From assembly GCA_029237695.1 (NCBI GenBank), contig CM055275.1, positions 88,090,433-88,154,432 of the forward strand: 64,000 nt of DNA, given 5' to 3'. Position 1 is the stretch's first letter, and every line of letters starts with the position of its first letter. The DNA comes from Conchocele bisecta (taxonomy: Eukaryota > Mollusca > Bivalvia > Lucinida > Thyasiridae). Positions 1 to 64,000 of the stretch are shown here, one piece after another. The notes beneath the pieces were generated by a model. The model had not been told where the DNA came from, made no database searches, and saw nothing but the letters and a program-made list of their open reading frames with translations. Position numbers and translations under genes: made by a program.

Positions 1-1
1 A

Positions 2-64
2 CCTATACCTGTAGAAAATCAAAGCAAGCCTTGGAGTATGACCCGTTTGTTGAATACGCTCTAA
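2..64 (+). pseudogene. Tail of element 1 protein A (left arm)
   Basis: Twenty codons ending in TAA repeat the C-terminus of the protein encoded on the minus strand at 4858-5118, including 'ENQSKPWSMTRLLNTL'. The rest of the gene would lie left of the window. The role is unknown; it is seen only because the palindrome arm reaches the window edge. Confidence 0.6.
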
Positions 65-217
65 CTACGACTTGCTGCGCGTTATACTTTAAGTTCTGTG
101 CATTTGTGGCACCAATTACTACAATGATTATAACAATTAAATATTGTCAATTTAAAAATATAACATATATAACTATAAACAATAGAGAACAATCAACATA
201 TACCTGAAGTAAAGGAA

Positions 218-534
218 GAAGAGCCATAGGAGGAGATCAAACAAGTAACAAAGAATCCAAAATGGGTGGAAGCTGGCAAAAAGTGTGCAGCTGTGAATAA
301 AGTCAAACAAGAAAGTATAATAAACATATTACATAAGAAAAAAGATGAGTCATTGTCCATAAAACAAAATCGAATTTGACATATTTGTTTGCTGGAATAT
401 ATTTAACTGCTGGTACTTTTCTTGGTGGAAATTATTTTGGCAATCACCTACAGTTAATAAGAAACCAAAAATGCATACAGTTAACGAAATGCCCAGTGTT
501 AAACTACACTGTATGGAATGAATTAAACATTTAA
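218..534 (+). pseudogene. Element 1 protein B, left-arm copy, frameshifted
   Basis: This is the left-arm version of the small lysine-rich membrane protein B described at 4378-4737. An in-frame TAG follows the acidic 'KEEEP' stretch, and an 11-base deletion near 346 shifts the frame just after 'NILHKKKDE'. The downstream hydrophobic segment ('YLFAGIYLTAGTF') is still recognisable in another frame. It is therefore more damaged than the right-arm copy. Function is not known; homologues here always lie just upstream of protein C. Confidence 0.55.
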
Positions 535-547
535 TTATTATATTTAA

Positions 548-2150
548 AACAAGAGGGCCATGATGGCCCTAATTCACTCACCTGACTCCATGAACACCAG
601 AGGAGAATGTGACATTCAGTTCATGTGTTTTAAAAAAATTGTGCTATTTTGAGATGGCGGTCATCTTGGATTAAGCGATGACTCTCATTTTACAAAATCT
701 GAAAATGCTTCACCCAGCATCGGCCATGTGGTTCCTGAGAAACAGACGTTAAAAATCTTGAATAAATGGACCTTTTGGTGGCCATCATGGATGACATAAT
801 CATCCGATTCCGACAAATATTGCACCAGAGTGATCGCCTCATTGATACCTTCAATTTGATATACGACATGACCATATTCAGACAAAAATAAAAAATTTGA
901 CCCAAATTTGACCCCACGGGCCACGCCCATTTTTGACCCCGGGGTCACCATTTTAACAACTTTCAAAGAGCAATGTACATCGATCATTCCTACCAAGTTT
1001 CGTCGAAATCCGGCTAGCGGTTCATGAGAAGAAGATTTTTTAAGAATTTATGCTATTTTTAGACGGCGGCCATCTTGGATTAGCGATGACCTCCGTTTTA
1101 GCAAATCTGAAAAGGCTTCACCCATGGACCATAACTTTTAAGTTTGGCTACCATGGGCCAAGCGGTTCATGTGAAGAAGAATTTTGAAATCTCTAATAAA
1201 AGAACGACATTTTGACATTTCGGCGGCCATCTTGGATGACATAACAATCCGATTTGGACAAAAAATGTACCAGAGTGATCGCCTCATTGATACCTTCGAT
1301 TTGATATATAACATGACCATATTCGGTCAAAAATAAAATTTGACCCCACGGGCCACGCCCATTTTTGACCCCGGGGTCACCATTTTAACAACTTTGAAAG
1401 AGCATTGTACATCGATCATTCCTACCAAGTTTCGTCGAAATCCGGATAGCGGTTCATGAGAAGATTTTTTAACAATTTATGCTATTTTTAGACGGCGGCC
1501 ATCTTGGATTAGCGATAACCTCCATTTTAACAAATCTGAAAAGGCTTCACACATAGACCATAACTTTTAAGTTTGGCTACCATGGGCCAAGCGGTTCATG
1601 TGAACAAGAATTTTGAAATCTCTAATAAAAGAACGACCTTTTGACCTTTCGGCGGCCATCTTGGATGACATAATCCGATTTCGACAACAAATGCACCAGA
1701 GTGATAGCCTCATTGATACCTTCAATTTGATATATGAAATGACCATATTCAGTGAAAAATAAAATTTGACCCCAATTTGACCCCACGGGCCACGCCCATT
1801 TTTGACCCCAGGGTCACCATTTTAACAACTTTGAAAGAGCAATGTACATCGATCATTCTTACCAAGTTTTGTCGAAATCCGGTTGGCGGTTCTTGAGAAG
1901 AAGATTTTTGAAGAGTTTGTGCTATTTTTAGACGGCGGCCATCTTGGATTACGTAATGACGTCATTTTAACAAATTTGTAATCCCCCTACCTAAGGACCA
2001 TGACCATGAAGTTTGGTGACTATAGACCCAATGGTTACCGAGGAGAAGACGTTTGAAAATGTTCACGGACGACGACGGACGACGGACGACGGACGACGAC
2101 GACGGACGACGGACACATTGCGGTAACAATAGCTCACATGAGCTTCGCTC
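548..2150 (+). mobile_element. Hairpin-ended repeat with ~430 bp core units, inserted in left arm
   Basis: It starts AACAAG followed by a GGCC stem (554-559 with 565-570). It contains about three ~430-440 bp units marked by 'GACGGCGGCCATCTTGGAT' at about 1060, 1491 and 1931. It ends with a (GACGACG)n array (2064-2111) and an AGCTCA/TGAGCT hairpin (2131-2144). The right palindrome arm lacks it but has about 20 other bases there, so that arm is not a clean empty site. There is no coding capacity. The structure fits a non-autonomous Helentron/pearl-like element. Confidence 0.65.
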
Positions 2151-2157
2151 GATCAAT

Positions 2158-2226
2158 ACCGACGGTAAAATAATTGGAAATCTTGTTTTCCACGCTGATG
2201 TTATTACAGCTTTCGAGATAGGATAG
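2158..2226 (+). pseudogene. Element 1 protein C remnant, left arm
   Basis: A 22-codon remnant beginning 'TDGKIIGNLVFHADVI' ends at TAG. It aligns by eye with 'NDGKLIVNALYHAVVI' of the gene at 25273-25506 (DGK, N, H, V and I shared). The remainder of C is not readable. The order B, C, D is kept. Confidence 0.5.
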
Positions 2227-2311
2227 GCACAAATAAAATAATGAAAACAGGCTGTGCCAAAGCTACATATATTAGATTGGATTAATCAGAAAAAAACCAT
2301 GCCGCGCAACG

Positions 2312-2419
2312 TTTGAAGATGTGGACGAAGCTATATGCGAATATAATACAGTTACTGCTACTGTGACAGGTGCACAACTATTACAAGTATTTGGCAGAGA
2401 GCCAGTATTGAGTGATTTT
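2312..2419 (+). pseudogene. Element 1 protein D, N-terminal part, cut by a repeat (left arm)
   Basis: The 36 codons contain 'FEDVDEAICEY' and end '..EPVLSDF'. They match 'FRNVVEAMREY ... EPQLSDFYVPSEA' of the gene at 24833-25272. After the SDF codons the reading frame runs straight into a hairpin-ended repeat starting at 2420. The C-terminal half of such a gene, starting at the very next residue, is found at 44197-44289 behind the other end of the same repeat family. D homologues carry a C-terminal membrane segment. Confidence 0.6.
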
Positions 2420-2997
2420 TGTCTCGCCCGCGAAGTGGAAAGCGAGACATAGGTTTTGCTTTTCCGTCGTCGTCGTCGTCGTCGTCGGCGGCGTCGTCGT
2501 CATCATTCAATGTTAAGTTTTCGTGTTACGGTCATTACTTCAACACCTTATCAGCTACAGTCATCAAACTTTATACATACCTTTACTAGGATATGTAGAT
2601 GAACATAGGACTATTTAAAAAAAATCCGGGCTCCAGGGTCAAGGTCAAACTCTATTTCTTTCTATGCTACAAACTGAACATTAATGCATGAAGACCCGTT
2701 TTCTCGTGCGCTCTGTACACCTTACCTGTAGAGAGAACAATAGCCTTCTCCAGTTGAACACTTCTGCATGTGCAAGCATGTGCAAATTTCCAGCTTGACC
2801 ACTAAATGTCCAGCTAAATTATTACAGCTAATTTATACAGGTAAATTATTATACCTGGGTATTACATTTCCGTAACTGTGTTGACAATATTGTGGCAATA
2901 TGTGGACCTGTGCAGATATGATATGTAGATACATATAGGACTATTATAAAAATTCTGGGCTCCAGTAGCGAGCATTATTTTTTTGTTAATTTTTAAA
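2420..2997 (+). mobile_element. Hairpin-ended repeat (GTCTCGC family), runs into gap
   Basis: The stem GTCTCGC/GCGAGAC (2421-2448) is followed by a (CGT)n array (2465-2501) and a long AT-rich body with the 'ACTGGAGCCCAGAATTTTT'-type block. It inserted exactly after the SDF codons of gene D. A shorter relative at 43926-44196 preserves the other end. There is no coding sequence. Confidence 0.6.
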
Positions 2998-3497
2998 NNN
3001 NNNNNNNNNNNNNNNNNNNNNNNNNNNNNNNNNNNNNNNNNNNNNNNNNNNNNNNNNNNNNNNNNNNNNNNNNNNNNNNNNNNNNNNNNNNNNNNNNNNN
3101 NNNNNNNNNNNNNNNNNNNNNNNNNNNNNNNNNNNNNNNNNNNNNNNNNNNNNNNNNNNNNNNNNNNNNNNNNNNNNNNNNNNNNNNNNNNNNNNNNNNN
3201 NNNNNNNNNNNNNNNNNNNNNNNNNNNNNNNNNNNNNNNNNNNNNNNNNNNNNNNNNNNNNNNNNNNNNNNNNNNNNNNNNNNNNNNNNNNNNNNNNNNN
3301 NNNNNNNNNNNNNNNNNNNNNNNNNNNNNNNNNNNNNNNNNNNNNNNNNNNNNNNNNNNNNNNNNNNNNNNNNNNNNNNNNNNNNNNNNNNNNNNNNNNN
3401 NNNNNNNNNNNNNNNNNNNNNNNNNNNNNNNNNNNNNNNNNNNNNNNNNNNNNNNNNNNNNNNNNNNNNNNNNNNNNNNNNNNNNNNNNNNNNNNNN
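2998..3497. other. Scaffold gap, 500 N
   Basis: Exactly 500 N, so a placeholder of unknown true length. Both flanks are the same sequence in opposite orientation (the repeat ending 'GTTAATTTTTAAA'). Confidence 1.
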
Positions 3498-4076
3498 TTT
3501 AAAAATTAACAAAAAAATAATGCTCGCTACTGGAGCCCAGAATTTTTATAATAGTCCTATATGTATCTACATATCATATCTGCACAGGTCCACATATTGC
3601 CATAATATTGTCAACACAGTTTACGGAAATGTAATACCCAGGTATAATAATTTACCTGTATAAATTAGCTGTAATAATTTAGCTGGACATTTAGTGGTCA
3701 AGCTGGAAATGTGCACATGCTTGCACATGCAGAAGTGTTCAACTGGAGAAGGCTATTGTTCTCTCTACAGGTAAGGTGTACAGAGCGCACGAGAAAACGG
3801 GTCTTCATGCATTAATGTTCAGTTTGTAGCATAGAAAGAAATAGAGTTTGACCTTGACCCTGGAGCCCGGAATTTTTTTTAATAGTCCTATGTTCATCTA
3901 CATATCCTAGTAAAGGTATGTATAAAGTTTGATGACTGTAGCTGATAAGGTGTTGAAGTAATGACCGTAACACGAACACTTAACATTGAATGATGACGAC
4001 GACGCCGCCGCCGACGACGACGACGACAACGGAAAAGCAAAACCTATGTCTCGCTTTCCACTTCGCGGGCGAGACA
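3498..4076 (-). mobile_element. Hairpin-ended repeat (GTCTCGC family), right arm
   Basis: Mirror copy of 2420-2997: hairpin GTCTCGC/GCGAGAC at about 4048-4075, a GAC/GCC array next to it, then the long AT-rich body leading to the gap. It interrupts gene D at the same codon as the left-arm copy, as expected for a palindrome. Confidence 0.6.
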
Positions 4077-4184
4077 AAAATCACTCAATACTAGCTCTCT
4101 GCCAAATACTTGTAATAGTTGTGCACCTGTCACAGTAGCAGTAACTGTATCATATTCGCGTATAGCTTCGTCCACATCTTCAAA
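4077..4184 (-). pseudogene. Element 1 protein D, N-terminal part (right arm)
   Basis: Thirty-six codons ending 'ELVLSDF', with 'FEDVDEAIREYDTV' upstream. It is closer than the left arm to the homologue at 24833-25272 ('VEAMREYARV'). It is truncated by the repeat at 4076. The downstream membrane segment is missing from this locus. Confidence 0.6.
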
Positions 4185-4269
4185 CGTTGTGCGGCATCGT
4201 TTTTTTCTGATTAATCCAATCTAATATATGTAGCTTTGGCACAGCCTGTTTTCATTATTTTATTTGTGC

Positions 4270-4338
4270 CTATCCTATCTCGAAAGCTGTAATAACATCA
4301 GCGTGGAAAACAAGATTTCCAATTATTTTACCGTCGGT
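4270..4338 (-). pseudogene. Element 1 protein C remnant (right arm)
   Basis: It reads 'TDGKIIGNLVFHADVI' and stops at TAG (4270-4272). It lies between B and D, the position held by C in the 25-27 kb element. Beyond the stop, frames are scrambled. Confidence 0.5.
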
Positions 4339-4377
4339 ATTGATCGATCGTTGTCATTGTTTTTTTAAATATATTAA

Positions 4378-4737
4378 TTAAATGTTTAATTTATTCCATA
4401 CAGTGTAGTTTAACACTGGGCATTTCGTTAACTGTATGCATTTTTGGTTTCTTATTAACTGTAGGTGATTGCCAAAATAATTTCCACCAAGAAAAGTACC
4501 AGCAGTTAAATATATTCCAGCAAACAAATATGTCAAATTCGATTTTGTTTTATGGACAATGACTCTGACGGGTTCATCTTTTTTCTTATGTAATATGTTT
4601 ATTATACTTTCTTGTTTGACTTTATTCACAGCTGCACACTTTTTGCCAGCTTCCACCCATTTTGGATTCTTTGTTACTTGTTTGATCTCCTCCTATGGCT
4701 CTTCTTCCTTTACTTCAGGTATATGTTGATTGTTCTC
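4378..4737 (-). pseudogene. Element 1 protein B: lysine-rich N-terminus plus one membrane segment
   Basis: An acidic start, one in-frame stop (TAG, 4693-4695), then a basic stretch 'AGKKCAAVNKVKQES', a linker, and a hydrophobic segment 'YLFAGIYLTAGTFLGG' of about 16 residues. The basic stretch lines up with 'AGRAAAATREAKQDK' of the gene at 25510-25935, which also has one hydrophobic segment downstream. This supports homology despite the base-composition difference. It is likely a small membrane protein of a Polinton-like element; its exact role is not known. It is followed by C and D on the same strand with short spacing, like a polycistronic cassette. From the first ATG (4656) an uninterrupted 92-codon frame remains. 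Confidence 0.6.
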
Positions 4738-4857
4738 TATTGTTTATATTTATATATGTTATATTTTTAAATTGACAATATTTAATTGTTGTAATCATTG
4801 TAGTAATTGGTGCCACAAATGCACAGAACTTAAAGTATAACGCGCAGCAAGTCGTAG

Positions 4858-5118
4858 TTAGAGCGTATTCAACAAACGGGTCATACTCCAAGGCTTGCTT
4901 TGATTTTCTACAGGTATAGGTAGAACTCCAGCTATCATAGCATACACATTTAATATAGTATTCCCAAGTGTTTTTGTCATTGAAGCACCTAACCTAGCTT
5001 CATATATGTTGTACAGTTTTCGAACTTGTTCATTCCACATATCGTCTAGCTGCGAAATACTTATATCTTTACCCAAATACTGAACTTGCCTCTGGAAGTG
5101 TATTACATTTGGTTTCAC
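4858..5118 (-). CDS. Element 1 protein A, unknown function
   Basis: An 86-codon open frame from ATG 5118. It is mostly helical-looking and polar, with 'GKDISISQLDDMWNEQVR' and 'YEARLGASMTKTLGNTIL', and no membrane segment. It sits upstream of B, C and D on the same strand, so it is probably the first gene kept of the cassette here. It ends at the inner side of the palindrome arm, with the terminal 20 codons mirrored at 2-64. I recognise the general style from genes next to integrases in invertebrate Polinton-like elements but cannot assign a function. It may be C-terminally truncated. Confidence 0.5.
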   Translation of the reverse strand: MKPNVIHFQRQVQYLGKDISISQLDDMWNEQVRKLYNIYEARLGASMTKTLGNTILNVYAMIAGVLPIPVENQSKPWSMTRLLNTL

Positions 5119-5195
5119 TTACAACATATAGCAAAGCTTCCATTTCAACTATAAATGTGTGAATTGAATTAGATATATAAACATAATAAAATAAA

Positions 5196-5699
5196 ATGAA
5201 TAGTAAACTGTATCCGGAGCTTCAGACTGAAAATTAGAGACTTAGTGAAATAAGTGCTTTAAAACATAAGCTGGAAAATGAAGTTGAGATCAGGAAAACA
5301 ATACGAAATAAATATAAAAGAGCCGTGAACGTATTAAATGGTGTTCAGTCTGGATTAACTACTGTTCGTCTGGTAATGGGTGGGACAAGTTCCGGACTAT
5401 TAATAACTGTTGTAGGAGTACCCGTTTTCTTGGGACTTGGTATTGCGGGTAGTATATGTGGTGCATTTGCATTTACAAGCAAATTTTGTAATACAAACTT
5501 GTCTAAAAAGGCAGAGAAACATGATGAAATACGCATGTTAGCTATGGCTAAGCTTAATTCCATTGCAAATAAAGTATCTACTGCGTTAGAAGATGGCAAG
5601 ATACATGTCCCAGATGAATAATTTAAATTGATAACAGAAGAAATGGATAAAAATCAACAAATGAAGGATGATGTCAGAAAACCTATAAAGTTTTTCTGA
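5196..5699 (+). pseudogene. Element 1 membrane protein with AEKHDEI motif, two in-frame stops
   Basis: A 168-codon frame starts at ATG 5196, with in-frame TAG at 5235-5237 and TAA at 5619-5621. It has a coiled, charged N-terminus ('LKHKLENEVEIRKTIRNKYK'), two hydrophobic stretches around 'GLLITVVGVPVFLGLGIAG', then a conserved-looking polar tail 'KKAEKHDEIRMLAMAKLNSI'. After the second stop the frame continues 'FKLITEEMDKNQQMKDDVR', clearly part of the same protein. It is divergent from gene A, with about 80 bases between starts. This kind of protein accompanies integrase-bearing elements in marine invertebrates; its biochemical role is unknown. No frameshift is seen, only stops, so decay is recent or slow. 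Confidence 0.6.
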
Positions 5700-5819
5700 T
5701 TTCTGCTGAAGAAAAATACAGCTCAGAGAGCAAATCAAATAAAATATGTTAAAACGTATAAATGGGCAGTAAATTTTGATTTTCATTTTAGTGTGTTGGG
5801 ATAAAAAAAAAATAGAGCT

Positions 5820-6190
5820 ACCAGCAGAGGGGGGGGGGGGGCGAATGCACCTCTCCCAATGGGTAACCACGGGCGCCGTGCGGCAAGCCGCGGCCCCCAC
5901 ACCCCTTTCCGGAAAAAAAAGAGACCTGCGAAGTCGAATGCACCAGCCTCGATTCGATTCGGCTCATATTTAAGGGTGGGAATTCGTTACACCTTACATA
6001 CCCGCAAGCCTCGAATATCGCTTGCTAATTATAGCAGAGCCAGTGTTGAGCCCAAAGGACGGCCCACGACCCTCGCCGGCCAAGGACTCACTCCTTCGCT
6101 CAGCCCCTTTTTCCCAAGCAAGAATGTTTGTGAATAGCGGAGTATTTCGCTAATCGATATTTTACAACACTACGTAGTGTTTATATATAT
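5820..6190. repeat. GC-rich terminal-type sequence upstream of element 2 copy 1
   Basis: The AT-rich background switches abruptly to GC-rich sequence with a G run (5829-5842). 'GCCGCGG(C/T)CCCCA' near 5890 resembles 52190-52210, and 'GGACGGCCCACGACCCTCGC' (about 6058-6077) is the inverse of a stretch at about 61174-61193. The block ends with 'GCTAATCGATATT..ACAACACT..TAGTGTTTAT', which recurs at 31883-31915. I read it as a decayed end of element 2, possibly sharing a terminal module with element 1. Confidence 0.45.
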
Positions 6191-6344
6191 CATCCGGCTT
6201 TATTTTTTCAACTGGCTTCGTGGCCGTTAACGCGCTGTGCTACGGAGATGAGGGTAGTAAGTTCGAGGTCCCGACCAAATTCTTTTCATATTTCCAGCTT
6301 TACAAAAACAAGATGGCCGACCAGTTGCTAAGGTAAACAACAGC

Positions 6345-8140
6345 ATGATAACTGCGTTCCTATCCAAGTTATTGCGAGTGCGACACAACGAAGGTGTAAA
6401 CAACTGGGTCGTCGAAGACAAATTTGACCCGGTCCGAGCCTGGCTTGTTGACGGGAATCGTCAAGGTGTTCTACCAGAATGCCTACCCAGTCACCGCGGT
6501 CATTTACGGGCTCTACCCTCTCAGAGAGCCAGACCCCGCCAACTTGGCCCCAATGCGCGACGGTGATCTTAACTGTGTTGCACAAATAGTGGTGGAGCAT
6601 TTCGAAGGCACCTTGAGAGGCCAGGGGCTGACCCCCACAAGGCGTCAGTAGATACAGGAGTGGGAGAAAAGAGACCATGAAATCGGCGCAACGGTCGGCC
6701 ATGTGGCTGAACTGGAGAGGATCCTCAAAACGTGCAATCATCCTGCGGGACATCGCTGGCGAGAATATCTACAATAGCGGTAAATACCAAAGGGGGAGGG
6801 GACGGGGTTCGCGGCAAAGTAGAACTCATCGTCCACAACAGTCACGCCTGGGGCAAAGACCTCCACTTCCCGCAGTCCATGCATGTTCGCATCTATGACG
6901 GCGATGTCTGGCAAGCAATCAGAGAGGCCACCCGGGAAAAGCCGCTAGCCGTCTGGCTTCTTGGATGCGGAGACAACCAGCTCAACATGGACCAGTTTGT
7001 GCTTCAAGATGGCAGCACTTATAGGACACAGGAAGACCAAGACCGACCTCGAAAAGCGTGCGCTCAACTAGCTGATGAGTCTCTGGCAGAAAAGGTCTTC
7101 GGCATCAACAATGTTGCTGCGGTCATAGCCAGAGAGAAGAATGGCTGGAAGCCCACCCTGGCGCCTTTCGCAGATGACATCCAGAAGGCCTGCGTAGAAC
7201 ACGGTCACGGCGGTCTTTGGAACACGATGGAATACGATACGAGAGACATCATCAGCATCGACAAGAAAGCTTTCAAGATATGGGTGAGGCCAAGCCGTAT
7301 TTCGAGCGGTTCGGACATCCGACCCACCGCATGACAAGGGTCGACATCATTGGCCCCTTCCCAAAGACATTGGTACTGGCTTTGCCGAGGTCCAGAAGCG
7401 GGAGTTTGCACCACAAATCCACCCCGTCATCCCCGCCTGGTTTGGGAGGCATTTCGCTGAGCAGGGCTGGTCCCCGACACCCCTGCTCGCATTCCTAGTG
7501 GAATGCGGACTCTTCAAGAGCCTGATAGTCCGTGAGGCCATCATAGCGTTCGAGAAACAAACCGATGTCTGGCTCCCATATGACAGAGAGCAGGGCTGCA
7601 GCATCATCGGCAAATTCACATAGGGCAGCAAGGCCGGTGGCAAAATGCTCACCCGGCGACTGGTCACTGACGCTGGTGAACTTGACTACTTGGTGAGAGA
7701 CACCCGCCAAAGCGGCACCCTGGTTGGTGAACCTAAAAAATGCCCACTGAGCCACATCCTTACATACTACTCGCAGCCCCAGTACACCAATCTGAGAGCC
7801 AGCATGCTAGCGTATGCCCAATTCGACCTCCTCGCTATGTTGGCGTGATTAAAACCCCGGGAGGCTACCACTGACAGCATCTACGTCCAGAAGACCGCGC
7901 TGTACGAAGTAAAGGCGTATGTATCACGTGACTGCGGGGAAAACTCATGCCGAAGCTGCCTTATAGGCAAGCTGTACCTCCCAACAGTGGCCACAGCCAA
8001 GTGGCACGACAAGGGGGAGCAGCTGTACATCCGCAGGAACACGCCAACTACATCGCCAACCCGGAATATGAGGAACAGAAAAATACCTGATGGCCATAGG
8101 CCGTCAGCCAGAAATGGAAACCATACCAACCCCCCACGTG
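6345..8140 (+). pseudogene. Element 2 copy 1: family-B-like DNA polymerase, decayed, helicase lost
   Basis: Consecutive homologous blocks to 53100-54660 occur in shifting frames. 'NWVVEDKFDPVRAW' and 'VKVFYQNAYPVTAVIYGLYP' lie at about 6400-6520. A longer open stretch at 6732-7334 includes 'KVELIVHNSHAWGKDLHFPQ' and the motif-A-like 'ISIDKKAF'. 'HPVIPAWFGRHFAEQGW' follows at about 7425. 'GELDYLVRDTRQSGTLVG' lies at 7672-7725 and the motif-C-like 'TTDSIYVQKTAL' at about 7870. A CxxxxxCxxC cluster ('CGENSCRSC') follows at about 7936. At least five frame changes and several stops are present. The copy ends near 8140, just before the position where the helicase begins in copy 2. A single D in 'TDS' fits family-B motif C (normally DTDS); assignment to PolB is inference from motif spacing. 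Confidence 0.7.
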
Positions 8141-8149
8141 GGATTTTTG

Positions 8150-11100
8150 CAGACATATATTTTATTTTTCTGAAACTACTTTCAATTACGAGTGCCATGC
8201 CGCATGTCTGCGCTCTGTAACCCGCTGGATGAATGTTTGGCACCATTTTGAAGTATACAACTCTCGGACTTTTCGCAATTGTGAAAATCGACTGTTTTTT
8301 ATCATTAGAAACAACTGATATGGCAGTTTTGTATGTTTTCTGATGTGTTCATAACTATACAATGGAATAATGTTCAATTAAATAATATCTGCTAATTCAG
8401 ATGAAGAATTTTGCACGTTTTGTTACCCCACCCACTAAATTTTAATGGCAAAACACCTACCATAAAAGTATGGTAGTTTTGTATTTTTTTCGTGTCAATG
8501 GTACCTAGTAGTGTTCATTAGACATGTTAATTGCACATATGCCGATTATCTGATGTCTGCAGTCTATGATACAATGTTAAACACAAATAATTTTTCACCA
8601 TTCCGCACCCACACATTTTACAATGAGAATTTTACATGTAATGAATTCCATTTATGTTATGCACTGTCACTTACTTATAAATTGTTTAAATGCAACTACT
8701 TAGGCACTACTGATAGCTACTGATAGCTATCCGTGCACACTTCAGATACAGTGTGTTCGAGTGTTCGTTCGTCCTTTTCGCATTTACTTAGTGATGGTAA
8801 CATTACTACGTTATATGTCTCATTATGCAAATCTCTCTTGGTGTCTATTAATTGTAGCAGTGGTAATTGTACGTACTAGTGTTTGTAATATATAGTGAAT
8901 GCACATATTCTGATTACATAATGTCTGCAGCAGATGATGCAATATTAAAACAAAGTAGTTTTAATTATATATTCCCCACCCACTGAATTTACTATGACCA
9001 TTGTACATGTAATAATTGTTCTAACTTTATACGCTGCCAGATACTTATGAAAGATTCATATGAACATGTAGCTACAAACACCTGTATATGCGACTGTGAC
9101 TGGAGAAATGATGCTTATGGGTTTTGTGACCAGTGTAGATCCAGATCAGCCTGTGTATCCGCACAATGAAACACCCATCATGCTTCTAATACGCATACTA
9201 TATCGTTTTCAGGGTACACGAGTGTGCTATTTGATCATGAGCCACACTGGTCGCAAATCCCATAAGCCTCATTTCTCGAGTCACAGCCACATATTAGTTA
9301 TTCACAGACATTTCAGATTCATAATGAATGTCTGTTTGTCTCTTATATATGTCCATTTCATATTTATGCAACCATGACAATTACCATGTTTACTATGTTG
9401 TGTATTCCAACATGAACGTCTTTGATACATATAAGTATTACTCTCAGCTGTTGACAGGCCTTTAAACACCATTAAGTAAAATAAATAAATAAATATAATT
9501 ATCACTGTCAACAGTATAGGTCGTAGGTACTAATTTGCAAATTGGATATAGAAAATGTACCTTTTCTACCATGCTGAATGGATGATTTGTAGCACATATT
9601 ACTCCATGTATTACACAATAAATACTAAAATAATAATAATAATAATAGTCTTTATTTTGAGAGGGTAACACATTTAGTTTTCACTAATCTTCCATGTGGC
9701 CCTCTATTATATACACACATGTATGACAGAGGCAATAATTTAAACATGTTACATGTATAAAAATCACAGAGTAAGGAAACAACAGGATATCATTAACCCA
9801 TTGCATTCTAGGAATACACTACCTGGATGAAAAATATTAAATTACTTAATTTTCAACAAAACGGTTAAAAGAGTGGTAACAAAATATATTTTGGAAAAGT
9901 TAAATTAAAGAAAAACAAATTGTATTTAAATTTGATTGTAATAATTATGCCAAGTAATGTATTCTGAATGCAATGCTATAATGGATTTGAGGACATCTCT
10001 ACACCAAATGTTTAATTACGTTGATCGGGAGGGAAATTATGATAATGCCCCAAAGAGAAGTGAGAATGACAAATGTGATCATACTTGACCAAACCTTATG
10101 GCACAGAACATTAAGATAGGTGTAAATAATACGAGCAAGCTAAGCTGGAGTAAAACAGGACACATATAGTGTTATACACTTTCAACAAGATGACAGCCAG
10201 CAAGTACATGAATTAGTGTGACATAAAAATAAAATTAGGTAGTAGAACCGATGAAACTGAGAAATATCCCGGTTCCACATAATGTACACACTATTTATCG
10301 TGCATTCAATAATATTCCCTCAACCCATTCTGAGTCATCAGCAGGAATAGGATTCAAATGTGTTGTTGGCACCTGTACTTACAAAATCATGTAGATAGTA
10401 AAAATGTATAACTTGCATAACTACTGAAATACTCTATGCTCATGTATCATACAAGAACATGTGTGTTATAATAGGTATGACCGCCATCCATTACCAGTCT
10501 AAGTGCACACAAATGCATGCATCATGGCCATTGCCTAATACATTGTACATGCAGGTATATTGCTCCATTAGTCTTATTTGAGAGACACCCATGACGATAT
10601 TGTATTTTGTGAGTGAGGCGTTGTAAGTAAATAGTTAACCATGATCTCATAATAGTGACATTTGATAACCTGTAAGGTTGATATACCATTTCATAATGTT
10701 CATATAAACAAAGACATTGAAGGTGTATTCTCTTTCTAAAAGCATGCATATACTCTTCAAATATATCCACTATATTCATATAGCTGTTATGTACGCATAC
10801 ATAAACTATTGTTTCCAATATGTTTCAACATTCGGTGTTCTTAATTATAGCACACGAGTTATTCTACACCTGTTGTGTCAAATTACCAAAACAAAAAAGG
10901 ATGTAGGTTTATAATCAACTTGTAATAGTTCCGATTGGCATATACCTGTATAACATTCGGATAACAGCATCATTGCAGATTTCATACATAGAAGTACATC
11001 GCTTAAATGTAGTATTTGCATTTCATACTGTGCCGAAATGAATATTTGACAAATGTGGTTAATGTATGACTTATGAAAAGATGTAGACGTTCTCCAAGCT
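8150..11100. other. No gene seen; interspersed repeats
   Basis: AT-rich sequence without convincing coding frames. It contains a repeat with 'TGTGACCAGTGTAGATCCAG' (about 9123), 'CACTGGTCGCAAATCCCATA' (9245-9265), also found near 38680, 50700 and 51430; a truncated SINE 3' end ('GCTGTTGACAGGCC', about 9447-9490); and an AATAATAAT microsatellite (about 9630-9650). Confidence 0.6.
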
Positions 11101-11136
11101 CATGTATATGTCAAAGGGGGAGAAAAATATGCATAT

Positions 11137-11210
11137 CCGACCCGAGGCTCGAACCGGGGACCTCTGGTTTACCGTACCATCGCTCTAACCGACTGAGCTA
11201 GCCGGGCACG
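11137..11210 (-). tRNA. tRNA-like sequence (likely pseudogene or SINE head)
   Basis: The minus strand reads 'GCTAGCTCAGTCGGTTAGAG' (A-box-like) and 'CCCCGGTTCGAGCC' (B-box-like) at correct tRNA spacing. The acceptor stem pairs poorly, position 33 is not T and the T-stem has mismatches. It is a tRNA-derived module rather than a working tRNA. A second B-box-like piece lies at about 11403-11416. Confidence 0.45.
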
Positions 11211-11349
11211 AATACACACTTCCTCCCCACAGTGAGTTATGTACCGTGACATACTTCCCCGCCCAATTGGAATTCGTCCCCGAATTCTATATTTAATTCG
11301 TCTCTGAATTCCGTATTTTTGGTACATGTTTGGTAGTATATATATATCA

Positions 11350-11434
11350 GTCACGGTCCCTCGTTGGGCGCCAAATGTCACAGGGTGAGAAAAAAGTGCT
11401 CCGGCCCGGGGCTCGAACTGTGATAATGGCGCCC
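11350..11434. mobile_element. Short LTR-like piece between two inverted primer-binding-site-like motifs
   Basis: 'TTGGGCGCCAAATGTCACAG' (11363-11382) and its imperfect inverse 'CTGTGATAATGGCGCCCAAC' (about 11415-11434) flank ~35 bp. TGGCGCCCAAC directly after an LTR end in -TGTGA(C/T)A is typical of Ty3/Gypsy primer binding sites. One reading is outward-facing PBS motifs of two elements sharing a collapsed LTR. The plus-strand one would serve the pol remnant downstream, but gag is absent. Confidence 0.35.
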
Positions 11435-11897
11435 AACTAGTGGATTGGACTTGAGGTGGCTAATAGTTATACAAATGTTGGAGCCGCAAAACGCAGAGAT
11501 CGTCTGTGTTATTGGGGATGGGCGACTTCAGAGGTCACAACAAACGACATAGCAAGTTTGCCGTGATCAGTGTAGCTATATTGAATACCGGTATCAACTA
11601 AGTTTCACACTTGGAATATAAATATAGTTTATATGGGCCCCGACATTTGAGAAAAATGCATGCACGTTGACAAACGCGGTCGCGAAACGCGAGTAATATA
11701 GTGAAACTCAATTTCACTAACGACAATTCCACACATATTATCAGTAACAGCAGTTACCTGAGCGTAAGCCGACAGGTAAATACGTGATTGTATTCACACG
11801 GTTGATTAATTGACTTTGCCTTGAGCAAATTACCTACTAAATTGTTCCCGTGCAGCACTTTGGTAATTTGTGACAATACGTTAAAGATGCATACATG

Positions 11898-12590
11898 CTA
11901 CCGAGGATAGACGACACCATCGATACACTTGTGGGGAGCAAGTACTTCAGTAAACTAGATCTTCGATCTGGCTACTGGTAGGTAGAGCTCGCCGAAGAGA
12001 ACAAAGCTAAGACAGCATTTTCTGTGGGCTGGCTTGGTTTCCACGAGTGTAACCGTATGGCGTTTGGATTAACGAATGCTCAAGCTACGTTTCAGCGCCT
12101 TATGGAAACATGCATGGGCGAACTCAACCTCAGAGAATGTCTGATCTTCCTAGACGACATATTGATCTTCTCGAAGACTTTCGAAGAACATATTTACAGA
12201 CTGGAAGCAGTCTTCCAGAGACTTCACATACATGGACTGAAACCATCGAAGTGCGAGTTCTTCAGGACTGAAGTCAACTACCTGGGGCATGTAGTCTCCG
12301 AAAAAGGGGTTCATACGGATCCATACAAAACTGAAGCTCTCACCACTTGACCAATACCGACAAACGTGAAGTCATTGCGATCATTCCTTGGATTCGCAGG
12401 GTATTACCGACGGTTCGTTTATGACTATTCCAAGATAGTCAAACCCAAATTAACGATATTCTGGTCGGACATCCTACCAATAAGACAGCGAAGACATCCA
12501 AGAAGAAAACTCCATGGTTATGGGGTGATGACCAGCACCAAGCCTTTGACGTTATCATTCAGAAACATATTTCACCACCAGTTCTGGCTT
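11898..12590 (+). pseudogene. Ty3/Gypsy reverse transcriptase
   Basis: Contains 'KLDLRSGYW' (in-frame TAG follows at 11979-11981), 'MAFGLTNAQATFQRLM', the catalytic 'FLDDILIFS', 'LGHVVSEKGVHTDP' and 'LRSFLGFAGYYRRF'. These motifs, in this order, are diagnostic for Ty3/Gypsy RT. A TGA at 12348-12350 and a frame loss after about 12460 break the chain. The 5' part of RT, the protease and gag are not visible between the PBS-like site and 11898, so a large deletion is likely. Confidence 0.9.
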
Positions 12591-12591
12591 A

Positions 12592-12960
12592 TGTAGACTT
12601 CTCCCGGCCGTTTATCGTCAACACCGAGGCTTCAACGGATGGACCTGGTGCTGTCATATACCAGGAACATGATGGACACGAGCGGGTTATAGCTTATGCG
12701 AGCCGAGCAGAGGTCTCCGCCCAAGCGAGAGAAATTACCCTGCTCATAAGCTAGAAGTTCTGTGTCGGAAGTGGGCATTGACCAACAAGTTTAAGAATTA
12801 CCTGTATGGCAACACTTTCAAAGTCCGGACAGATAACAAATCGCTGACATATGTCACCAAGACGGCCAAGCTTGACGCCACCAGTCATCGATGGCTACAA
12901 TTGGATACTCGCGAATTTTCGAACATCGATTGCCGAAAAGAGCAAGAATCAGATGATACT
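12592..12960 (+). pseudogene. Ty3/Gypsy RNase H
   Basis: 'YVDFSRPFIVNTEASTDGPG' (RNase H start; the first catalytic Asp position now reads E), 'RVIAYASRAEVSAQA', then a frameshift near 12740. It continues 'TNKFKNYLYGNTFKVRTDNK' with the conserved 'RTDNKSLTYV'. The order RT, RNase H, integrase fits Ty3/Gypsy. Broken and non-functional. Confidence 0.85.
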
Positions 12961-14195
12961 ATATCCGTTGTACTGGATCTGATGTGGCAAGGTCACCATC
13001 CGAAGGATGACATTGGCACGTTTCCGCCAGAAGTTCAACGATATAGTCGTGAGTGGAAGAGACTACATATTCGAGACAGTATTCTCTACCGAGAGACTGT
13101 TCTTGATGGTAAACCATCCTACCAACTTGTGTTGCCATCTGCATTCCGCGAAACAGCCCTAAAGGGATTACACGATGACGCCGGTCACCAAGGCCGAGCC
13201 AAGACCACTTGACTAGTAAGACAACGTTTTTTTATGGCCAGGACTTGAAGCTGATGTTCCCCGGAAGGTAGAGAAATGCGGCAGATATATTCGGCGGAAG
13301 AATACTGCGTTACCGAGAGCGGAACTGGTCACTATCCAGACGTCTCGACCGATGGCGTTGGTCTGCATTGATTTCCTGTCGTTGGATCGCTCAAAAGGTC
13401 GTTTCGAGGACATGTTGGTCATCACTGACCATCTTACCCGGTATGCCCAGGCTATACCAACTCGTAACCAATCTGCGAAAACCACAGCGAAGGCACTATA
13501 TGACCACTTCATTTGTCACTATAGCTTTCCTGCACGACTACATAGTGATCAGGGGCGCAATTTTGAAAGCCGTGTAATAAAAGAGTTGTGTCAAATAGCA
13601 GGGGCACAGAAGAGCCGGGACTACTCCGTATATCCCATGGGAAACGGCATGGTTGAGAGATTCAACCAGACGCTCATGAAGATGCTAGGTTTCCCTGGAA
13701 GAATACGAGAAGTCCGACTGGAAATCCTACGTGGCACCATTGGTACACGCCTACAATGCTACAAGACACGATTTGACAGGATTTTCCCCACACTACCTTA
13801 TATTTGGCTGGCACCCACGCCTCGCCGTAGACGCTTTTCTTGGTGGTGAGAATCCTGCGGAGACTGCTGGTAGTATGGAGTCGTATGCTAGGAAGCTGAA
13901 AAAACGGCTGGACTATGCCTACAAAGTAGCTTCAGCAGAGGCCAAGAAAAAGAGTGCCAAATACAAAACCCAGTATGACACCAAGGTTCGAGAATCGACC
14001 CTGGAAGTGGGTGACAGAGTTCTGGTCAGGAACGTGGGTATCAGAGGCAAACACAAACTGGCTGATAAATGGGAACGAGACCCATGCATTGTCCTGAGAA
14101 TTCCAAACCCGGAAGTGCCTGTGTATGAAGTGCGGAAGGAATCCGGAAATGGGCCAGTAAAACCCTTCACCGGAACTTACTTCTGCCCTTCATGA
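12961..14195 (+). pseudogene. Ty3/Gypsy integrase
   Basis: The zinc-binding region has 'LHDDAGHQG', but a TGA lies at 13210-13212. The CxxC partner is damaged: a second cysteine is replaced by Tyr in 'KCGRYIRRKN'. The catalytic core shows 'CIDFLSLDRSKG', 'LHSDQGRNFES' and 'NGMVERFNQTL', the D,D,E set. A frameshift near 13690-13730 precedes 'APLVHAYNATRHDLTGFSPH' and the C-terminal GPY-like region 'VGDRVLVRNVGIRGKHKLAD'. Dead copy. Confidence 0.9.
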
Positions 14196-14758
14196 GCATA
14201 CCATGTATTGACCCTCTGGTACCTGACGATCCAAACCCGACACCAGAACAAGCGACAGGGAAAACAACCCGGCGAAAGACGAGAAAAGCGCCAGAAAGAA
14301 CAACATCAAACACAGATTCTGATGTTACTACAGATTGTAGTTCAGATAATGAAGCCCAGAAATATTTTATTCCTGCTAGGAGGAAGAATTGGCGCATACC
14401 AAGCGGTGATTCAATAATGCCACCTTCTGCCTCATCTACTAACTCATCACGAGTCAGTAATCGGGATCAGGCAAGTCTAACTTCTAGCAGAGAAACCACT
14501 GTTAGGAACAGTATTAGATCATCCCGTGACAGTATAAATGAACGTGTGACATCAAATGGCGCACCTATATCAACAACCATATCTCCTGCTGCTATCGAGA
14601 GCAGTAGGACAGAATATGATACCGTAGGAGATGAAGCGAATGACACACCAGTTGGACCAAGGCGGTCAACAAGAGATCGAAGACCACCTGACAGGTATGG
14701 CGAATGGGTTATGCCTTATATAATACAAGTGGACGAGAATGATGTCATCTATGTGTAA
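14192..14758 (+). pseudogene. Gypsy pol C-terminal tail
   Basis: Serine-, threonine- and arginine-rich low-complexity tail ending 'RRSTRDRRPPDRYGEWV', a common end of invertebrate Gypsy polyproteins. It overlaps the end of the integrase frame by 4 bases, so the boundary is probably a frameshift rather than a separate gene. Confidence 0.7.
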
Positions 14759-14826
14759 TATATTACTTGTTTTTAGTATGGGTAGGCGCCTGCCAATATT
14801 ATTAACACTGCTAATATGGGGAGAAA

Positions 14827-15400
14827 TGTCACAAGATATTTCAAATATCAAAATGTACATAAAGCATTAACGTTTGGGTTTACATGTTTCGTTATTATTC
14901 GCGTAGTAATACAGTAACACATAGTGTATGCATTACTTGATTGGTACATGACATTTGCATGCATTTCAGTGTAATGTATTTGTTCATAACGCAACTCGCG
15001 TTAATTATGGATAAACCAAAATGAGCACTTGTTTTTGCAATATATTGGATATATACTCGGTTATATAGTATCTTTCACGTGCGTAACGATGTTATTCGCG
15101 GAAACAGGTACTCGTGAATCGCATTGAAGTCAGATGATAGAATGCCGGGAGTCATTCTCTCATTGTGGGGGAGAATGTCATGTCACAGGGTGACATTTTA
15201 TAACATAAATCCTGTATCTGTAAGTTGGTTAATTTCGTTTAATTTTACGATTTGTATAAAATGTATGCGGTTTTATCGTCTCGTTTTGTAATATGTTGTC
15301 AATTGTCCGGTTGCATGTATGAGGCTCCTGCAGGAGTATATATGTATACGGTTACTTTGATGGGCTACGATGACTGACACTCCTTATTGAGAAAGTATTT
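14827..15400 (+). mobile_element. Gypsy 3' non-coding region and LTR candidate
   Basis: Two purine-rich tracts are each followed by TGTCACA: 'ATGGGGAGAAA' before 14827 and 'TGGGGGAGAA' before 15181 ('TGTCACAGGGTGACA'). The second matches the TGTCACAGGGTGA at about 11376. No full matching 5' LTR is seen, so LTR borders are uncertain. Confidence 0.4.
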
Positions 15401-17350
15401 AGTTGCTAAGTTACGTCAGCCATCGTACCCTACATATGTTTACATGTTAAGCCTGATTAAATGCACAGGGAATTTATCAAACTGTAAACTTATACAACCC
15501 TGTGTATTTATTTCAGGTCACCTCTTCTTTGTCCATAAAAAAAGAACTCACAGCCTTTGCGTGTGTACAGTATTTAACCCGTTGGAGGTGGAACCCTGCG
15601 ATATATATAATTATATAACTATATATACAAGCCAATATTAGTATGTATGTAGTCTGAAAACCCCATTCTGGGTATCAATCTAGTCCAGTTTAAGAAGTAT
15701 GCACATCTACCACGTGTAGCCACACACACTCATAGGACCATCAATATACGTTAAAATCCCCATGAATGATAACGTATGTCCATAACATATTATGCAATGT
15801 ATCAAAATGTTCATCTAAACAATATCCCATAACCTCTATCGAGAAACAGTACATTTTGGACTTTAATATGCAATTGAACTATTGTCGACATGGCATTCTA
15901 AAAATTTACGCAGGCTGTAAGAATCAGTTTTGTGGAAGGCGTTTTCTGCCGCATTGTACCACATTTGTGCATTTTGTTGGCTCTTCGGTGTCGTCAGACT
16001 ATATATTTCTCTATTTGACAACAGGTAATATCATTATAATGATCAAACAACACTATAGTCATGTACCATGTGTACATTTATTTACTGAATGCAGAATATA
16101 TTTACATTGTACCTGTTTTGCACATACATACCACACATAGTGTGTAGCTAATAGACAGGTCTTTGCCTCTATATACCCATATGTGGCATTGAATCCGCAT
16201 AACAAGCCTTATGGTTGTCTTTCAAATTGATTACACCGCTGATGGACAATTATATTCCATTGCTATAGCAACCAGAGACATGTATTCGAGCATATGTCAT
16301 GGGCTAGCAGAGTTTGGTGTCATCGCAAGATGCGGGACCTCCTCAGGCTAAGGGTATGATCAACTAATTTTAGAAATTTAAGCTGTATTAAAAGTGTACA
16401 TGTAGATCCGTAAATATCACATCTCCTAATTGCTAAAGCAAACATGTTGACGATTATCTTGTCATGGTGACACTGTATATGATTATGTTTTTGGTGTATT
16501 AGTTTCAATAACGTTTAATTATAAGAATGAATACAGCACATGTAGTGGTTAATGTAGCACTGATTACACCAGTGACTGCATGAATTACATATAGTTAACA
16601 TGTATTGTATTTATTTTCCAATGCAACTCACGACCAAGGGTTAATTTAAATGTTTGTCTCATGTAAAGACATATGTGGGATGCTTAATGTGGGAGAAAGC
16701 CATGCATGTTTGCAATAAGCATACAAATACCAGTCATCATACCATCCTACATACTGCATTGGTCAATGATCATCATGTTCGCTTAATTGTGAGAAGTGTG
16801 CTCGTTAACAATAATAACAGTGTATTCCTTGGACACACTTTGAAACAGTTCTTCAGTACTTAAACTGATTGAAATACATCCCTATTTATCTTTTAAAAGA
16901 AGCAGAATATGTTAGTGTTGTTTAATTACTGAAAATTGCAGCTTCATCATCGATATTATTGAACATCTGACCATTTTGGCGACAATTTTGAATATCTAAT
17001 TATAGCATTGTATACCTGGATATGTATATGTTGTCAAATGATTTTATTTGTATACCTCACACTGGTATGAATACATGTAATAGGCGCATGAAATGCTGTT
17101 TATAACAACTCCATACAATAAAGAAGAGAACAAAACAAGAACATTTTGGCGGTCATTTTGACTGTTTTGACAATTGTGGAAGGAGATTGCATCACTATCT
17201 CCTGTATCCTCCATTTAGTTGTGTGGGAAAGCTATGTAGATATGTTTTAACTTTATGAATGTCTGTATTTGTTCGTAACAGCACACGACTCGTAGAACCA
17301 GATGGCCGCGGCCCGCATGTCGAATGTATTTATTTGAAGTTTGAATTAAG
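15400..17350. other. No gene seen
   Basis: AT-rich sequence with short open frames only, none with recognisable motifs or coding composition. Scattered 'CATTTTGGCGG(A/C)' type repeats near 16970-17160. Confidence 0.5.
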
Positions 17351-17640
17351 GGTTATGGAGATACAAGGTATGTAAAAGCTTTAACGCAAACTTTAATCAT
17401 TTGACCTTGATCTTGGGCATGTGGGACACATGGGTGGGCTATAGAATGAAAATATGGATGATGATGATACAGAATTATTTGAAGTTTGAAATCGGAGTAT
17501 GTGTTGTGGAGATATAAGGTAAGTACAAACTTTAACACAAATTTCAAAGTCATTTGACCTTGACCTTGGGCATATGGACCACATGGGCAGGCTATGGAAT
17601 AGTAAATTTGAGTAACAATTTTGGAGATATAAGGTGTGTA
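17350..17640. repeat. Interspersed repeat with GACCTTGACCTTGGGC block, 5' part
   Basis: Degenerate repeated units ('GTTATGGAGATACAAGGTATG', 'TTTGACCTTGACCTTGGGCA') also occur at 18521-18890 and near 41640-41830. It is split by the element at 17641-18520. Confidence 0.5.
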
Positions 17641-18430
17641 ACAAGAGCTGTATGAGAACAGCATAGCTCGACTACAAGGGTTGTCGATGTACACATAGCT
17701 TGACAAAGAAGGTGGCTGCGGCCTGCATAAAAACCTTAACCAAGGTTGACTAAAAACATTAACCAAGGGAAATTAAGTAAGTAATTCAAGGTTAAATGTA
17801 GGTCAATGTCAGATATAGGTCAGGGGTTATTGATGTACAATCACTAGGAGATAAAGTTTTATTTTCCAAGTACATGTATGGTTGCTGTAGGCCCAGGAGT
17901 ATTCCATATACAAGCTTGAGTAAAAACCGTAACCAAGGGGAGATAACTAAGTAATCCAAGGATAAAAGTAGGTCAATGTCAAATATAGGTCAGGGATTAT
18001 TGATGTACATCATTAGGAGATGAAGTTGTCCAAGTATGGTTGATGTAGGCCCAGAAGTATTCCATATACAAGCTTGATTATAAACATTAAGCAAGTGATT
18101 GAAGGTTAAATGTAGGTGAAGGTAAAATAAAGGTCAGGGGTTATTGATGTACATCCCTATGAGAAAAAGTTATCCAAGTATGGTGTCTGTATGCACAATA
18201 GTATTCCATCTACAAGCTTGACTAAAAACCTTAATCAAGGTTGAATAAAAACCTTAACCAAGGGGAATTAAGTAAGTAATTTAAGGTTAAATGTAGGTCA
18301 AGGTCAAATATAGCTCAGGGGTTGTTGATGTACATCATTAGGAGATGAAGTTGTCCAAGTATGGTGGGTGTAGGGCCAGTAGTATTCCATATACAAACTT
18401 GACTAAAAACCTTAACCAAGGCGTGACGGT

Positions 18431-18474
<44 letters not shown>

Positions 18475-18520
18475 GGTGACAACATAAGCTCTACTTATTC
18501 TTCGAATAGTCGAGCTAAAA
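17641..18520 (+). mobile_element. Hairpin-ended repeat with ~145-180 bp core units and (GACGCC)n
   Basis: It starts AACAAGAGCTG with a GAGCT stem closing at about 17668. It contains about four core units (marker 'TTGATGTACA' at about 17830, 18001, 18144 and 18325), a (GACGCC)n array (18429-18473) and a terminal hairpin AGCTC..GAGCT (18487-18516). It lies inside another repeat. Architecture matches Helentron/pearl-like non-autonomous elements. Confidence 0.65.
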
Positions 18521-18895
18521 ACTGAAAAGGCAGATTTTATAATAACGCAAACTTCTAAGTCATTTGGCCATGGCATTGGGGCACAGGAGCCACATGAGTG
18601 GGACTCAGAATGTATATATGGATAATGCCCAATAAGCATACAAAGTTTCAAGCAAATCTGACTTACTGTTACAGAGATAATAGGTATGTGACAACTTTAA
18701 CGCAAATGTTGACAGAAACTTTAACACAAATTTCTATGTCATTTTACCTTGGCCTTGGGCACAGGGGCCGCATGAGTGGGATACAGCATGAATATATGGA
18801 TGATGACTAATAAGCATATGAAGTTTCAAGTCAATGTGACTTAGTACTGCAGAGATATTAGGTATTTAAAAACTTTAATGCAGATTTCGGACGTC

Positions 18896-19801
18896 CAGTG
18901 CCAAGAGACGCTAAAGGATTTCCCAATCTGCGTGGGATGGGACAGATTTGTGGAGCAATGGTCTCCAAAAGATTTAATCCTCACCAGCCGTCAGAAGGTC
19001 CGCGACCGGGTGCAGTAGCTGTTGCTGAAAAGGCAATGCGCGCTCTCGCAGGACACGCCGGTGCCTATTCTATTCTCTACCACCCCAAAGACAGCTGAAA
19101 GCAGAATATAACGGTCCCCAGACATGGCACAGACCGAAAAGAAGAGCTCGTCCCCAACAACGTCGTACTAGATGCTGCAGAGCATGCCATCAAGACTGAT
19201 GACTGGCGCCTCGGCTATGCCCTCACAGTCCACAGTTCCCAGGGCCACACGATAAAAAACCCACAGAAAGTCTGGATCATCGACGATTACCTCCAAACGT
19301 GGAACCTCGCGTCTCTCGCGGTGTAGCGTGTGGAGTATATGCATCAGCTCGCACGGGTAACCAGCCCTCTGGATGAGTGTACCGAGGTAGCATCACAAAG
19401 TGACAAGCAACTCCGCAAGGCTATCGCCAAGAAGCTTGTGGCCTACAAGCGCCAGAATCAGGACAAAGATCACCAGGGGTTCAACCTGAAGATTGATCAC
19501 ATCCTGCAGCTCACGGAAGGCCCGCCCAGGAGAATCACTGCGTCGCCTGCAACATCGCGGTCCTCTTGTGCTACGCCCCGAAAGACACACAGCAGTTTAG
19601 TGTGGACCGGTTGGACAACAACAGGGGGCACACACATACGTGACAATGTCCGACTGACCTGTCTGGAATGTAACCGAAAACGCGGAGGCGCGGCGTTCAG
19701 CGAGTGAGCACACCATCTGGTGGCAGCACTGTGTCGGGAGGCACCACAAGAAGCTCTTCCCGGACGAATCCGCAAGAATGTCCAGAATCCAAATAAAATA
19801 G
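18896..19801 (+). pseudogene. Element 2 copy 3: C-terminal helicase plus HNH-like domain
   Basis: Helicase pieces 'DLILTSRQKVRDRVQ' (then TAG) and 'RLGYALTVHSSQGHTIKNP' with 'KVWIIDDYL' (SF1 motifs V/VI region) are followed by 'NLASLAV' and a TAG. Downstream, 'LRKAIAKKLVAYKRQNQDK' leads to an HNH-like domain whose second cysteine pair is intact: 'NVRLTCLECNRKRGGAA'. The first pair is damaged by a frameshift near 19520-19610. After the TGA at 19705-19707, another frame continues about 30 codons to TAG 19799-19801. Polymerase and Walker boxes are missing: the copy is 5'-truncated at about 18896, inside a repeat. It is the only copy here that keeps the gene's 3' end. Confidence 0.75.
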
Positions 19802-19809
19802 CACGGGCT

Positions 19810-21035
19810 CTTCAGGCTTGGTAACCGATAGCTACAATAGTTCGGCTACGATATGTCATCTAGGCTACAAATCGACACTATAAAAAAGCGAGCAACAAAA
19901 GTACATACCCAAACTTATTGCAAAATATAGTCAACTGTATACGTTATAAATTTAAATTAATACTCTTTGATGTAGCACTGGTTATTTGCGAGAAATCGAA
20001 TGACACAGGAATTAGCTCGAAATTATTACCTCTCATAGTCATTCCGCCCACTAGCGGTGAAACACCCGGTGTCGGTGATGTTCCAAATATGGCAGTCACA
20101 ACTAAGCTGAGCCGGCAAGAACTGCTGGATTGTGAACACGCATATCAAAGGCAATTCCGTACAGGTTGCGGCCGTCTGAAACAGACAGAAACGAGACATA
20201 ATTGAAAGGAAATGAGCAGAATGAAAGAGACGAAATCAGTGAATATGCATATGTATATGACCATTGGTGCTGAATTGAGGATTTGCAATGTATTCACATA
20301 CAGTCCAGTCTGCCATACAATAATGAAGGAAGAGATGAGACAAAAATGGACAAATTGAATTAAAGAACAGTCAAAATATAACAATATCAGCCGGTATTTG
20401 CAAGTAGCGGTGACTAGTTGTTTTACGACACATGTGCAATACTAACATAAGCTTTCACATGTTCATATGCAGTCTCATCTGGGTATACACTGGTTGAAAA
20501 CAACTAATTGAAGCTATTTGCATCTACTAGCCCATAATGTAGTAACTGAAAGTGCGAAATCAATACAGAAACCTGAATGAACAAATTTGAGTTGCCATTT
20601 CACTCTGTGTAAATATAATTCTTTGGTAACCCCTAGGACTGGAGCAATCTCAGTATCGAATAAAGATCCATCTACTCTCAAAGGTATGGGCTTATTCTTG
20701 TTCTGAGTACATAACTCTAATTACTGTCTGTTCCACGTTTTGATACTCTCTGTGTGTTAGACCTCCAGATAAGCTCTCTGTACATGTATTTGTTAATATA
20801 AGCAATTAAAACATTTCAGATGCTACTCTGTTTTCAAATGCTACAGATTTGAATTGGGTGTTTACGACACCCAATTTAAATCTGCAGAAATTGAAAGCAG
20901 AGTCTCGGCTTGGCAAATAAATGTCAGAGACATTGTCTATGTATGGTATGGGTTGTGTCCTAGAGGTTGAAGCACTGGACTTCGCCCTAGGAGTGAAAAA
21001 TACTTTCATAGCATTTCCATCAATAGCACACAACT
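19810..21035. other. No gene seen
   Basis: Short frames without motifs. Partial sequence of the fold-back family at about 20725-20745 ('TACTGTCTGTTCCACGTTTT'). Confidence 0.5.
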
Positions 21036-21040
21036 GAAGC

Positions 21041-21620
21041 TACTGTCTGTTCCACGTTTTGCTGCCGACGAACTTTTGGCTATTAATAAACACATTAAAT
21101 CTAAAAAATATTTAGTTGTAGGTACATTTCTGTCAATAACAAAAAAGTCACCCTCCCCAAATAAAATTATTTGCTGACATTCCATCAAATATTGATTTTA
21201 TTACGAAAAGGCGATTTTCCTATGGGAATTTAACATGGTTCGGGGAGTCAGTTTCAAAACTTTTCGTTTCTTGATCCTGAAGGATCAAAAAACGAAATTT
21301 TGTGGAAATTGACTCCAAAACCTGGCGAGATAGCTTGAAAATGATGTAACTAAGAAAACAAGTTAGATTTTGAAAATCGGTCCACAAATAAAAAAAATAT
21401 TTAAAAAAAATCTATGTTTAGCCCCCACGTTAAATTCCCATAGGAAAATGTTTTTTTCGCAATAAAATCAATATTTGATCGAATTTCATCAAATAAAATG
21501 TTCTGGCGAGGGTGACTTTTTTGTTTTTTGATAAAAAAGTACTTACTTTTAAATATTTTTTAGATTTAATGTGTTTAATAGCCAAAAGTTCGTCGGCAGC
21601 GAAACTTGGAACAGACTGTA
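21041..21620. mobile_element. Fold-back element with ~190 bp inverted arms
   Basis: 'TACTGTCTGTTCCACGTTTT' at 21041 and its inverse ending at 21620 bound two ~190 bp arms sharing 'AAATATTGATTTTATT..CGA' and 'CCTATGGGAATTTAAC'. The centre holds a smaller hairpin ('TTTCGTTTCTTGATCCTGAA'). No coding sequence. A second copy is at 36768-37697. Confidence 0.75.
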
Positions 21621-22029
21621 ACTTTCATTACATTGCACTACATAATAGTTATGACGTACTCACACCGAGTAGTATTTGTAAATGTGCGTTTTAAGGCAAG
21701 TCGAAATAATGGTGTTTTTATACGTATGATGCTCAAATTACATATACATAGTGAAGTATGTTATACTTTATATAAACCATATATACACATGGCACAAGTA
21801 ATACTTCATAACAATGGTTCTACACAGCAATTTCATGGATAAATTTAGATGTGTACTTTGGATCGCCAGTGCTGAGCTGAAGTTGACACGAATTTGCTTC
21901 CACGTATTACTGCTATCACACATTTTCGTCGAATTTTACTACACTACTATACTAGTTAACTAATAAGATTTAAATGACTTCCTGTACCACAATTGGATCG
22001 TTTCGCCCTTAATCCCGTTCGCCCTTAGG

Positions 22030-22440
22030 CATGTTAGGGTCAGAAATGCACGAAAACAGGAAAATCGACCACCCCCTACAATAAAGTGCGATGGCGGCTG
22101 GCCAAACAAGACAAGTTGTCCAATGTACACCTATACTGTGTTGTAGTACTATGGCCTGAGTGTGCGTGGGCACCGTCGGATTCGGGCCTGAATCCCGTTT
22201 TCAAGTATGGTGGTCAATTGAAGTCAGAAATGGACGAACACAGGAAAATCGACCACCCCCTACACTAAAGTGCTATGGCGGCTGGCCAAACAGGACAAGA
22301 TGCCCAATGTACACCTATACTGTGTTGTAGTCCCATGACCCGATTGTGCGTGGGCACCGTCGGATTCGGGCCTGAATCCCGTTTTCAAGCATGGTGGTCA
22401 ATTGAAGTCAGAAATGCACGAACATAGCAAAATCTCCCTC
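22030..22440. repeat. Direct repeat, ~180 bp, two copies
   Basis: Units begin 'ACAGGAAAATCGACCACCCC' and include 'GTGGGCACCGTCGGATTCGG'. An inverted third copy at 24478-24608 abuts the truncated gene E of element 1. Confidence 0.75.
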
Positions 22441-22535
22441 CCTTCGCCCTTGTAGCCATCTCTCTAGAGCTTCTATGTCCCTCGCTCCTCGTCCCTTGTC
22501 TCCCCCATTCGTTTTAGCACATCGTCTCTCTATAT

Positions 22536-22550
22536 CTCTCTATCTCTCTC

Positions 22551-22618
<68 letters not shown>
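22536..22618. repeat. (TC)n microsatellite
   Basis: About 40 TC units, slightly interrupted at the 5' side. Confidence 0.95.
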
Positions 22619-22621
<3 letters not shown>

Positions 22622-23199
22622 ATTAAAAAAGCTCCATGAATCAATTATCCCGGGGTAACGGACCATGCCCGGGAGTGGTGGGGACCTGTCCTGTCGCTCA
22701 TATCGTCCGCTCTTAGGTCTTGAACATAAGATCATTTACTTCAATTAAGAATAATCTATATTTACAGCGTGTACTCCATTCCCGTAATATTTATCTTTCT
22801 TTATCCATTTATGACCGTTACTATAGATACACGTCGTTTAAAACTGAGGTTATCAGAATTAATCGATTACACAAATTAGCAAGTGTTGACCGAAAATAGC
22901 TATGTTGCTTCGGTACAACAATACCTCCAATGGCGTATATTGTGAAAAAAAAAATATTTGAGGGAGGTCAAAAGTATCCGCACGGCTACCAAATGTACCA
23001 CATGATTTCCCCAAAATCATGTTTCTCTATCCTTGGCTGTGTTTGTTGGAAAACGATGTTTTTTTTTGGCGATTTGGCTGTACATCTACATGTATATCTA
23101 CGCATCAGTGATAACTTTGAGAAATATGCATCCAAGATGGCCGCCAAATTATTATAGTATGCTACATACATTTCGCTGATTCCATATTATAACGAACGG

Positions 23200-24340
23200 A
23201 AGAGAGTGATAAATGGAGAGAGGAATATGGAGAGAGCTGGAGATACGGGGGTAGAGAGGGAGACAGAGAGAGGTGAACAGAGGTAGGAGAGGCGGAGATG
23301 GCGAGGGCGGAGTTGGAGTCAATGGGGGAAGAGAGTGAGTCGGGGATCGATATGTGGACATGCGATGGAGACATGTGGAGAGAGATGAACAGACAGACGG
23401 GTTAGAGACATGGAAGAAGATGTAGAGAGTTGTACGATATATATACGGCAGAGACAGAGATGGAGAGAGGTGAAAACACGATGGAAGACAGTGAAGTTGG
23501 AGAGAGGTGGACACACGAGGGAGGACAGTAAGACGGACAGAGGTGGACGCACGAGGGAAGACAGTGCGATGGAGAGAGATGGACACACGAGGAAATATAG
23601 TAAGAAGGAGGGAGATAGAGAAACGATGGAAGAGTGGAAGATAATTAGAAGTAGACGCACGAGGAAATAGAGTGAAATTAAGAGAGGTGGACTCATGAGG
23701 GAAGAGAGGGAGATCGATGGAGATGGACACGCGAGGGAAGAGAGGGAGATGTAAAGAGGTGGAAACACGAAATATCAGAGTGAGATGGAGAGAGGTGGAC
23801 ACACGAGGAAATAGAGGGATATAGAGAGAGGTGAACACACGTGGGAATAGAGGGAGATGGAGAGAGATTGAAACAGGAGAGAAGACAGTGAGATGTAGGG
23901 ACGTGGATACACGAGGAAAGATAGGGAGATGGAGAGAGGTGGACACACGAGGGACGAAGGTGAGATGGAGAGTGACGGACACATGAAGGAAGACATGGAG
24001 GTGGAGTAAGGTTGACATACAAGGGATGGAGTGAGATGGAGAGAGGTGGAAAGACGGTGGAGATAGTTGAAAATAGATGGACATACGGCGGGAGACAGGG
24101 GGTGCAGAGAGGTGGAGAGAAGTTGGAAGAGACGCAGAAAGAGATATTTACCGACGGGGAAAGAGAGGAAGATGGAGAAAGTATTAGACGATGGTGCGAT
24201 ATGGAGATAACTGGGAATACGGGGGAAGGGAGAAGAGAGATGGAGAAAGGATGACAGAGGGAGGAGATGGAGAGAGGTGGACACAAGGTGGAAGAGAGGT
24301 ACATGTAGATGGAGAGAAGTGGACAGATGGCTAGCAGAGA
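23200..24340. repeat. 36 bp purine-rich minisatellite
   Basis: About 30 degenerate units like 'GAGATGGAGAGAGGTGGACA' + 'CACGAGG(A/G)A..AGAG', spaced 36 bp (e.g. 23791, 23827, 23863, 23899). Because 36 is a multiple of 3 and stops are rare, several frames on both strands stay open for 80-310 codons with a 12-residue repeat. I do not regard them as genes. Confidence 0.85.
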
Positions 24341-24477
24341 GTGAGATGGGGATATTTTAATATAGACGATTGTCTTTCCTGGTTTTTCTGGCATTCTACA
24401 TTTGGCAGCTTGGCTTACCAGCAGCCATGCCATTTACATTTAGGGGATGGTAGATTTGCCATTTGTTGTGGCTTTCT

Positions 24478-24608
24478 GACTTCAACTGACCACCATACTT
24501 ATACATGGGATTCAGGCACCAATCCGACGGTGCCGACGGATACTGGGGACATAGTTATAAAACACAGTGTATGTCTACATTGGGCAACTTAGCTTGTTTG
24601 GCTAGCCA
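24478..24608 (-). repeat. Inverted copy of the 22030-22440 repeat
   Basis: Its complement matches 22092-22232 ('GCACCGTCGGAT', 'AAGTATGGTGGTCA'). Its edge supplies the stop codon of the adjacent truncated gene E. Confidence 0.7.
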
Positions 24609-24793
24609 TTTTCAAGGAACTCGGAGGAATCTAACATCCGCTTTGCGAAAAGGGTGGCCGCTTGTTCGTCCTCGCGCCACGTCTTTAGAGAGTCTTGGGC
24701 CAGACTGCTCAGACCCTTTGCGCCAGTTAAACGGTGTTTGAGGGCCGTGTAGCCTACATCGAGCAGAGCGAAATAGAGCTTGTCAACTAACAT
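24602..24793 (-). pseudogene. Element 1 protein E, left cassette, truncated
   Basis: A 63-codon frame: 'LYFALLDVGYTALKHRLTGA' then 'TWREDEQAATLFAKRMLDSS'. The plus-strand cassette repeats it at 27286-27560 ('TWRENENAATLF'). Gene E therefore lies between D and integrase in this element. Here the C-terminus stops at a TAG created by the repeat junction at 24603. No family recognised; soluble, charged, probably helical. Confidence 0.55.
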
Positions 24794-24832
24794 CGTTCTA
24801 TATATATTATTTAAAAAAGTTTTATAAAATTA

Positions 24833-25272
24833 TTATTGCTTATTGCTTTTGCTTATTGCTTTTCCAATATAGTAGATGACGAGACCCATCGCAATCATCC
24901 CCACGACGATGAACGCGATCTCGCGGTCTTTTTGGGCCTCCGACGGTACATAGAAATCTGAAAGTTGGGGCTCGGGATCCAGCGGTGCGAGAATTTTCTG
25001 CGGATATACCCGCGCGTATTCGCGCATGGCTTCGACAACGTTCCGGAAAGCTTGCACGGCGTGATTCCTGCGGCGAAACTCTTCGTTGATCCAGTCTAGA
25101 CGGGCGGTTCGTGCTTCCTTACCCTATTGAGTTGTTCTGCAGCTAAATCGTGACGCTTGTGCTCCTCATCCGCGTCCGAGTTATTAGGAATTAACGAGAA
25201 TAAATAGTTGCTAGCGCCGAACGCCCCTGCGCTCACGACTGCACCAACTAATATTAATACGAGCGCAGCCAT
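24833..25272 (-). pseudogene. Element 1 protein D, left cassette: N- and C-terminal membrane segments
   Basis: Start ATG at 25272, directly after the TAA of gene C (no spacing). N-terminal hydrophobic run 'ALVLILVGAVVSAGAFGASN', a charged middle with a frameshift near 25110, then 'FRNVVEAMREYARVYPQ', 'EPQLSDFYVPSEAQKDREI' and a C-terminal membrane segment 'FIVVGMIAMGLVIYYIG'. It is collinear with the intact-looking plus-strand copy at 26814. It is likely a small virion or membrane protein of a Polinton-like element; function unproven. From an internal ATG at 25057 a 74-codon frame is uninterrupted. Confidence 0.6.
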
Positions 25273-25506
25273 TTATTTCCATATATTAGCGGGTAGAATT
25301 CCAGCTTTAATTAGATAATCTCGAGTCCCAACTGCGGCCGCTACATCTAAGGTCACGAGCCCTACTTCTCTCACGGTCATATCCAATTTGGGAGCGGGCC
25401 CTCCGAAGGCCATCTTTGATAGTCGATCAAACCCGATACTGAGACCCAATATCACCACGGCGTGATAAAGCGCATTCACTATCAGTTTACCATCGTTTTC
25501 AGCCAT
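25273..25506 (-). CDS. Element 1 protein C, left cassette: 77-residue membrane protein
   Basis: From ATG 25506 to TAA 25273. 'MAENDGKLIVNALYHAVVIL' begins with a hydrophobic helix continuing 'GLSIGF'; a polar middle 'FGGPAPKLDMTVREVG' and a second moderately hydrophobic stretch 'LVTLDVAAAVGTRDYLIKAG' follow. The frame is intact in this cassette but broken in the plus-strand cassette and at 4270-4338. It overlaps nothing and is followed at once by D's ATG, which suggests translation from a polycistronic or overlapping transcript. I have seen similar small proteins in Polinton-like elements of invertebrates but know no function. Confidence 0.6.
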   Translation of the reverse strand: MAENDGKLIVNALYHAVVILGLSIGFDRLSKMAFGGPAPKLDMTVREVGLVTLDVAAAVGTRDYLIKAGILPANIWK

Positions 25507-25509
25507 TAC

Positions 25510-25935
25510 ATATAGTGATAATTGCATATAAAAGGGATCGCGATCAATGTTTAAATGGGGCGCAATCGGTTTCGGAACCGCGGCTGGTTGTCTCGAAAGG
25601 TAGTTCCGCACACACGGTGCCAAGAACTGCCAGGCCACCACCAACAATCCACGGGATGGTCCAGGTACGAGCTGCAGCAATCCACGATTGCTCCGACAGT
25701 TCCTGCGGAGATTGAACCGCAGCTATCTTCGGGTGTTTTGCTGTTTCTGCCCCCAACTCCAATTGCGATTGGTGCTCCAGTTCGTGAATTGGGGGTGCGG
25801 CTGGAACCAATAACGACTGTTTGGCCTCTCGAAGCTTGGCGAGTATTTTATCTTGTTTAGCTTCTCGGGTGGCAGCCGCTGCCCGCCCAGCTGCCTGTCT
25901 TTTTTGGTTCTTGTGTCGTGCAATCGGAGACAGTT
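25510..25935 (-). pseudogene. Element 1 protein B, left cassette, frameshifted
   Basis: Basic N-terminus 'AGRAAAATREAKQDKILAKL', a glutamine-rich linker, a membrane segment 'TIPWIVGGGLAVLGTV', then a frameshift near 25600. In the other frame follows 'YLSRQPAAVPKPIAPHLNID' and 'DPFYMQ', which runs without a stop into gene C. The plus-strand cassette has the same end 'DPFYMQ' but a TAA before C. Homologous to the AT-rich 4378-4737 protein by its A-G-K/R, A-A and K-Q-D/E pattern. Confidence 0.6.
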
Positions 25936-25969
25936 CATCCAACACTGTTGGGGGATCATTCGGAGTTGG

Positions 25970-26210
25970 AAGTGCAATCGGGCAGCAGCAGTGGGACGAA
26001 GCCAGAAAGCAGTTTGCTGCCAGCTCTAAGCGCACCCCGGAGCTTGCCGCGGTTGCCAAAGACCTGCAGCTCTCGGACGTTTCCATCGCGGAGTTACTGA
26101 CTTCCAAGTACGCGCTATGGCTAGACATGCGAGCCAGCGACGATGACCAAATACACGGTAGTGGACGTCAAGTTGAGAACACTCGCGAGGGTGTGACGAT
26201 CCACCTGTGA
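25970..26210 (+). pseudogene. Element 1 upstream protein fragment (right cassette)
   Basis: The plus-strand frame contains 'QQQWDEARKQFAASSKRTPE' and 'VAKDLQLSDVSIAELLTSKY', amphipathic and charged, ending before B at 26208-26210 (TGA). No matching copy precedes the left cassette, so the duplication boundary lies between 25935 and 25970. Start not defined. Unknown function; possibly a helix-turn-helix-like or scaffold protein, but that is a guess. Confidence 0.45.
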
Positions 26211-26220
26211 CGATTCGCCT

Positions 26221-26553
26221 GCCACCCGAAAAGCTAAACAAGATCAAATACTCGCAGAGCTTCGAGAGGCCAAACGGTTGTTAGTTCCTGGTGTTGAAAC
26301 AGCAAAACGCCTGAAGGTGGTTCCACATCCGAAGGCAGCTTCGGTTCCATCTCCTGAGGAGCAATCGGGGATTGGGGCTCCTACCTGGATCATCCCGTGG
26401 GTTGTTTGTGGTGGTCTGGCAGTTGCGGGCACCATGTGTCTGTTCCCGCTGCGGAACTACCTTTCGCGACAACCAGCCGCGATTCCGAAGGAAGTTCCGA
26501 AACCGATTGCACCCCATTTAAACATTGATCGCGATCCCTTTTATATGCAATAA
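26221..26553 (+). CDS. Element 1 protein B, right cassette
   Basis: Open frame 'ATRKAKQDQILAELREAKRL', a proline-rich linker, the membrane segment 'WIIPWVVCGGLAVAGTMCLF', then 'YLSRQPAAIPKEVPKPIAPH' and 'DPFYMQ' before TAA 26551-26553. The true start is unclear because the first ATG-containing frame upstream is broken; 26221 marks where homology with the left cassette begins. Followed 10 bases later by the ATG of C. The membrane segment with a flanking basic region suggests a small membrane or capsid-associated protein. Confidence 0.55.
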   Translation, partial: ATRKAKQDQILAELREAKRLLVPGVETAKRLKVVPHPKAASVPSPEEQSGIGAPTWIIPWVVCGGLAVAGTMCLFPLRNYLSRQPAAIPKEVPKPIAPHLNIDRDPFYMQ

Positions 26554-26563
26554 CTGTATAGTA

Positions 26564-26805
26564 ATGGCTGAATACGATCGTAAAATGTAGTGAATGCGGG
26601 TTATCACGCCGTGGTGATATCTGGTCACAGTATCGGGTTTGCTAGCCTATCAAAGATGGTCTTCGGAGGGCCTGCTCCCAAATTGGACTTGACCACGCGA
26701 GACACAGGTCTACGCGAGACATAGGTCTCGTGACCTTGGATGTAGCGGCCGCAGTTGTGACCCGAGATTATCTAGTTAAAGCTGGAATTCTACCCGCTAA
26801 TATAT
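26564..26805 (+). pseudogene. Element 1 protein C, right cassette, broken
   Basis: ATG at 26564 ('MAEYDRKM') then a stop. 'NAGYHAVVISGHSIGFASL' and 'KMVFGGPAPKLDLTTRDTG' follow in another frame. A short duplication near 26697-26730 ('GCGAGACA' twice with 'TAGGTCTCGTGAC') disrupts the rest. The end matches the left copy ('LPANI' then TAG). Confidence 0.6.
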
Positions 26806-26813
26806 AGAAATAA

Positions 26814-27344
26814 ATGGCTTCGATCGGAATGCTCTTAGGTGGTGTGGTGGTGAACGCATTGTCGTTCAGCGGTAGCAACTATTTATTCTCGAAACTGAAA
26901 AGATCGGACGCGGATGAGGAACGCAAGCGTCACGATTCAGCTGTAGAACAACTCAATAGCGCAAAGGAAGCATGGTCGCAAAAACGAACCGCCCGTCTTG
27001 ACTGGCTCAAAGAAGATCTTCGTCGCGAGAAGCACGCCGTGCAAACCTTCCGGAACGTTGATGACGCCATACGCGAGTACGCTCTGGTATATCCGCAGAT
27101 AAGTCTCGCGCCGCTGGTACCCGAGCCCCAGCTTTCAGATTTATATGTACCGTCAGAGGCCCAAAAATACCGCGAGATCGCGTTCGTAGTCATGGGAATG
27201 GTTGCGACGGGTCTTGTTAGCTACTATATTACAAAAGCAATAAGCAATTTAACTTTTATTAATTTATATACATGTATATATAGAACGATATTAGTTAACG
27301 AGCTTTATTACTTTCTGCACGATGCAGGCTACACGGCCCTCTAA
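26814..27344 (+). CDS. Element 1 protein D, right cassette, fused in frame to start of E
   Basis: From ATG 26814. N-terminal hydrophobic run 'MLLGGVVVNALSFSGSNYLF', then 'KRSDADEERKRHDSAVEQLN', a helical charged middle ('KRTARLDWLKEDLRREKHAV'), 'EPQLSDLYVPSEAQKYREI' and a C-terminal membrane segment 'FVVMGMVATGLVSYYITKAI'. Total 176 codons; D proper would end near 27240. The frame reads on into E ('VNELYYFLHDAGYTAL', TAA 27342-27344... read as TAA after CTC) because a D stop is absent. Best-preserved D copy, and the one to use for structure prediction. Confidence 0.6.
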   Translation: MASIGMLLGGVVVNALSFSGSNYLFSKLKRSDADEERKRHDSAVEQLNSAKEAWSQKRTARLDWLKEDLRREKHAVQTFRNVDDAIREYALVYPQISLAPLVPEPQLSDLYVPSEAQKYREIAFVVMGMVATGLVSYYITKAISNLTFINLYTCIYRTILVNELYYFLHDAGYTAL

Positions 27345-27560
27345 CACCGTTTAGCTGGCGCAAAGGGTCTGATCCGTTTGCCCAAACCTCTCTAGAGACG
27401 TGGCGCGAGAACGAAAACGCGGCCACCCTTTTCACAAAGCGGATGTTAGATTCCTCCGAGTTCCTTCAGAACTCAACCGGCAAAACTTATAACAAAGGTT
27501 TAGTATCGACGACTAACAAAGGTTTAGTTACGCGACGATCTGGCGAGGGCATGTTGGAGA
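27286..27560 (+). pseudogene. Element 1 protein E, right cassette
   Basis: 'VNELYYFLHDAGYTAL' then a stop, then 'HRLAGAKG' and, after a one-base shift, 'DPFAQTSLETWRENENAATL' and 'FTKRMLDSSEFLQN'. It ends with a short duplicated 'NKGLV' stretch before the integrase. Not recognised; homologous to 24602-24793. Confidence 0.5.
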
Positions 27561-27591
27561 CTCTTCGATCTACTAGAATACCTCGCATACG

Positions 27592-28590
27592 ATGGACACG
27601 CACAATCTCGATAATAGCAAACTATCGGTTCGCCTAGCGCGCAAGCTAGCGAACACGTACTACAGCCCCCGCGGGTACTGGAAGGGACTCGCGGCCATCA
27701 AGAACCTCGCGGCCACGGAATGGCTCAAGAAGCAGGCCATCTGGCAGATATATTTGCCCACGCCGCACAATATTCCGCGGCCAAATTTCGACGTGCCGGT
27801 GCCGAACGAAGTCCACCAAGCAGACCTTCTGTTTCGCCCTCACGATCGCGTCGGTCGCAAGACGTACAAGTACGCACTGACTGTCGTTGACGTAGCGAGT
27901 CGCTATAAGGGGGCTGAGCCGCTGGCCACGAAAGAGTCTAAGGAGGTGGCCGAGGTTCTTTCTCGAATATACAAGAGGAGTCCTCTCAAATGGGCGAATC
28001 TTCTCCAGGTCGATCCCGGCCGCGAGTTCATGGGCGCGGTCTCCCAACTGTTGACTAAACACGACGTTTCTGTCAGACGCGGCCTCGTCGACATCCTCCA
28101 GGATCAGTGGATCGTGGAGCGGTTCAATCTAACCCTGGCTGTGAGGCTGTTCGGGCACCAATATGTAAAATAGCTTGTAGACCCTCATTCGCGATCGACC
28201 GAGTGGGTGACCAGGCTGCCCTCTGTGGTCTCTGCACTGAACGGCGAGGTGACCAGATTGATCGGTAAGAAACCCGTAGATGCCATCAAGTCTAAAATGG
28301 TGTCGCACAAGCCCTCTGACGTCTCGCGCGGGCGACCCGTTGGTTTAGCGGAGCAACGGCTTCCATCGGATGGTGCGTCCGGTACCTCCATCAACCGGGA
28401 GAGCTCGAGGGTGGCCGCCGCCGCGCGACTGATCCCGTGTGGTCTCTCAATGTATATCATCTGGATCCATCTATTACCAAACCCGATGCTCTACTACATC
28501 GCCAGTGGTCCATCGCGCGGGTTTGTTCGCGAAGAACATCTTGCGGTGCCTTCTGACACCCAGCCAACCCCAGACCACCCGTCGTCGTAG
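27592..28590 (+). pseudogene. Element 1 retroviral-type integrase (DDE)
   Basis: From ATG 27592. N-terminal 'YYSPRGYWKGLAAIKNLA', then the catalytic core: D in 'VHQADLLFRPHD', D in 'LQVDPGREFMG', E in 'QDQWIVERFN', the D,D,E set used by retroviral and Polinton integrases for strand transfer. A TAG (28171-28173) follows 'QYVK'; the same frame then continues 'EWVTRLPSVVSALNGEVTRL' and 'GKKPVDAIKSKMVSHKPSD'. Two opposite frameshifts between about 28380 and 28490 scramble the middle of the C-terminal domain before 'SGPSRGFVREEHLAVPSDT'. Compared with the AT-rich copy at 44532, about 12 residues after 'KNLA' are missing. Convergent with the polymerase. The family assignment is strong; this copy is unlikely to be active. 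Confidence 0.85.
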
Positions 28591-28596
28591 TCGGTC

Positions 28597-28644
28597 AGGC
28601 TCTCGTCAGAGCCTTTGCGTCAGTCAGACTCTCGTCAGAGTCTG
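28597..28644. terminator. Two tandem hairpins between convergent integrase and polymerase genes
   Basis: Stem AGGCTC/GAGCCT (28597-28614) and stem CAGACTC/GAGTCTG (28625-28644) share the loop core TCGTCA. They sit in the 78 bases between the integrase stop and the polymerase stop. A role in transcript ending is inference from position. Confidence 0.45.
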
Positions 28645-28668
28645 TCGGCCAGTATTCGCCAGCTTGTT

Positions 28669-31095
28669 TTATCTATCTATAGGCTCTGTGTGTATCCCGT
28701 CTTCCATCACTCTCCTCTTGTCGTAGTACGCCGACAGCCCCAGCTTCTCCTGCGTGTACGTCTTCATCACACCGTTAACCATTCGGAATCCCCTGTTCTC
28801 CGCCGTGTCCCTCCCCCTTCGAGAGCACTCTTGTACCTCCACCAAGGCAGATCGTTAGATCTCTTCGACATCCCCTTTACCGAGTGCTTAGAGTTTCCGT
28901 CATCACCCACGTAGTAGCACTCGCTGCACAGAGCGATGGCTCTATCCCCATCGAATTCCAGCTTGAACAGTCCCGGAGTTCTGTTGCTCCACGCGTCCCA
29001 CGCCAACCACTCGGCCTTCTCCTTGTTGAACTTTCTCTTTATCTTCTTCCGCACCACCTTCGCCAGCGTCTTCCCCGACACCGCGAAGTACATGCTGTCA
29101 GTGTATACGTGTATGTGTATAAGTTCGCAATCTCCGCGATCCACGTACTTGTGCAAGAAGTCGTAGTAGAACTCCAGCATCCGGAGCTTGGCCAACTGGC
29201 AGACCGCTATGCCATACTGAAACGGTATGTTGATCACCACTCGAGTCTTCCTGCTTGATATCTTGTAAGCCTCCCCAATCTCCTCCAGAACCACTTCGAA
29301 CAACGCCGACCTCAGTGCCCGGTCGACAGTCTTCTCATCCTTCGTATAAGTGGTGTTCATGTGTTTCTCTTGAGCCTCTATCAGCTTGCCACAACACGCG
29401 TTACCAACCAGTTTGAATATCTCCACCAACACCTTCTTGCTCTTGTCAACGTCCCCCGTCCGTCTGGCGGCGGTGACCTCTTTAACCAACCATTGGAACG
29501 GTTTGCCGGGCGTGTAGTCGATCACCCTATGCACCGCCTTGACGACCAGACCGTGCTCCAGATACCACTTTAGCAGCTGGGAGTAGACGATCATCTTCTT
29601 GGCGGACAGTGCCCCCACGAGCTTTCACTGTCCTTCGACCCTTTTCCTCCCGGTCCTGGCCAGGTAGTCCTTCATGTGCTGCGGAACCTCGGTCTCGTTA
29701 ACTTCTCGATTAACGAACAGCGGCGACATTTCAGAGAACTTGTCTCGCAACGTTTCCGGGACCACTATATCAACTCCGCAAATCCGAACCACTAGTCGCG
29801 TCTGGCCTTCCTCACGAAACGATATATATGCGACTGTCTTTCCGGGTCGTCTCACGTCCATATCTTCTCCTCCCCGCACACCCCCAACGACACCGATATA
29901 GGTACGTGCTATCTGGTGAGGGTACAGAGTCGTCTCCTCCTCGGGCGGCGATTGTGGATAGTGGTGAGCCCCCTCATTCAACCACGCGCACTCCCACATC
30001 ACCACCAGCTCGTAACCCGCCTCCCTTATCTTGGCATCTTGAATTTTCGTCCTCTTGTACAGCGATCTCGCGTTACCTCTCCTGTAATGCGTCGGACACC
30101 CGTGCTAGTACCATTCGTGAAACTGAAACACGATCTTGGTCTCGTGACAGTAGCTGTCGACCGGATCGCCGGCCACCCACCTCTCGCCGCCGTGACCGCA
30201 TCTCGCGTGATGTATGTGCTTTCACACCCTCTTCTCTTCTCTGCTCAACCATTGAATCGACATCGCGCTCGCTGACCCCTTATGATAGAACGCCTTCTCG
30301 TGTGCCGACTGCGGCCTCTCTACCCTCTTACCTGGACATATCACTACGGTCTTCCCACATATGCAGGTGGTCGCGTGCCTGTGCATGTTACACGACTTTG
30401 TGAACCGTTGTTGACATCCGGTGCACCCGTACTCGTTCGTCATCTTGCGGAGGTTCTTGATGAGGAACGAGTGACCTCCAAACATTCCTATCGTCATGAT
30501 CGTCTCCCCAAACGCGTCGTAGTTTGCCGGAGACTTCATGACGTACCACACTCCGTCGGCGGTGGGCTCGTAAACGCGAATGCCCAGCTTGAAGTGCTCT
30601 TCGACCTTCTTAATATCATTCAGGGGGATTCCCTTACTACCCGGTCCGTTATTGTGCCCGAGGTATTCGCGAGACAGAGCCCGTGCCTCCTCATTTGCGG
30701 TCGGGTCTCCCTCCACGGTGGATGGCTATGCACCTAAACAGACACAAGTAGTCGTCGTACGTGTCGATGGAATACATTACCTTTTTCTGTCTTAACCAAT
30801 CGGGGAGTTTTCCCGCTCCCATGAGGAGTTGTTGAGCGTCGATGATCATCTTCACCTCGACCGATATCCAAAGAACGAAGGTCCATTTTGTGTTTGGTCT
30901 ATCGACTTTGTCGATGTCCATTCGACCTTTCTCTCTATCGGCTATCCAACTGTCAGCTTTGGCGATCTCGTTTACCCACGGACTACCCGGGGAGTTTTTG
31001 TGAAAGATCATAGTAGCGTCGGTCTCGATGTTTCTAATACGATACGAATACCTCAGATAACATGCCGTGGTCATCTCTGGGCGAATTTTATTCAT
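28669..31095 (-). pseudogene. Element 1 protein-primed-type DNA polymerase B, internally deleted
   Basis: Read from 31095 down. N-terminal region 'NSPGSPWVNEIAKADSWIAD' and 'YDDYLCLFRCIAIHRGG'. A frame change near 30700 precedes a C2H2-like finger 'CTGCQQRFTKSCNMHRHATTC' region (30425-30365). 'WHGCPTHYRRGNARSLYKR' lies in a further frame at about 30105-30050, and 'VVMWECAWLNEG' at about 30000. The next recognisable part is 'LRDKFSEMSPLFVNREVNET' (about 29745). I do not see the exonuclease motifs or motif A (DxxSLYP) in between. Palm: motif B reads 'KLVGNACCGK' (canonical KxxxNSxYG) and motif C 'VYTDSMYF', with Tyr in place of the first Asp of DTD. The last ~35 codons (28669-28780) are in another frame. 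Such polymerases replicate Polinton/adintovirus-like genomes; this one cannot be active. Confidence 0.85.
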
Positions 31096-31122
31096 TATGC
31101 GATTAGCGATCTCCCCGTCTAC

Positions 31123-31154
31123 CCCCCCTCCCCCCCCCCCCCCCCCCCCCCCCC
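31123..31154. repeat. Poly-C tract upstream of polymerase gene
   Basis: About 30 nearly uninterrupted C, just 5' of the polymerase frame. Length may be assembly-limited. Confidence 0.9.
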
Positions 31155-31163
31155 TTCTTATCT

Positions 31164-31915
31164 CTAATAGGGTGTAAGTTGTTGATATTTATGACAGATT
31201 GTTGTATATACTGAGTATAACCAATGGATTTCTTATCTCTAATAGGGTGTAATTTGTTGATATGTGTGTGTAACACACCAGCGACGTATCGCTATTATAT
31301 ATATCCTGACTAGAAACTGTGTCGCGTATGGTTAAACCACCGTGGGTTAACGCATCGGCACGCTGTGCCTGTCCAACTACACCAGCGACGTATCGCTATT
31401 ATAAATACCCTGGTTAGATATTTTGTCGCGTATGGTTAAACCAATACACAAAACTAGTACATCACCGTGGGTTAACGTATCGGCACGCGGTGCCTGTCCA
31501 GCACTACACGACGTATCGCTATTATATATATCCTGGCTAGATGCTTTGTCGCGTATGGTTTAACCAATACACAAAACTAGTACACCATCGTGGGTTATCG
31601 GCACGCGGTGCCTGTCCAACACTACACCAGCGACGTATCGCTATTATATATATCATGGCTACATACTTTGTCGCGTATGGTTAAACCAATACACAAAACT
31701 AGTACACCACCGTGAGTTAACGTATCGGCACGCGGTGCCTGTTGCTATGTATGGCAGATTGCTGTATATATACTGAGTATAACATAGGGATAGGGATTCT
31801 TATCTCTAATATAGTGTAACACACCAGCGAGTCATCGTTATTATATATAGCCTGTCAAGATACTTTGTCGCATGTGGTTTAACGCTAATCGATATTGCAC
31901 AACACTGGTTAGTGT
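31164..31915. repeat. Element 1 terminal region: ~120 bp tandem units with TATATATA
   Basis: About 4.5 units of 'CAGCGACGTATCGCTATTAT', 'ATATATCCTG', 'TTTGTCGCGTATGGTT', 'AACGTATCGGCACGCGGTGC'. They are bounded by 'TTCTTATCTCTAATAGGGTG' repeats (31170, 31230, 31800). The block ends with 'GCTAATCGATATT..ACAACACT' also found at about 6152. Located upstream of the polymerase, it is likely a terminal or subterminal repeat and may hold promoters. Confidence 0.6.
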
Positions 31916-31983
31916 TTATCTTCATAACTACTTTTTTTTTTAACTCTTCTCATCCATACCCGGTGAACAGTGGGGAGAATCTA

Positions 31984-32090
31984 AGTAGTATAAGGGAGTC
32001 AACGATGATACCACCTCCTGGTGGGAACCACCGCGCGTAGCGGGTGGCTTCCAGAGGCAGGTGGTATCATTTCGACTCCCTGATACTACT
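31984..32090. repeat. Long imperfect hairpin, ~35 bp arms
   Basis: 'AGTAGTATAAGGGAGTCAAC' at 31984 pairs with the inverse ending 'GACTCCCTGATACTACT' at 32090. The inner part 'GATACCACCTCC' pairs with 'GGCAGGTGGTATC', with a smaller stem in the loop. Confidence 0.75.
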
Positions 32091-32225
32091 CCTCCGAAAC
32101 CGTTCAGTCGATCGATCTGAAACTATGCGCACGTCTTCTACACATATTGAAGATGTGCACCTTGATGTTTTTATGCCGAAAAATATTTTTTAACAAAAAT
32201 ATAACTTTTTAACTTAGCCATTTTT
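32082..32225. repeat. Copy of ~190 bp repeat (CCGAAACCGTTCAGTCGATC family), 5' part
   Basis: One unit with 'GAAGATGTGCACCTTG' and 'TATAACTTTTTAACTTAGCC', cut by the satellite-bearing element at 32226. Other copies lie at 36136-36765, 47590-48100 and 60430-60800. Confidence 0.75.
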
Positions 32226-35200
32226 AGCTCGCCTGCACGAAGTGCAGAAGAGCTTATGGCATACACCCGGCGTCGTCGGCGTCCACACACATAACGTTAG
32301 GTAAATGTAACTTCTGTTTCCTTTCATGGAACACATTGTTATTTCATACATGCATTCCTCAGATGACCCTCTATCATGCCGTAGCAAATCCATGACACAC
32401 CACCAGCCCTTACCCCAAGGTCAAGGTAACAAACTTGGCACATTCATAAACTTAACGTTCGGTAAATGTGTTATAACTTCTGTTTCCTTTCATAGAACAC
32501 CTTCTTATTTCATATATGCATTCCTCAGATAACCCTCTATCATGCTGTAGCAAATCCATGACCCACCACCAAGCCCTTACCCCAAGGTCAAGGTAACAAA
32601 CTTGGCGCATTCATAAACTTAACGTTGGGGTAAATGTCTTACATATGTTTCCTTTCATGGAATGCCTTGATATTTCCTACATGCATTCATCTGATGACAC
32701 TCTATCGTGCTATAGTAAATCGATGATCCACCGGCCATCCCTTACCCCAAGGTCAAGGTCACAAGTTTAGCACATTCATATACTTAACGTTGGATTAAAT
32801 GTCATAACTTCTGTTTCCTTCCATGGAACGCCTTGTTATTTCATACATGCATTCATCTGAGTATACTCTATCGTGCTATAGCCAATCCATGACCCACTGC
32901 CCATCCCTTACCCCAAGGTCAAGGTCACAAACTTAGCATGTTCATAAACTTATCGTTGGGGTAAATGTTGTGTAACTTATGTTTATTTACAGGGAACGCC
33001 TTGATATTTCATACATTTATACATCTGATGATACCCTATCGTACAATAGCAAATCCATGACCCACAACCCACCCCTTTATCCAAGGTCAAGGTCACAATC
33101 TTAGCACATTCATAAACTTAACGTTGGGGTAAATGTATTATATTAACATCTGTTTCCTTTCATGGAACACCTTGATATTTCAAATATGCATTCATCTGAT
33201 GATATTCTATCGTGCTATAGCAAATCCATGACCCACCGCCCATCCCTTACCCCAAGGTCAAGGTCACAAACTTAGTACATTCATAAACTTAAGTTTGGGG
33301 GTAAATGTTTTATAACTTCTGTTTCCTTTAATGGAACGCCTTGATATATCATACATGCATTCCTCAGATGACCCTATATAATGCTGTAGCAAACGCACGA
33401 CCCACCACCCAACCTTTACGCCAAGGTCAAGGTCACAAACTTAGCATGTTTATAAACTTAACGTTGGGGTAAATGTTGTGTAACTTATCTTTCTTTACAA
33501 GGAACGCCTTGATATTTCATACATGCATTCATCTGATGATACTATATCGTACTATAGCAAATCCATGAACCACTGCCCACCCCCTTTTGTTTTCCCAAGG
33601 TCAAGGTCACAATCTTAGCACATTCATAAACTTAACGTTGGGGTAATGTCTTATAACATCTGTTTCCTTTCATGAAACACCTTGATATTTCATACACGTA
33701 TTCATCTGATGATACTCTATCGTGCTGTAGCAAATCCTTGACCCACCGCCCACCCCTTACCCCAAGGTCAAGGTCACAATCTTAGCACATTCATAAACTT
33801 AAGGTTGGGGTAAATGTCTTATAACTTATGTTTCCTTTCATGGAATGCCTTGTTATTTCATACATGCATTCCTCAGATGACCCTCTATCATGCTGTAGCA
33901 AATCCATGACCCACCACCTAGCCCTTACCCCGAGGTCAAAGTCACAATATTGGCACATGCATAAACTTAACATTGGGGTAAATTTCTTATAACATCTGTT
34001 TCCTTTCATGGAACGTCTTGTTATTTCATACATGCATTCCTCAGATGACCCTCTATCATGCTGTAGCAAATCCTTGACCCACAGCCCACCCCTTACCCCG
34101 AGTTCAAGGTCACAAACTTGGCACATTCATAAACTTAACATTGGGGTAAATGTCTGATAATGATCTGTTTCCTTTGATGGAACGTTTCTTTACAGGGAAC
34201 ACCTTTATATTTCATACATGCATTCATCTGATGATACTCTATTGTGCTACAGCAAATCCATGACCCCCTCCCTCCAACACCCCACCCCTTACCACAATGT
34301 CAAGGTCACAAACTTAGCTCATTTATACATGCATTCCTCATGTGAATAGTTATCATGCTGTAGAAAATCACCAACTTAGTGTGTTCATAAACATAAACTT
34401 AACGCTGGGTTAAATTTTGTTTTCCTTCTCTTTTCAGGGAGCGTATTGATATTTCATACATGCATTCATCTTAATATGCTATATCATGCTATAGCAAATC
34501 CACGACCCATCTTCCACCACTGACCTCAATGTAAAGGTCCACCGCACACCCCTTATCCCAAGGTCAAGTTATATAGTATTCATTCTGTTTATAGAACTGT
34601 GCCAAGTTTGAATGAAGGCTGCCAACAGGCGAGCTTCGTTGTCTTCTGACAACTCTTGTTACTTCTGTTTGTTTACAGGGACCGCCTTGATAAGGTCAAG
34701 GTCACAAATTTAGCACATTCATAAACTTAACGTTGGGGTAAATGTCTTATAACTTCTGTTTCCTTCCATGGAATGGCTTGTTATTTCATACATGCATTCC
34801 TCAGATGACCCTCAATCATGCTGTAGCAAATACATGACCCACCACCAAACCCTTACCCCAAGGTCAAGGTCACAATCTTAGCACATTCATAAACTTAACG
34901 TTCGGTAAATGTCTTATAACATCTGTTTTATTTCATGGAACGCCTTAATAGTTCATACATGCAATCATCTGATGATACTCTATCGTGCTATAGCACATCC
35001 ATGACCCACGGCCCATCCTTTACCCCAAGGTCAAGGTCACAGACTTAGTACATTCATAAACTTAACGTTGGGGGTCAATGTTTTATAACTTATGTTTCCT
35101 TTCATGGAACGCCTTGATATTTCATACAAACATTCCTCAGATGACCCTCTAGCATGCTGTAGCAAATCCTTGACCCATCGCCCACCCCTTACCCCGAGGT

Positions 35201-36135
35201 CAAGGTCACAAACTTGGCACATTCATAAACTTAATATTGGGGTAAATGTCTTATAACATCTGTTTCCTTCCATGGAACGTCTTGTTATTTCATACATGCA
35301 TTCCTCAGATGACCCTCTATCATGCTGTAGCAAATCCTTGACCCACCGTCCACCCCTTAACCCGAGTTGAAGGTCATAAACTTGGCACATTCATAAACTT
35401 AACATTGGGGTAAATGTCTGATAAATATCTGTTTCCTTTCATGGAACGTTTCTTTACAGGGAACACCTTCATATTTCATACATGCATTCATCTGATGATA
35501 CTCTATTGTGCTACAGCAAATCCATAACCCCCCCCCCCCCACCCCACCCCTTTCCCCAAGGTCAAGGTCACAAACTTAGCTCATTTATACATGCATTCCT
35601 CATGTGAATAGCTATCATGCTGTAGAAAATCACCAACTTAGTGTGTTCATAAACTTAACGCTGGGTTAAATTTTGTTTTCCTTCTCTTTTCAGGGTGCGT
35701 ATTGATATTTCATACATGCATTCATCTTAATATGCTATATCATGCTATAGAAAATCCACAACCCACCTTCCACCACTGACCTCAATGTCAAGGTCCACCG
35801 CACATCCCTTATCCCAAGGTCAAGTTATATAATAGTCATGTTTTTTATACAACTGTGCCAAGTTTGAAATGAAGGCGAGCTTCGTTGTCTTCTGACAATT
35901 CGTTGTCTTCTGACAACTCTTGTTATTTCTGTTTGTTTACAGGGACCGCCTTGATATTTCATACATGCATTCATCTGATGACACTCTATCGTGCTATAGC
36001 AAATCCATGACCGAACGGCCATCCCTTACCCCAAGGTCAAGGTCACAAATTTAGCACATTCATAAACTTAACGTTGGGGTAAATGTCTTATAACTTCTGT
36101 TTCCTTTCATGGAATGCCTTGTTATTTCATACATT
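32226..36135 (+). mobile_element. ~166 bp satellite array in a hairpin-ended element
   Basis: Starts with hairpin AGCTC..GAGCT (32226-32254) and a CGTCGTCGG tract (about 32270-32282). About 22 units of ~166 bp follow, marked by 'CATACATGCATTC', 'CCCAAGGTCAAGGTCACAA' and 'CATTCATAAACTTAACGTTG'. Internal end-like hairpins GTTGTC/GACAAC + TCTTGTT lie at about 34637-34660 and 35900-35924, so two or more elements appear joined. No coding. Confidence 0.8.
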
Positions 36136-36765
36136 TTAACAAAAATATCACCTTTTTAACTTAGCCATTTTGTATACATTTGTCTATACAATTCTATATA
36201 GGGTACTGAGTTTGTGTACACAACTCCTCCGAAACCGTTCAGTCGATCGATCTGAAACTATAAACATCTTCTAAACATATTGAAGATGTGCACCTTGGTG
36301 TTTTTATGGCGACAATTTTTAGCAAAAATATCACCTTTTAAACTTAGCCATTTGTTTCTACATTTTTCCATTTTTCTACACAATTATATTACACAATTAC
36401 GGTTACAAAGTTTGTCTACACAACTCCTCTGAAACCGTTCAGTCGATCGTTCTGAAACTATACACACGTCTTCTACACATATTGAAGATGTGCACCATCG
36501 TGATTTTATGCCGAAAACGTATTTTTCAACAAAAATATCACCTTTGTTTAACTTAGCCATTTTTTATACATGTTTCTGTACAATTCTATATAGGGTACAG
36601 AGTTTGTGTACACAACTCCTCCGAAACCGTTCAGTCGATCGGTTTGAAACTATATAAACATCTTCTACACATATTGAAGATGTGCACCTTGGTGTTTTTA
36701 TGTCGAAAACATATTTTGTAACAAAAATATCACCTTTTTAACTTAGCCATTTAAAACTGAATTTT
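36136..36765. repeat. ~190 bp repeat, about three units
   Basis: Units carry 'TCTATATAGGGTAC', 'CCGAAACCGTTCAGTCGATC' and 'ATTGAAGATGTGCACC'. They continue the repeat interrupted at 32226. Confidence 0.8.
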
Positions 36766-36767
36766 CA

Positions 36768-37697
36768 AACTACTGCATGTTCCACGTGTTGCTGCCGACG
36801 AATTATTTGTCATTAAATAAACAAAAATTGAAACTAAACACTTTTTCAAAAAAACAATGTCCACTCCCCATTTTTTTGGATTGACGAAATTTTTATCAAA
36901 TATTGATTTTATTGCGAAAAAAACAAAAAATTTAATGAATTTCTCTATGGGAATTTAACATAGTGGCTAAAAATACATTTTTTTTAAATTAATTTTGGAA
37001 TTTATGGACCGATTTTTGTTTGTTTGTTTGTTTATTGGTGTTTAACGGCCTATCAACAGCTAAGGTCATGTAAGGCCGGGCAAACAGGTTCGATCCCGTT
37101 TTAACCTGCTGCATTGGGGGGGAAATCCCAAAATCAGAACGGAATATTTACATCGAGATACAACATATTCAGCCCTGAAATTAGAATAACCTGACCTGGT
37201 GCCAGGTCCATACTACACCAAAGTCACTTGGCCCCTTCCCCTATTTAAAAGTAATACCGTAGGATTACTCTTATAAGGGGTATAACCGATTCAACTGTCA
37301 CATACACAATGCCAAAGACGTATGTAAGGGCCAAACCAGGTCTCCAGTCGGGATTCCGGTAAGGATGAACCCCGATCGTTAAATCACCCATCGCGTGCTC
37401 CCACCTGCCACCCACTGGACCGATTTTTAAAATACAACATTTGTTAGATCAATTCCAAGCTACCTAACCGGCTTCTGAGTCAATTATTTTCGTTTTTCGA
37501 TCCTTATTGTCCCATGTTGAATTCCCATAGAACATGTGTTGTTGTTGTTGTTGTTGTTTTTGTGCAATAAAAGCAATATTTGATCGAATTTAATGAAACA
37601 AAATAAAAAGGGAGAGTGAATTGTTTGTTGTTGATTAAAAAGTACTAACATTTAAATATTTTTTAGATTTAATTAATTTAATAGCCAAAACTTCGTC
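36768..37697. mobile_element. Fold-back element, second copy, split by a SINE
   Basis: Arms match those of 21041-21620 ('GTTCCACGTGTTGCTGCCGA', and 'AATATTTTTTAGATTTAATT' to 'AACTTCGTCG'). The centre is interrupted at 37018-37416 by a SINE. Confidence 0.7.
37018..37416 (-). mobile_element. SINE (mollusc type), complete, with 12 bp target duplication
   Basis: Flanked by GGACCGATTTTT at 37006-37017 and 37417-37428. Minus-strand 3' end: 'TAGGCCGTTAAACACCAATA' + AAACAAAC repeats. A shared internal block 'GGTATGGACCTGGCACCAGG' appears in the other copies. The head is not a clear tRNA. Confidence 0.8.
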
Positions 37698-37699
37698 GA

Positions 37700-39030
37700 C
37701 TCCCACATCCCAGATTGTATTGATTTATTACCCAAACGCAGTATACAGGATAACCACACAGAAGCCGATTTCAAATTCCCCCGACATTTCCCTGACATTT
37801 CCCTGACAAAATGCCATTTTTCCCTGACAAAAAAATGAGTTACATCATTATTAAGTTTGTGGTATTAATTGCTTCAAGATAAAAGCCTTAACATGTGAAC
37901 TCTGAATTAATGTTGGCCTCCATATCTTCTCCTTCAGCCAACCCTAACAACCTTTTTGGATGTATTTTGTTAATTTTGCAAAATGAAGTACACAATCGCT
38001 GGCTACATTTGAAGAAAAAAAACAGGAATTCCATATACTTAAATGTATGTCTAACCTTTCTTCAGAAAGAAGAACATGTGATTGTGTCTCATGTCTCATG
38101 TATCTAAGTTTGTTTCACACATGAAACACCATTATTGCAAACGTGACAGAGCCTCTCTAAACCGGACACACTGGTGACCTTCCAGGGTGTCCGGTTTAGA
38201 GGTGCCACTGTATCACATACAGTATATTACAAGTTGAGTAATACAACAGTTAGTTCATGGTCATTCGGGGAACAGTCAAAACAGTTTGCCCGTCGGTGCA
38301 TAAAATAGTAAACAAATTAAGACACACACACCGCCCTATTTTTGGATTCGGATCCAAAATTCGGATGATATTCAATACATTAACTGTATGTGGCCTCACA
38401 AGTCGCCATAATGGCTGCGATGTATCCTTCCACTAAACTGGTGCGATACCTCTGGTGACAGTTCAGTTAATTGTTATTGTTATTGTTTAATGGGACAGTA
38501 GGACAAAACATTGACTATAATGTAAATATATAATTAAATAATTCAGACTGTGTGCTTTATTGTTTAGTTTACATGTGTTAATATGAAACTACAAATTCGA
38601 CACTGATAATGGTAGTTTTAAATGTAAAAATAGTTGACATTGTGAGTATTCGACGTGTGACGCACTGGTAAATAAACCACTGCACTGGTCGCAAATCCCA
38701 TAAGCCCTATTCCTCCAGTCACAGCCACATATTAAATATTGTGAAATCGCAGCAATTTTGGCGACGTAATTCCCCACATTATTGACTTCATCACGAATCT
38801 TGTTCCATCCATCCACAGGCCTAGAATAAAGGTCTGTGATCCATCATGATGTTGATTATCATCATCACAAACATTAATAATAAAATGTCCATGTCTTATA
38901 GCTCGATATTTTATTCTTCTCCGGGCTTGAAGGATATGTGTCTCTTTATTACAACATACATAGTTTTCGCTTTCCGTCCATCCAAACTGCATCAATAAGG
39001 TGGTTGGTTTGAGCATGCAATAGGTAATTT
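37700..39030. other. No gene seen; repeats
   Basis: Contains a tandem 'TTTCCCTGACA' stretch (37785-37830), a short inverted repeat around 'GGTGTCCGGTTTAGAG' (38150-38210; related copies at 61870-61930 and 50385) and 'TGGTCGCAAATCCCATAAGC' (38687-38706). Confidence 0.5.
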
Positions 39031-39039
39031 AACGGTCGT

Positions 39040-39363
39040 GATTCGTCCTTACTAGGATCCCGACCAGAGTCCTGGTTTGGTCCTCAGGTGCGTCGTTAGC
39101 GTTGTGTGTGAGGGTTAAATGTGGTTATAGCCCTTGTTCTATTTTAGGGAAAGGGGCTAAGTGACTCTGGTGTGATGTGGCCCTGGCACCAGGGCAGGTT
39201 ATTCTAATTTCAGGGCTCAATATATTTTTTCTGGATGTAAATATTCCGTTCTGATTTTGGGACTTTCCCCCAAATGCAGCAGGTTAAAACGAGATCGAAC
39301 CCGTTTACCCTGTCTTACATGACCTTAGCTGTTGATAGGCCGTTAAACACCAATAAACAAACG
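39040..39363 (+). mobile_element. SINE copy
   Basis: 'GACCTTAGCTGTTGATAGGC' and 'AACACCAATAAACAAACGAAC' tail; full-length-like head 'GATCCCGACCAGAGTCCTGG'. Confidence 0.75.
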
Positions 39364-39365
39364 AA

Positions 39366-39620
39366 CAAATATACCCCTTGTATGAGCAATACGATTATTC
39401 ATAATCCTATTACTTTTATGTGAAGGGGCTAAGTGACTGGTGTGGTATGTAACTGGCACCAGGTCAGGCTATTCTATTTTTTTATTTCGATGTAAATATT
39501 CCGTTCTGATTTTGGTATTTTCTCCCCAATGTAGCAGGCTACATGCGGAATCGAACCCGTTGGCCCGGCTTTAAATGACCTTAGCTGTTGACAGGCCAGA
39601 AAACACCAATAAATCAGATC
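39366..39620 (+). mobile_element. SINE copy, 5'-truncated
   Basis: Starts inside the body ('GAAGGGGCTAAGTGACTGG') and ends 'CACCAATAAATCAG'. Directly follows the previous copy. Confidence 0.65.
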
Positions 39621-39654
39621 AAAACCTTCCGTACTAATTCCATCCCACTGGTCT

Positions 39655-39905
39655 TTCGGATGAGTTTGTTTGTTTAGTATTGGTGTTTAACAGCCTATCA
39701 ACAGCTGATGGCATGTATGGCTGGGCAAACGGATTCGATCCCGTTTTAACCTGCTGCATTGGGGGAGGGGGGTGGGGGGATTCCAAAATCAGAACGGAAT
39801 ATTTACATCGCGAAAAAATATATTCAGCCCTGAAATTAGAATAACCTGACCTGGTGTCAGGTCCATACCACACCAAAGCCACTTGGCCCCTTCCCCTAAA
39901 TGTAA
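39655..39905 (-). mobile_element. SINE copy, inverted, truncated
   Basis: Complement of the same 3' half; G-rich expansion at about 39762-39780. Confidence 0.65.
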
Positions 39906-39909
39906 TAGG

Positions 39910-40643
39910 TTTCAATCCTCACCATAGGCATGAAGAATACTAACATAGTATTTCCATCCCGCTGGTCTGTCGGATGAGACTTCAATACTTAAGGTTGCGA
40001 GTTTAAAACCTACCCGAGGGCATGAAAAATACATAATATAATACTAACACTTGTAGATACATTTAGTGTACCTTATCAGCAAACACAGTGTACATCAAGC
40101 ACAGTCAATGAGTCTATGAACACTCATTTCTACTGTAGGCTGTTGCGTTGCATTGTACAAACGTCAGCGTTTCAATAACGTCATTTTCTCGATGATGTTA
40201 CTTTTCTTTTTCATGCGTGATTCACATGGTGCTACAAAACGTGAGATAAAACAAAAACTACTAAACATAGTTGCATTTTCTTTTCAGAATATTGTTTTTG
40301 AAAGGTGTCCGCATCAGAAAATGTAAACAAAATGCAAATCAATTTTTTTGTCATTAAGGCCGGTTTTCACAGAGCGCGGCCCATATATATGTGAAATGGG
40401 CGTTCTGAACCACCTCACTTCATGTTTAAAATAGGGTTGACTGTACATGCACTACATACAGTTAGATCGTGTAATTGTCGTACGACTTGGTACAGGGTGT
40501 TTTCATAATATATAATACCATTTGAGATTGTTATAACACTGGTTTTAAGTTATTGTACATATCTGATGTATGCTTTGTTAGAATGGGCATGCATATGTCA
40601 AACAAACTGTCTAGATTATTACGATATACGTTCATTTTAGGTA
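39910..40643. other. No gene seen
   Basis: AT-rich, no coding signs or clear repeat. Confidence 0.5.
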
Positions 40644-41143
40644 NNNNNNNNNNNNNNNNNNNNNNNNNNNNNNNNNNNNNNNNNNNNNNNNNNNNNNNNN
40701 NNNNNNNNNNNNNNNNNNNNNNNNNNNNNNNNNNNNNNNNNNNNNNNNNNNNNNNNNNNNNNNNNNNNNNNNNNNNNNNNNNNNNNNNNNNNNNNNNNNN
40801 NNNNNNNNNNNNNNNNNNNNNNNNNNNNNNNNNNNNNNNNNNNNNNNNNNNNNNNNNNNNNNNNNNNNNNNNNNNNNNNNNNNNNNNNNNNNNNNNNNNN
40901 NNNNNNNNNNNNNNNNNNNNNNNNNNNNNNNNNNNNNNNNNNNNNNNNNNNNNNNNNNNNNNNNNNNNNNNNNNNNNNNNNNNNNNNNNNNNNNNNNNNN
41001 NNNNNNNNNNNNNNNNNNNNNNNNNNNNNNNNNNNNNNNNNNNNNNNNNNNNNNNNNNNNNNNNNNNNNNNNNNNNNNNNNNNNNNNNNNNNNNNNNNNN
41101 NNNNNNNNNNNNNNNNNNNNNNNNNNNNNNNNNNNNNNNNNNN
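40644..41143. other. Scaffold gap, 500 N
   Basis: Placeholder. Its right flank ('CATTATTTTTTTGTTAATTT') is identical to the left flank of the first gap, so the same repeat stopped assembly twice. Confidence 1.
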
Positions 41144-41848
41144 CATTATTTTTTTGTTAATTTTTAAACTTTTTTTTTTTTTACTTTTTTTCCATTTTTA
41201 GCCAGGTTTCTTTTGGGAAAAAAAATCATTTTAAAATTTTTTTTTAAAACTTTTTTCCATTTTTAGCCAGGTTTTTTTGGAAAAAAATTCCACGCTATTG
41301 GATTGGCGAAAACCAGGCGGGCAGGCGGCGTACACGATCAATGTTAAGTTTTCGTGTTTCAGTCCATTTCTTTGTTACTGTAACACATAGGACCAACAAA
41401 CTTTCACAGCTTCATAACCAAGGGGTGCCCACCACATATCCTTTTTGAACTTGACCCATTTTTTCCGCGCAGTCAATGTTAACTTTTCGCGTTTACAATG
41501 TTAAGTTTTCGTGTTAAGTCCATTTCTTTGGTACTGTACCACCTAGGACCACCAAACTTTTACAGCTTCATAACCAAGGGGTGCCCACCACATACAACTA
41601 TCCAACATGTGACCATTTATTTTACCTTCACCTATTATTTCTACGTAACTGTATCTCTGCAACTGCTTCGCCCATTACCTTGAAACTTTACATGGGTGTT
41701 TATCATCATCCATATTTTCATTCTACCCCCAACCGTGCAGCCCCTGTGCCCAATGTCAAGGTCAAATTACTTTGATTTGTTTGTGTACTATATCTCTGCA
41801 ACTGCTTCACCCATTACCTTGATACTTCACATGGGTGTTTATCATCAT
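41144..41848. repeat. Interspersed repeats
   Basis: Duplicated 'CCATTTTTAGCCAGGTTT' and 'CAATGTTAAGTTTTCGTGTT' units and two ~135 bp units ('CTCTGCAACTGCTTC.CCCAT', at 41653 and 41789). No coding. Confidence 0.55.
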
Positions 41849-41849
41849 T

Positions 41850-42030
41850 GTCGCGCCGTTTGCGGAAAGCGCGATATAGTCGGCATTTTGGCATACGTCC
41901 GTCCGTCCGTATGTCCGGTTAAAGTTTTTCCATCTACTATATCTCTTTTTTTAGTGTCCATGCCTCGCCCCAAGGCGCGACATGCAGGCCACGGCCATCT
42001 AGTCTACAAAAAGTGGCCTCGTTTCTTGTT
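41850..42030 (+). mobile_element. Compact hairpin-ended element (181 bp)
   Basis: Hairpin TCGCGC..GCGCGA (41851-41874), (GTCC)n (41897-41910), closing hairpin AGGCCAC..GTGGCCT (41986-42019), then CGTTTCTTGTT. It shows the shared end architecture in its smallest form. Confidence 0.6.
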
Positions 42031-42114
42031 GTTTTGTTTTCAAATTCTTTTTCCATTTTTGTCTAGTAGCATAAGGTCATAAGTGCTATATACCGACTAT
42101 TATCATATACTAAA

Positions 42115-42180
42115 ACAATTATTGACTAGTGAGCCATAGAATATAATCTGATATTCTATGGCTCACTAGTCAATAATTGT
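42115..42180. repeat. Perfect 30 bp inverted repeat with 6-base loop
   Basis: Arms 42115-42144 and 42151-42180 are exact complements ('GTGAGCCATAGAATAT' in the left arm). Intergenic. Confidence 0.95.
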
Positions 42181-43410
42181 ATAATATGTTCGGGCCAGTG
42201 AAAATTGCTTTCTGGCCCAGGCTCGAGGTCAAGGCGGCGGGACAAGGCGAGACATTTGATTCCGCGGAATTCTTGTTGATACTCGCTACTTCTGATTTCA
42301 AGTGGGTTTTTGACAATTTTAATTGGGTATTTATGCAAATACGCAGCTTATCTGGAGCTGGGAGTGACTAATTTCCCCTCATAATGACCTACAAGAATTA
42401 CCTTATGGCATTTTGACCAGCATAGCACCAGGTCCATCTACGCATCTGACAGCTATGATAAGTGTCTACTCTGTTACCCGCTTGGTCACTTGGACCATAC
42501 ATACAATCATTAAGCTCAGTTTAAAATGACATATAAGATTCATAGCCCATCAGAGTGCCTATACTCCTTTGAATTGACGAGCCTTTGTTGGGAACAATTT
42601 CGGTAATAATTCATTCATTATTATTAAAATAAAAAAATATATAATTCATCCACAAACATAGAATACTTTAATGTATGTTTCCGATTCATCCATACATGAT
42701 AAGTATATTGTTTTCGGTGATGTGGGGGGGGGGGGGTGGGGAGGGGGTCAATATTTAATTAATGTTGACCGTTGTACAACAATTATCATCATGCCACTAA
42801 ATTCACGTGCGTGGATACATGTAAATACATGTTCACACTTTTATTTATCTTAATAACTTAAAAAAATGTACGTTAATAATCAATGCATGCGTATTCAGCT
42901 AAAATAATTGCGTAACACAACTTATCTGGAGCTCTGAGAAACGTGAATAGGTTAACGTCCCAACAACAGCTAAGCTCATATAGAGACGGGACCACAGTTT
43001 AAAGTAATAATATAACAAATTTAAACATTCATTTGTTTGAGCTGCGAAAAGCAAACAAGCAGCTAAAATAAGTGAATTTTCAACTTTATGACAGTATTTT
43101 CACTACTTGATTTGAAAATCAATGCATATTTTCACATTGCTGTACATATTTTGTACTCCCACTTTCGATAATCAATGCATATTCCGCTAAAATAATTTCG
43201 TAAAATACGCCAATACGCACCTTATCTGGAGCTCTGTTCATATTCTGTTTATATAATTATCAGGACAAGACATTCGGTTTAAAAAACAAGAAAGGCACAA
43301 AGCAGCAGAAATTCATCAAGACCGTTACACACCAGGTCTAACATGGAGGACAAAAGGTCAAGGTACGTGCTGCTTGTAGGGAATGGCAGGGATTCTGCTG
43401 GCGATCGCCA
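42181..43410. other. No gene seen
   Basis: Contains the 3' end of the GTCTCGC-family repeat (about 42220-42276, 'CCGCGGAATTCTTGTT') and a G-rich run (42724-42748). Short frames only. Confidence 0.5.
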
Positions 43411-43439
43411 CTTTCACAATTGGCGATAAAAATAAACAA

Positions 43440-43520
43440 TTGGCGATAAAAAATTACAATTTTCTAAAAAAATCGCCACTTCAAATATATTTTTTTTTTT
43501 TTTTGAAGTGGCGATCTTTT
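43440..43520. repeat. Inverted repeat around AAATCGCCACTTCAAA
   Basis: 'AATCGCCACTTCAAA' (about 43469-43483) and 'TTTGAAGTGGCGAT' (43502-43516) form a stem; 'TTGGCGATAAAAA' is repeated just upstream. Confidence 0.6.
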
Positions 43521-43925
43521 TATTTTCCCCAGCGGAATCCCTGGAATGGCAGGCTAAGTATTCCCTCGCCGATCGCCAATTCACAAATTTTGATAATATT
43601 TGGCCATAATGTGTGTCTAGGGATGGTGCTTTGTTTTGCATACGGCCCACATCCGACCGTCTAGGGTCAAGGTCACTGAGGACTTGTGTTCATGTGTTTG
43701 TAAGGCAAATGCGTTTAAAGTTTGTAATATGTCAATTGGCTCTTTGGTCTATAAAATAAAATGACACAACTTTTAAATTGCCATATCCCAAAAATCTATG
43801 CATAATAATGCAGTATAATTGTCCCAGTTGCCGATAGACAAGAGGGGACATAGCGTTAGTCCATGTTTGTACGTTAGTAACACCTTTCATATTTCAATTA
43901 CTTCTGAACCGCTTCACCAATTTTT

Positions 43926-44196
43926 GTCTCGCCCGCGAAAGCGGAAAGTGAGACATAGGTTTTGCTTTTCCGGAGTCGTCGGCGGCGGTGGCGTCATCAT
44001 TCAATGTTAAGTTTTCGTGTTACGGTCATTACTTCAACACCTTATCAGCTACAGTCCTCAAACTTTATACATACCTTTACTAGGATATGTAGATGAATAT
44101 AGGACTGTTCTCGGGGGCCCCAGTGTCAAGGTCAAGGCTCCAGGGTCCAGGTCAAGGCGGAACAAGGCGAGACATTTGACTCCGCGGAATTCTTGT
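43926..44196 (+). mobile_element. Hairpin-ended repeat (GTCTCGC family), complete short copy
   Basis: Stem GTCTCGC..GTGAGAC (43926-43954), GTC/GGC array (43976-43995), body like 2502-2640, end hairpin CCGCGG + AATTCTTGT. Ends directly against the C-terminal half of gene D. Confidence 0.65.
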
Positions 44197-44289
44197 TATA
44201 CTCCTTCACAAAGTAAAAAAGATAGAGAAATTTTGTTTTTAGTTTGTGGAATTATTATTGTTGGGTTTATAGCGTATATGTTGGTTTAA
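44197..44289 (+). pseudogene. Element 1 protein D, C-terminal half (AT-rich copy)
   Basis: 'YTPSQSKKDREILFLVCGII' continues 'IVGFIAYMLV' and stops at TAA. It matches 'YVPSEAQKDREIAFIVVGMI' of 24833-25272 from the residue right after 'LSDF'. The frame is open back through the repeat, but that part is not gene. It keeps the C-terminal membrane helix. Confidence 0.65.
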
Positions 44290-44394
44290 GCTTATTATGT
44301 ATAGCTTGTAAAAAGAGCCCACACTGAAAGTGTTAAAACCATAGATTAACCATAAACAGTATCTTTAGTAGAATACTTAGTAATATTATAGATT

Positions 44395-44478
44395 TCATTC
44401 TGCCCATTTCACTGAGCTATAGTGACCTTGTTCTTTGGAGCCTTCTTCAATTTTGGCTTGTGTGATTTGCTGTGCCAT
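44395..44478 (-). CDS. Possible 27-residue peptide between D and integrase
   Basis: Minus-strand frame from ATG 44478 to TGA: 'MAQQITQAKIEEGSKEQGHY', polar and helical-looking. It occupies the position of gene E but on the opposite strand. It may be the start of a divergent gene now deleted, or chance. Confidence 0.25.
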   Translation of the reverse strand: MAQQITQAKIEEGSKEQGHYSSVKWAE

Positions 44479-44531
44479 TATTATTTTTTTGTTATACTGT
44501 TATATAAATATATCTTAAACATACATAAAAA

Positions 44532-45150
44532 ATGGAGAAAATTTATTACAGCCCAAAAGGATTTTGGAAAGGTTTAACAGCTGTTAAGAAATTAGCAAAG
44601 GCTGTAAAAGTAAGTGATAAAGAAGCATTTCATGTTTTAATAGAAACAAGCTATATGGCAACTTTGTTTACCTGCACCAAAGATATAGTACGGCCAAAGT
44701 TTGATGTATCTAACAGAAATAAAGTCCATCAAGCTGATTTATTATTCTTACCACATGATACTGTTGGCTGAAAAGCATACAAGTATGCTTCGACTGTTGT
44801 TGATATTGCAAACAGGTATAATGATGCTGAATCGCTGACTTCAAAGGACAGTAAAGAAGTTGCTAATGCTTTTGAAAATATTTGTAAAAGACAGTTAGTG
44901 TATCCAAAGTTATTAGAAGTAGATCCTGGGCGAGAGTTCATGAGAGCTGTTACAAAACTGATGGACAAACACAATGTAAACATAAGAAGAGGTAGAACAG
45001 AAATACATAGAGATCAGGCTATAGTGGAAAGATTTAACATAACATAATAACATTGGCTGAAAGATTACAATGAAGTACAGTACAAGGAGACATGCCAAGA
45101 AGGGTGCCACCTTGGACAGGACAGTGCATAAAGCACACCACATGAATGAT
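44532..45150 (+). pseudogene. Element 1 integrase, AT-rich copy
   Basis: From ATG 44532. 'YYSPKGFWKGLTAVKKLA', then 'VHQADLLFLPHD' (first D), TGA at 44769-44771, 'KYASTVVDIANRYN', 'LEVDPGREFMRA' (second D) and 'RDQAIVERFN' (E). Two stops follow at about 45044. 'LAERL' is then readable in another frame, after which similarity fades. Clearly homologous to 27592-28590 but with much lower GC. It retains the residues after 'KKLA' that the other copy lacks. The D,D,E residues survive although the gene is dead. Confidence 0.8.
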
Positions 45151-45229
45151 TGAACCTGTTTAGCAAAGCTCCCGCTTACCTCTTCATCATACTTCAAAAG
45201 GACAGCAACATACAAGGCAATCAAAAACG

Positions 45230-47520
45230 AATACTATATAATACGATAAAGACAAACTAATCACAACGAAATATTACTGTTAGTGTTACCGTGATAGAGT
45301 ATTTAGTATTGGCACAACTGGAAAGAATGTCATATATATTATGACCATGTGTATTAGTTGTGTCCACACTATAGTCTTTATTCTACATTATATCAGTTTT
45401 TTTCTCTCAGAATTATTGAATTTGTGATTAAATTCGATTTCTTTGTTCAGCATTTACGTACTCTGACGATTTCATATCTTATTATTTTAACAAATCATAT
45501 GCATGCACTCCATATTCAGTTTTATGTAATAAAATAAACTGCACATGTATGTCAGACGTTGAATTCCGACTTATCATTGTTATAGAAAGAATTTTAATTT
45601 CTATCAATTACTTGGAGTTTACCAAATGATAAGTGATATCAAAAGGTTGTACATCAATCACTATGCCCTTTTGTGGAAAGTGATGTTAGAATTTAATAAT
45701 ATCAGGGGGAGTCCTTAGTTGCTATGCATGTTAAAGTGGTTTAACGCAAGTAATGTTAGCCAGAAACTGAAATAACGCTAATGAAGCGCTGGAAATTATA
45801 CGTATCATTTGCACTAGCCATGTTAGCCATTTCGTGTGATTTCACAATAAACATGTTGAGCAGTGAAACTTTTGGAACCAATGGTATGAACAAAAACTCT
45901 TGTATTTATTCAATTAGGAAGTCATTAAAGTGTACTGTAAAGTTCCACACTACATCTTCCTGCCAACACCCCACTATATAAGTTTGCTAGCCACCTTGGA
46001 TTTGGTGTCAGAAAATTTTCAGCATGAATGTTGATGTGAAATGGCAAAACAAGAAGTCTTTCCAAAATAAACGGAAAAATCCAACATATATAACCAAATG
46101 CACTATTTTAAATATTACATCAGTATATGATTTAATTACTAGTAGAATGTACTATATTATTATCCGGCGCTCATTTTGGACTTCTGTCATTGAACGTTGT
46201 CTAATGATGTATATTAACGGAAGAATATTAATCATCTTGACTTGGTATTTGGTATAATTACATTCTTAGATGTGACATCTGAGTGTAATTATATAAGCTA
46301 TTTCCTACAATAATATCAATATAGTTGGCGGCCATCTTGGACTAATGATGTTGAAACAATGATCTAATTGCGTACCTAAAGTACTAAAATCATTGAGTAT
46401 CTAAATACAACATTCATATGCACATTTGCTCTAATATATGGTCTGAGTGCAATTATATATGTTTTCTTATTTAGAGATACGATTGCACGTTTAATGTAAT
46501 ATATTTATAATAGGCGGCCATTTTGGAGCTCTGCTATTTAGAAAAGTTACAAAAACAAACACTCATTGTTTCAGTAAACTCAAAATTTAAAAATCATACT
46601 CTTTATTGTGACGAACTAGTGAAATTAAAATGTTCCCATATTGCAGCTCAGAAATTGAATTTTAAAGTTACCAATTTTCATCACTATGTAAAATACACCT
46701 AGTTTACGCTCTTAAATTGCGTAATTTCCTCATGTGAATGCAACTATATGGCACACTATATCTATTTGGCAGCCATCTTGAATTATGCAAATTTCTGAAA
46801 ACGCTCAAGGGTGACAGTTTATCATCAGTTGAATTTCAAAACGAAAAGGCCTGGACATGCAAAGTCAGTAATAAATCAAAGTACTGCATGTACTGTGCTG
46901 CGAGCCCAACTGAAATGGGTGGTAAACAGTGTTTTAGTATATTCTCTTTTAAATATTTCAAATAGAGTAATTGTAGTAAATTTATGGGAAACTGTATAAC
47001 ACCCAACATATTTTGTTTGTGGAGAGGGGAAGGAGCTGTATAGAAACAGGATGAATCCATAATTTCCGACATCATTTAAGGAAAATATGACTGATTTTCG
47101 ATCAATATTGGCGAAATACGGCGAAGCGATAAGGGTGGTAATTCCATATCCGGGCTCAATTATTGTAAGTGAAAGTGTACGCTATTACCACTCATTCAAA
47201 ACATGCCGACGCGACGATTGAAATGAGTGAACCATCTAGACGACACGGTTCAAATGAGTGGTAACAGTATACTTTTATCAATTTTCGACATCATTTAAAG
47301 AAAATATGACTGATTTTCGATATCAATATCGGCGATTCACTCTTCAAACACCTGTGGTTATAGTGTTGTTTTATGCAAATTTGTACACGCCGTAGTTGTG
47401 AATGAAAAAAATCCAGACAGGTGCCAGATAGGTGTGATTCGGGTTTACATACCATTAATACGCGACCAAAATAGCCCGTTTTATTTGTGGAAAATAAACG
47501 GCTAAATCTGAGGTTCCATT
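45230..47520. other. No gene seen
   Basis: AT-rich. 'GGCGGCCATCTTGGA' type repeats (46328, 46503) and a repeated 'GAAAATATGACTGATTTTCG' block (47081, 47301). Short frames (e.g. 45781-45981, with a hydrophobic start) lack supporting evidence. Confidence 0.5.
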
Positions 47521-47525
47521 GGTTT

Positions 47526-48302
47526 TATACGACCGTTTTAAAAAATACGGTACGTGTTATGTTTTACTGGCGGACAGAAAACTGCATTGTTTGTGTACAC
47601 AACTCCTCCGAAACCGTTCAGTCAATCGATCTGAAACTAAAAACACGTCTTCTACACATATTGAAGATGTGCACCTTGGTGTTTTTATGCCGAAAAAATA
47701 TTTTTTAACAAAAATATCACCTTTTTAACTTAGCCATTTGTTTCTACATTTTTGTATACAATTCTATATAGGGTACAGAGTTTGTGTACACAACACCTCT
47801 GAAACCGTTCTGTCGATCGATCTGAAAATATACACACGTCTTTTACACATATTGAATATGTGCACCTTGGTGTTTTTATGCCGAAACAATATCTTTTAAC
47901 AAAAATATCACCTTTTTAACTTAGCCATCTTTTCTACATTTTTGTATACAATTCTATATAGGGTATAGAGTTTGTGTACGCAAATCCTCTGAAACCGTTT
48001 TGTCGATCGATCTGAAACTATACACACGTCTTCTACATATATTGAAGATATGCACCTTCGTATTGTTATGCCGAAAACATAGTCTTTAACAAAAATATAT
48101 TCTATATAATTTCTACTTTACACATCTCTACATAAATTAGTATACATGTTTAGCACAACGGGAGGAAGAAATAATTCTATAGAGTTTCATATTCTCATTA
48201 ATGTTTATTCTTGGCCTTGGTGACAGCTTCACATTTCTGCATCTTCGCTGTCTGGCCCATCTTCGACGGGCGTATTTTGTGACTTACGGCACTTTTGTTC
48301 TT
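47526..48302 (+). mobile_element. ~190 bp-unit element, copy 1
   Basis: Begins with hairpin ACCGTTTT..AAAAATACGGT, has about three core units ('CCGAAACCGTTCAGTC'), then 'TTTCTACTTTACACATCTC' and ends 'TTACGGCACTTTTGTT'. Matches 60355-60997 nearly end to end. Confidence 0.75.
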
Positions 48303-48599
48303 CAATTATTTATGTACCAAAGATATACATTCTAATAAATGTGAAATGTAAAACAGCATAAAACGAGTCGTTAACAATGACCTAGATACAAGATGTATAT
48401 ATACGCGCCACAAGAAAAAATAGCGCCGTGGTATCTGACTGTATTTTGAGAACCGGCTACATGAAGCTGCGAGAGGCTCGAAGCTAAAAACTATGTTATT
48501 CAAAACAAGGTAAAGCCCCAAATTGGCTTTCGGCTGCCGGACTATATTCAACTATGGCTGAAAGACCTATGGCGGTAATTATGCTTAATTTTCTTTGGC

Positions 48600-48985
48600 T
48601 ACCAATGTCGTGTGCTATCTCGAGGAACGAGATGCGATGTCGTGGTAACGAGATGCTATCTCGTGGGAACGACATAGCTACCTCGTGGTAACGAGATGCT
48701 ATCTCGTGGTAACGAGTTGCTATCTCGAGGGAACGAGATGCTATGTCGTGGGAACGAGACACTATGATCCTATCTCGTGGGAACGAGATCCTATCTCATG
48801 GGACGAATTGCTATCTCGAGGGAACGAGATGCTATGTCGTGGTAACGAGATGCTATCTCGTAGGAACGAGATGCTATGTCGTGGTAAATGGGATGCTATG
48901 TCGTGGGAACGACATGCTATCGCGTGGGAACGAGATGCTATGTCATGGTAACGAGATACTATCTCGGGGGAACGACATAGAAAAA
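48600..48985. repeat. 21 bp minisatellite with inverted half-sites
   Basis: About 17 units of 'GAGATGCTATCTCGTGGTAAC' variants; 'ATCTCGT' and 'ACGAGAT' within each unit are complementary. Being in phase with codons, it opens short spurious frames. Confidence 0.9.
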
Positions 48986-49287
48986 AATGCGCATGTCCCT
49001 TTTAAGCTGCCGTATAATCGACGAGAACAATGGATAACGTAAATCAACAGGAAAGATTACCAACCTAGCGCTTACACTACAGTCAACGAGTTTAATAAAT
49101 AAATATCACAGATGTTGGATTCTATTTTTGGATAAGTACAACATTATAATTTGAAGCAGTAATGAATATCTAAAATTCTTTCTGTAGCGGACGTATTTGC
49201 ATATATTCATTAAGCTAGTCTATTATGATTTATTACACTGTGCTATGTGAAAGCGCATTTATGAAATAAAATAATGATTCTAATACA

Positions 49288-49362
49288 GTATAACTATTTG
49301 GTGTGTTCTAAGCTACTAGCATATTAAATCCTTTCAGGTTAGAACACACCAAATAGTGTTAC
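49288..49362. repeat. Inverted repeat, 18 bp arms, 29 bp loop
   Basis: 'ACTATTTGGTGTGTTCTA' (49293-49310) and its complement (49340-49357), with weaker pairing outside. Confidence 0.85.
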
Positions 49363-49369
49363 TATATAA

Positions 49370-50380
49370 TTTAACCGAATATCATCCAATAAGGCCAGTC
49401 TCTCCTACTTTGACTATTCGTATGGATGGTATGGGACCCACTTGTAAATAACCTGCAGCCAACCAGTACTGGTTCTGCATGAATTAAACAATTTGTTCAC
49501 TTACTCATAAGAAAAAATCCAACCTCGTCACGTCCCCCAGTATTGTTTACATTTTTTGGCCACGGACACTCTGTTTACATCACGTGACCAACAGGTTCAG
49601 TGTTTTCGATTACATGCTACAACTATGCTGAAAAAATATTGTTAAAAGCACCCCAAAATGTGTCTCATGTGAAAATGGGTAGTAATGGATCAAAATTTGC
49701 GAGCAAACTGTGTCTCTGACCTCAAAACTCCCGTACTATTGTTTTTATTATCGGGACTACTTTTGTATACCCCCTGGACGATTTCTCTTTCTCTTTCTAG
49801 CTTTCTCTAACCTTCAGGGAGAACAGTCTTGTGTACCCAAATTACTGTTGCAACTATTGTCGTCAAGGGGCGTGGCTTAGCAAGATGACAAGCGTATGGC
49901 TAAAACCAGCGATGCAATAATCAATAAAGGAACTCCGGATGTCACAAAGAATGAAACAACAAGCCACTTAGAATGCAATCAACACATATAGTACCACATT
50001 ACTCCAATGTAAACAATACGAATGAATAAAGCATCAAGCCAAATGCACATGTAATTTAGACAAAGATTTCAAAAGTCACATACACACATGACGAATAAAA
50101 TAACATGAATGTAAGTTGTAATGCCATCCGCAGGCAAGCCCCAGGGCACATATAATTGTAATAACAAGCATAGAACCTGAAATTTCATCAGCAAGCAAGC
50201 ATCAAGCCATATAGAATTATGGCGGATATTACCTTCCATATAAATCAGGCATTCGATCATCCTAACCCGATGATTCTGAGCCATAGTTGTGTGCTATGTG
50301 ATAACGAACATACATTATCACCTGAGATAAATGAAAAAGAAACTCATCAAAAATAAGATCACAGGTGTTTTCTGGATGTT
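49370..50380. other. No gene seen; upstream of host exon
   Basis: Mostly unique-looking AT-rich sequence; 'GTTTAGAGAGGTTCTATTGTA' repeat end at about 50383. Confidence 0.4.
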
Positions 50381-50414
50381 CAGTTTAGAGAGGTTCTATT
50401 GTATACATTTTCAG

Positions 50415-50640
50415 ACAGTCTGACTGACGTTAGGAGGGATGTCATTCGATACCTGTCTCGGAGTGATGCAAAGCGTCACAACATTTTGTTGCTAGGCCAA
50501 TCTGGATCGGGGAAGAGCGCTTTGTTAAACACAATGATCAAAGCGATTTGCGGCGATTATTTGCCAAAGGCCCCTGTTGGACGAGGGAAGATACAATCGA
50601 AGACTCAGGAATTGATACGGTCTGAAATACAATACAATAC
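50415..50640 (+). CDS. Host P-loop NTPase gene, exon with Walker A
   Basis: Preceded by a splice acceptor (TTTTCAG, 50408-50414). It encodes 'SLTDVRRDVIRYLSRSDAKR' then 'HNILLLGQSGSGKSALLNTM', a GxxGxGKS Walker A motif following a beta-strand of hydrophobic residues, then 'KAICGDYLPKAPVGRG'. This layout fits GTPase-like or interferon-induced IFI44-like P-loop proteins abundant in bivalves, but Walker B and guanine-specificity motifs are not in view. The 3' border is uncertain: possible donors near 50620 and 50663, with 'ATACGGTCTGAAA' duplicated between. Confidence 0.65.
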
Positions 50641-51515
50641 ATACGGTCTGAAACTTGTATATGGTGGCATATTTGTGGCTGTGTCTTGAGAAAGTTTGCT
50701 TTATGGGATTTGCGACCAGTGCAGCTCCTGATCAAATATCACACTCTCGTAGCCGGATAACGATCTATGTTGCTTTTTAGAAGCAGACCAGCTTTTCATT
50801 GATGGAATTGCGAACAATGCCTATCCTGTTCAGACTGTGCGGACTCCCAGGTTGATCTGGATCTGCATTGGTCGCAAAACACACAAGCACAGAGCTCCAG
50901 ATATGCAGCGAATAAACAGACCACAAAGATAGCATATTTTCCATGAAAACGCATCTTGGTATTTCATTAGAATTGTCTCAAAGGACATGTTTTTATTTCG
51001 AAGCAACCTATTGCTGTCTGTTGATGAGTAAACCGTAGTGTGATTTTATTTTACCCAATTAAAATTTTGAAATACCCAATTGCTTCTGAAATGATGCAGT
51101 GACAATATTCAATTACTAATTCCTTATCTGGAGCTCTGTAAGCTCCATTTCTCCAACCACAGCCACAGTTCCCAGTAACATTTAACAGATATTCTACTTT
51201 CACTTTCAAAAATTGCAATAAAACACATTTTCGACAGGTTTGTGTTCTGTTCCAACCATGGCTTGAAACACTTGTTGTTTATTTGATAAAATTTATCAGT
51301 TTGTATATTTCTCAGCTGTCTCGGGGCATGAATGTACGAGTTAAATAAATAAAATCGATATTTCGTGGTAGTTGTGTCTTCCAGTTTATCTCGTCTTGGC
51401 CGCTTAGTAAGTCGCCTCGACACGATAAATGGGTCTCATTGGATTTGTGACCCGTGTAGCTCCTGATCAATTACGGCACTCGTGTGTTCTACATGTGCTT
51501 GTTGTATTCTCTCAG

Positions 51516-51685
51516 GTACGAGAATTGTGGATTGACTGAGGAGGACGTCCGTCCGTACGATAATTATGAGGACGAATGCGACGTTCGGAAACTGATCCCC
51601 CTGCTGCCGCACATATTCGACGCCGCCGGAGTGGGTAACGTGAACTCGCCAGAGTCAAAGGAAATTCTGGAACTACTTTTGGGAG
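51516..51685 (+). CDS. Host gene exon 2
   Basis: Acceptor CTCTCAG (51509-51515) and donor GGGAG|GTAATT. Encodes 'YENCGLTEEDVRPYDNYEDE', 'CDVRKLIPLLPHIFDAAGVG' and 'ESKEILELLLGG'; acidic, no stop. Ends in phase 1. Placement after a Walker A exon fits the region following switch II of a P-loop GTPase, but this is inference. Confidence 0.6.
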
Positions 51686-51687
51686 GT

Positions 51688-51750
51688 AATTATTGATTTA
51701 TGACTGTATGGTTGAAATGAGTTTAACCATACAGTTATAAATCAATAATT
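51688..51750. repeat. Hairpin (26 bp arms, one mismatch) overlapping splice donor region
   Basis: Left arm 51688-51713 starts within the donor GTAATT; right arm 51725-51750; 11-base loop. Stem includes 'GACTGTATGGTT'. Confidence 0.9.
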
Positions 51751-51922
51751 TCATTGATATCATTTTAATGAATAATTCTCGTTTGATGAGCAAGCACAAA
51801 TAAAAGTGGTGAGACTATTTAGATGTAGTTTATCTTTTTACTGTATCGTCAGATAGAGTTAAGTCAGCGGCCGATGTATATTACTATGTTCAGGTATCGC
51901 CATTTTATTTATCTATTTTTAG

Positions 51923-51997
51923 AAGCATTGACTACGGCTGTTGGTCGCAATTTTTGCGGACATGTTTATTCGCCGGAACTCATGCACGTATTGTGTG
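51923..51997 (+). CDS. Host gene exon 3 (short)
   Basis: Acceptor TATTTTTAG (51914-51922) and donor TGTGTG|GTAAAG. Read in the phase left by exon 2 it gives 'EALTTAVGRNFCGHVYSPEL' + 'MHVLC' without a stop, and ends in phase 1. Phase agreement supports it being part of the same gene. Confidence 0.5.
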
Positions 51998-52144
51998 GTA
52001 AAGAAAAAATGTTATCAACGGTCATAATTCATATTTCATAATGCCTATTTTGATGGTAATTGTATCAAATTAAATGTATGTATGTCTCTATGCTTCAATT
52101 TGGTATATAGTATGTATGTCTACGACGGGTGTAATTAATGCATA

Positions 52145-52450
52145 TCGCAGTAGCAGCAGGGGGTGCGGAAAGACCAGCTCCCCAGGGCCAGCCGCGGCTC
52201 CCATCCCACTTTCCCGGGCAGGACCATGTCCAGCATGGTATGCGAATGCAGAGACAGTGGTAAACCCACGAGGCGAACCCAGAGACGACCCGCCCCTCTC
52301 GCCGGCCCGGGCTCGCCCTGCGCCTCCCAGCCCCCTTCCCCATGATCAGCATAGTATGTGAACGCTGCGCTTGCGGTGAGAAGCCCAGGGACGGCGAGCC
52401 CTTCTCGCCCGCGAGCAAAACCATGTCGAACGCTGCCGGCTCGGGCACTC
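52145..52450 (+). repeat. GC-rich inverted repeat, left (element 2 terminus candidate)
   Basis: Abrupt GC-rich onset. It shares 'AGCTCCCCAGGGCCAG', 'CAGGACCATGTCCAGCATGG' and 'CTCTCGCCGGCCCGGGCTCG' with the reverse complement of 61145-61475, over about 270 bp. No coding frame of interest. Lies 0.4 kb upstream of the element 2 gene. Confidence 0.75.
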
Positions 52451-52499
52451 GTTTTAGTACCCGTACCCGTACTAGTAGGTATACCTGAGGTACAATGAA

Positions 52500-52821
52500 A
52501 GGTGTAAAAACCATTGCCAGTGGCTCGTTCCAATCTCCACGGAGCTATATGGTCGTAGCTGTCTTGGGGACCACTGTAAAGTTCACATTGCCCGACTTCG
52601 GAAAGGTGGCGGCACAAGGCCCTGCAAAATGTGGAATAGGTGTTCCGAACCGTTTATCGTTGTGTCAGTCTTACGGGTATGTGAATGAGTTTGTTAAGGC
52701 ATGTCAGCGAAAGAAGGCGGCATTCGAGAAGGAGTGTAGGCATCGGGCTGTGATAGATGCCTTCTGAATTTCCTATTAGAGATACGTTAATACTGGGTAT
52801 ACCGATTACCCACCCAGCAAC
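52500..52821 (+). other. Leader between terminal repeat and element 2 gene
   Basis: A 90-codon frame starts at 52495 but shows no motif and no counterpart upstream of copy 1. Possibly an untranslated leader. Confidence 0.3.
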
Positions 52822-54770
52822 ATGGCCACAATGGATGAACTCATCAACGAAATGCTTGCAGAGATGCCAGACCCCGTCCCAGAGGGACAATAATTTATCG
52901 ACCTGGACACAGGCCCCTCCCCCGGTGCGGCTCCCAGCCTGCGAACCGTGGGTCGAGATTCTGAACGACGCCAAAGAAGAGTTTGAACTCGATGACACCC
53001 TCGCTGTCTTCTCTACATGGAGTGTAGAAGCAGAAGACCCGCTTGACATTGGTGACATTGAGATTGCCGATGGTATGAATGGCCCTGGACGCCCGCATGG
53101 CGGACAAGAGGGCGGCAGAGCTACTCGCAGCCATTCCAGAGGGCGACTTCGTCCTGAAAATCAAGATCGTGCGCGAGCAGGATGAAGATGACTGGATCGT
53201 CGAAGATAAGTTTGACCCAGTCAGAACAGAGAGGAGGAGGAGCCAAGGTATTGTTGAGATATCTCGAGACACCAAGCCAGGGACTCGGATCGACAATGTT
53301 CTACCAGAATGCTTACCCAGTCACAGCGGTCGTTTACGGGCTCTACCCTCTCAGAGGCATGCGGGACATCGCTGATGAAGAGATCTACAACAGCGGCAAA
53401 TACATAGGGAACGCAGGCAACACATGCAGAAAAGTAGAACTCATCGTCCACAACGGTCACGCCTGGCACAAAGACCTGCATTTCCCACAGTCCCGTGAGG
53501 TCCGCCGGTATGAGGGTGATGTGTGGGAAGCAATCAGACAGGCCACACAGGATGAGCCGCTCGCAGTCTGGCTCCTTGGAGGTAGTTCCGAAGGAAAGCA
53601 GCTCACTGTAGACCAGTTTGTGCTCCAGGACGGTCGCATTTACAGGACGCAGGAAGCCCACGAGAGACTCCAGAAAGCCTGTCAAATATTGGGCGATGAA
53701 TCCCTGGCCGACAAAACCTTCGGGATGAACCATGCTGCGAGCATCATGGCTAAACAACGAAACAGCTGGAAGCCGACTCGGGCCAGTCTCCTCGATGACA
53801 TCCAAAGGGCCTGTGTAGAACACCGCCACGGCGGCCTCTGGAACACTATGGACTATGACACGAGAACCGTCGTCAGCATCGACATGAAGGCTTCTTACCT
53901 CGCCAACTTCCAAGGAATGTGCGAGGCCAAACCCTATTTCGAGTGGTTCGGACATCCGGGCCACAGGATGACCCGGGTTGCGATCAACAGCGCCCTACCC
54001 GAAGAAATAGGGACTGGCTTCGCCGTGGTTATCGAGTGGCAGTTCGTAGTAAAATTCCACCCTGTCATCCCCGTCTGGTTTGGGAAGCATTTCGCAGAGA
54101 ACGGCTAGGCCCCGACGCCCCTGCTCGCCTTTCTAGTTGACAAGGATATTCTGAAGACCCTCAAGGTCCGCGAGACCATTGTAGCTTTCGATAACGAAAC
54201 CGATGTATGGCTCCCATATGACAGAGACCAGGGATGCAGTTTCATCGGCAAATTCACACAGGGCAGCAAGGCCGACGGCAAAATGTTGACGCGGCGCCTG
54301 GTCACTGACGCTGGTTAACTTGACTTCCTTGTGCGAGACACCCGCCAAAGCGGCGCACTGGTTGGGGCACCCCAAAGGCCAGGTGTCCTCACATGCTACG
54401 ACGGCTCACAGCCCAGTACACCCACATGAGGGCGAACATGCTGGGTTATGCCCACATTAATATGCTCGAGATGCTGCGGCGATTCACCCCCGAGGAGGCT
54501 GTCCGAGTGGCCACTGACAGCATCTACGTCCAGAAAACGGCGATGCACAGGCTCGACGAAGTCAAGGCGTATGTATCACATAAGCTGTGCGACTGCGGAA
54601 AGGGCTTATGTATAAGCTGCATTATAGGCCTGCCGTACCTTACCCCCAGTAGCCCCGGCCCAGTGGAGCTACAAGGGCGGGCAGCTCGTCATGTCACAGG
54701 AAGACACCGGCTACCTCGCAAATCCGGAATACCAATGTACCAGAAGGAACGGGAAAAGACCTGGCGCCCA
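52822..54770 (+). pseudogene. Element 2 copy 2: family-B-like DNA polymerase part
   Basis: Likely start ATG 52822 ('MATMDELINEMLAEMPDPVP', TAA at 52891-52893). It continues in other frames: 'EEFELDDTLAVFSTW' (about 52980) and 'DFVLKIKIVREQDEDDWIVE' (about 53145). The main frame 53182-54108 holds 'YQNAYPVTAVVYGLYPLRG', 'GKVELIVHNGHAW'-like sequence, 'EPLAVWLLGG', 'HGGLWNTMDYDTRTVVSIDM' and 'KASYLANF' (motif-A-like DxxxSY). After TAG 54106-54108 the same frame gives 'FIGKFTQGSKADGKMLTRRL' and a second stop near 54317. 54393-54560 reads 'YTHMRANMLGYAHINMLEML' and motif-C-like 'VATDSIYVQKT'. A CxCx4-5CxxC cluster ('CDCGKGLCISC') follows. The polymerase call rests on ordered A and C motifs; an unusual or very divergent PolB. 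Confidence 0.65.
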
Positions 54771-54774
54771 GCAC

Positions 54775-55720
54775 CGCGCCAATCTACAACGACCCGCCAA
54801 CACGCCACCAGCTGAGTTACCTCAACGGCGGCGGTGGGAGCGGCAAGACGACGAGAGCTATTAAGCTCTTCCGGGCGAGAGACCCGATCGTGTTTACCCC
54901 CGACCCACCGCCTCCCCAAAGAAATGAGGGCCCGATGCATCAAAGCCCAGACCTACCACGGCTTATTTCGATGGAGTGGGCAGAATTACTGGACGCCCCT
55001 CCGGATGGGTCGAAAGTTCGTCCCCTGTGTGATCATCTGGGACGAGGTCTGCACCGTGCCCCGCCCCATTCTCGAGACATTTCTGTATTGGCTGGATCGT
55101 TCTGGGGTTCAGGTCATCTGTTTCGGCGACCAGGGTCAGCCACCACCGATAGCGGGTAAGATGCCGCATGACTGACACGTCGATTATTACGAAGAGGTCG
55201 AAGTCGACCAGATTGGTTCCAGTGCCGAGAAATGTGTAGGGTTCTCCCAGCCTGCCTGGGATGTGTCCGGTTTGTTGAGCAGTGGAGGCACAGAGACCTA
55301 ATCCTCACCAGCCGTCAGAAGGTCCGCGACCGGGCGCAGGAGCTGTTGTTGAAAGTACATAAGGAGCACTTCCCAGCCAGACAGGTCTCACTACTGTACC
55401 ACCCTAAGGACTACCTATGGTATCTATCCCATACATTGACCGAAGGGAAGAGCTCGTCCTCAATGACATCGTAGAGGTCATACTAGAGGCTGCAGAGGCT
55501 ACCATCAGGGGCGATGACTCGCGCCCTCACGGTTCACAATTCCCAGGGTCTCACCATCCACGACCCATGAACGGTCTGGATCATTGACGACTACCTCTAG
55601 TGGTGCAACCTTGCTTACCTCGCCGTCTCAAGAGTAGAGTACCCGAGCAGTTCCAGCGGGTCGCCTGGCCACCAGTTGAGGGGACTGAAGTCGGGAAGTG
55701 CACTGAACAGCAACTCCGCA
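54775..55720 (+). pseudogene. Element 2 copy 2: SF1 helicase part
   Basis: 'LSYLNGGGGSGKTTRAI' (Walker A, about 54815-54860); 'RCIKAQTYHGLFRWSG' (motif Ia region); Walker B 'CVIIWDEVCTVPRPILETFL' with 'VQVICFGDQGQPPPIAG' (motif III, GDxxQ) at 55020-55155; TGA at 55173-55175. Then 'DLILTSRQKVRDRAQELLLK' (motif IV) and, after frame changes, 'ALTVHNSQGLTIHDP', 'VWIIDDYL' and 'LAYLAVSRVEY' (motifs V/VI, 55520-55640). This is the Pif1/RecD-like SF1 pattern. No stop codon separates polymerase and helicase in a consistent way, suggesting one fused protein. At least four frame changes. Confidence 0.8.
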
Positions 55721-55724
55721 AGCA

Positions 55725-55895
55725 AATCCAGAGAAAGCCTGTGGCCCACAAGCGCCTGGAGGAGGAACAACAGAACCGCTGCACGGCGTGCAACGTTGAG
55801 CTGATATGGGCGTACCAGGCCAAAGACACGCATTAGTTCTGTATCGACCGGCTAGAAAACAGCAAGGGGCACTGCATACTCGAAAATGAAGTACA
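55725..55895 (+). pseudogene. Element 2 copy 2: HNH-like nuclease part, truncated
   Basis: 'KPVAHKRLEEEQQNRCTACN' with the first CxxC, 'VELIWAYQAKDTH', an in-frame TAG, then 'FCIDRLENSKGHC'. Similarity ends at about 55895, before the second CxxC kept in copy 3. The CxxC ... DRL.N..GH ... CxxCN layout fits a zinc-binding HNH/treble-clef nuclease; the usual DH is DR here, so activity is uncertain. Confidence 0.65.
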
Positions 55896-55899
55896 AATC

Positions 55900-56640
55900 G
55901 CGCGCCACAATAAAAATGCAGTAACTGCATCAGATGTGTTCAATTAATGTTTTGCAAAGTTACCCCACCCACCTATTTTTGGCCAGAAATTTCATAACGA
56001 CTGAATTTGCCGGAATTGTTTTCAAGAAAACATGAGGCACAGATACTGTGTTATGTCTTGTTCTATCACTTGTAACACCACACCATTTTCTGAAAATGAT
56101 TTCAAAGCGGGGTCATAGCCACCTCAAATTTTCGCTACAAATGCCCGAAAAATACCTTAAATTCTGACGCGAAACCGTACCGGCGAGACAGCATAGCATG
56201 CGCCATTTTCCAAGATGTCAAAATCAACCGGAGCTAACATTCAGTTTCGTAGAATTATGAAATACTCTAAAAAATACACCTAGTCAAGCCTCCCAAAGTC
56301 AAGAAATATTCATAAACCTATTTTTCTAGATACACTGGTGTAACTTACAGGGTCGGTAGAGAAGTATATAGAAAATCGTCCACCCCCTTTTTCAAGCTAG
56401 ATGCCCACTGTCCCGTGAGACCCTAGACCGCCTAGGGACGTAATATGTTTGTTCGGGTGTCTGGCTCGAGAGGTCCGCCACCATATAGTCCGAGCGTCAT
56501 AGTTCCGTCGGCGCCACCTTACCATTCCATCCGCGAAGCATAAAAACTTTTGCATGACAGTGGCTAGTAAGAAGAGATTTTTTTTCGAAGCTCAGAAATC
56601 AACGATTTGCCCGTGAACCATAACCAAAACTTTCGTAAAC
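55900..56640. other. No gene seen downstream of element 2 copy 2
   Basis: AT-rich sequence with 'GTTACCCCACCCAC' also seen at 8433 and 8970. No coding. Confidence 0.45.
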
Positions 56641-56775
56641 CGCGAGCCTCGATATACGCTGCTGTAACTGAGGAATACCCATGCCCACGTTAGTAGCTCG
56701 GGCGGGGCGCGGTGCTCCGAACTGGGTGGGCCGTCCCTTATGGCAGAGCCATGGCTGTACATGTGATCACATGCG
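56640..56775 (-). repeat. Element 2 terminal-like sequence
   Basis: 'GTGGGCCGTCCCTTATGGCA' (about 56739-56758) also occurs at 61184-61203, and its inverse begins at about 6056. 'CGAGCCTCGATATACGCTG' resembles 'CAAGCCTCGAATATCGCTTG' at about 6004. May be the right end of copy 2. Confidence 0.45.
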
Positions 56776-56799
56776 CGCCAAGGCAGTGATTACTATTAC

Positions 56800-57245
56800 T
56801 ATACCGTTTACGCCGTAAACGCTTCTATATTTAGAAATGGTAATATTATTTTGATCACATGACCATTTACGGCGTAAACTCTTCTATATTTAGAAATGAT
56901 AATATTAGTTTGGACTTATTTTGATCACATGACTGTTTACGCCGTAAACGCTTCTATATTTAGAAATGATTACCGTTTACGGCGAAAAGGCTTCTATATT
57001 TAGAAATGATAATATTATTTTCATCACATGACCGTTTACGCCGTAAACTCTTCTATATTTAGAAATTATAATATTATTTGATCACATGACCGTTTACGGC
57101 GCAAACGCTTCTATATTCAGAAATGATAATATTAGTTTGGCCTTATTTTGATCACATGACTGTTTACGCCGTAAACGCTTCTATATTTAGAAATGATAAT
57201 ATTATTTGTATCACATGACCGTTTACGTCGTAAACGCATCTATAT
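56800..57245. repeat. ~60-70 bp array of GTTTACGCCGTAAAC palindromes
   Basis: Seven units of 'ACCGTTTACGCCGTAAACGC' + 'TTCTATATTTAGAAATGATA' + 'ATATTATTTTGATCACATGA'. A further single unit lies at 60013-60066. Confidence 0.9.
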
Positions 57246-57249
57246 TTAT

Positions 57250-59100
57250 AAACTAGAAATGGACGCTTGTCGACAAGCGCATGTGTATCCCCCTCCCCAG
57301 ATACACAAGTAGTTTGAAAAAAGGGTGATCGAGTTATGCTCCGGAGACAAAATCGGTGACGGACAAAGGGAGATAACTAAACAATTAGTGATGCAAGAGT
57401 TGTCATTCTTGCGCGACACACCTTTAGGGTCTATGCATGTGTGAAGCTACTGGAGCGCAGAATTATTTGTTAATAGTCCTATATTTATGTACATATATCT
57501 GCACAGGTGCACATAATGCCACAATATTTTCAACACCAGTTGACGGAAATGTAATATAGAATGTAAATAATAAAAAAAATAATGCTCGCTACTGGAGCCG
57601 AGAATTTTTTTTAATAGTCCTATATTTATCTACATATATCTGCACAGGTCCACATACTGCCACAATATTGTCAACACAGTTTAGGTAAATGTAATAATTT
57701 AGCTGTATAAATTACCTGTAATAAGTTAGTGGTCAGTTAAAAAATTTAAATAAAATGTAAAAAAAAAATTAAAGAAAATTTGAACAAAAAAGTTGAAAAA
57801 TAAAAAATAATAATACTTGCTACTGGAGCCCAGAATTTTTTTTTAATAGTCCTATATTTATCTACATATATCTGCACAGGTCCACATAATGCCACAATAT
57901 TTTCAACACAGTTTACGGAAATGTAATATACAATTTTTTTTTTTTTAAATAATGCTCGCTACTGGAGCCCAGAATTTTTGTTAATAGTCCTATATTTATC
58001 TACATATATCTGCACAGGTGCACATACTGCCACAATATTGTCAACACAGTTTACGGAAATGTAATAATGTACCTGTATAAATTACCTGTAATAAGTTAGT
58101 GGTCAGTTGAAAAATTGAAAAAGAATGTAAAAAAAAAAAAATGGAAAAAAAAATTAAATTAAAAAAAAGAAAAAGAATAATGCTCCCTACTGGAGCCCAG
58201 AATGTTTTTTAATAGTCCTATATTTATCTACATATCATATATACACAGGTCCACATATTCCCACTATATTTTCAAACAGTTTACGGAAATGTAATATAAT
58301 CATTTACCTGTATAAATTACCTGTAAGTTGTCAGTGGTCAGTTGCACATGCTAGCACATGCACAGGTGAATAGTCTGTATATAGCACTTACCACCTTATG
58401 CTACTAGACAAAAATTGAAAAATAATTTGAAAAAAAAAATGAAAAAAAAAAAAATGAAAAAAAAAATAAAAAAAAAGTTTAAAAATAATAATGCTTGCTA
58501 CTGGAGCACAGAATTTTTTTTTAATAGTCCTATATTTATCTACATATATCTGCACAGGTCCACATAATGCCACAATATTTTCAACACAGTTTACGGAAAT
58601 GTAATATAATCATTTACCTGTATAAATTACCTGTAAGTGGTCAGTTGCACATGCTAGCACATGCACAGGTGAATAGTCTGTATAAAGCACTTACGACCTT
58701 ATGCTACTAGACAAAAATTGAAAAATAATTTGAAAAAAAAAAATAAAAAAAAAAGAAAAAAAAAAAAATAAAAAAAATGAAAAAAAAAAGAAAAAAAAAA
58801 GAAAAAAATAAAAAAAATAAAAAAATAAAAAAATAAAAAAAAAATAAAAAATGAAAAAAAAATGAAAAAAAATAAAAAAAAAATGAAAAAAAAAATAAAA
58901 AAAATAATAATGCTTGCTATTGGAGACCAGATTTTTTTTTAATAGTCCTATATTTATCTACAAAAATCTGCACAGGTCCACATAATGCCACAATATTTTC
59001 AACACAGTACCCAATGTAGTGATTTACCTGTATAAATTACCTGATCAGCAGTGGTCAAGCACTGGACATCTGCACATGCTAGCCCATGCTAGCACATGGT
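57250..59100. repeat. Repeats with 'GCTACTGGAGCCCAGAATTT' units and A-rich tracts
   Basis: At least six units ('CTACATATATCTGCACAGGT', 'CAACACAGTTTACGGAAATG') spaced ~200-300 bp and separated by long (A)nT/G tracts. It is the same unit that flanks both N gaps. Confidence 0.8.
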
Positions 59101-59109
59101 TCTCCCAGT

Positions 59110-59998
<889 letters not shown>

Positions 59999-60069
59999 AA
60001 TTACATGTATAACATTATTTTGATCACATGACCGTTTACACCGTAATCGCTTCTATATTTAGATATGAC

Positions 60070-60350
60070 TCTGTACTGAAGGCGGCCTCTATCGTGTGAG
60101 ACTCACCTGGCAACCTAGCCATAGCGCCGGTTTATCTCATCGCTCAGCAGATACAGTTACGAAAAGGCGACCCGTGATTCAAACTCCATGGCCGATATTT
60201 TAGGAGTGTTTTCCCTTCAATCGTGGAACGCGACTATATAATGTCGTAAAGTTCTTTATTCTAAATTAAAAACAATATATTAGCCACCATGTATAAAACT
60301 ATTCTGTAGACAACAACAATCTCACTATAAATAGATTGTTTACATGTCAC
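60070..60350. other. No gene seen
   Basis: Short unique-looking stretch between repeats. Confidence 0.4.
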
Positions 60351-60354
60351 GGTT

Positions 60355-60997
60355 TTATTACGACCGTTTTTAAAAAACGGTACGTAATATGTTTTACCGC
60401 GGGGCGGGCGGGCGGGCGGCGGAGAGAAAAAGTGCATAGTTTGTGTACACAACTCCTCTGAAACCGTTCAGTCGATCGATCTGAAACTATACACACGTCT
60501 TCTACACATATTTAAGATGTGCACCTTGGTGTTTTTATGCCGAAAAAATATTTTTTAACAAAAATATCACCTTTTTAACTTAGCCATTTTGTCTACATTT
60601 TTCGATACAATTCTATATAGGGTACAGAGATTGTGTAAATAACTCCTCTGAAACCGTTAAGTCGATTGATCTGAAACTATACACACATCTTCTACACATA
60701 TTGAAGATATGCACCTTCGTGTTTTTATGCCGAAAAAATATTTGTTTAACAAAAATATCACCTTTTTAACTTAGCCATTTTTTATACATTTTTGTATCCA
60801 ATTCTATATCATTTCTACTTTACACATCTCTGCCTAAATTAGTATACATGTTTAGCACAATAATATGAACAAATAATGCTATAGAGTTTCAAATTATCAT
60901 TAATGTATATTGCCTTGGTGACAGCTTAACATTTCTGCACCTTCGCTGTCTGGCCCATCTTCGACGGACGTATTTTGTGACTTGCGGCACTCTTGTT
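60355..60997 (+). mobile_element. ~190 bp-unit element, copy 2
   Basis: Hairpin ACCGTTTTTAAAAAACGGT (60363-60381), (GGGC)n (60400-60423), core units, end 'TGCGGCACTCTTGTT'. Homologous to 47526-48302, which lacks the GGGC array. Confidence 0.8.
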
Positions 60998-61144
60998 ACA
61001 ACACGGATGAGTTATTCAGGTATTTTTAAACTTGTCAATACAGTACACGCTTTACGGGTTATATTACACTATTGGAAAATTAAACCGCTTAGCGGTGTAT
61101 ATATATATATTTATATATATATATGTGTGTATGTGTATGTTGTC

Positions 61145-61475
61145 CATGGATGTCGCACGCATTTACGCTCGGCGAGGGTTGTGGGCCGTCCCTTATGGCA
61201 GATCCATGTTGTTTATTTTGGCGTTGCTTGCGGGAAAGGGGGGAGCGTCCCTGGGCTTCTCACCCGCAAGCGCAGCGTTCGCATACCATGCTGATCATGG
61301 CGACGGGGGCTGAGAGGCGCGGAGCGAGCCCGGGCCGGCGAGAGGGGCGAGCTCGCCTCATGGGTTTACCATTGTCTCTGCATCGCATACCATGCTGGAC
61401 ATGGTCCTGCCCGGGAAAAGAGGCTGGAAGCCGTGACTGGCCCTGGGGAGCTGGGCACCCCCTGATGCTCACAGC
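61145..61475 (-). repeat. GC-rich inverted repeat, right (element 2 terminus candidate)
   Basis: Inverse of 52145-52450, with an extra inner part ('GGCGAGGGTTGTGGGCCGTC') whose inverse is at about 6058-6077. It lies 0.1 kb upstream of a host exon. A (TA)n tract precedes it (61098-61124). Confidence 0.75.
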
Positions 61476-61594
61476 AGATCAAGGTTGGTATGAAGGCCAA
61501 TGGGGGCATCATCAGTGTGGGGCAGGCACACTTTCTTACTTTTTGTTTCTGGCGATACAGTTTCAGTTCTTTCAGCACTTTGATTTTGTTACAG

Positions 61595-61725
61595 GATACA
61601 TACCTCTGGGAACAAACATAAAGTCACTACAGGCTACCCAAACGGACAATGGAGTTGGGTATCTACGGAAAAAGTACAGGAAGGTTCATGAGGATAGGAA
61701 AATATCGAAGATTGTGTTTGTTCAG
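61595..61725 (+). CDS. Host gene exon 4 (distal)
   Basis: Acceptor TTTGTTACAG and donor TTCAG|GTACAT. In phase 1, as left by exon 3, it encodes 'GYIPLGTNIKSLQATQTDNG' and 'KYRKVHEDRKISKIVFVQ' with no stop, ending in phase 0. Linkage to the exons at 50.4-52.0 kb is inferred from phase and strand; the intron would be ~9.6 kb and holds element 2 copy 2. Confidence 0.5.
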
Positions 61726-61849
61726 GTACATTCATACGATTCCAGGTCGGACGAACCATTCGTAATTTCATTCGCCTACTTTCGATTACAAAAATAATGT
61801 ATTTTGTCATTTTAGTTGTCTATATGCCTTGTTCGAAAGCTGCATCATA

Positions 61850-61935
61850 TATTTAACTACAGCGGGACCTCACTCAATCTGACACCCTGGGAGGACCCCA
61901 GGGTGTCCGGTTTAGAGAGGTTCCGCTGTAAACCT
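61850..61935. repeat. Short inverted repeat (CACCCTGG / CCAGGGTG, GGTTTAGAGAGG end)
   Basis: 'GACACCCTGGGAGGACCCCA' and 'GGGTGTCC' fold back. The same family at 38150-38210. Confidence 0.7.
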
Positions 61936-62146
61936 GGCATCTGAACACTCCAATACATGCGTATGGACCATGAACATACGTTAGTAACACCTTTCATTAT
62001 TCAATAACTTGTGAACCGCTTCACCGATTTTGTAATATTTGGCCACAATGTGTGTCTATGGATGGTGCTTTGTTCAGCACATGACCAACGTCAGACCGCC
62101 CAAATTCACTGATAACTTATGTTCACCTTGTTTGATAGTTATTACC

Positions 62147-62815
62147 AAGGCTGCCAGCGAGGGGATTGGCTTAGTGATCAGGTGCCCTTCTTATTTATTG
62201 TCAATGCTGCCATCGAATGGATTAGCTTAGTGATAACGATGCTCTTGTTATGTATTATCAAGGCTGCCAGCGAGGGGACTAGCTTAGTGATACGGTGCCC
62301 TTATTAATTATTATCAAGGCTGCCAGTGAGGGAATTAGCTTAGTGATCCGGTGCCCCTTGTTATTTATTGTCAAAGCTGCCAGCGAGGGGATTAGCTTAG
62401 TGATACGATGCCCTTGTTATTTATTATCAAGGCTGCCAGCGAGGGGATTAGCTTAGTGATACGATGCCCTTGTTATTTATTATTAAGGCTGCCAGCGAGG
62501 GGATTAGCTTAGTGATACGATGTCCTTGTTATTTATTATTAAGGCTGCCAGCGAGGGGATTAGCTTAGTGATACGGTGCTCTTATATTTATTATTAAGGC
62601 TGCCAGCGAGGGGATTAGCTTAGTGATACGATGCCCTTGTTATTTATTATCAAGGCTGCCAGCGAGGGGATTAGTTTAGTGATACGATGCCCTTGTTATT
62701 TATTATTAAGGCTGCCAGCGAGGGGATTAGCTTAGTGATACGATGCACTTGTTATTTATTATTAAGGCTGCCAGCGAGGGGATTAACTTAGTGATGCGAT
62801 GCACTTGTTGATTTA
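62147..62815. repeat. ~57 bp tandem array, about 12 units
   Basis: Units 'AAGGCTGCCAGCGAGGGGAT' + 'TAGCTTAGTGATACGATGCC' + 'CTTGTTATTTATTATC', highly similar to each other. No coding. Confidence 0.9.
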
Positions 62816-62829
62816 TTACAGAGTGGTCA

Positions 62830-64000
62830 AAATGCCGTGTCCGAGCAGTTGCTTGAATGTCTCCTTTCCATAATTCGTAGAAACGGCTGTCGCACCTCTG
62901 ACCAATGTATGTATATAATGAGACACGCCACGTGATTTTGTACCTTCGAACAATTAATTTAATTTCATGAATACGTTTATAAAATTTACAATATTTTTCA
63001 GCAATAAAGTCAAAAGTTGACTCAATTTTCAGAGTGCATGCGTACTCTGAAATGTTGTCAAATTTTGTAAACTTTTTTCATGAATTTATGCGGATTTCAG
63101 AATGTACAAAATCTCATGGCGTGTCTGATATTTGATCGCATTTGATCTCATGGTGTGTCTCATATTCTATGGCCAGAGCGTGACGCTACAAACTTTGACG
63201 TCATTGAAGCTTGAATTTAAACCGGCATATTTAGAACGTGCTATGTTAGCACCCGCCCCGCCCCCCTTGCCCCTGCCCCCGTTCTGGGAATACGTAGCCC
63301 CAATCTGGGAGAAATTAGCCCCCATTCTGGGCAAAGTTGGCCCACATTTTGGCCCCGGCAACGTCACTGGTATATGAATTGCGACAGAATGACGTAAAAC
63401 AATTCTAATATTCTTAATTTTAACGCCGTATTTGATTATTATAGTTCAAGCTATCCGAAAATGCAATATAAATATAATTAATAAAACCATGTTCAGTTGT
63501 GTTTACTGTAGTATGAAAACATTTGGCTGACAGTTAAAAGGTTTTGAGGAGTCATATTCGGACTCCACGCAATTTAAAGGTACATGTCCACTCAGTAGGC
63601 ACAAAATGTGCTTTATATCAGAGACATCATCTGAGACATTTTCTGGCAAAGAAAACATTCATTCACCATTACCCCACGTATTGTTTGGCATTATTATACA
63701 TTTTCTATCCGACGTAAAATTCCACACCGATATCAGGGGCGGTAACCGTGTTTCTTTAAAATGTTAACGGATTTTACTATTTAGTATCTGTATTTATTTT
63801 TGATGTGTAATGATCATACTTTATAATCTGTCGAAAATATAAATTGTTCAGGTGACGCATTTAAATAGCATAAATAATTAAAAAAACATCATGCCTCATT
63901 TGCATATGAAAATAACCTGATACCATCGTGTGTCGCTATCAGTAAAATAAATGTTACTAAATGATTATATATGTATAGCGGGCACTCGTAATTTTTAGAA
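62830..64000. other. No gene seen
   Basis: AT-rich. A short C-rich patch at 63250-63290 with degenerate 'CCCC.ATTCTGGG' repeats to 63355. Confidence 0.45.

Follow-up and report, generated by a model that had tools for sequence, protein, structure and literature searches.

Animal Polintons/Mavericks (adintoviruses) usually replicate with a protein-primed PolB (pPolB) that has an exonuclease and no helicase. An SF1 helicase together with an inactivated polymerase was reportedly recognised as a shared signature in a 2016 paper. Fusions of pPolB to an SF1 helicase, the Tlr1-like helicases, occur in polinton-like viruses, Tlr1 and transpovirons, and an optional C-terminal GIY-YIG or HNH domain is reported for them (PMC11071308); the same source is our basis for protein priming, vOTU self-cleavage and the coupling of a helicase to an exonuclease-less polymerase. 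SF1 helicase and pPolB share one protein of OmPLV, an endogenous polinton-like virus of Oxyrrhis marina (PMC12721341), an HNH-helicase fusion occurs in cryptophyte polinton-like viruses, in one cluster adjoining an rve integrase, and replicase replacement in polinton-like viruses has already been inferred from conflicting trees (PMC12220804). Here we describe a locus of the bivalve Conchocele bisecta at which, with a probability of about 0.85, the feature under study (copy C in Table 1) is a decayed gene for a Tlr1-like replicase, belonging to an endogenous DNA virus of the Polinton/Maverick type (Preplasmiviricota) and one of two replication modules on a shared capsid-integrase chassis.

The window, the whole 64,000-nucleotide stretch analysed (C11:88090433-88154432, within a 1.89-Gb genome), contains three stretches that a sequence-only reading had taken for collinear copies of one gene. 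Their homology is borne out: in tblastn with open pieces, copy C matches copy A at up to 75% amino-acid identity (E down to 4.5e-81) and copy B with E down to 6.7e-15, and A and C are 73% identical at the DNA level over 1385 columns. Residues are numbered after the uninterrupted 1174-aa replicase of locus L031. Copy C is nearly whole, as had been claimed, and comprises an N-terminal domain, a PolB palm, an SF1 helicase and an HNH-like tail; its frame has several breaks, and the vOTU cysteine segment is absent. All frames are broken, and by their sequences A, B and C belong to a single protein family, each surviving as a decayed piece. The count of three copies has to be relaxed to at least two, perhaps three, because A and B share no residues; non-overlapping and on the same strand, they are possibly two halves of a single copy. 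For A against C, 257 codons give a dN/dS of 0.27 (0.21, 0.55 and 0.28 in three segments); between B and C it is 0.48 on 40 codons and 0.13 on 33. In a quick tree with few columns filled for the window pieces, A clusters with the L031 lineage (98) and C falls inside a wider set that includes database proteins, its exact position weakly supported (81). The contig carries a further replicase copy some 70 kb past copy C (L035, C11:88209600-88219599), 82% identical to the window piece and accompanied by an inverted integrase remnant.

Table 1. Replicase, integrase, capsid and terminal-repeat features of the window (positions counted from its first letter).
Feature	Position	Strand	Basis
Copy C, fusion replicase	52816..55875	+	tblastn with L031 replicase: residues 10-1153, gap 191-264
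Copy A, with vOTU-like segment (retaining its Cys), motifs A-C of the palm and Cys cluster	6406..8078	+	tblastn, residues 151-725; ORFs
Copy B: C-terminal helicase motifs and HNH-like tail	18878..19698	+	tblastn, residues 897-1173
Integrase C-terminus, tail to tail with copy B as in L031	19706..19828	-	tblastn, 73% over 41 aa, E 1.6e-13
Left TIR, copy C element, begins AGCAGCAGGG	52152..52393	.	inverted match to 61469-61246
Right TIR, copy C element	61246..61469	.	inverted match to left TIR
Classical-type PolB remnant	28848..31014	-	tblastn with L068, L070 pieces; motifs by eye
rve-type integrase remnant beside classical PolB	27544..28575	+	71% to L031 integrase, E 2e-154
Tentative outer TIR end, classical-PolB element	32059..32090	.	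33 columns, 91%, E 3e-6
Major capsid protein fragment	25980..26207	+	78% over 76 aa, E 4e-35
Small gene, hydrophobic N-terminus, integrase-adjacent in element	26814..27248	+	72% over 145 aa, E 9e-70
Inverted second copy of small gene (in inverted duplication)	24854..25272	-	repeat map and homology
Remnant: small-gene piece (44197-44283) and integrase (44517-45044)	44197..45044	+	integrase 58% over 177 aa, E 3e-61
Late-gene piece, related element	4658..5082	-	homology to element gene
Partial second copy of late-gene piece	22..264	+	homology to element gene

The window also holds two large repeat structures. An inverted duplication at 24609-27471 has arms that are 85-90% complementary, and its two opposed small-gene copies flank the capsid fragment. 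At 1-4921, large, near-perfect nested inverted repeats (98-100%) enclose an N run (2998-3497); they may be genuine or may have arisen in assembly, and one of them is perhaps inflated by the N run.

The open piece of C, used as query against the genome, has 128 matches there, 126 of the 764 first-look candidates having been scored, and open frames reach 1175 codons. In L031 every domain lies within a single frame of that length, in the order N-terminal domain, vOTU-like protease, PolB palm, SF1 helicase (SF1B, RecD2/Pif1 kind) and HNH-like tail. The check for intact copies proposed by the sequence-only reading thus recovered a gene with all parts fused, and the idea of one polymerase-helicase-HNH polypeptide holds for the frame, its HNH part, like the vOTU assignment, drawing on motifs and weak matches. 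Upstream of the replicase, by about 0.5 kb, L031 and nine other loci have an end in common. A search with this end (40 of 275 candidates scored) yielded 14 inverted pairs, assigned by eye and with spacings of 8.5 to 19.6 kb, the other scored end matches staying unpaired; a replicase lies inside eight pairs by scored genome match and inside a ninth by separate inspection. The ends read AGCAGC..GCTGCT, that is AG..CT. A target duplication of 5 bp accompanies eight of ten inverted pairs (two after one extra GCT), with none at one pair and one not read; the textbook figure for Polintons is about 6 bp.

In L031 an rve integrase (Pfam rve 4.9e-8, above cut-off) stands tail to tail with the replicase; the 10-kb loci L033, L034, L036 and L038, and also L064-L066, gave no integrase match. 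TIR-bounded fusion elements contain, besides an rve integrase, an A32-type ATPase (Pfam Pox_A32 1.6e-9, above cut-off) and a capsid gene whose product matches Pfam Capsid_N below cut-off (3.6e-4) and has an Elysia homolog named Major capsid protein; their other genes have no Pfam match above cut-off. Three replicase/capsid homolog pairs come from same-length contigs in the protein database (10057, 11702 and 14105 bases), which suggests that the two genes are linked outside this genome too. The TIRs of the copy C element are 84% identical over 243 columns, and no target duplication was recognised around them. In their TIRs, AG..CT ends, rve integrase, capsid gene, A32-type ATPase and length (8.5-20 kb) these elements resemble animal Polintons/Mavericks, and they differ from them in their replicase; one sister element (L068) is without a helicase. 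The earlier suggestion of a mobile element or endogenous virus is supported by the Polinton-type TIRs, capsid gene and integrase. Its label of an unclassified element, matching no named group, falls, since the published Tlr1-like domain order and the Polinton-type setting place it.

A capsid search of the same genome returned 15,483 first-look candidates against 764 for the replicase piece; such counts vary with the query used and should not be read as copy numbers. Identity is 93-100% at the 97 capsid places scored, most of which lie in open frames of about 432 codons, and the abundance of candidates hints at a very large, recent expansion. All three sampled capsid loci that had no scored fusion match, from near the top of the list (L068, L072 and L073), carry a replicase that we take to be a classical PolB, with motifs read by eye; searched against Pfam and NCBIfam, the classical PolB pieces matched no polymerase family. 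The capsid proteins of L068 and L069 each share 97% identity with the one encoded by the L032 element; L069 carries the fusion. To L031, L069 and L032 respectively, the L068 integrase has 94, 93 and 88% DNA identity, and the small gene that precedes the integrase has 93, 95 and 92%; for the ATPase and the genes after it, identity to fusion elements is only 79-88%. DNA identity stops at the last integrase codons, and past this breakpoint L068 has a convergent PolB in broken frames, in which Exo I-III and motifs A-C, read by eye, follow one another in the expected order. This element has its own TIRs (394 bp, 97.7% identical) and the duplication AGTCG. The L072 PolB is 96% identical in DNA to that of L068, and its integrase, 84.7-87% identical to those of fusion elements, loses homology with them at the same point (two elements compared); the L073 PolB is also 96% identical to that of L068, the integrase lying outside the sampled stretch.

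The window contains remnants of both replication modules, fusion and classical PolB. Against the L068 and L070 pieces, two parts of its classical-type remnant reach 62-63% identity, a third 38% and the N-part 47-52%; the remnant shows an OTU-like N-part, a C2H2 finger, motif B GNACCGK and motif C YTDS. The integrase remnant beside it has two in-frame stops (frame 0), and the tentative TIR end overlaps a dispersed repeat beginning at 32064.

From these sequence comparisons, sister elements appear to have swapped replication modules, with classical PolB or fusion in one slot. A serious contender, at somewhat less than even odds, is that two viruses separated for a long time passed on the capsid-integrase block, and no replicase was exchanged on one chassis. 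Fusion and classical types each have their own TIRs, the breakpoint fits a move of either block, and identity across the shared block is uneven (79-88% in the ATPase and next genes, 88-95% in the small gene and integrase), so the block itself is mosaic; nothing in the comparison, which reveals the breakpoint alone, is decisive against such a transfer. A stronger form of the exchange, in which the two modules interchange at the integrase end, each with its own TIRs, and the HNH-like tail acts as a homing-type driver, seems to us rather doubtful. The coding end of that tail does coincide with the integrase-end breakpoint, and that it aids module exchange is a guess.

The fusion palm is of the protein-primed type, with no recognisable exonuclease motifs and with ATDS as motif C. 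Among 32 long homologs, the motif A Asp425 is kept in 31, motif B H609, L610, R611 and S613 in all 32 each, and the second motif-C Asp, Asp640, in 31; Ala replaces the first in 30, so the motif C read earlier as VATDSIYV stands in its second Asp but not in its first. Helicase residues are similarly constant: Walker A Lys746 (31/32), motif II Asp811 (31/32) and Glu812 (29/32), the Gly, Asp and Gln of motif III (28 each, with 4 gaps), the His, Gln and Gly of motif V (32/32) and motif VI Arg1041 (31/32). CxxC, D, N and CxxC are conserved in the HNH-like tail; a Pfam HNH match, weak (best E 0.023), was obtained in only 4 of the 32, and the frames of L033 and L036 stop after the helicase, without this tail. 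With window pieces, Pfam and PDB sequence searches matched the helicase alone and no other part. A fold search with the modelled N-terminal half found nothing at E<=0.001, and no informative match bore on its likeness to a terminal protein. BFVD entry H6WBE3 (999 aa) aligned full-length to the model with a low TM-score. In four within-lineage replicase pairs dN/dS is 0.10-0.33; the L031-L036 pair is saturated.

The change from DTDS to ATDS, and the presence of classical-PolB sister elements in the same genome, would fit a dead polymerase part, the protein being a helicase-nuclease and replication falling to the sister classical PolB or a host polymerase. We consider this unlikely: the Asp of motif A and the second Asp of motif C are kept in nearly all homologs, motif B is kept too, and active polymerases lacking the first motif-C Asp are named in PMC11071308.

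The protein database holds 258 homologs of the C open piece at E<=1 (120 of them listed) and 81 of L031 residues 1-720 at E<=0.001. Named sources of the latter are sea slugs (Elysia), arbuscular mycorrhizal fungi (Gigaspora, Diversispora, Racocetra, Cetraspora, Ambispora and Rhizophagus) and one Candidatus Thiodiazotropha bin; further such bins are among the matches listed for the C open piece, and the sequences in these bins are probably host DNA inside lucinid-clam symbiont assemblies. L033, L034, L036 and L038 form an AT-rich replicase lineage with 49-54% identity to the window piece. IMG/VR scans (two window pieces, replicase profile, capsid protein, capsid profile) and scans of phage records and of GTDB contigs gave no confirmed relative, a weak absence because these scans use few short patterns or close similarity.

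A scored replicase match is found no more than 10 kb away at only 4 of the 97 capsid places scored (by eye, both lists being part-scored), which would suit a separate, non-viral replicative transposon, mainly the fusion gene, inserting near or into Polintons. We dropped this very improbable idea because TIRs surround Polinton genes: the replicase starts about 0.5 kb inside one of the TIRs and ends against the integrase (L031, L032, L069), and TIR-bounded elements with the replicase also hold capsid, ATPase and integrase. Chance ORFs with motif-like noise, to which the broken window copies and the helicase-only Pfam match might point, are refuted by the own-genome matches, the database homologs at E<=1 and dN/dS below 1, and deserve practically no credence.

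If copy C is the remnant of a Tlr1-like replicase in a Polinton-type virus, then, by analogy with the described class, its N-terminal region, a candidate terminal protein, would prime synthesis at the inverted-repeat ends, and the vOTU-like domain would cleave itself, separating primer from polymerase. The fused helicase would open the duplex as the palm copies the strand, and insertion of the linear copy, with its 5-bp target duplication, would be the work of the rve integrase.

An exonuclease-less protein-primed PolB palm and a C-terminally fused SF1 helicase mark this protein as Tlr1-like. In the Tlr1-like helicases of PMC11071308 a vOTU domain, to which the vOTU-like part here would correspond, is likewise followed by an exonuclease-less palm and then an SF1 helicase at the C-terminus; the first motif-C Asp is lost there too, and Tlr1 itself has an rve integrase, as do the elements here. 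Unlike those published there, this fusion sits in animal-genome elements, and related proteins occur in sea slugs and arbuscular mycorrhizal fungi. The N-terminal domain, unlike that class, has no match to terminal protein. OmPLV, similar in joining helicase and pPolB, has its helicase N-terminal, keeps the exonuclease and has no rve integrase detected (PMC12721341); in the cryptophyte viruses, similar in their HNH-helicase fusion, HNH lies N-terminal to the helicase, in elements of protists (PMC12220804).

The domain order is already known; what looks new is the host setting and the module exchange at a breakpoint. No animal report of the fusion appeared in the titles and abstract openings searched, a scope outside which the 2016 signature paper falls. 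Neither the animal host nor the sharp sister-element breakpoint has a precedent in the available parts of PMC11071308, PMC12721341 and PMC12220804, nor in those of PMC11071296, PMC10120064, PMC3671162, PMC4642659, PMC10294476 and PMC8905726.

As far as the available parts of these sources go, polymerase-helicase fusions of the Tlr1-like class otherwise come from protist viruses and satellites; here many copies reside in an animal genome. Replicase exchange, inferred from conflicting trees in PMC12220804, is apparently visible here as a sharp breakpoint. Surveys for classical PolB only would overlook the fusion elements, and two replicase types on one virus chassis are a natural comparison of replication strategies.
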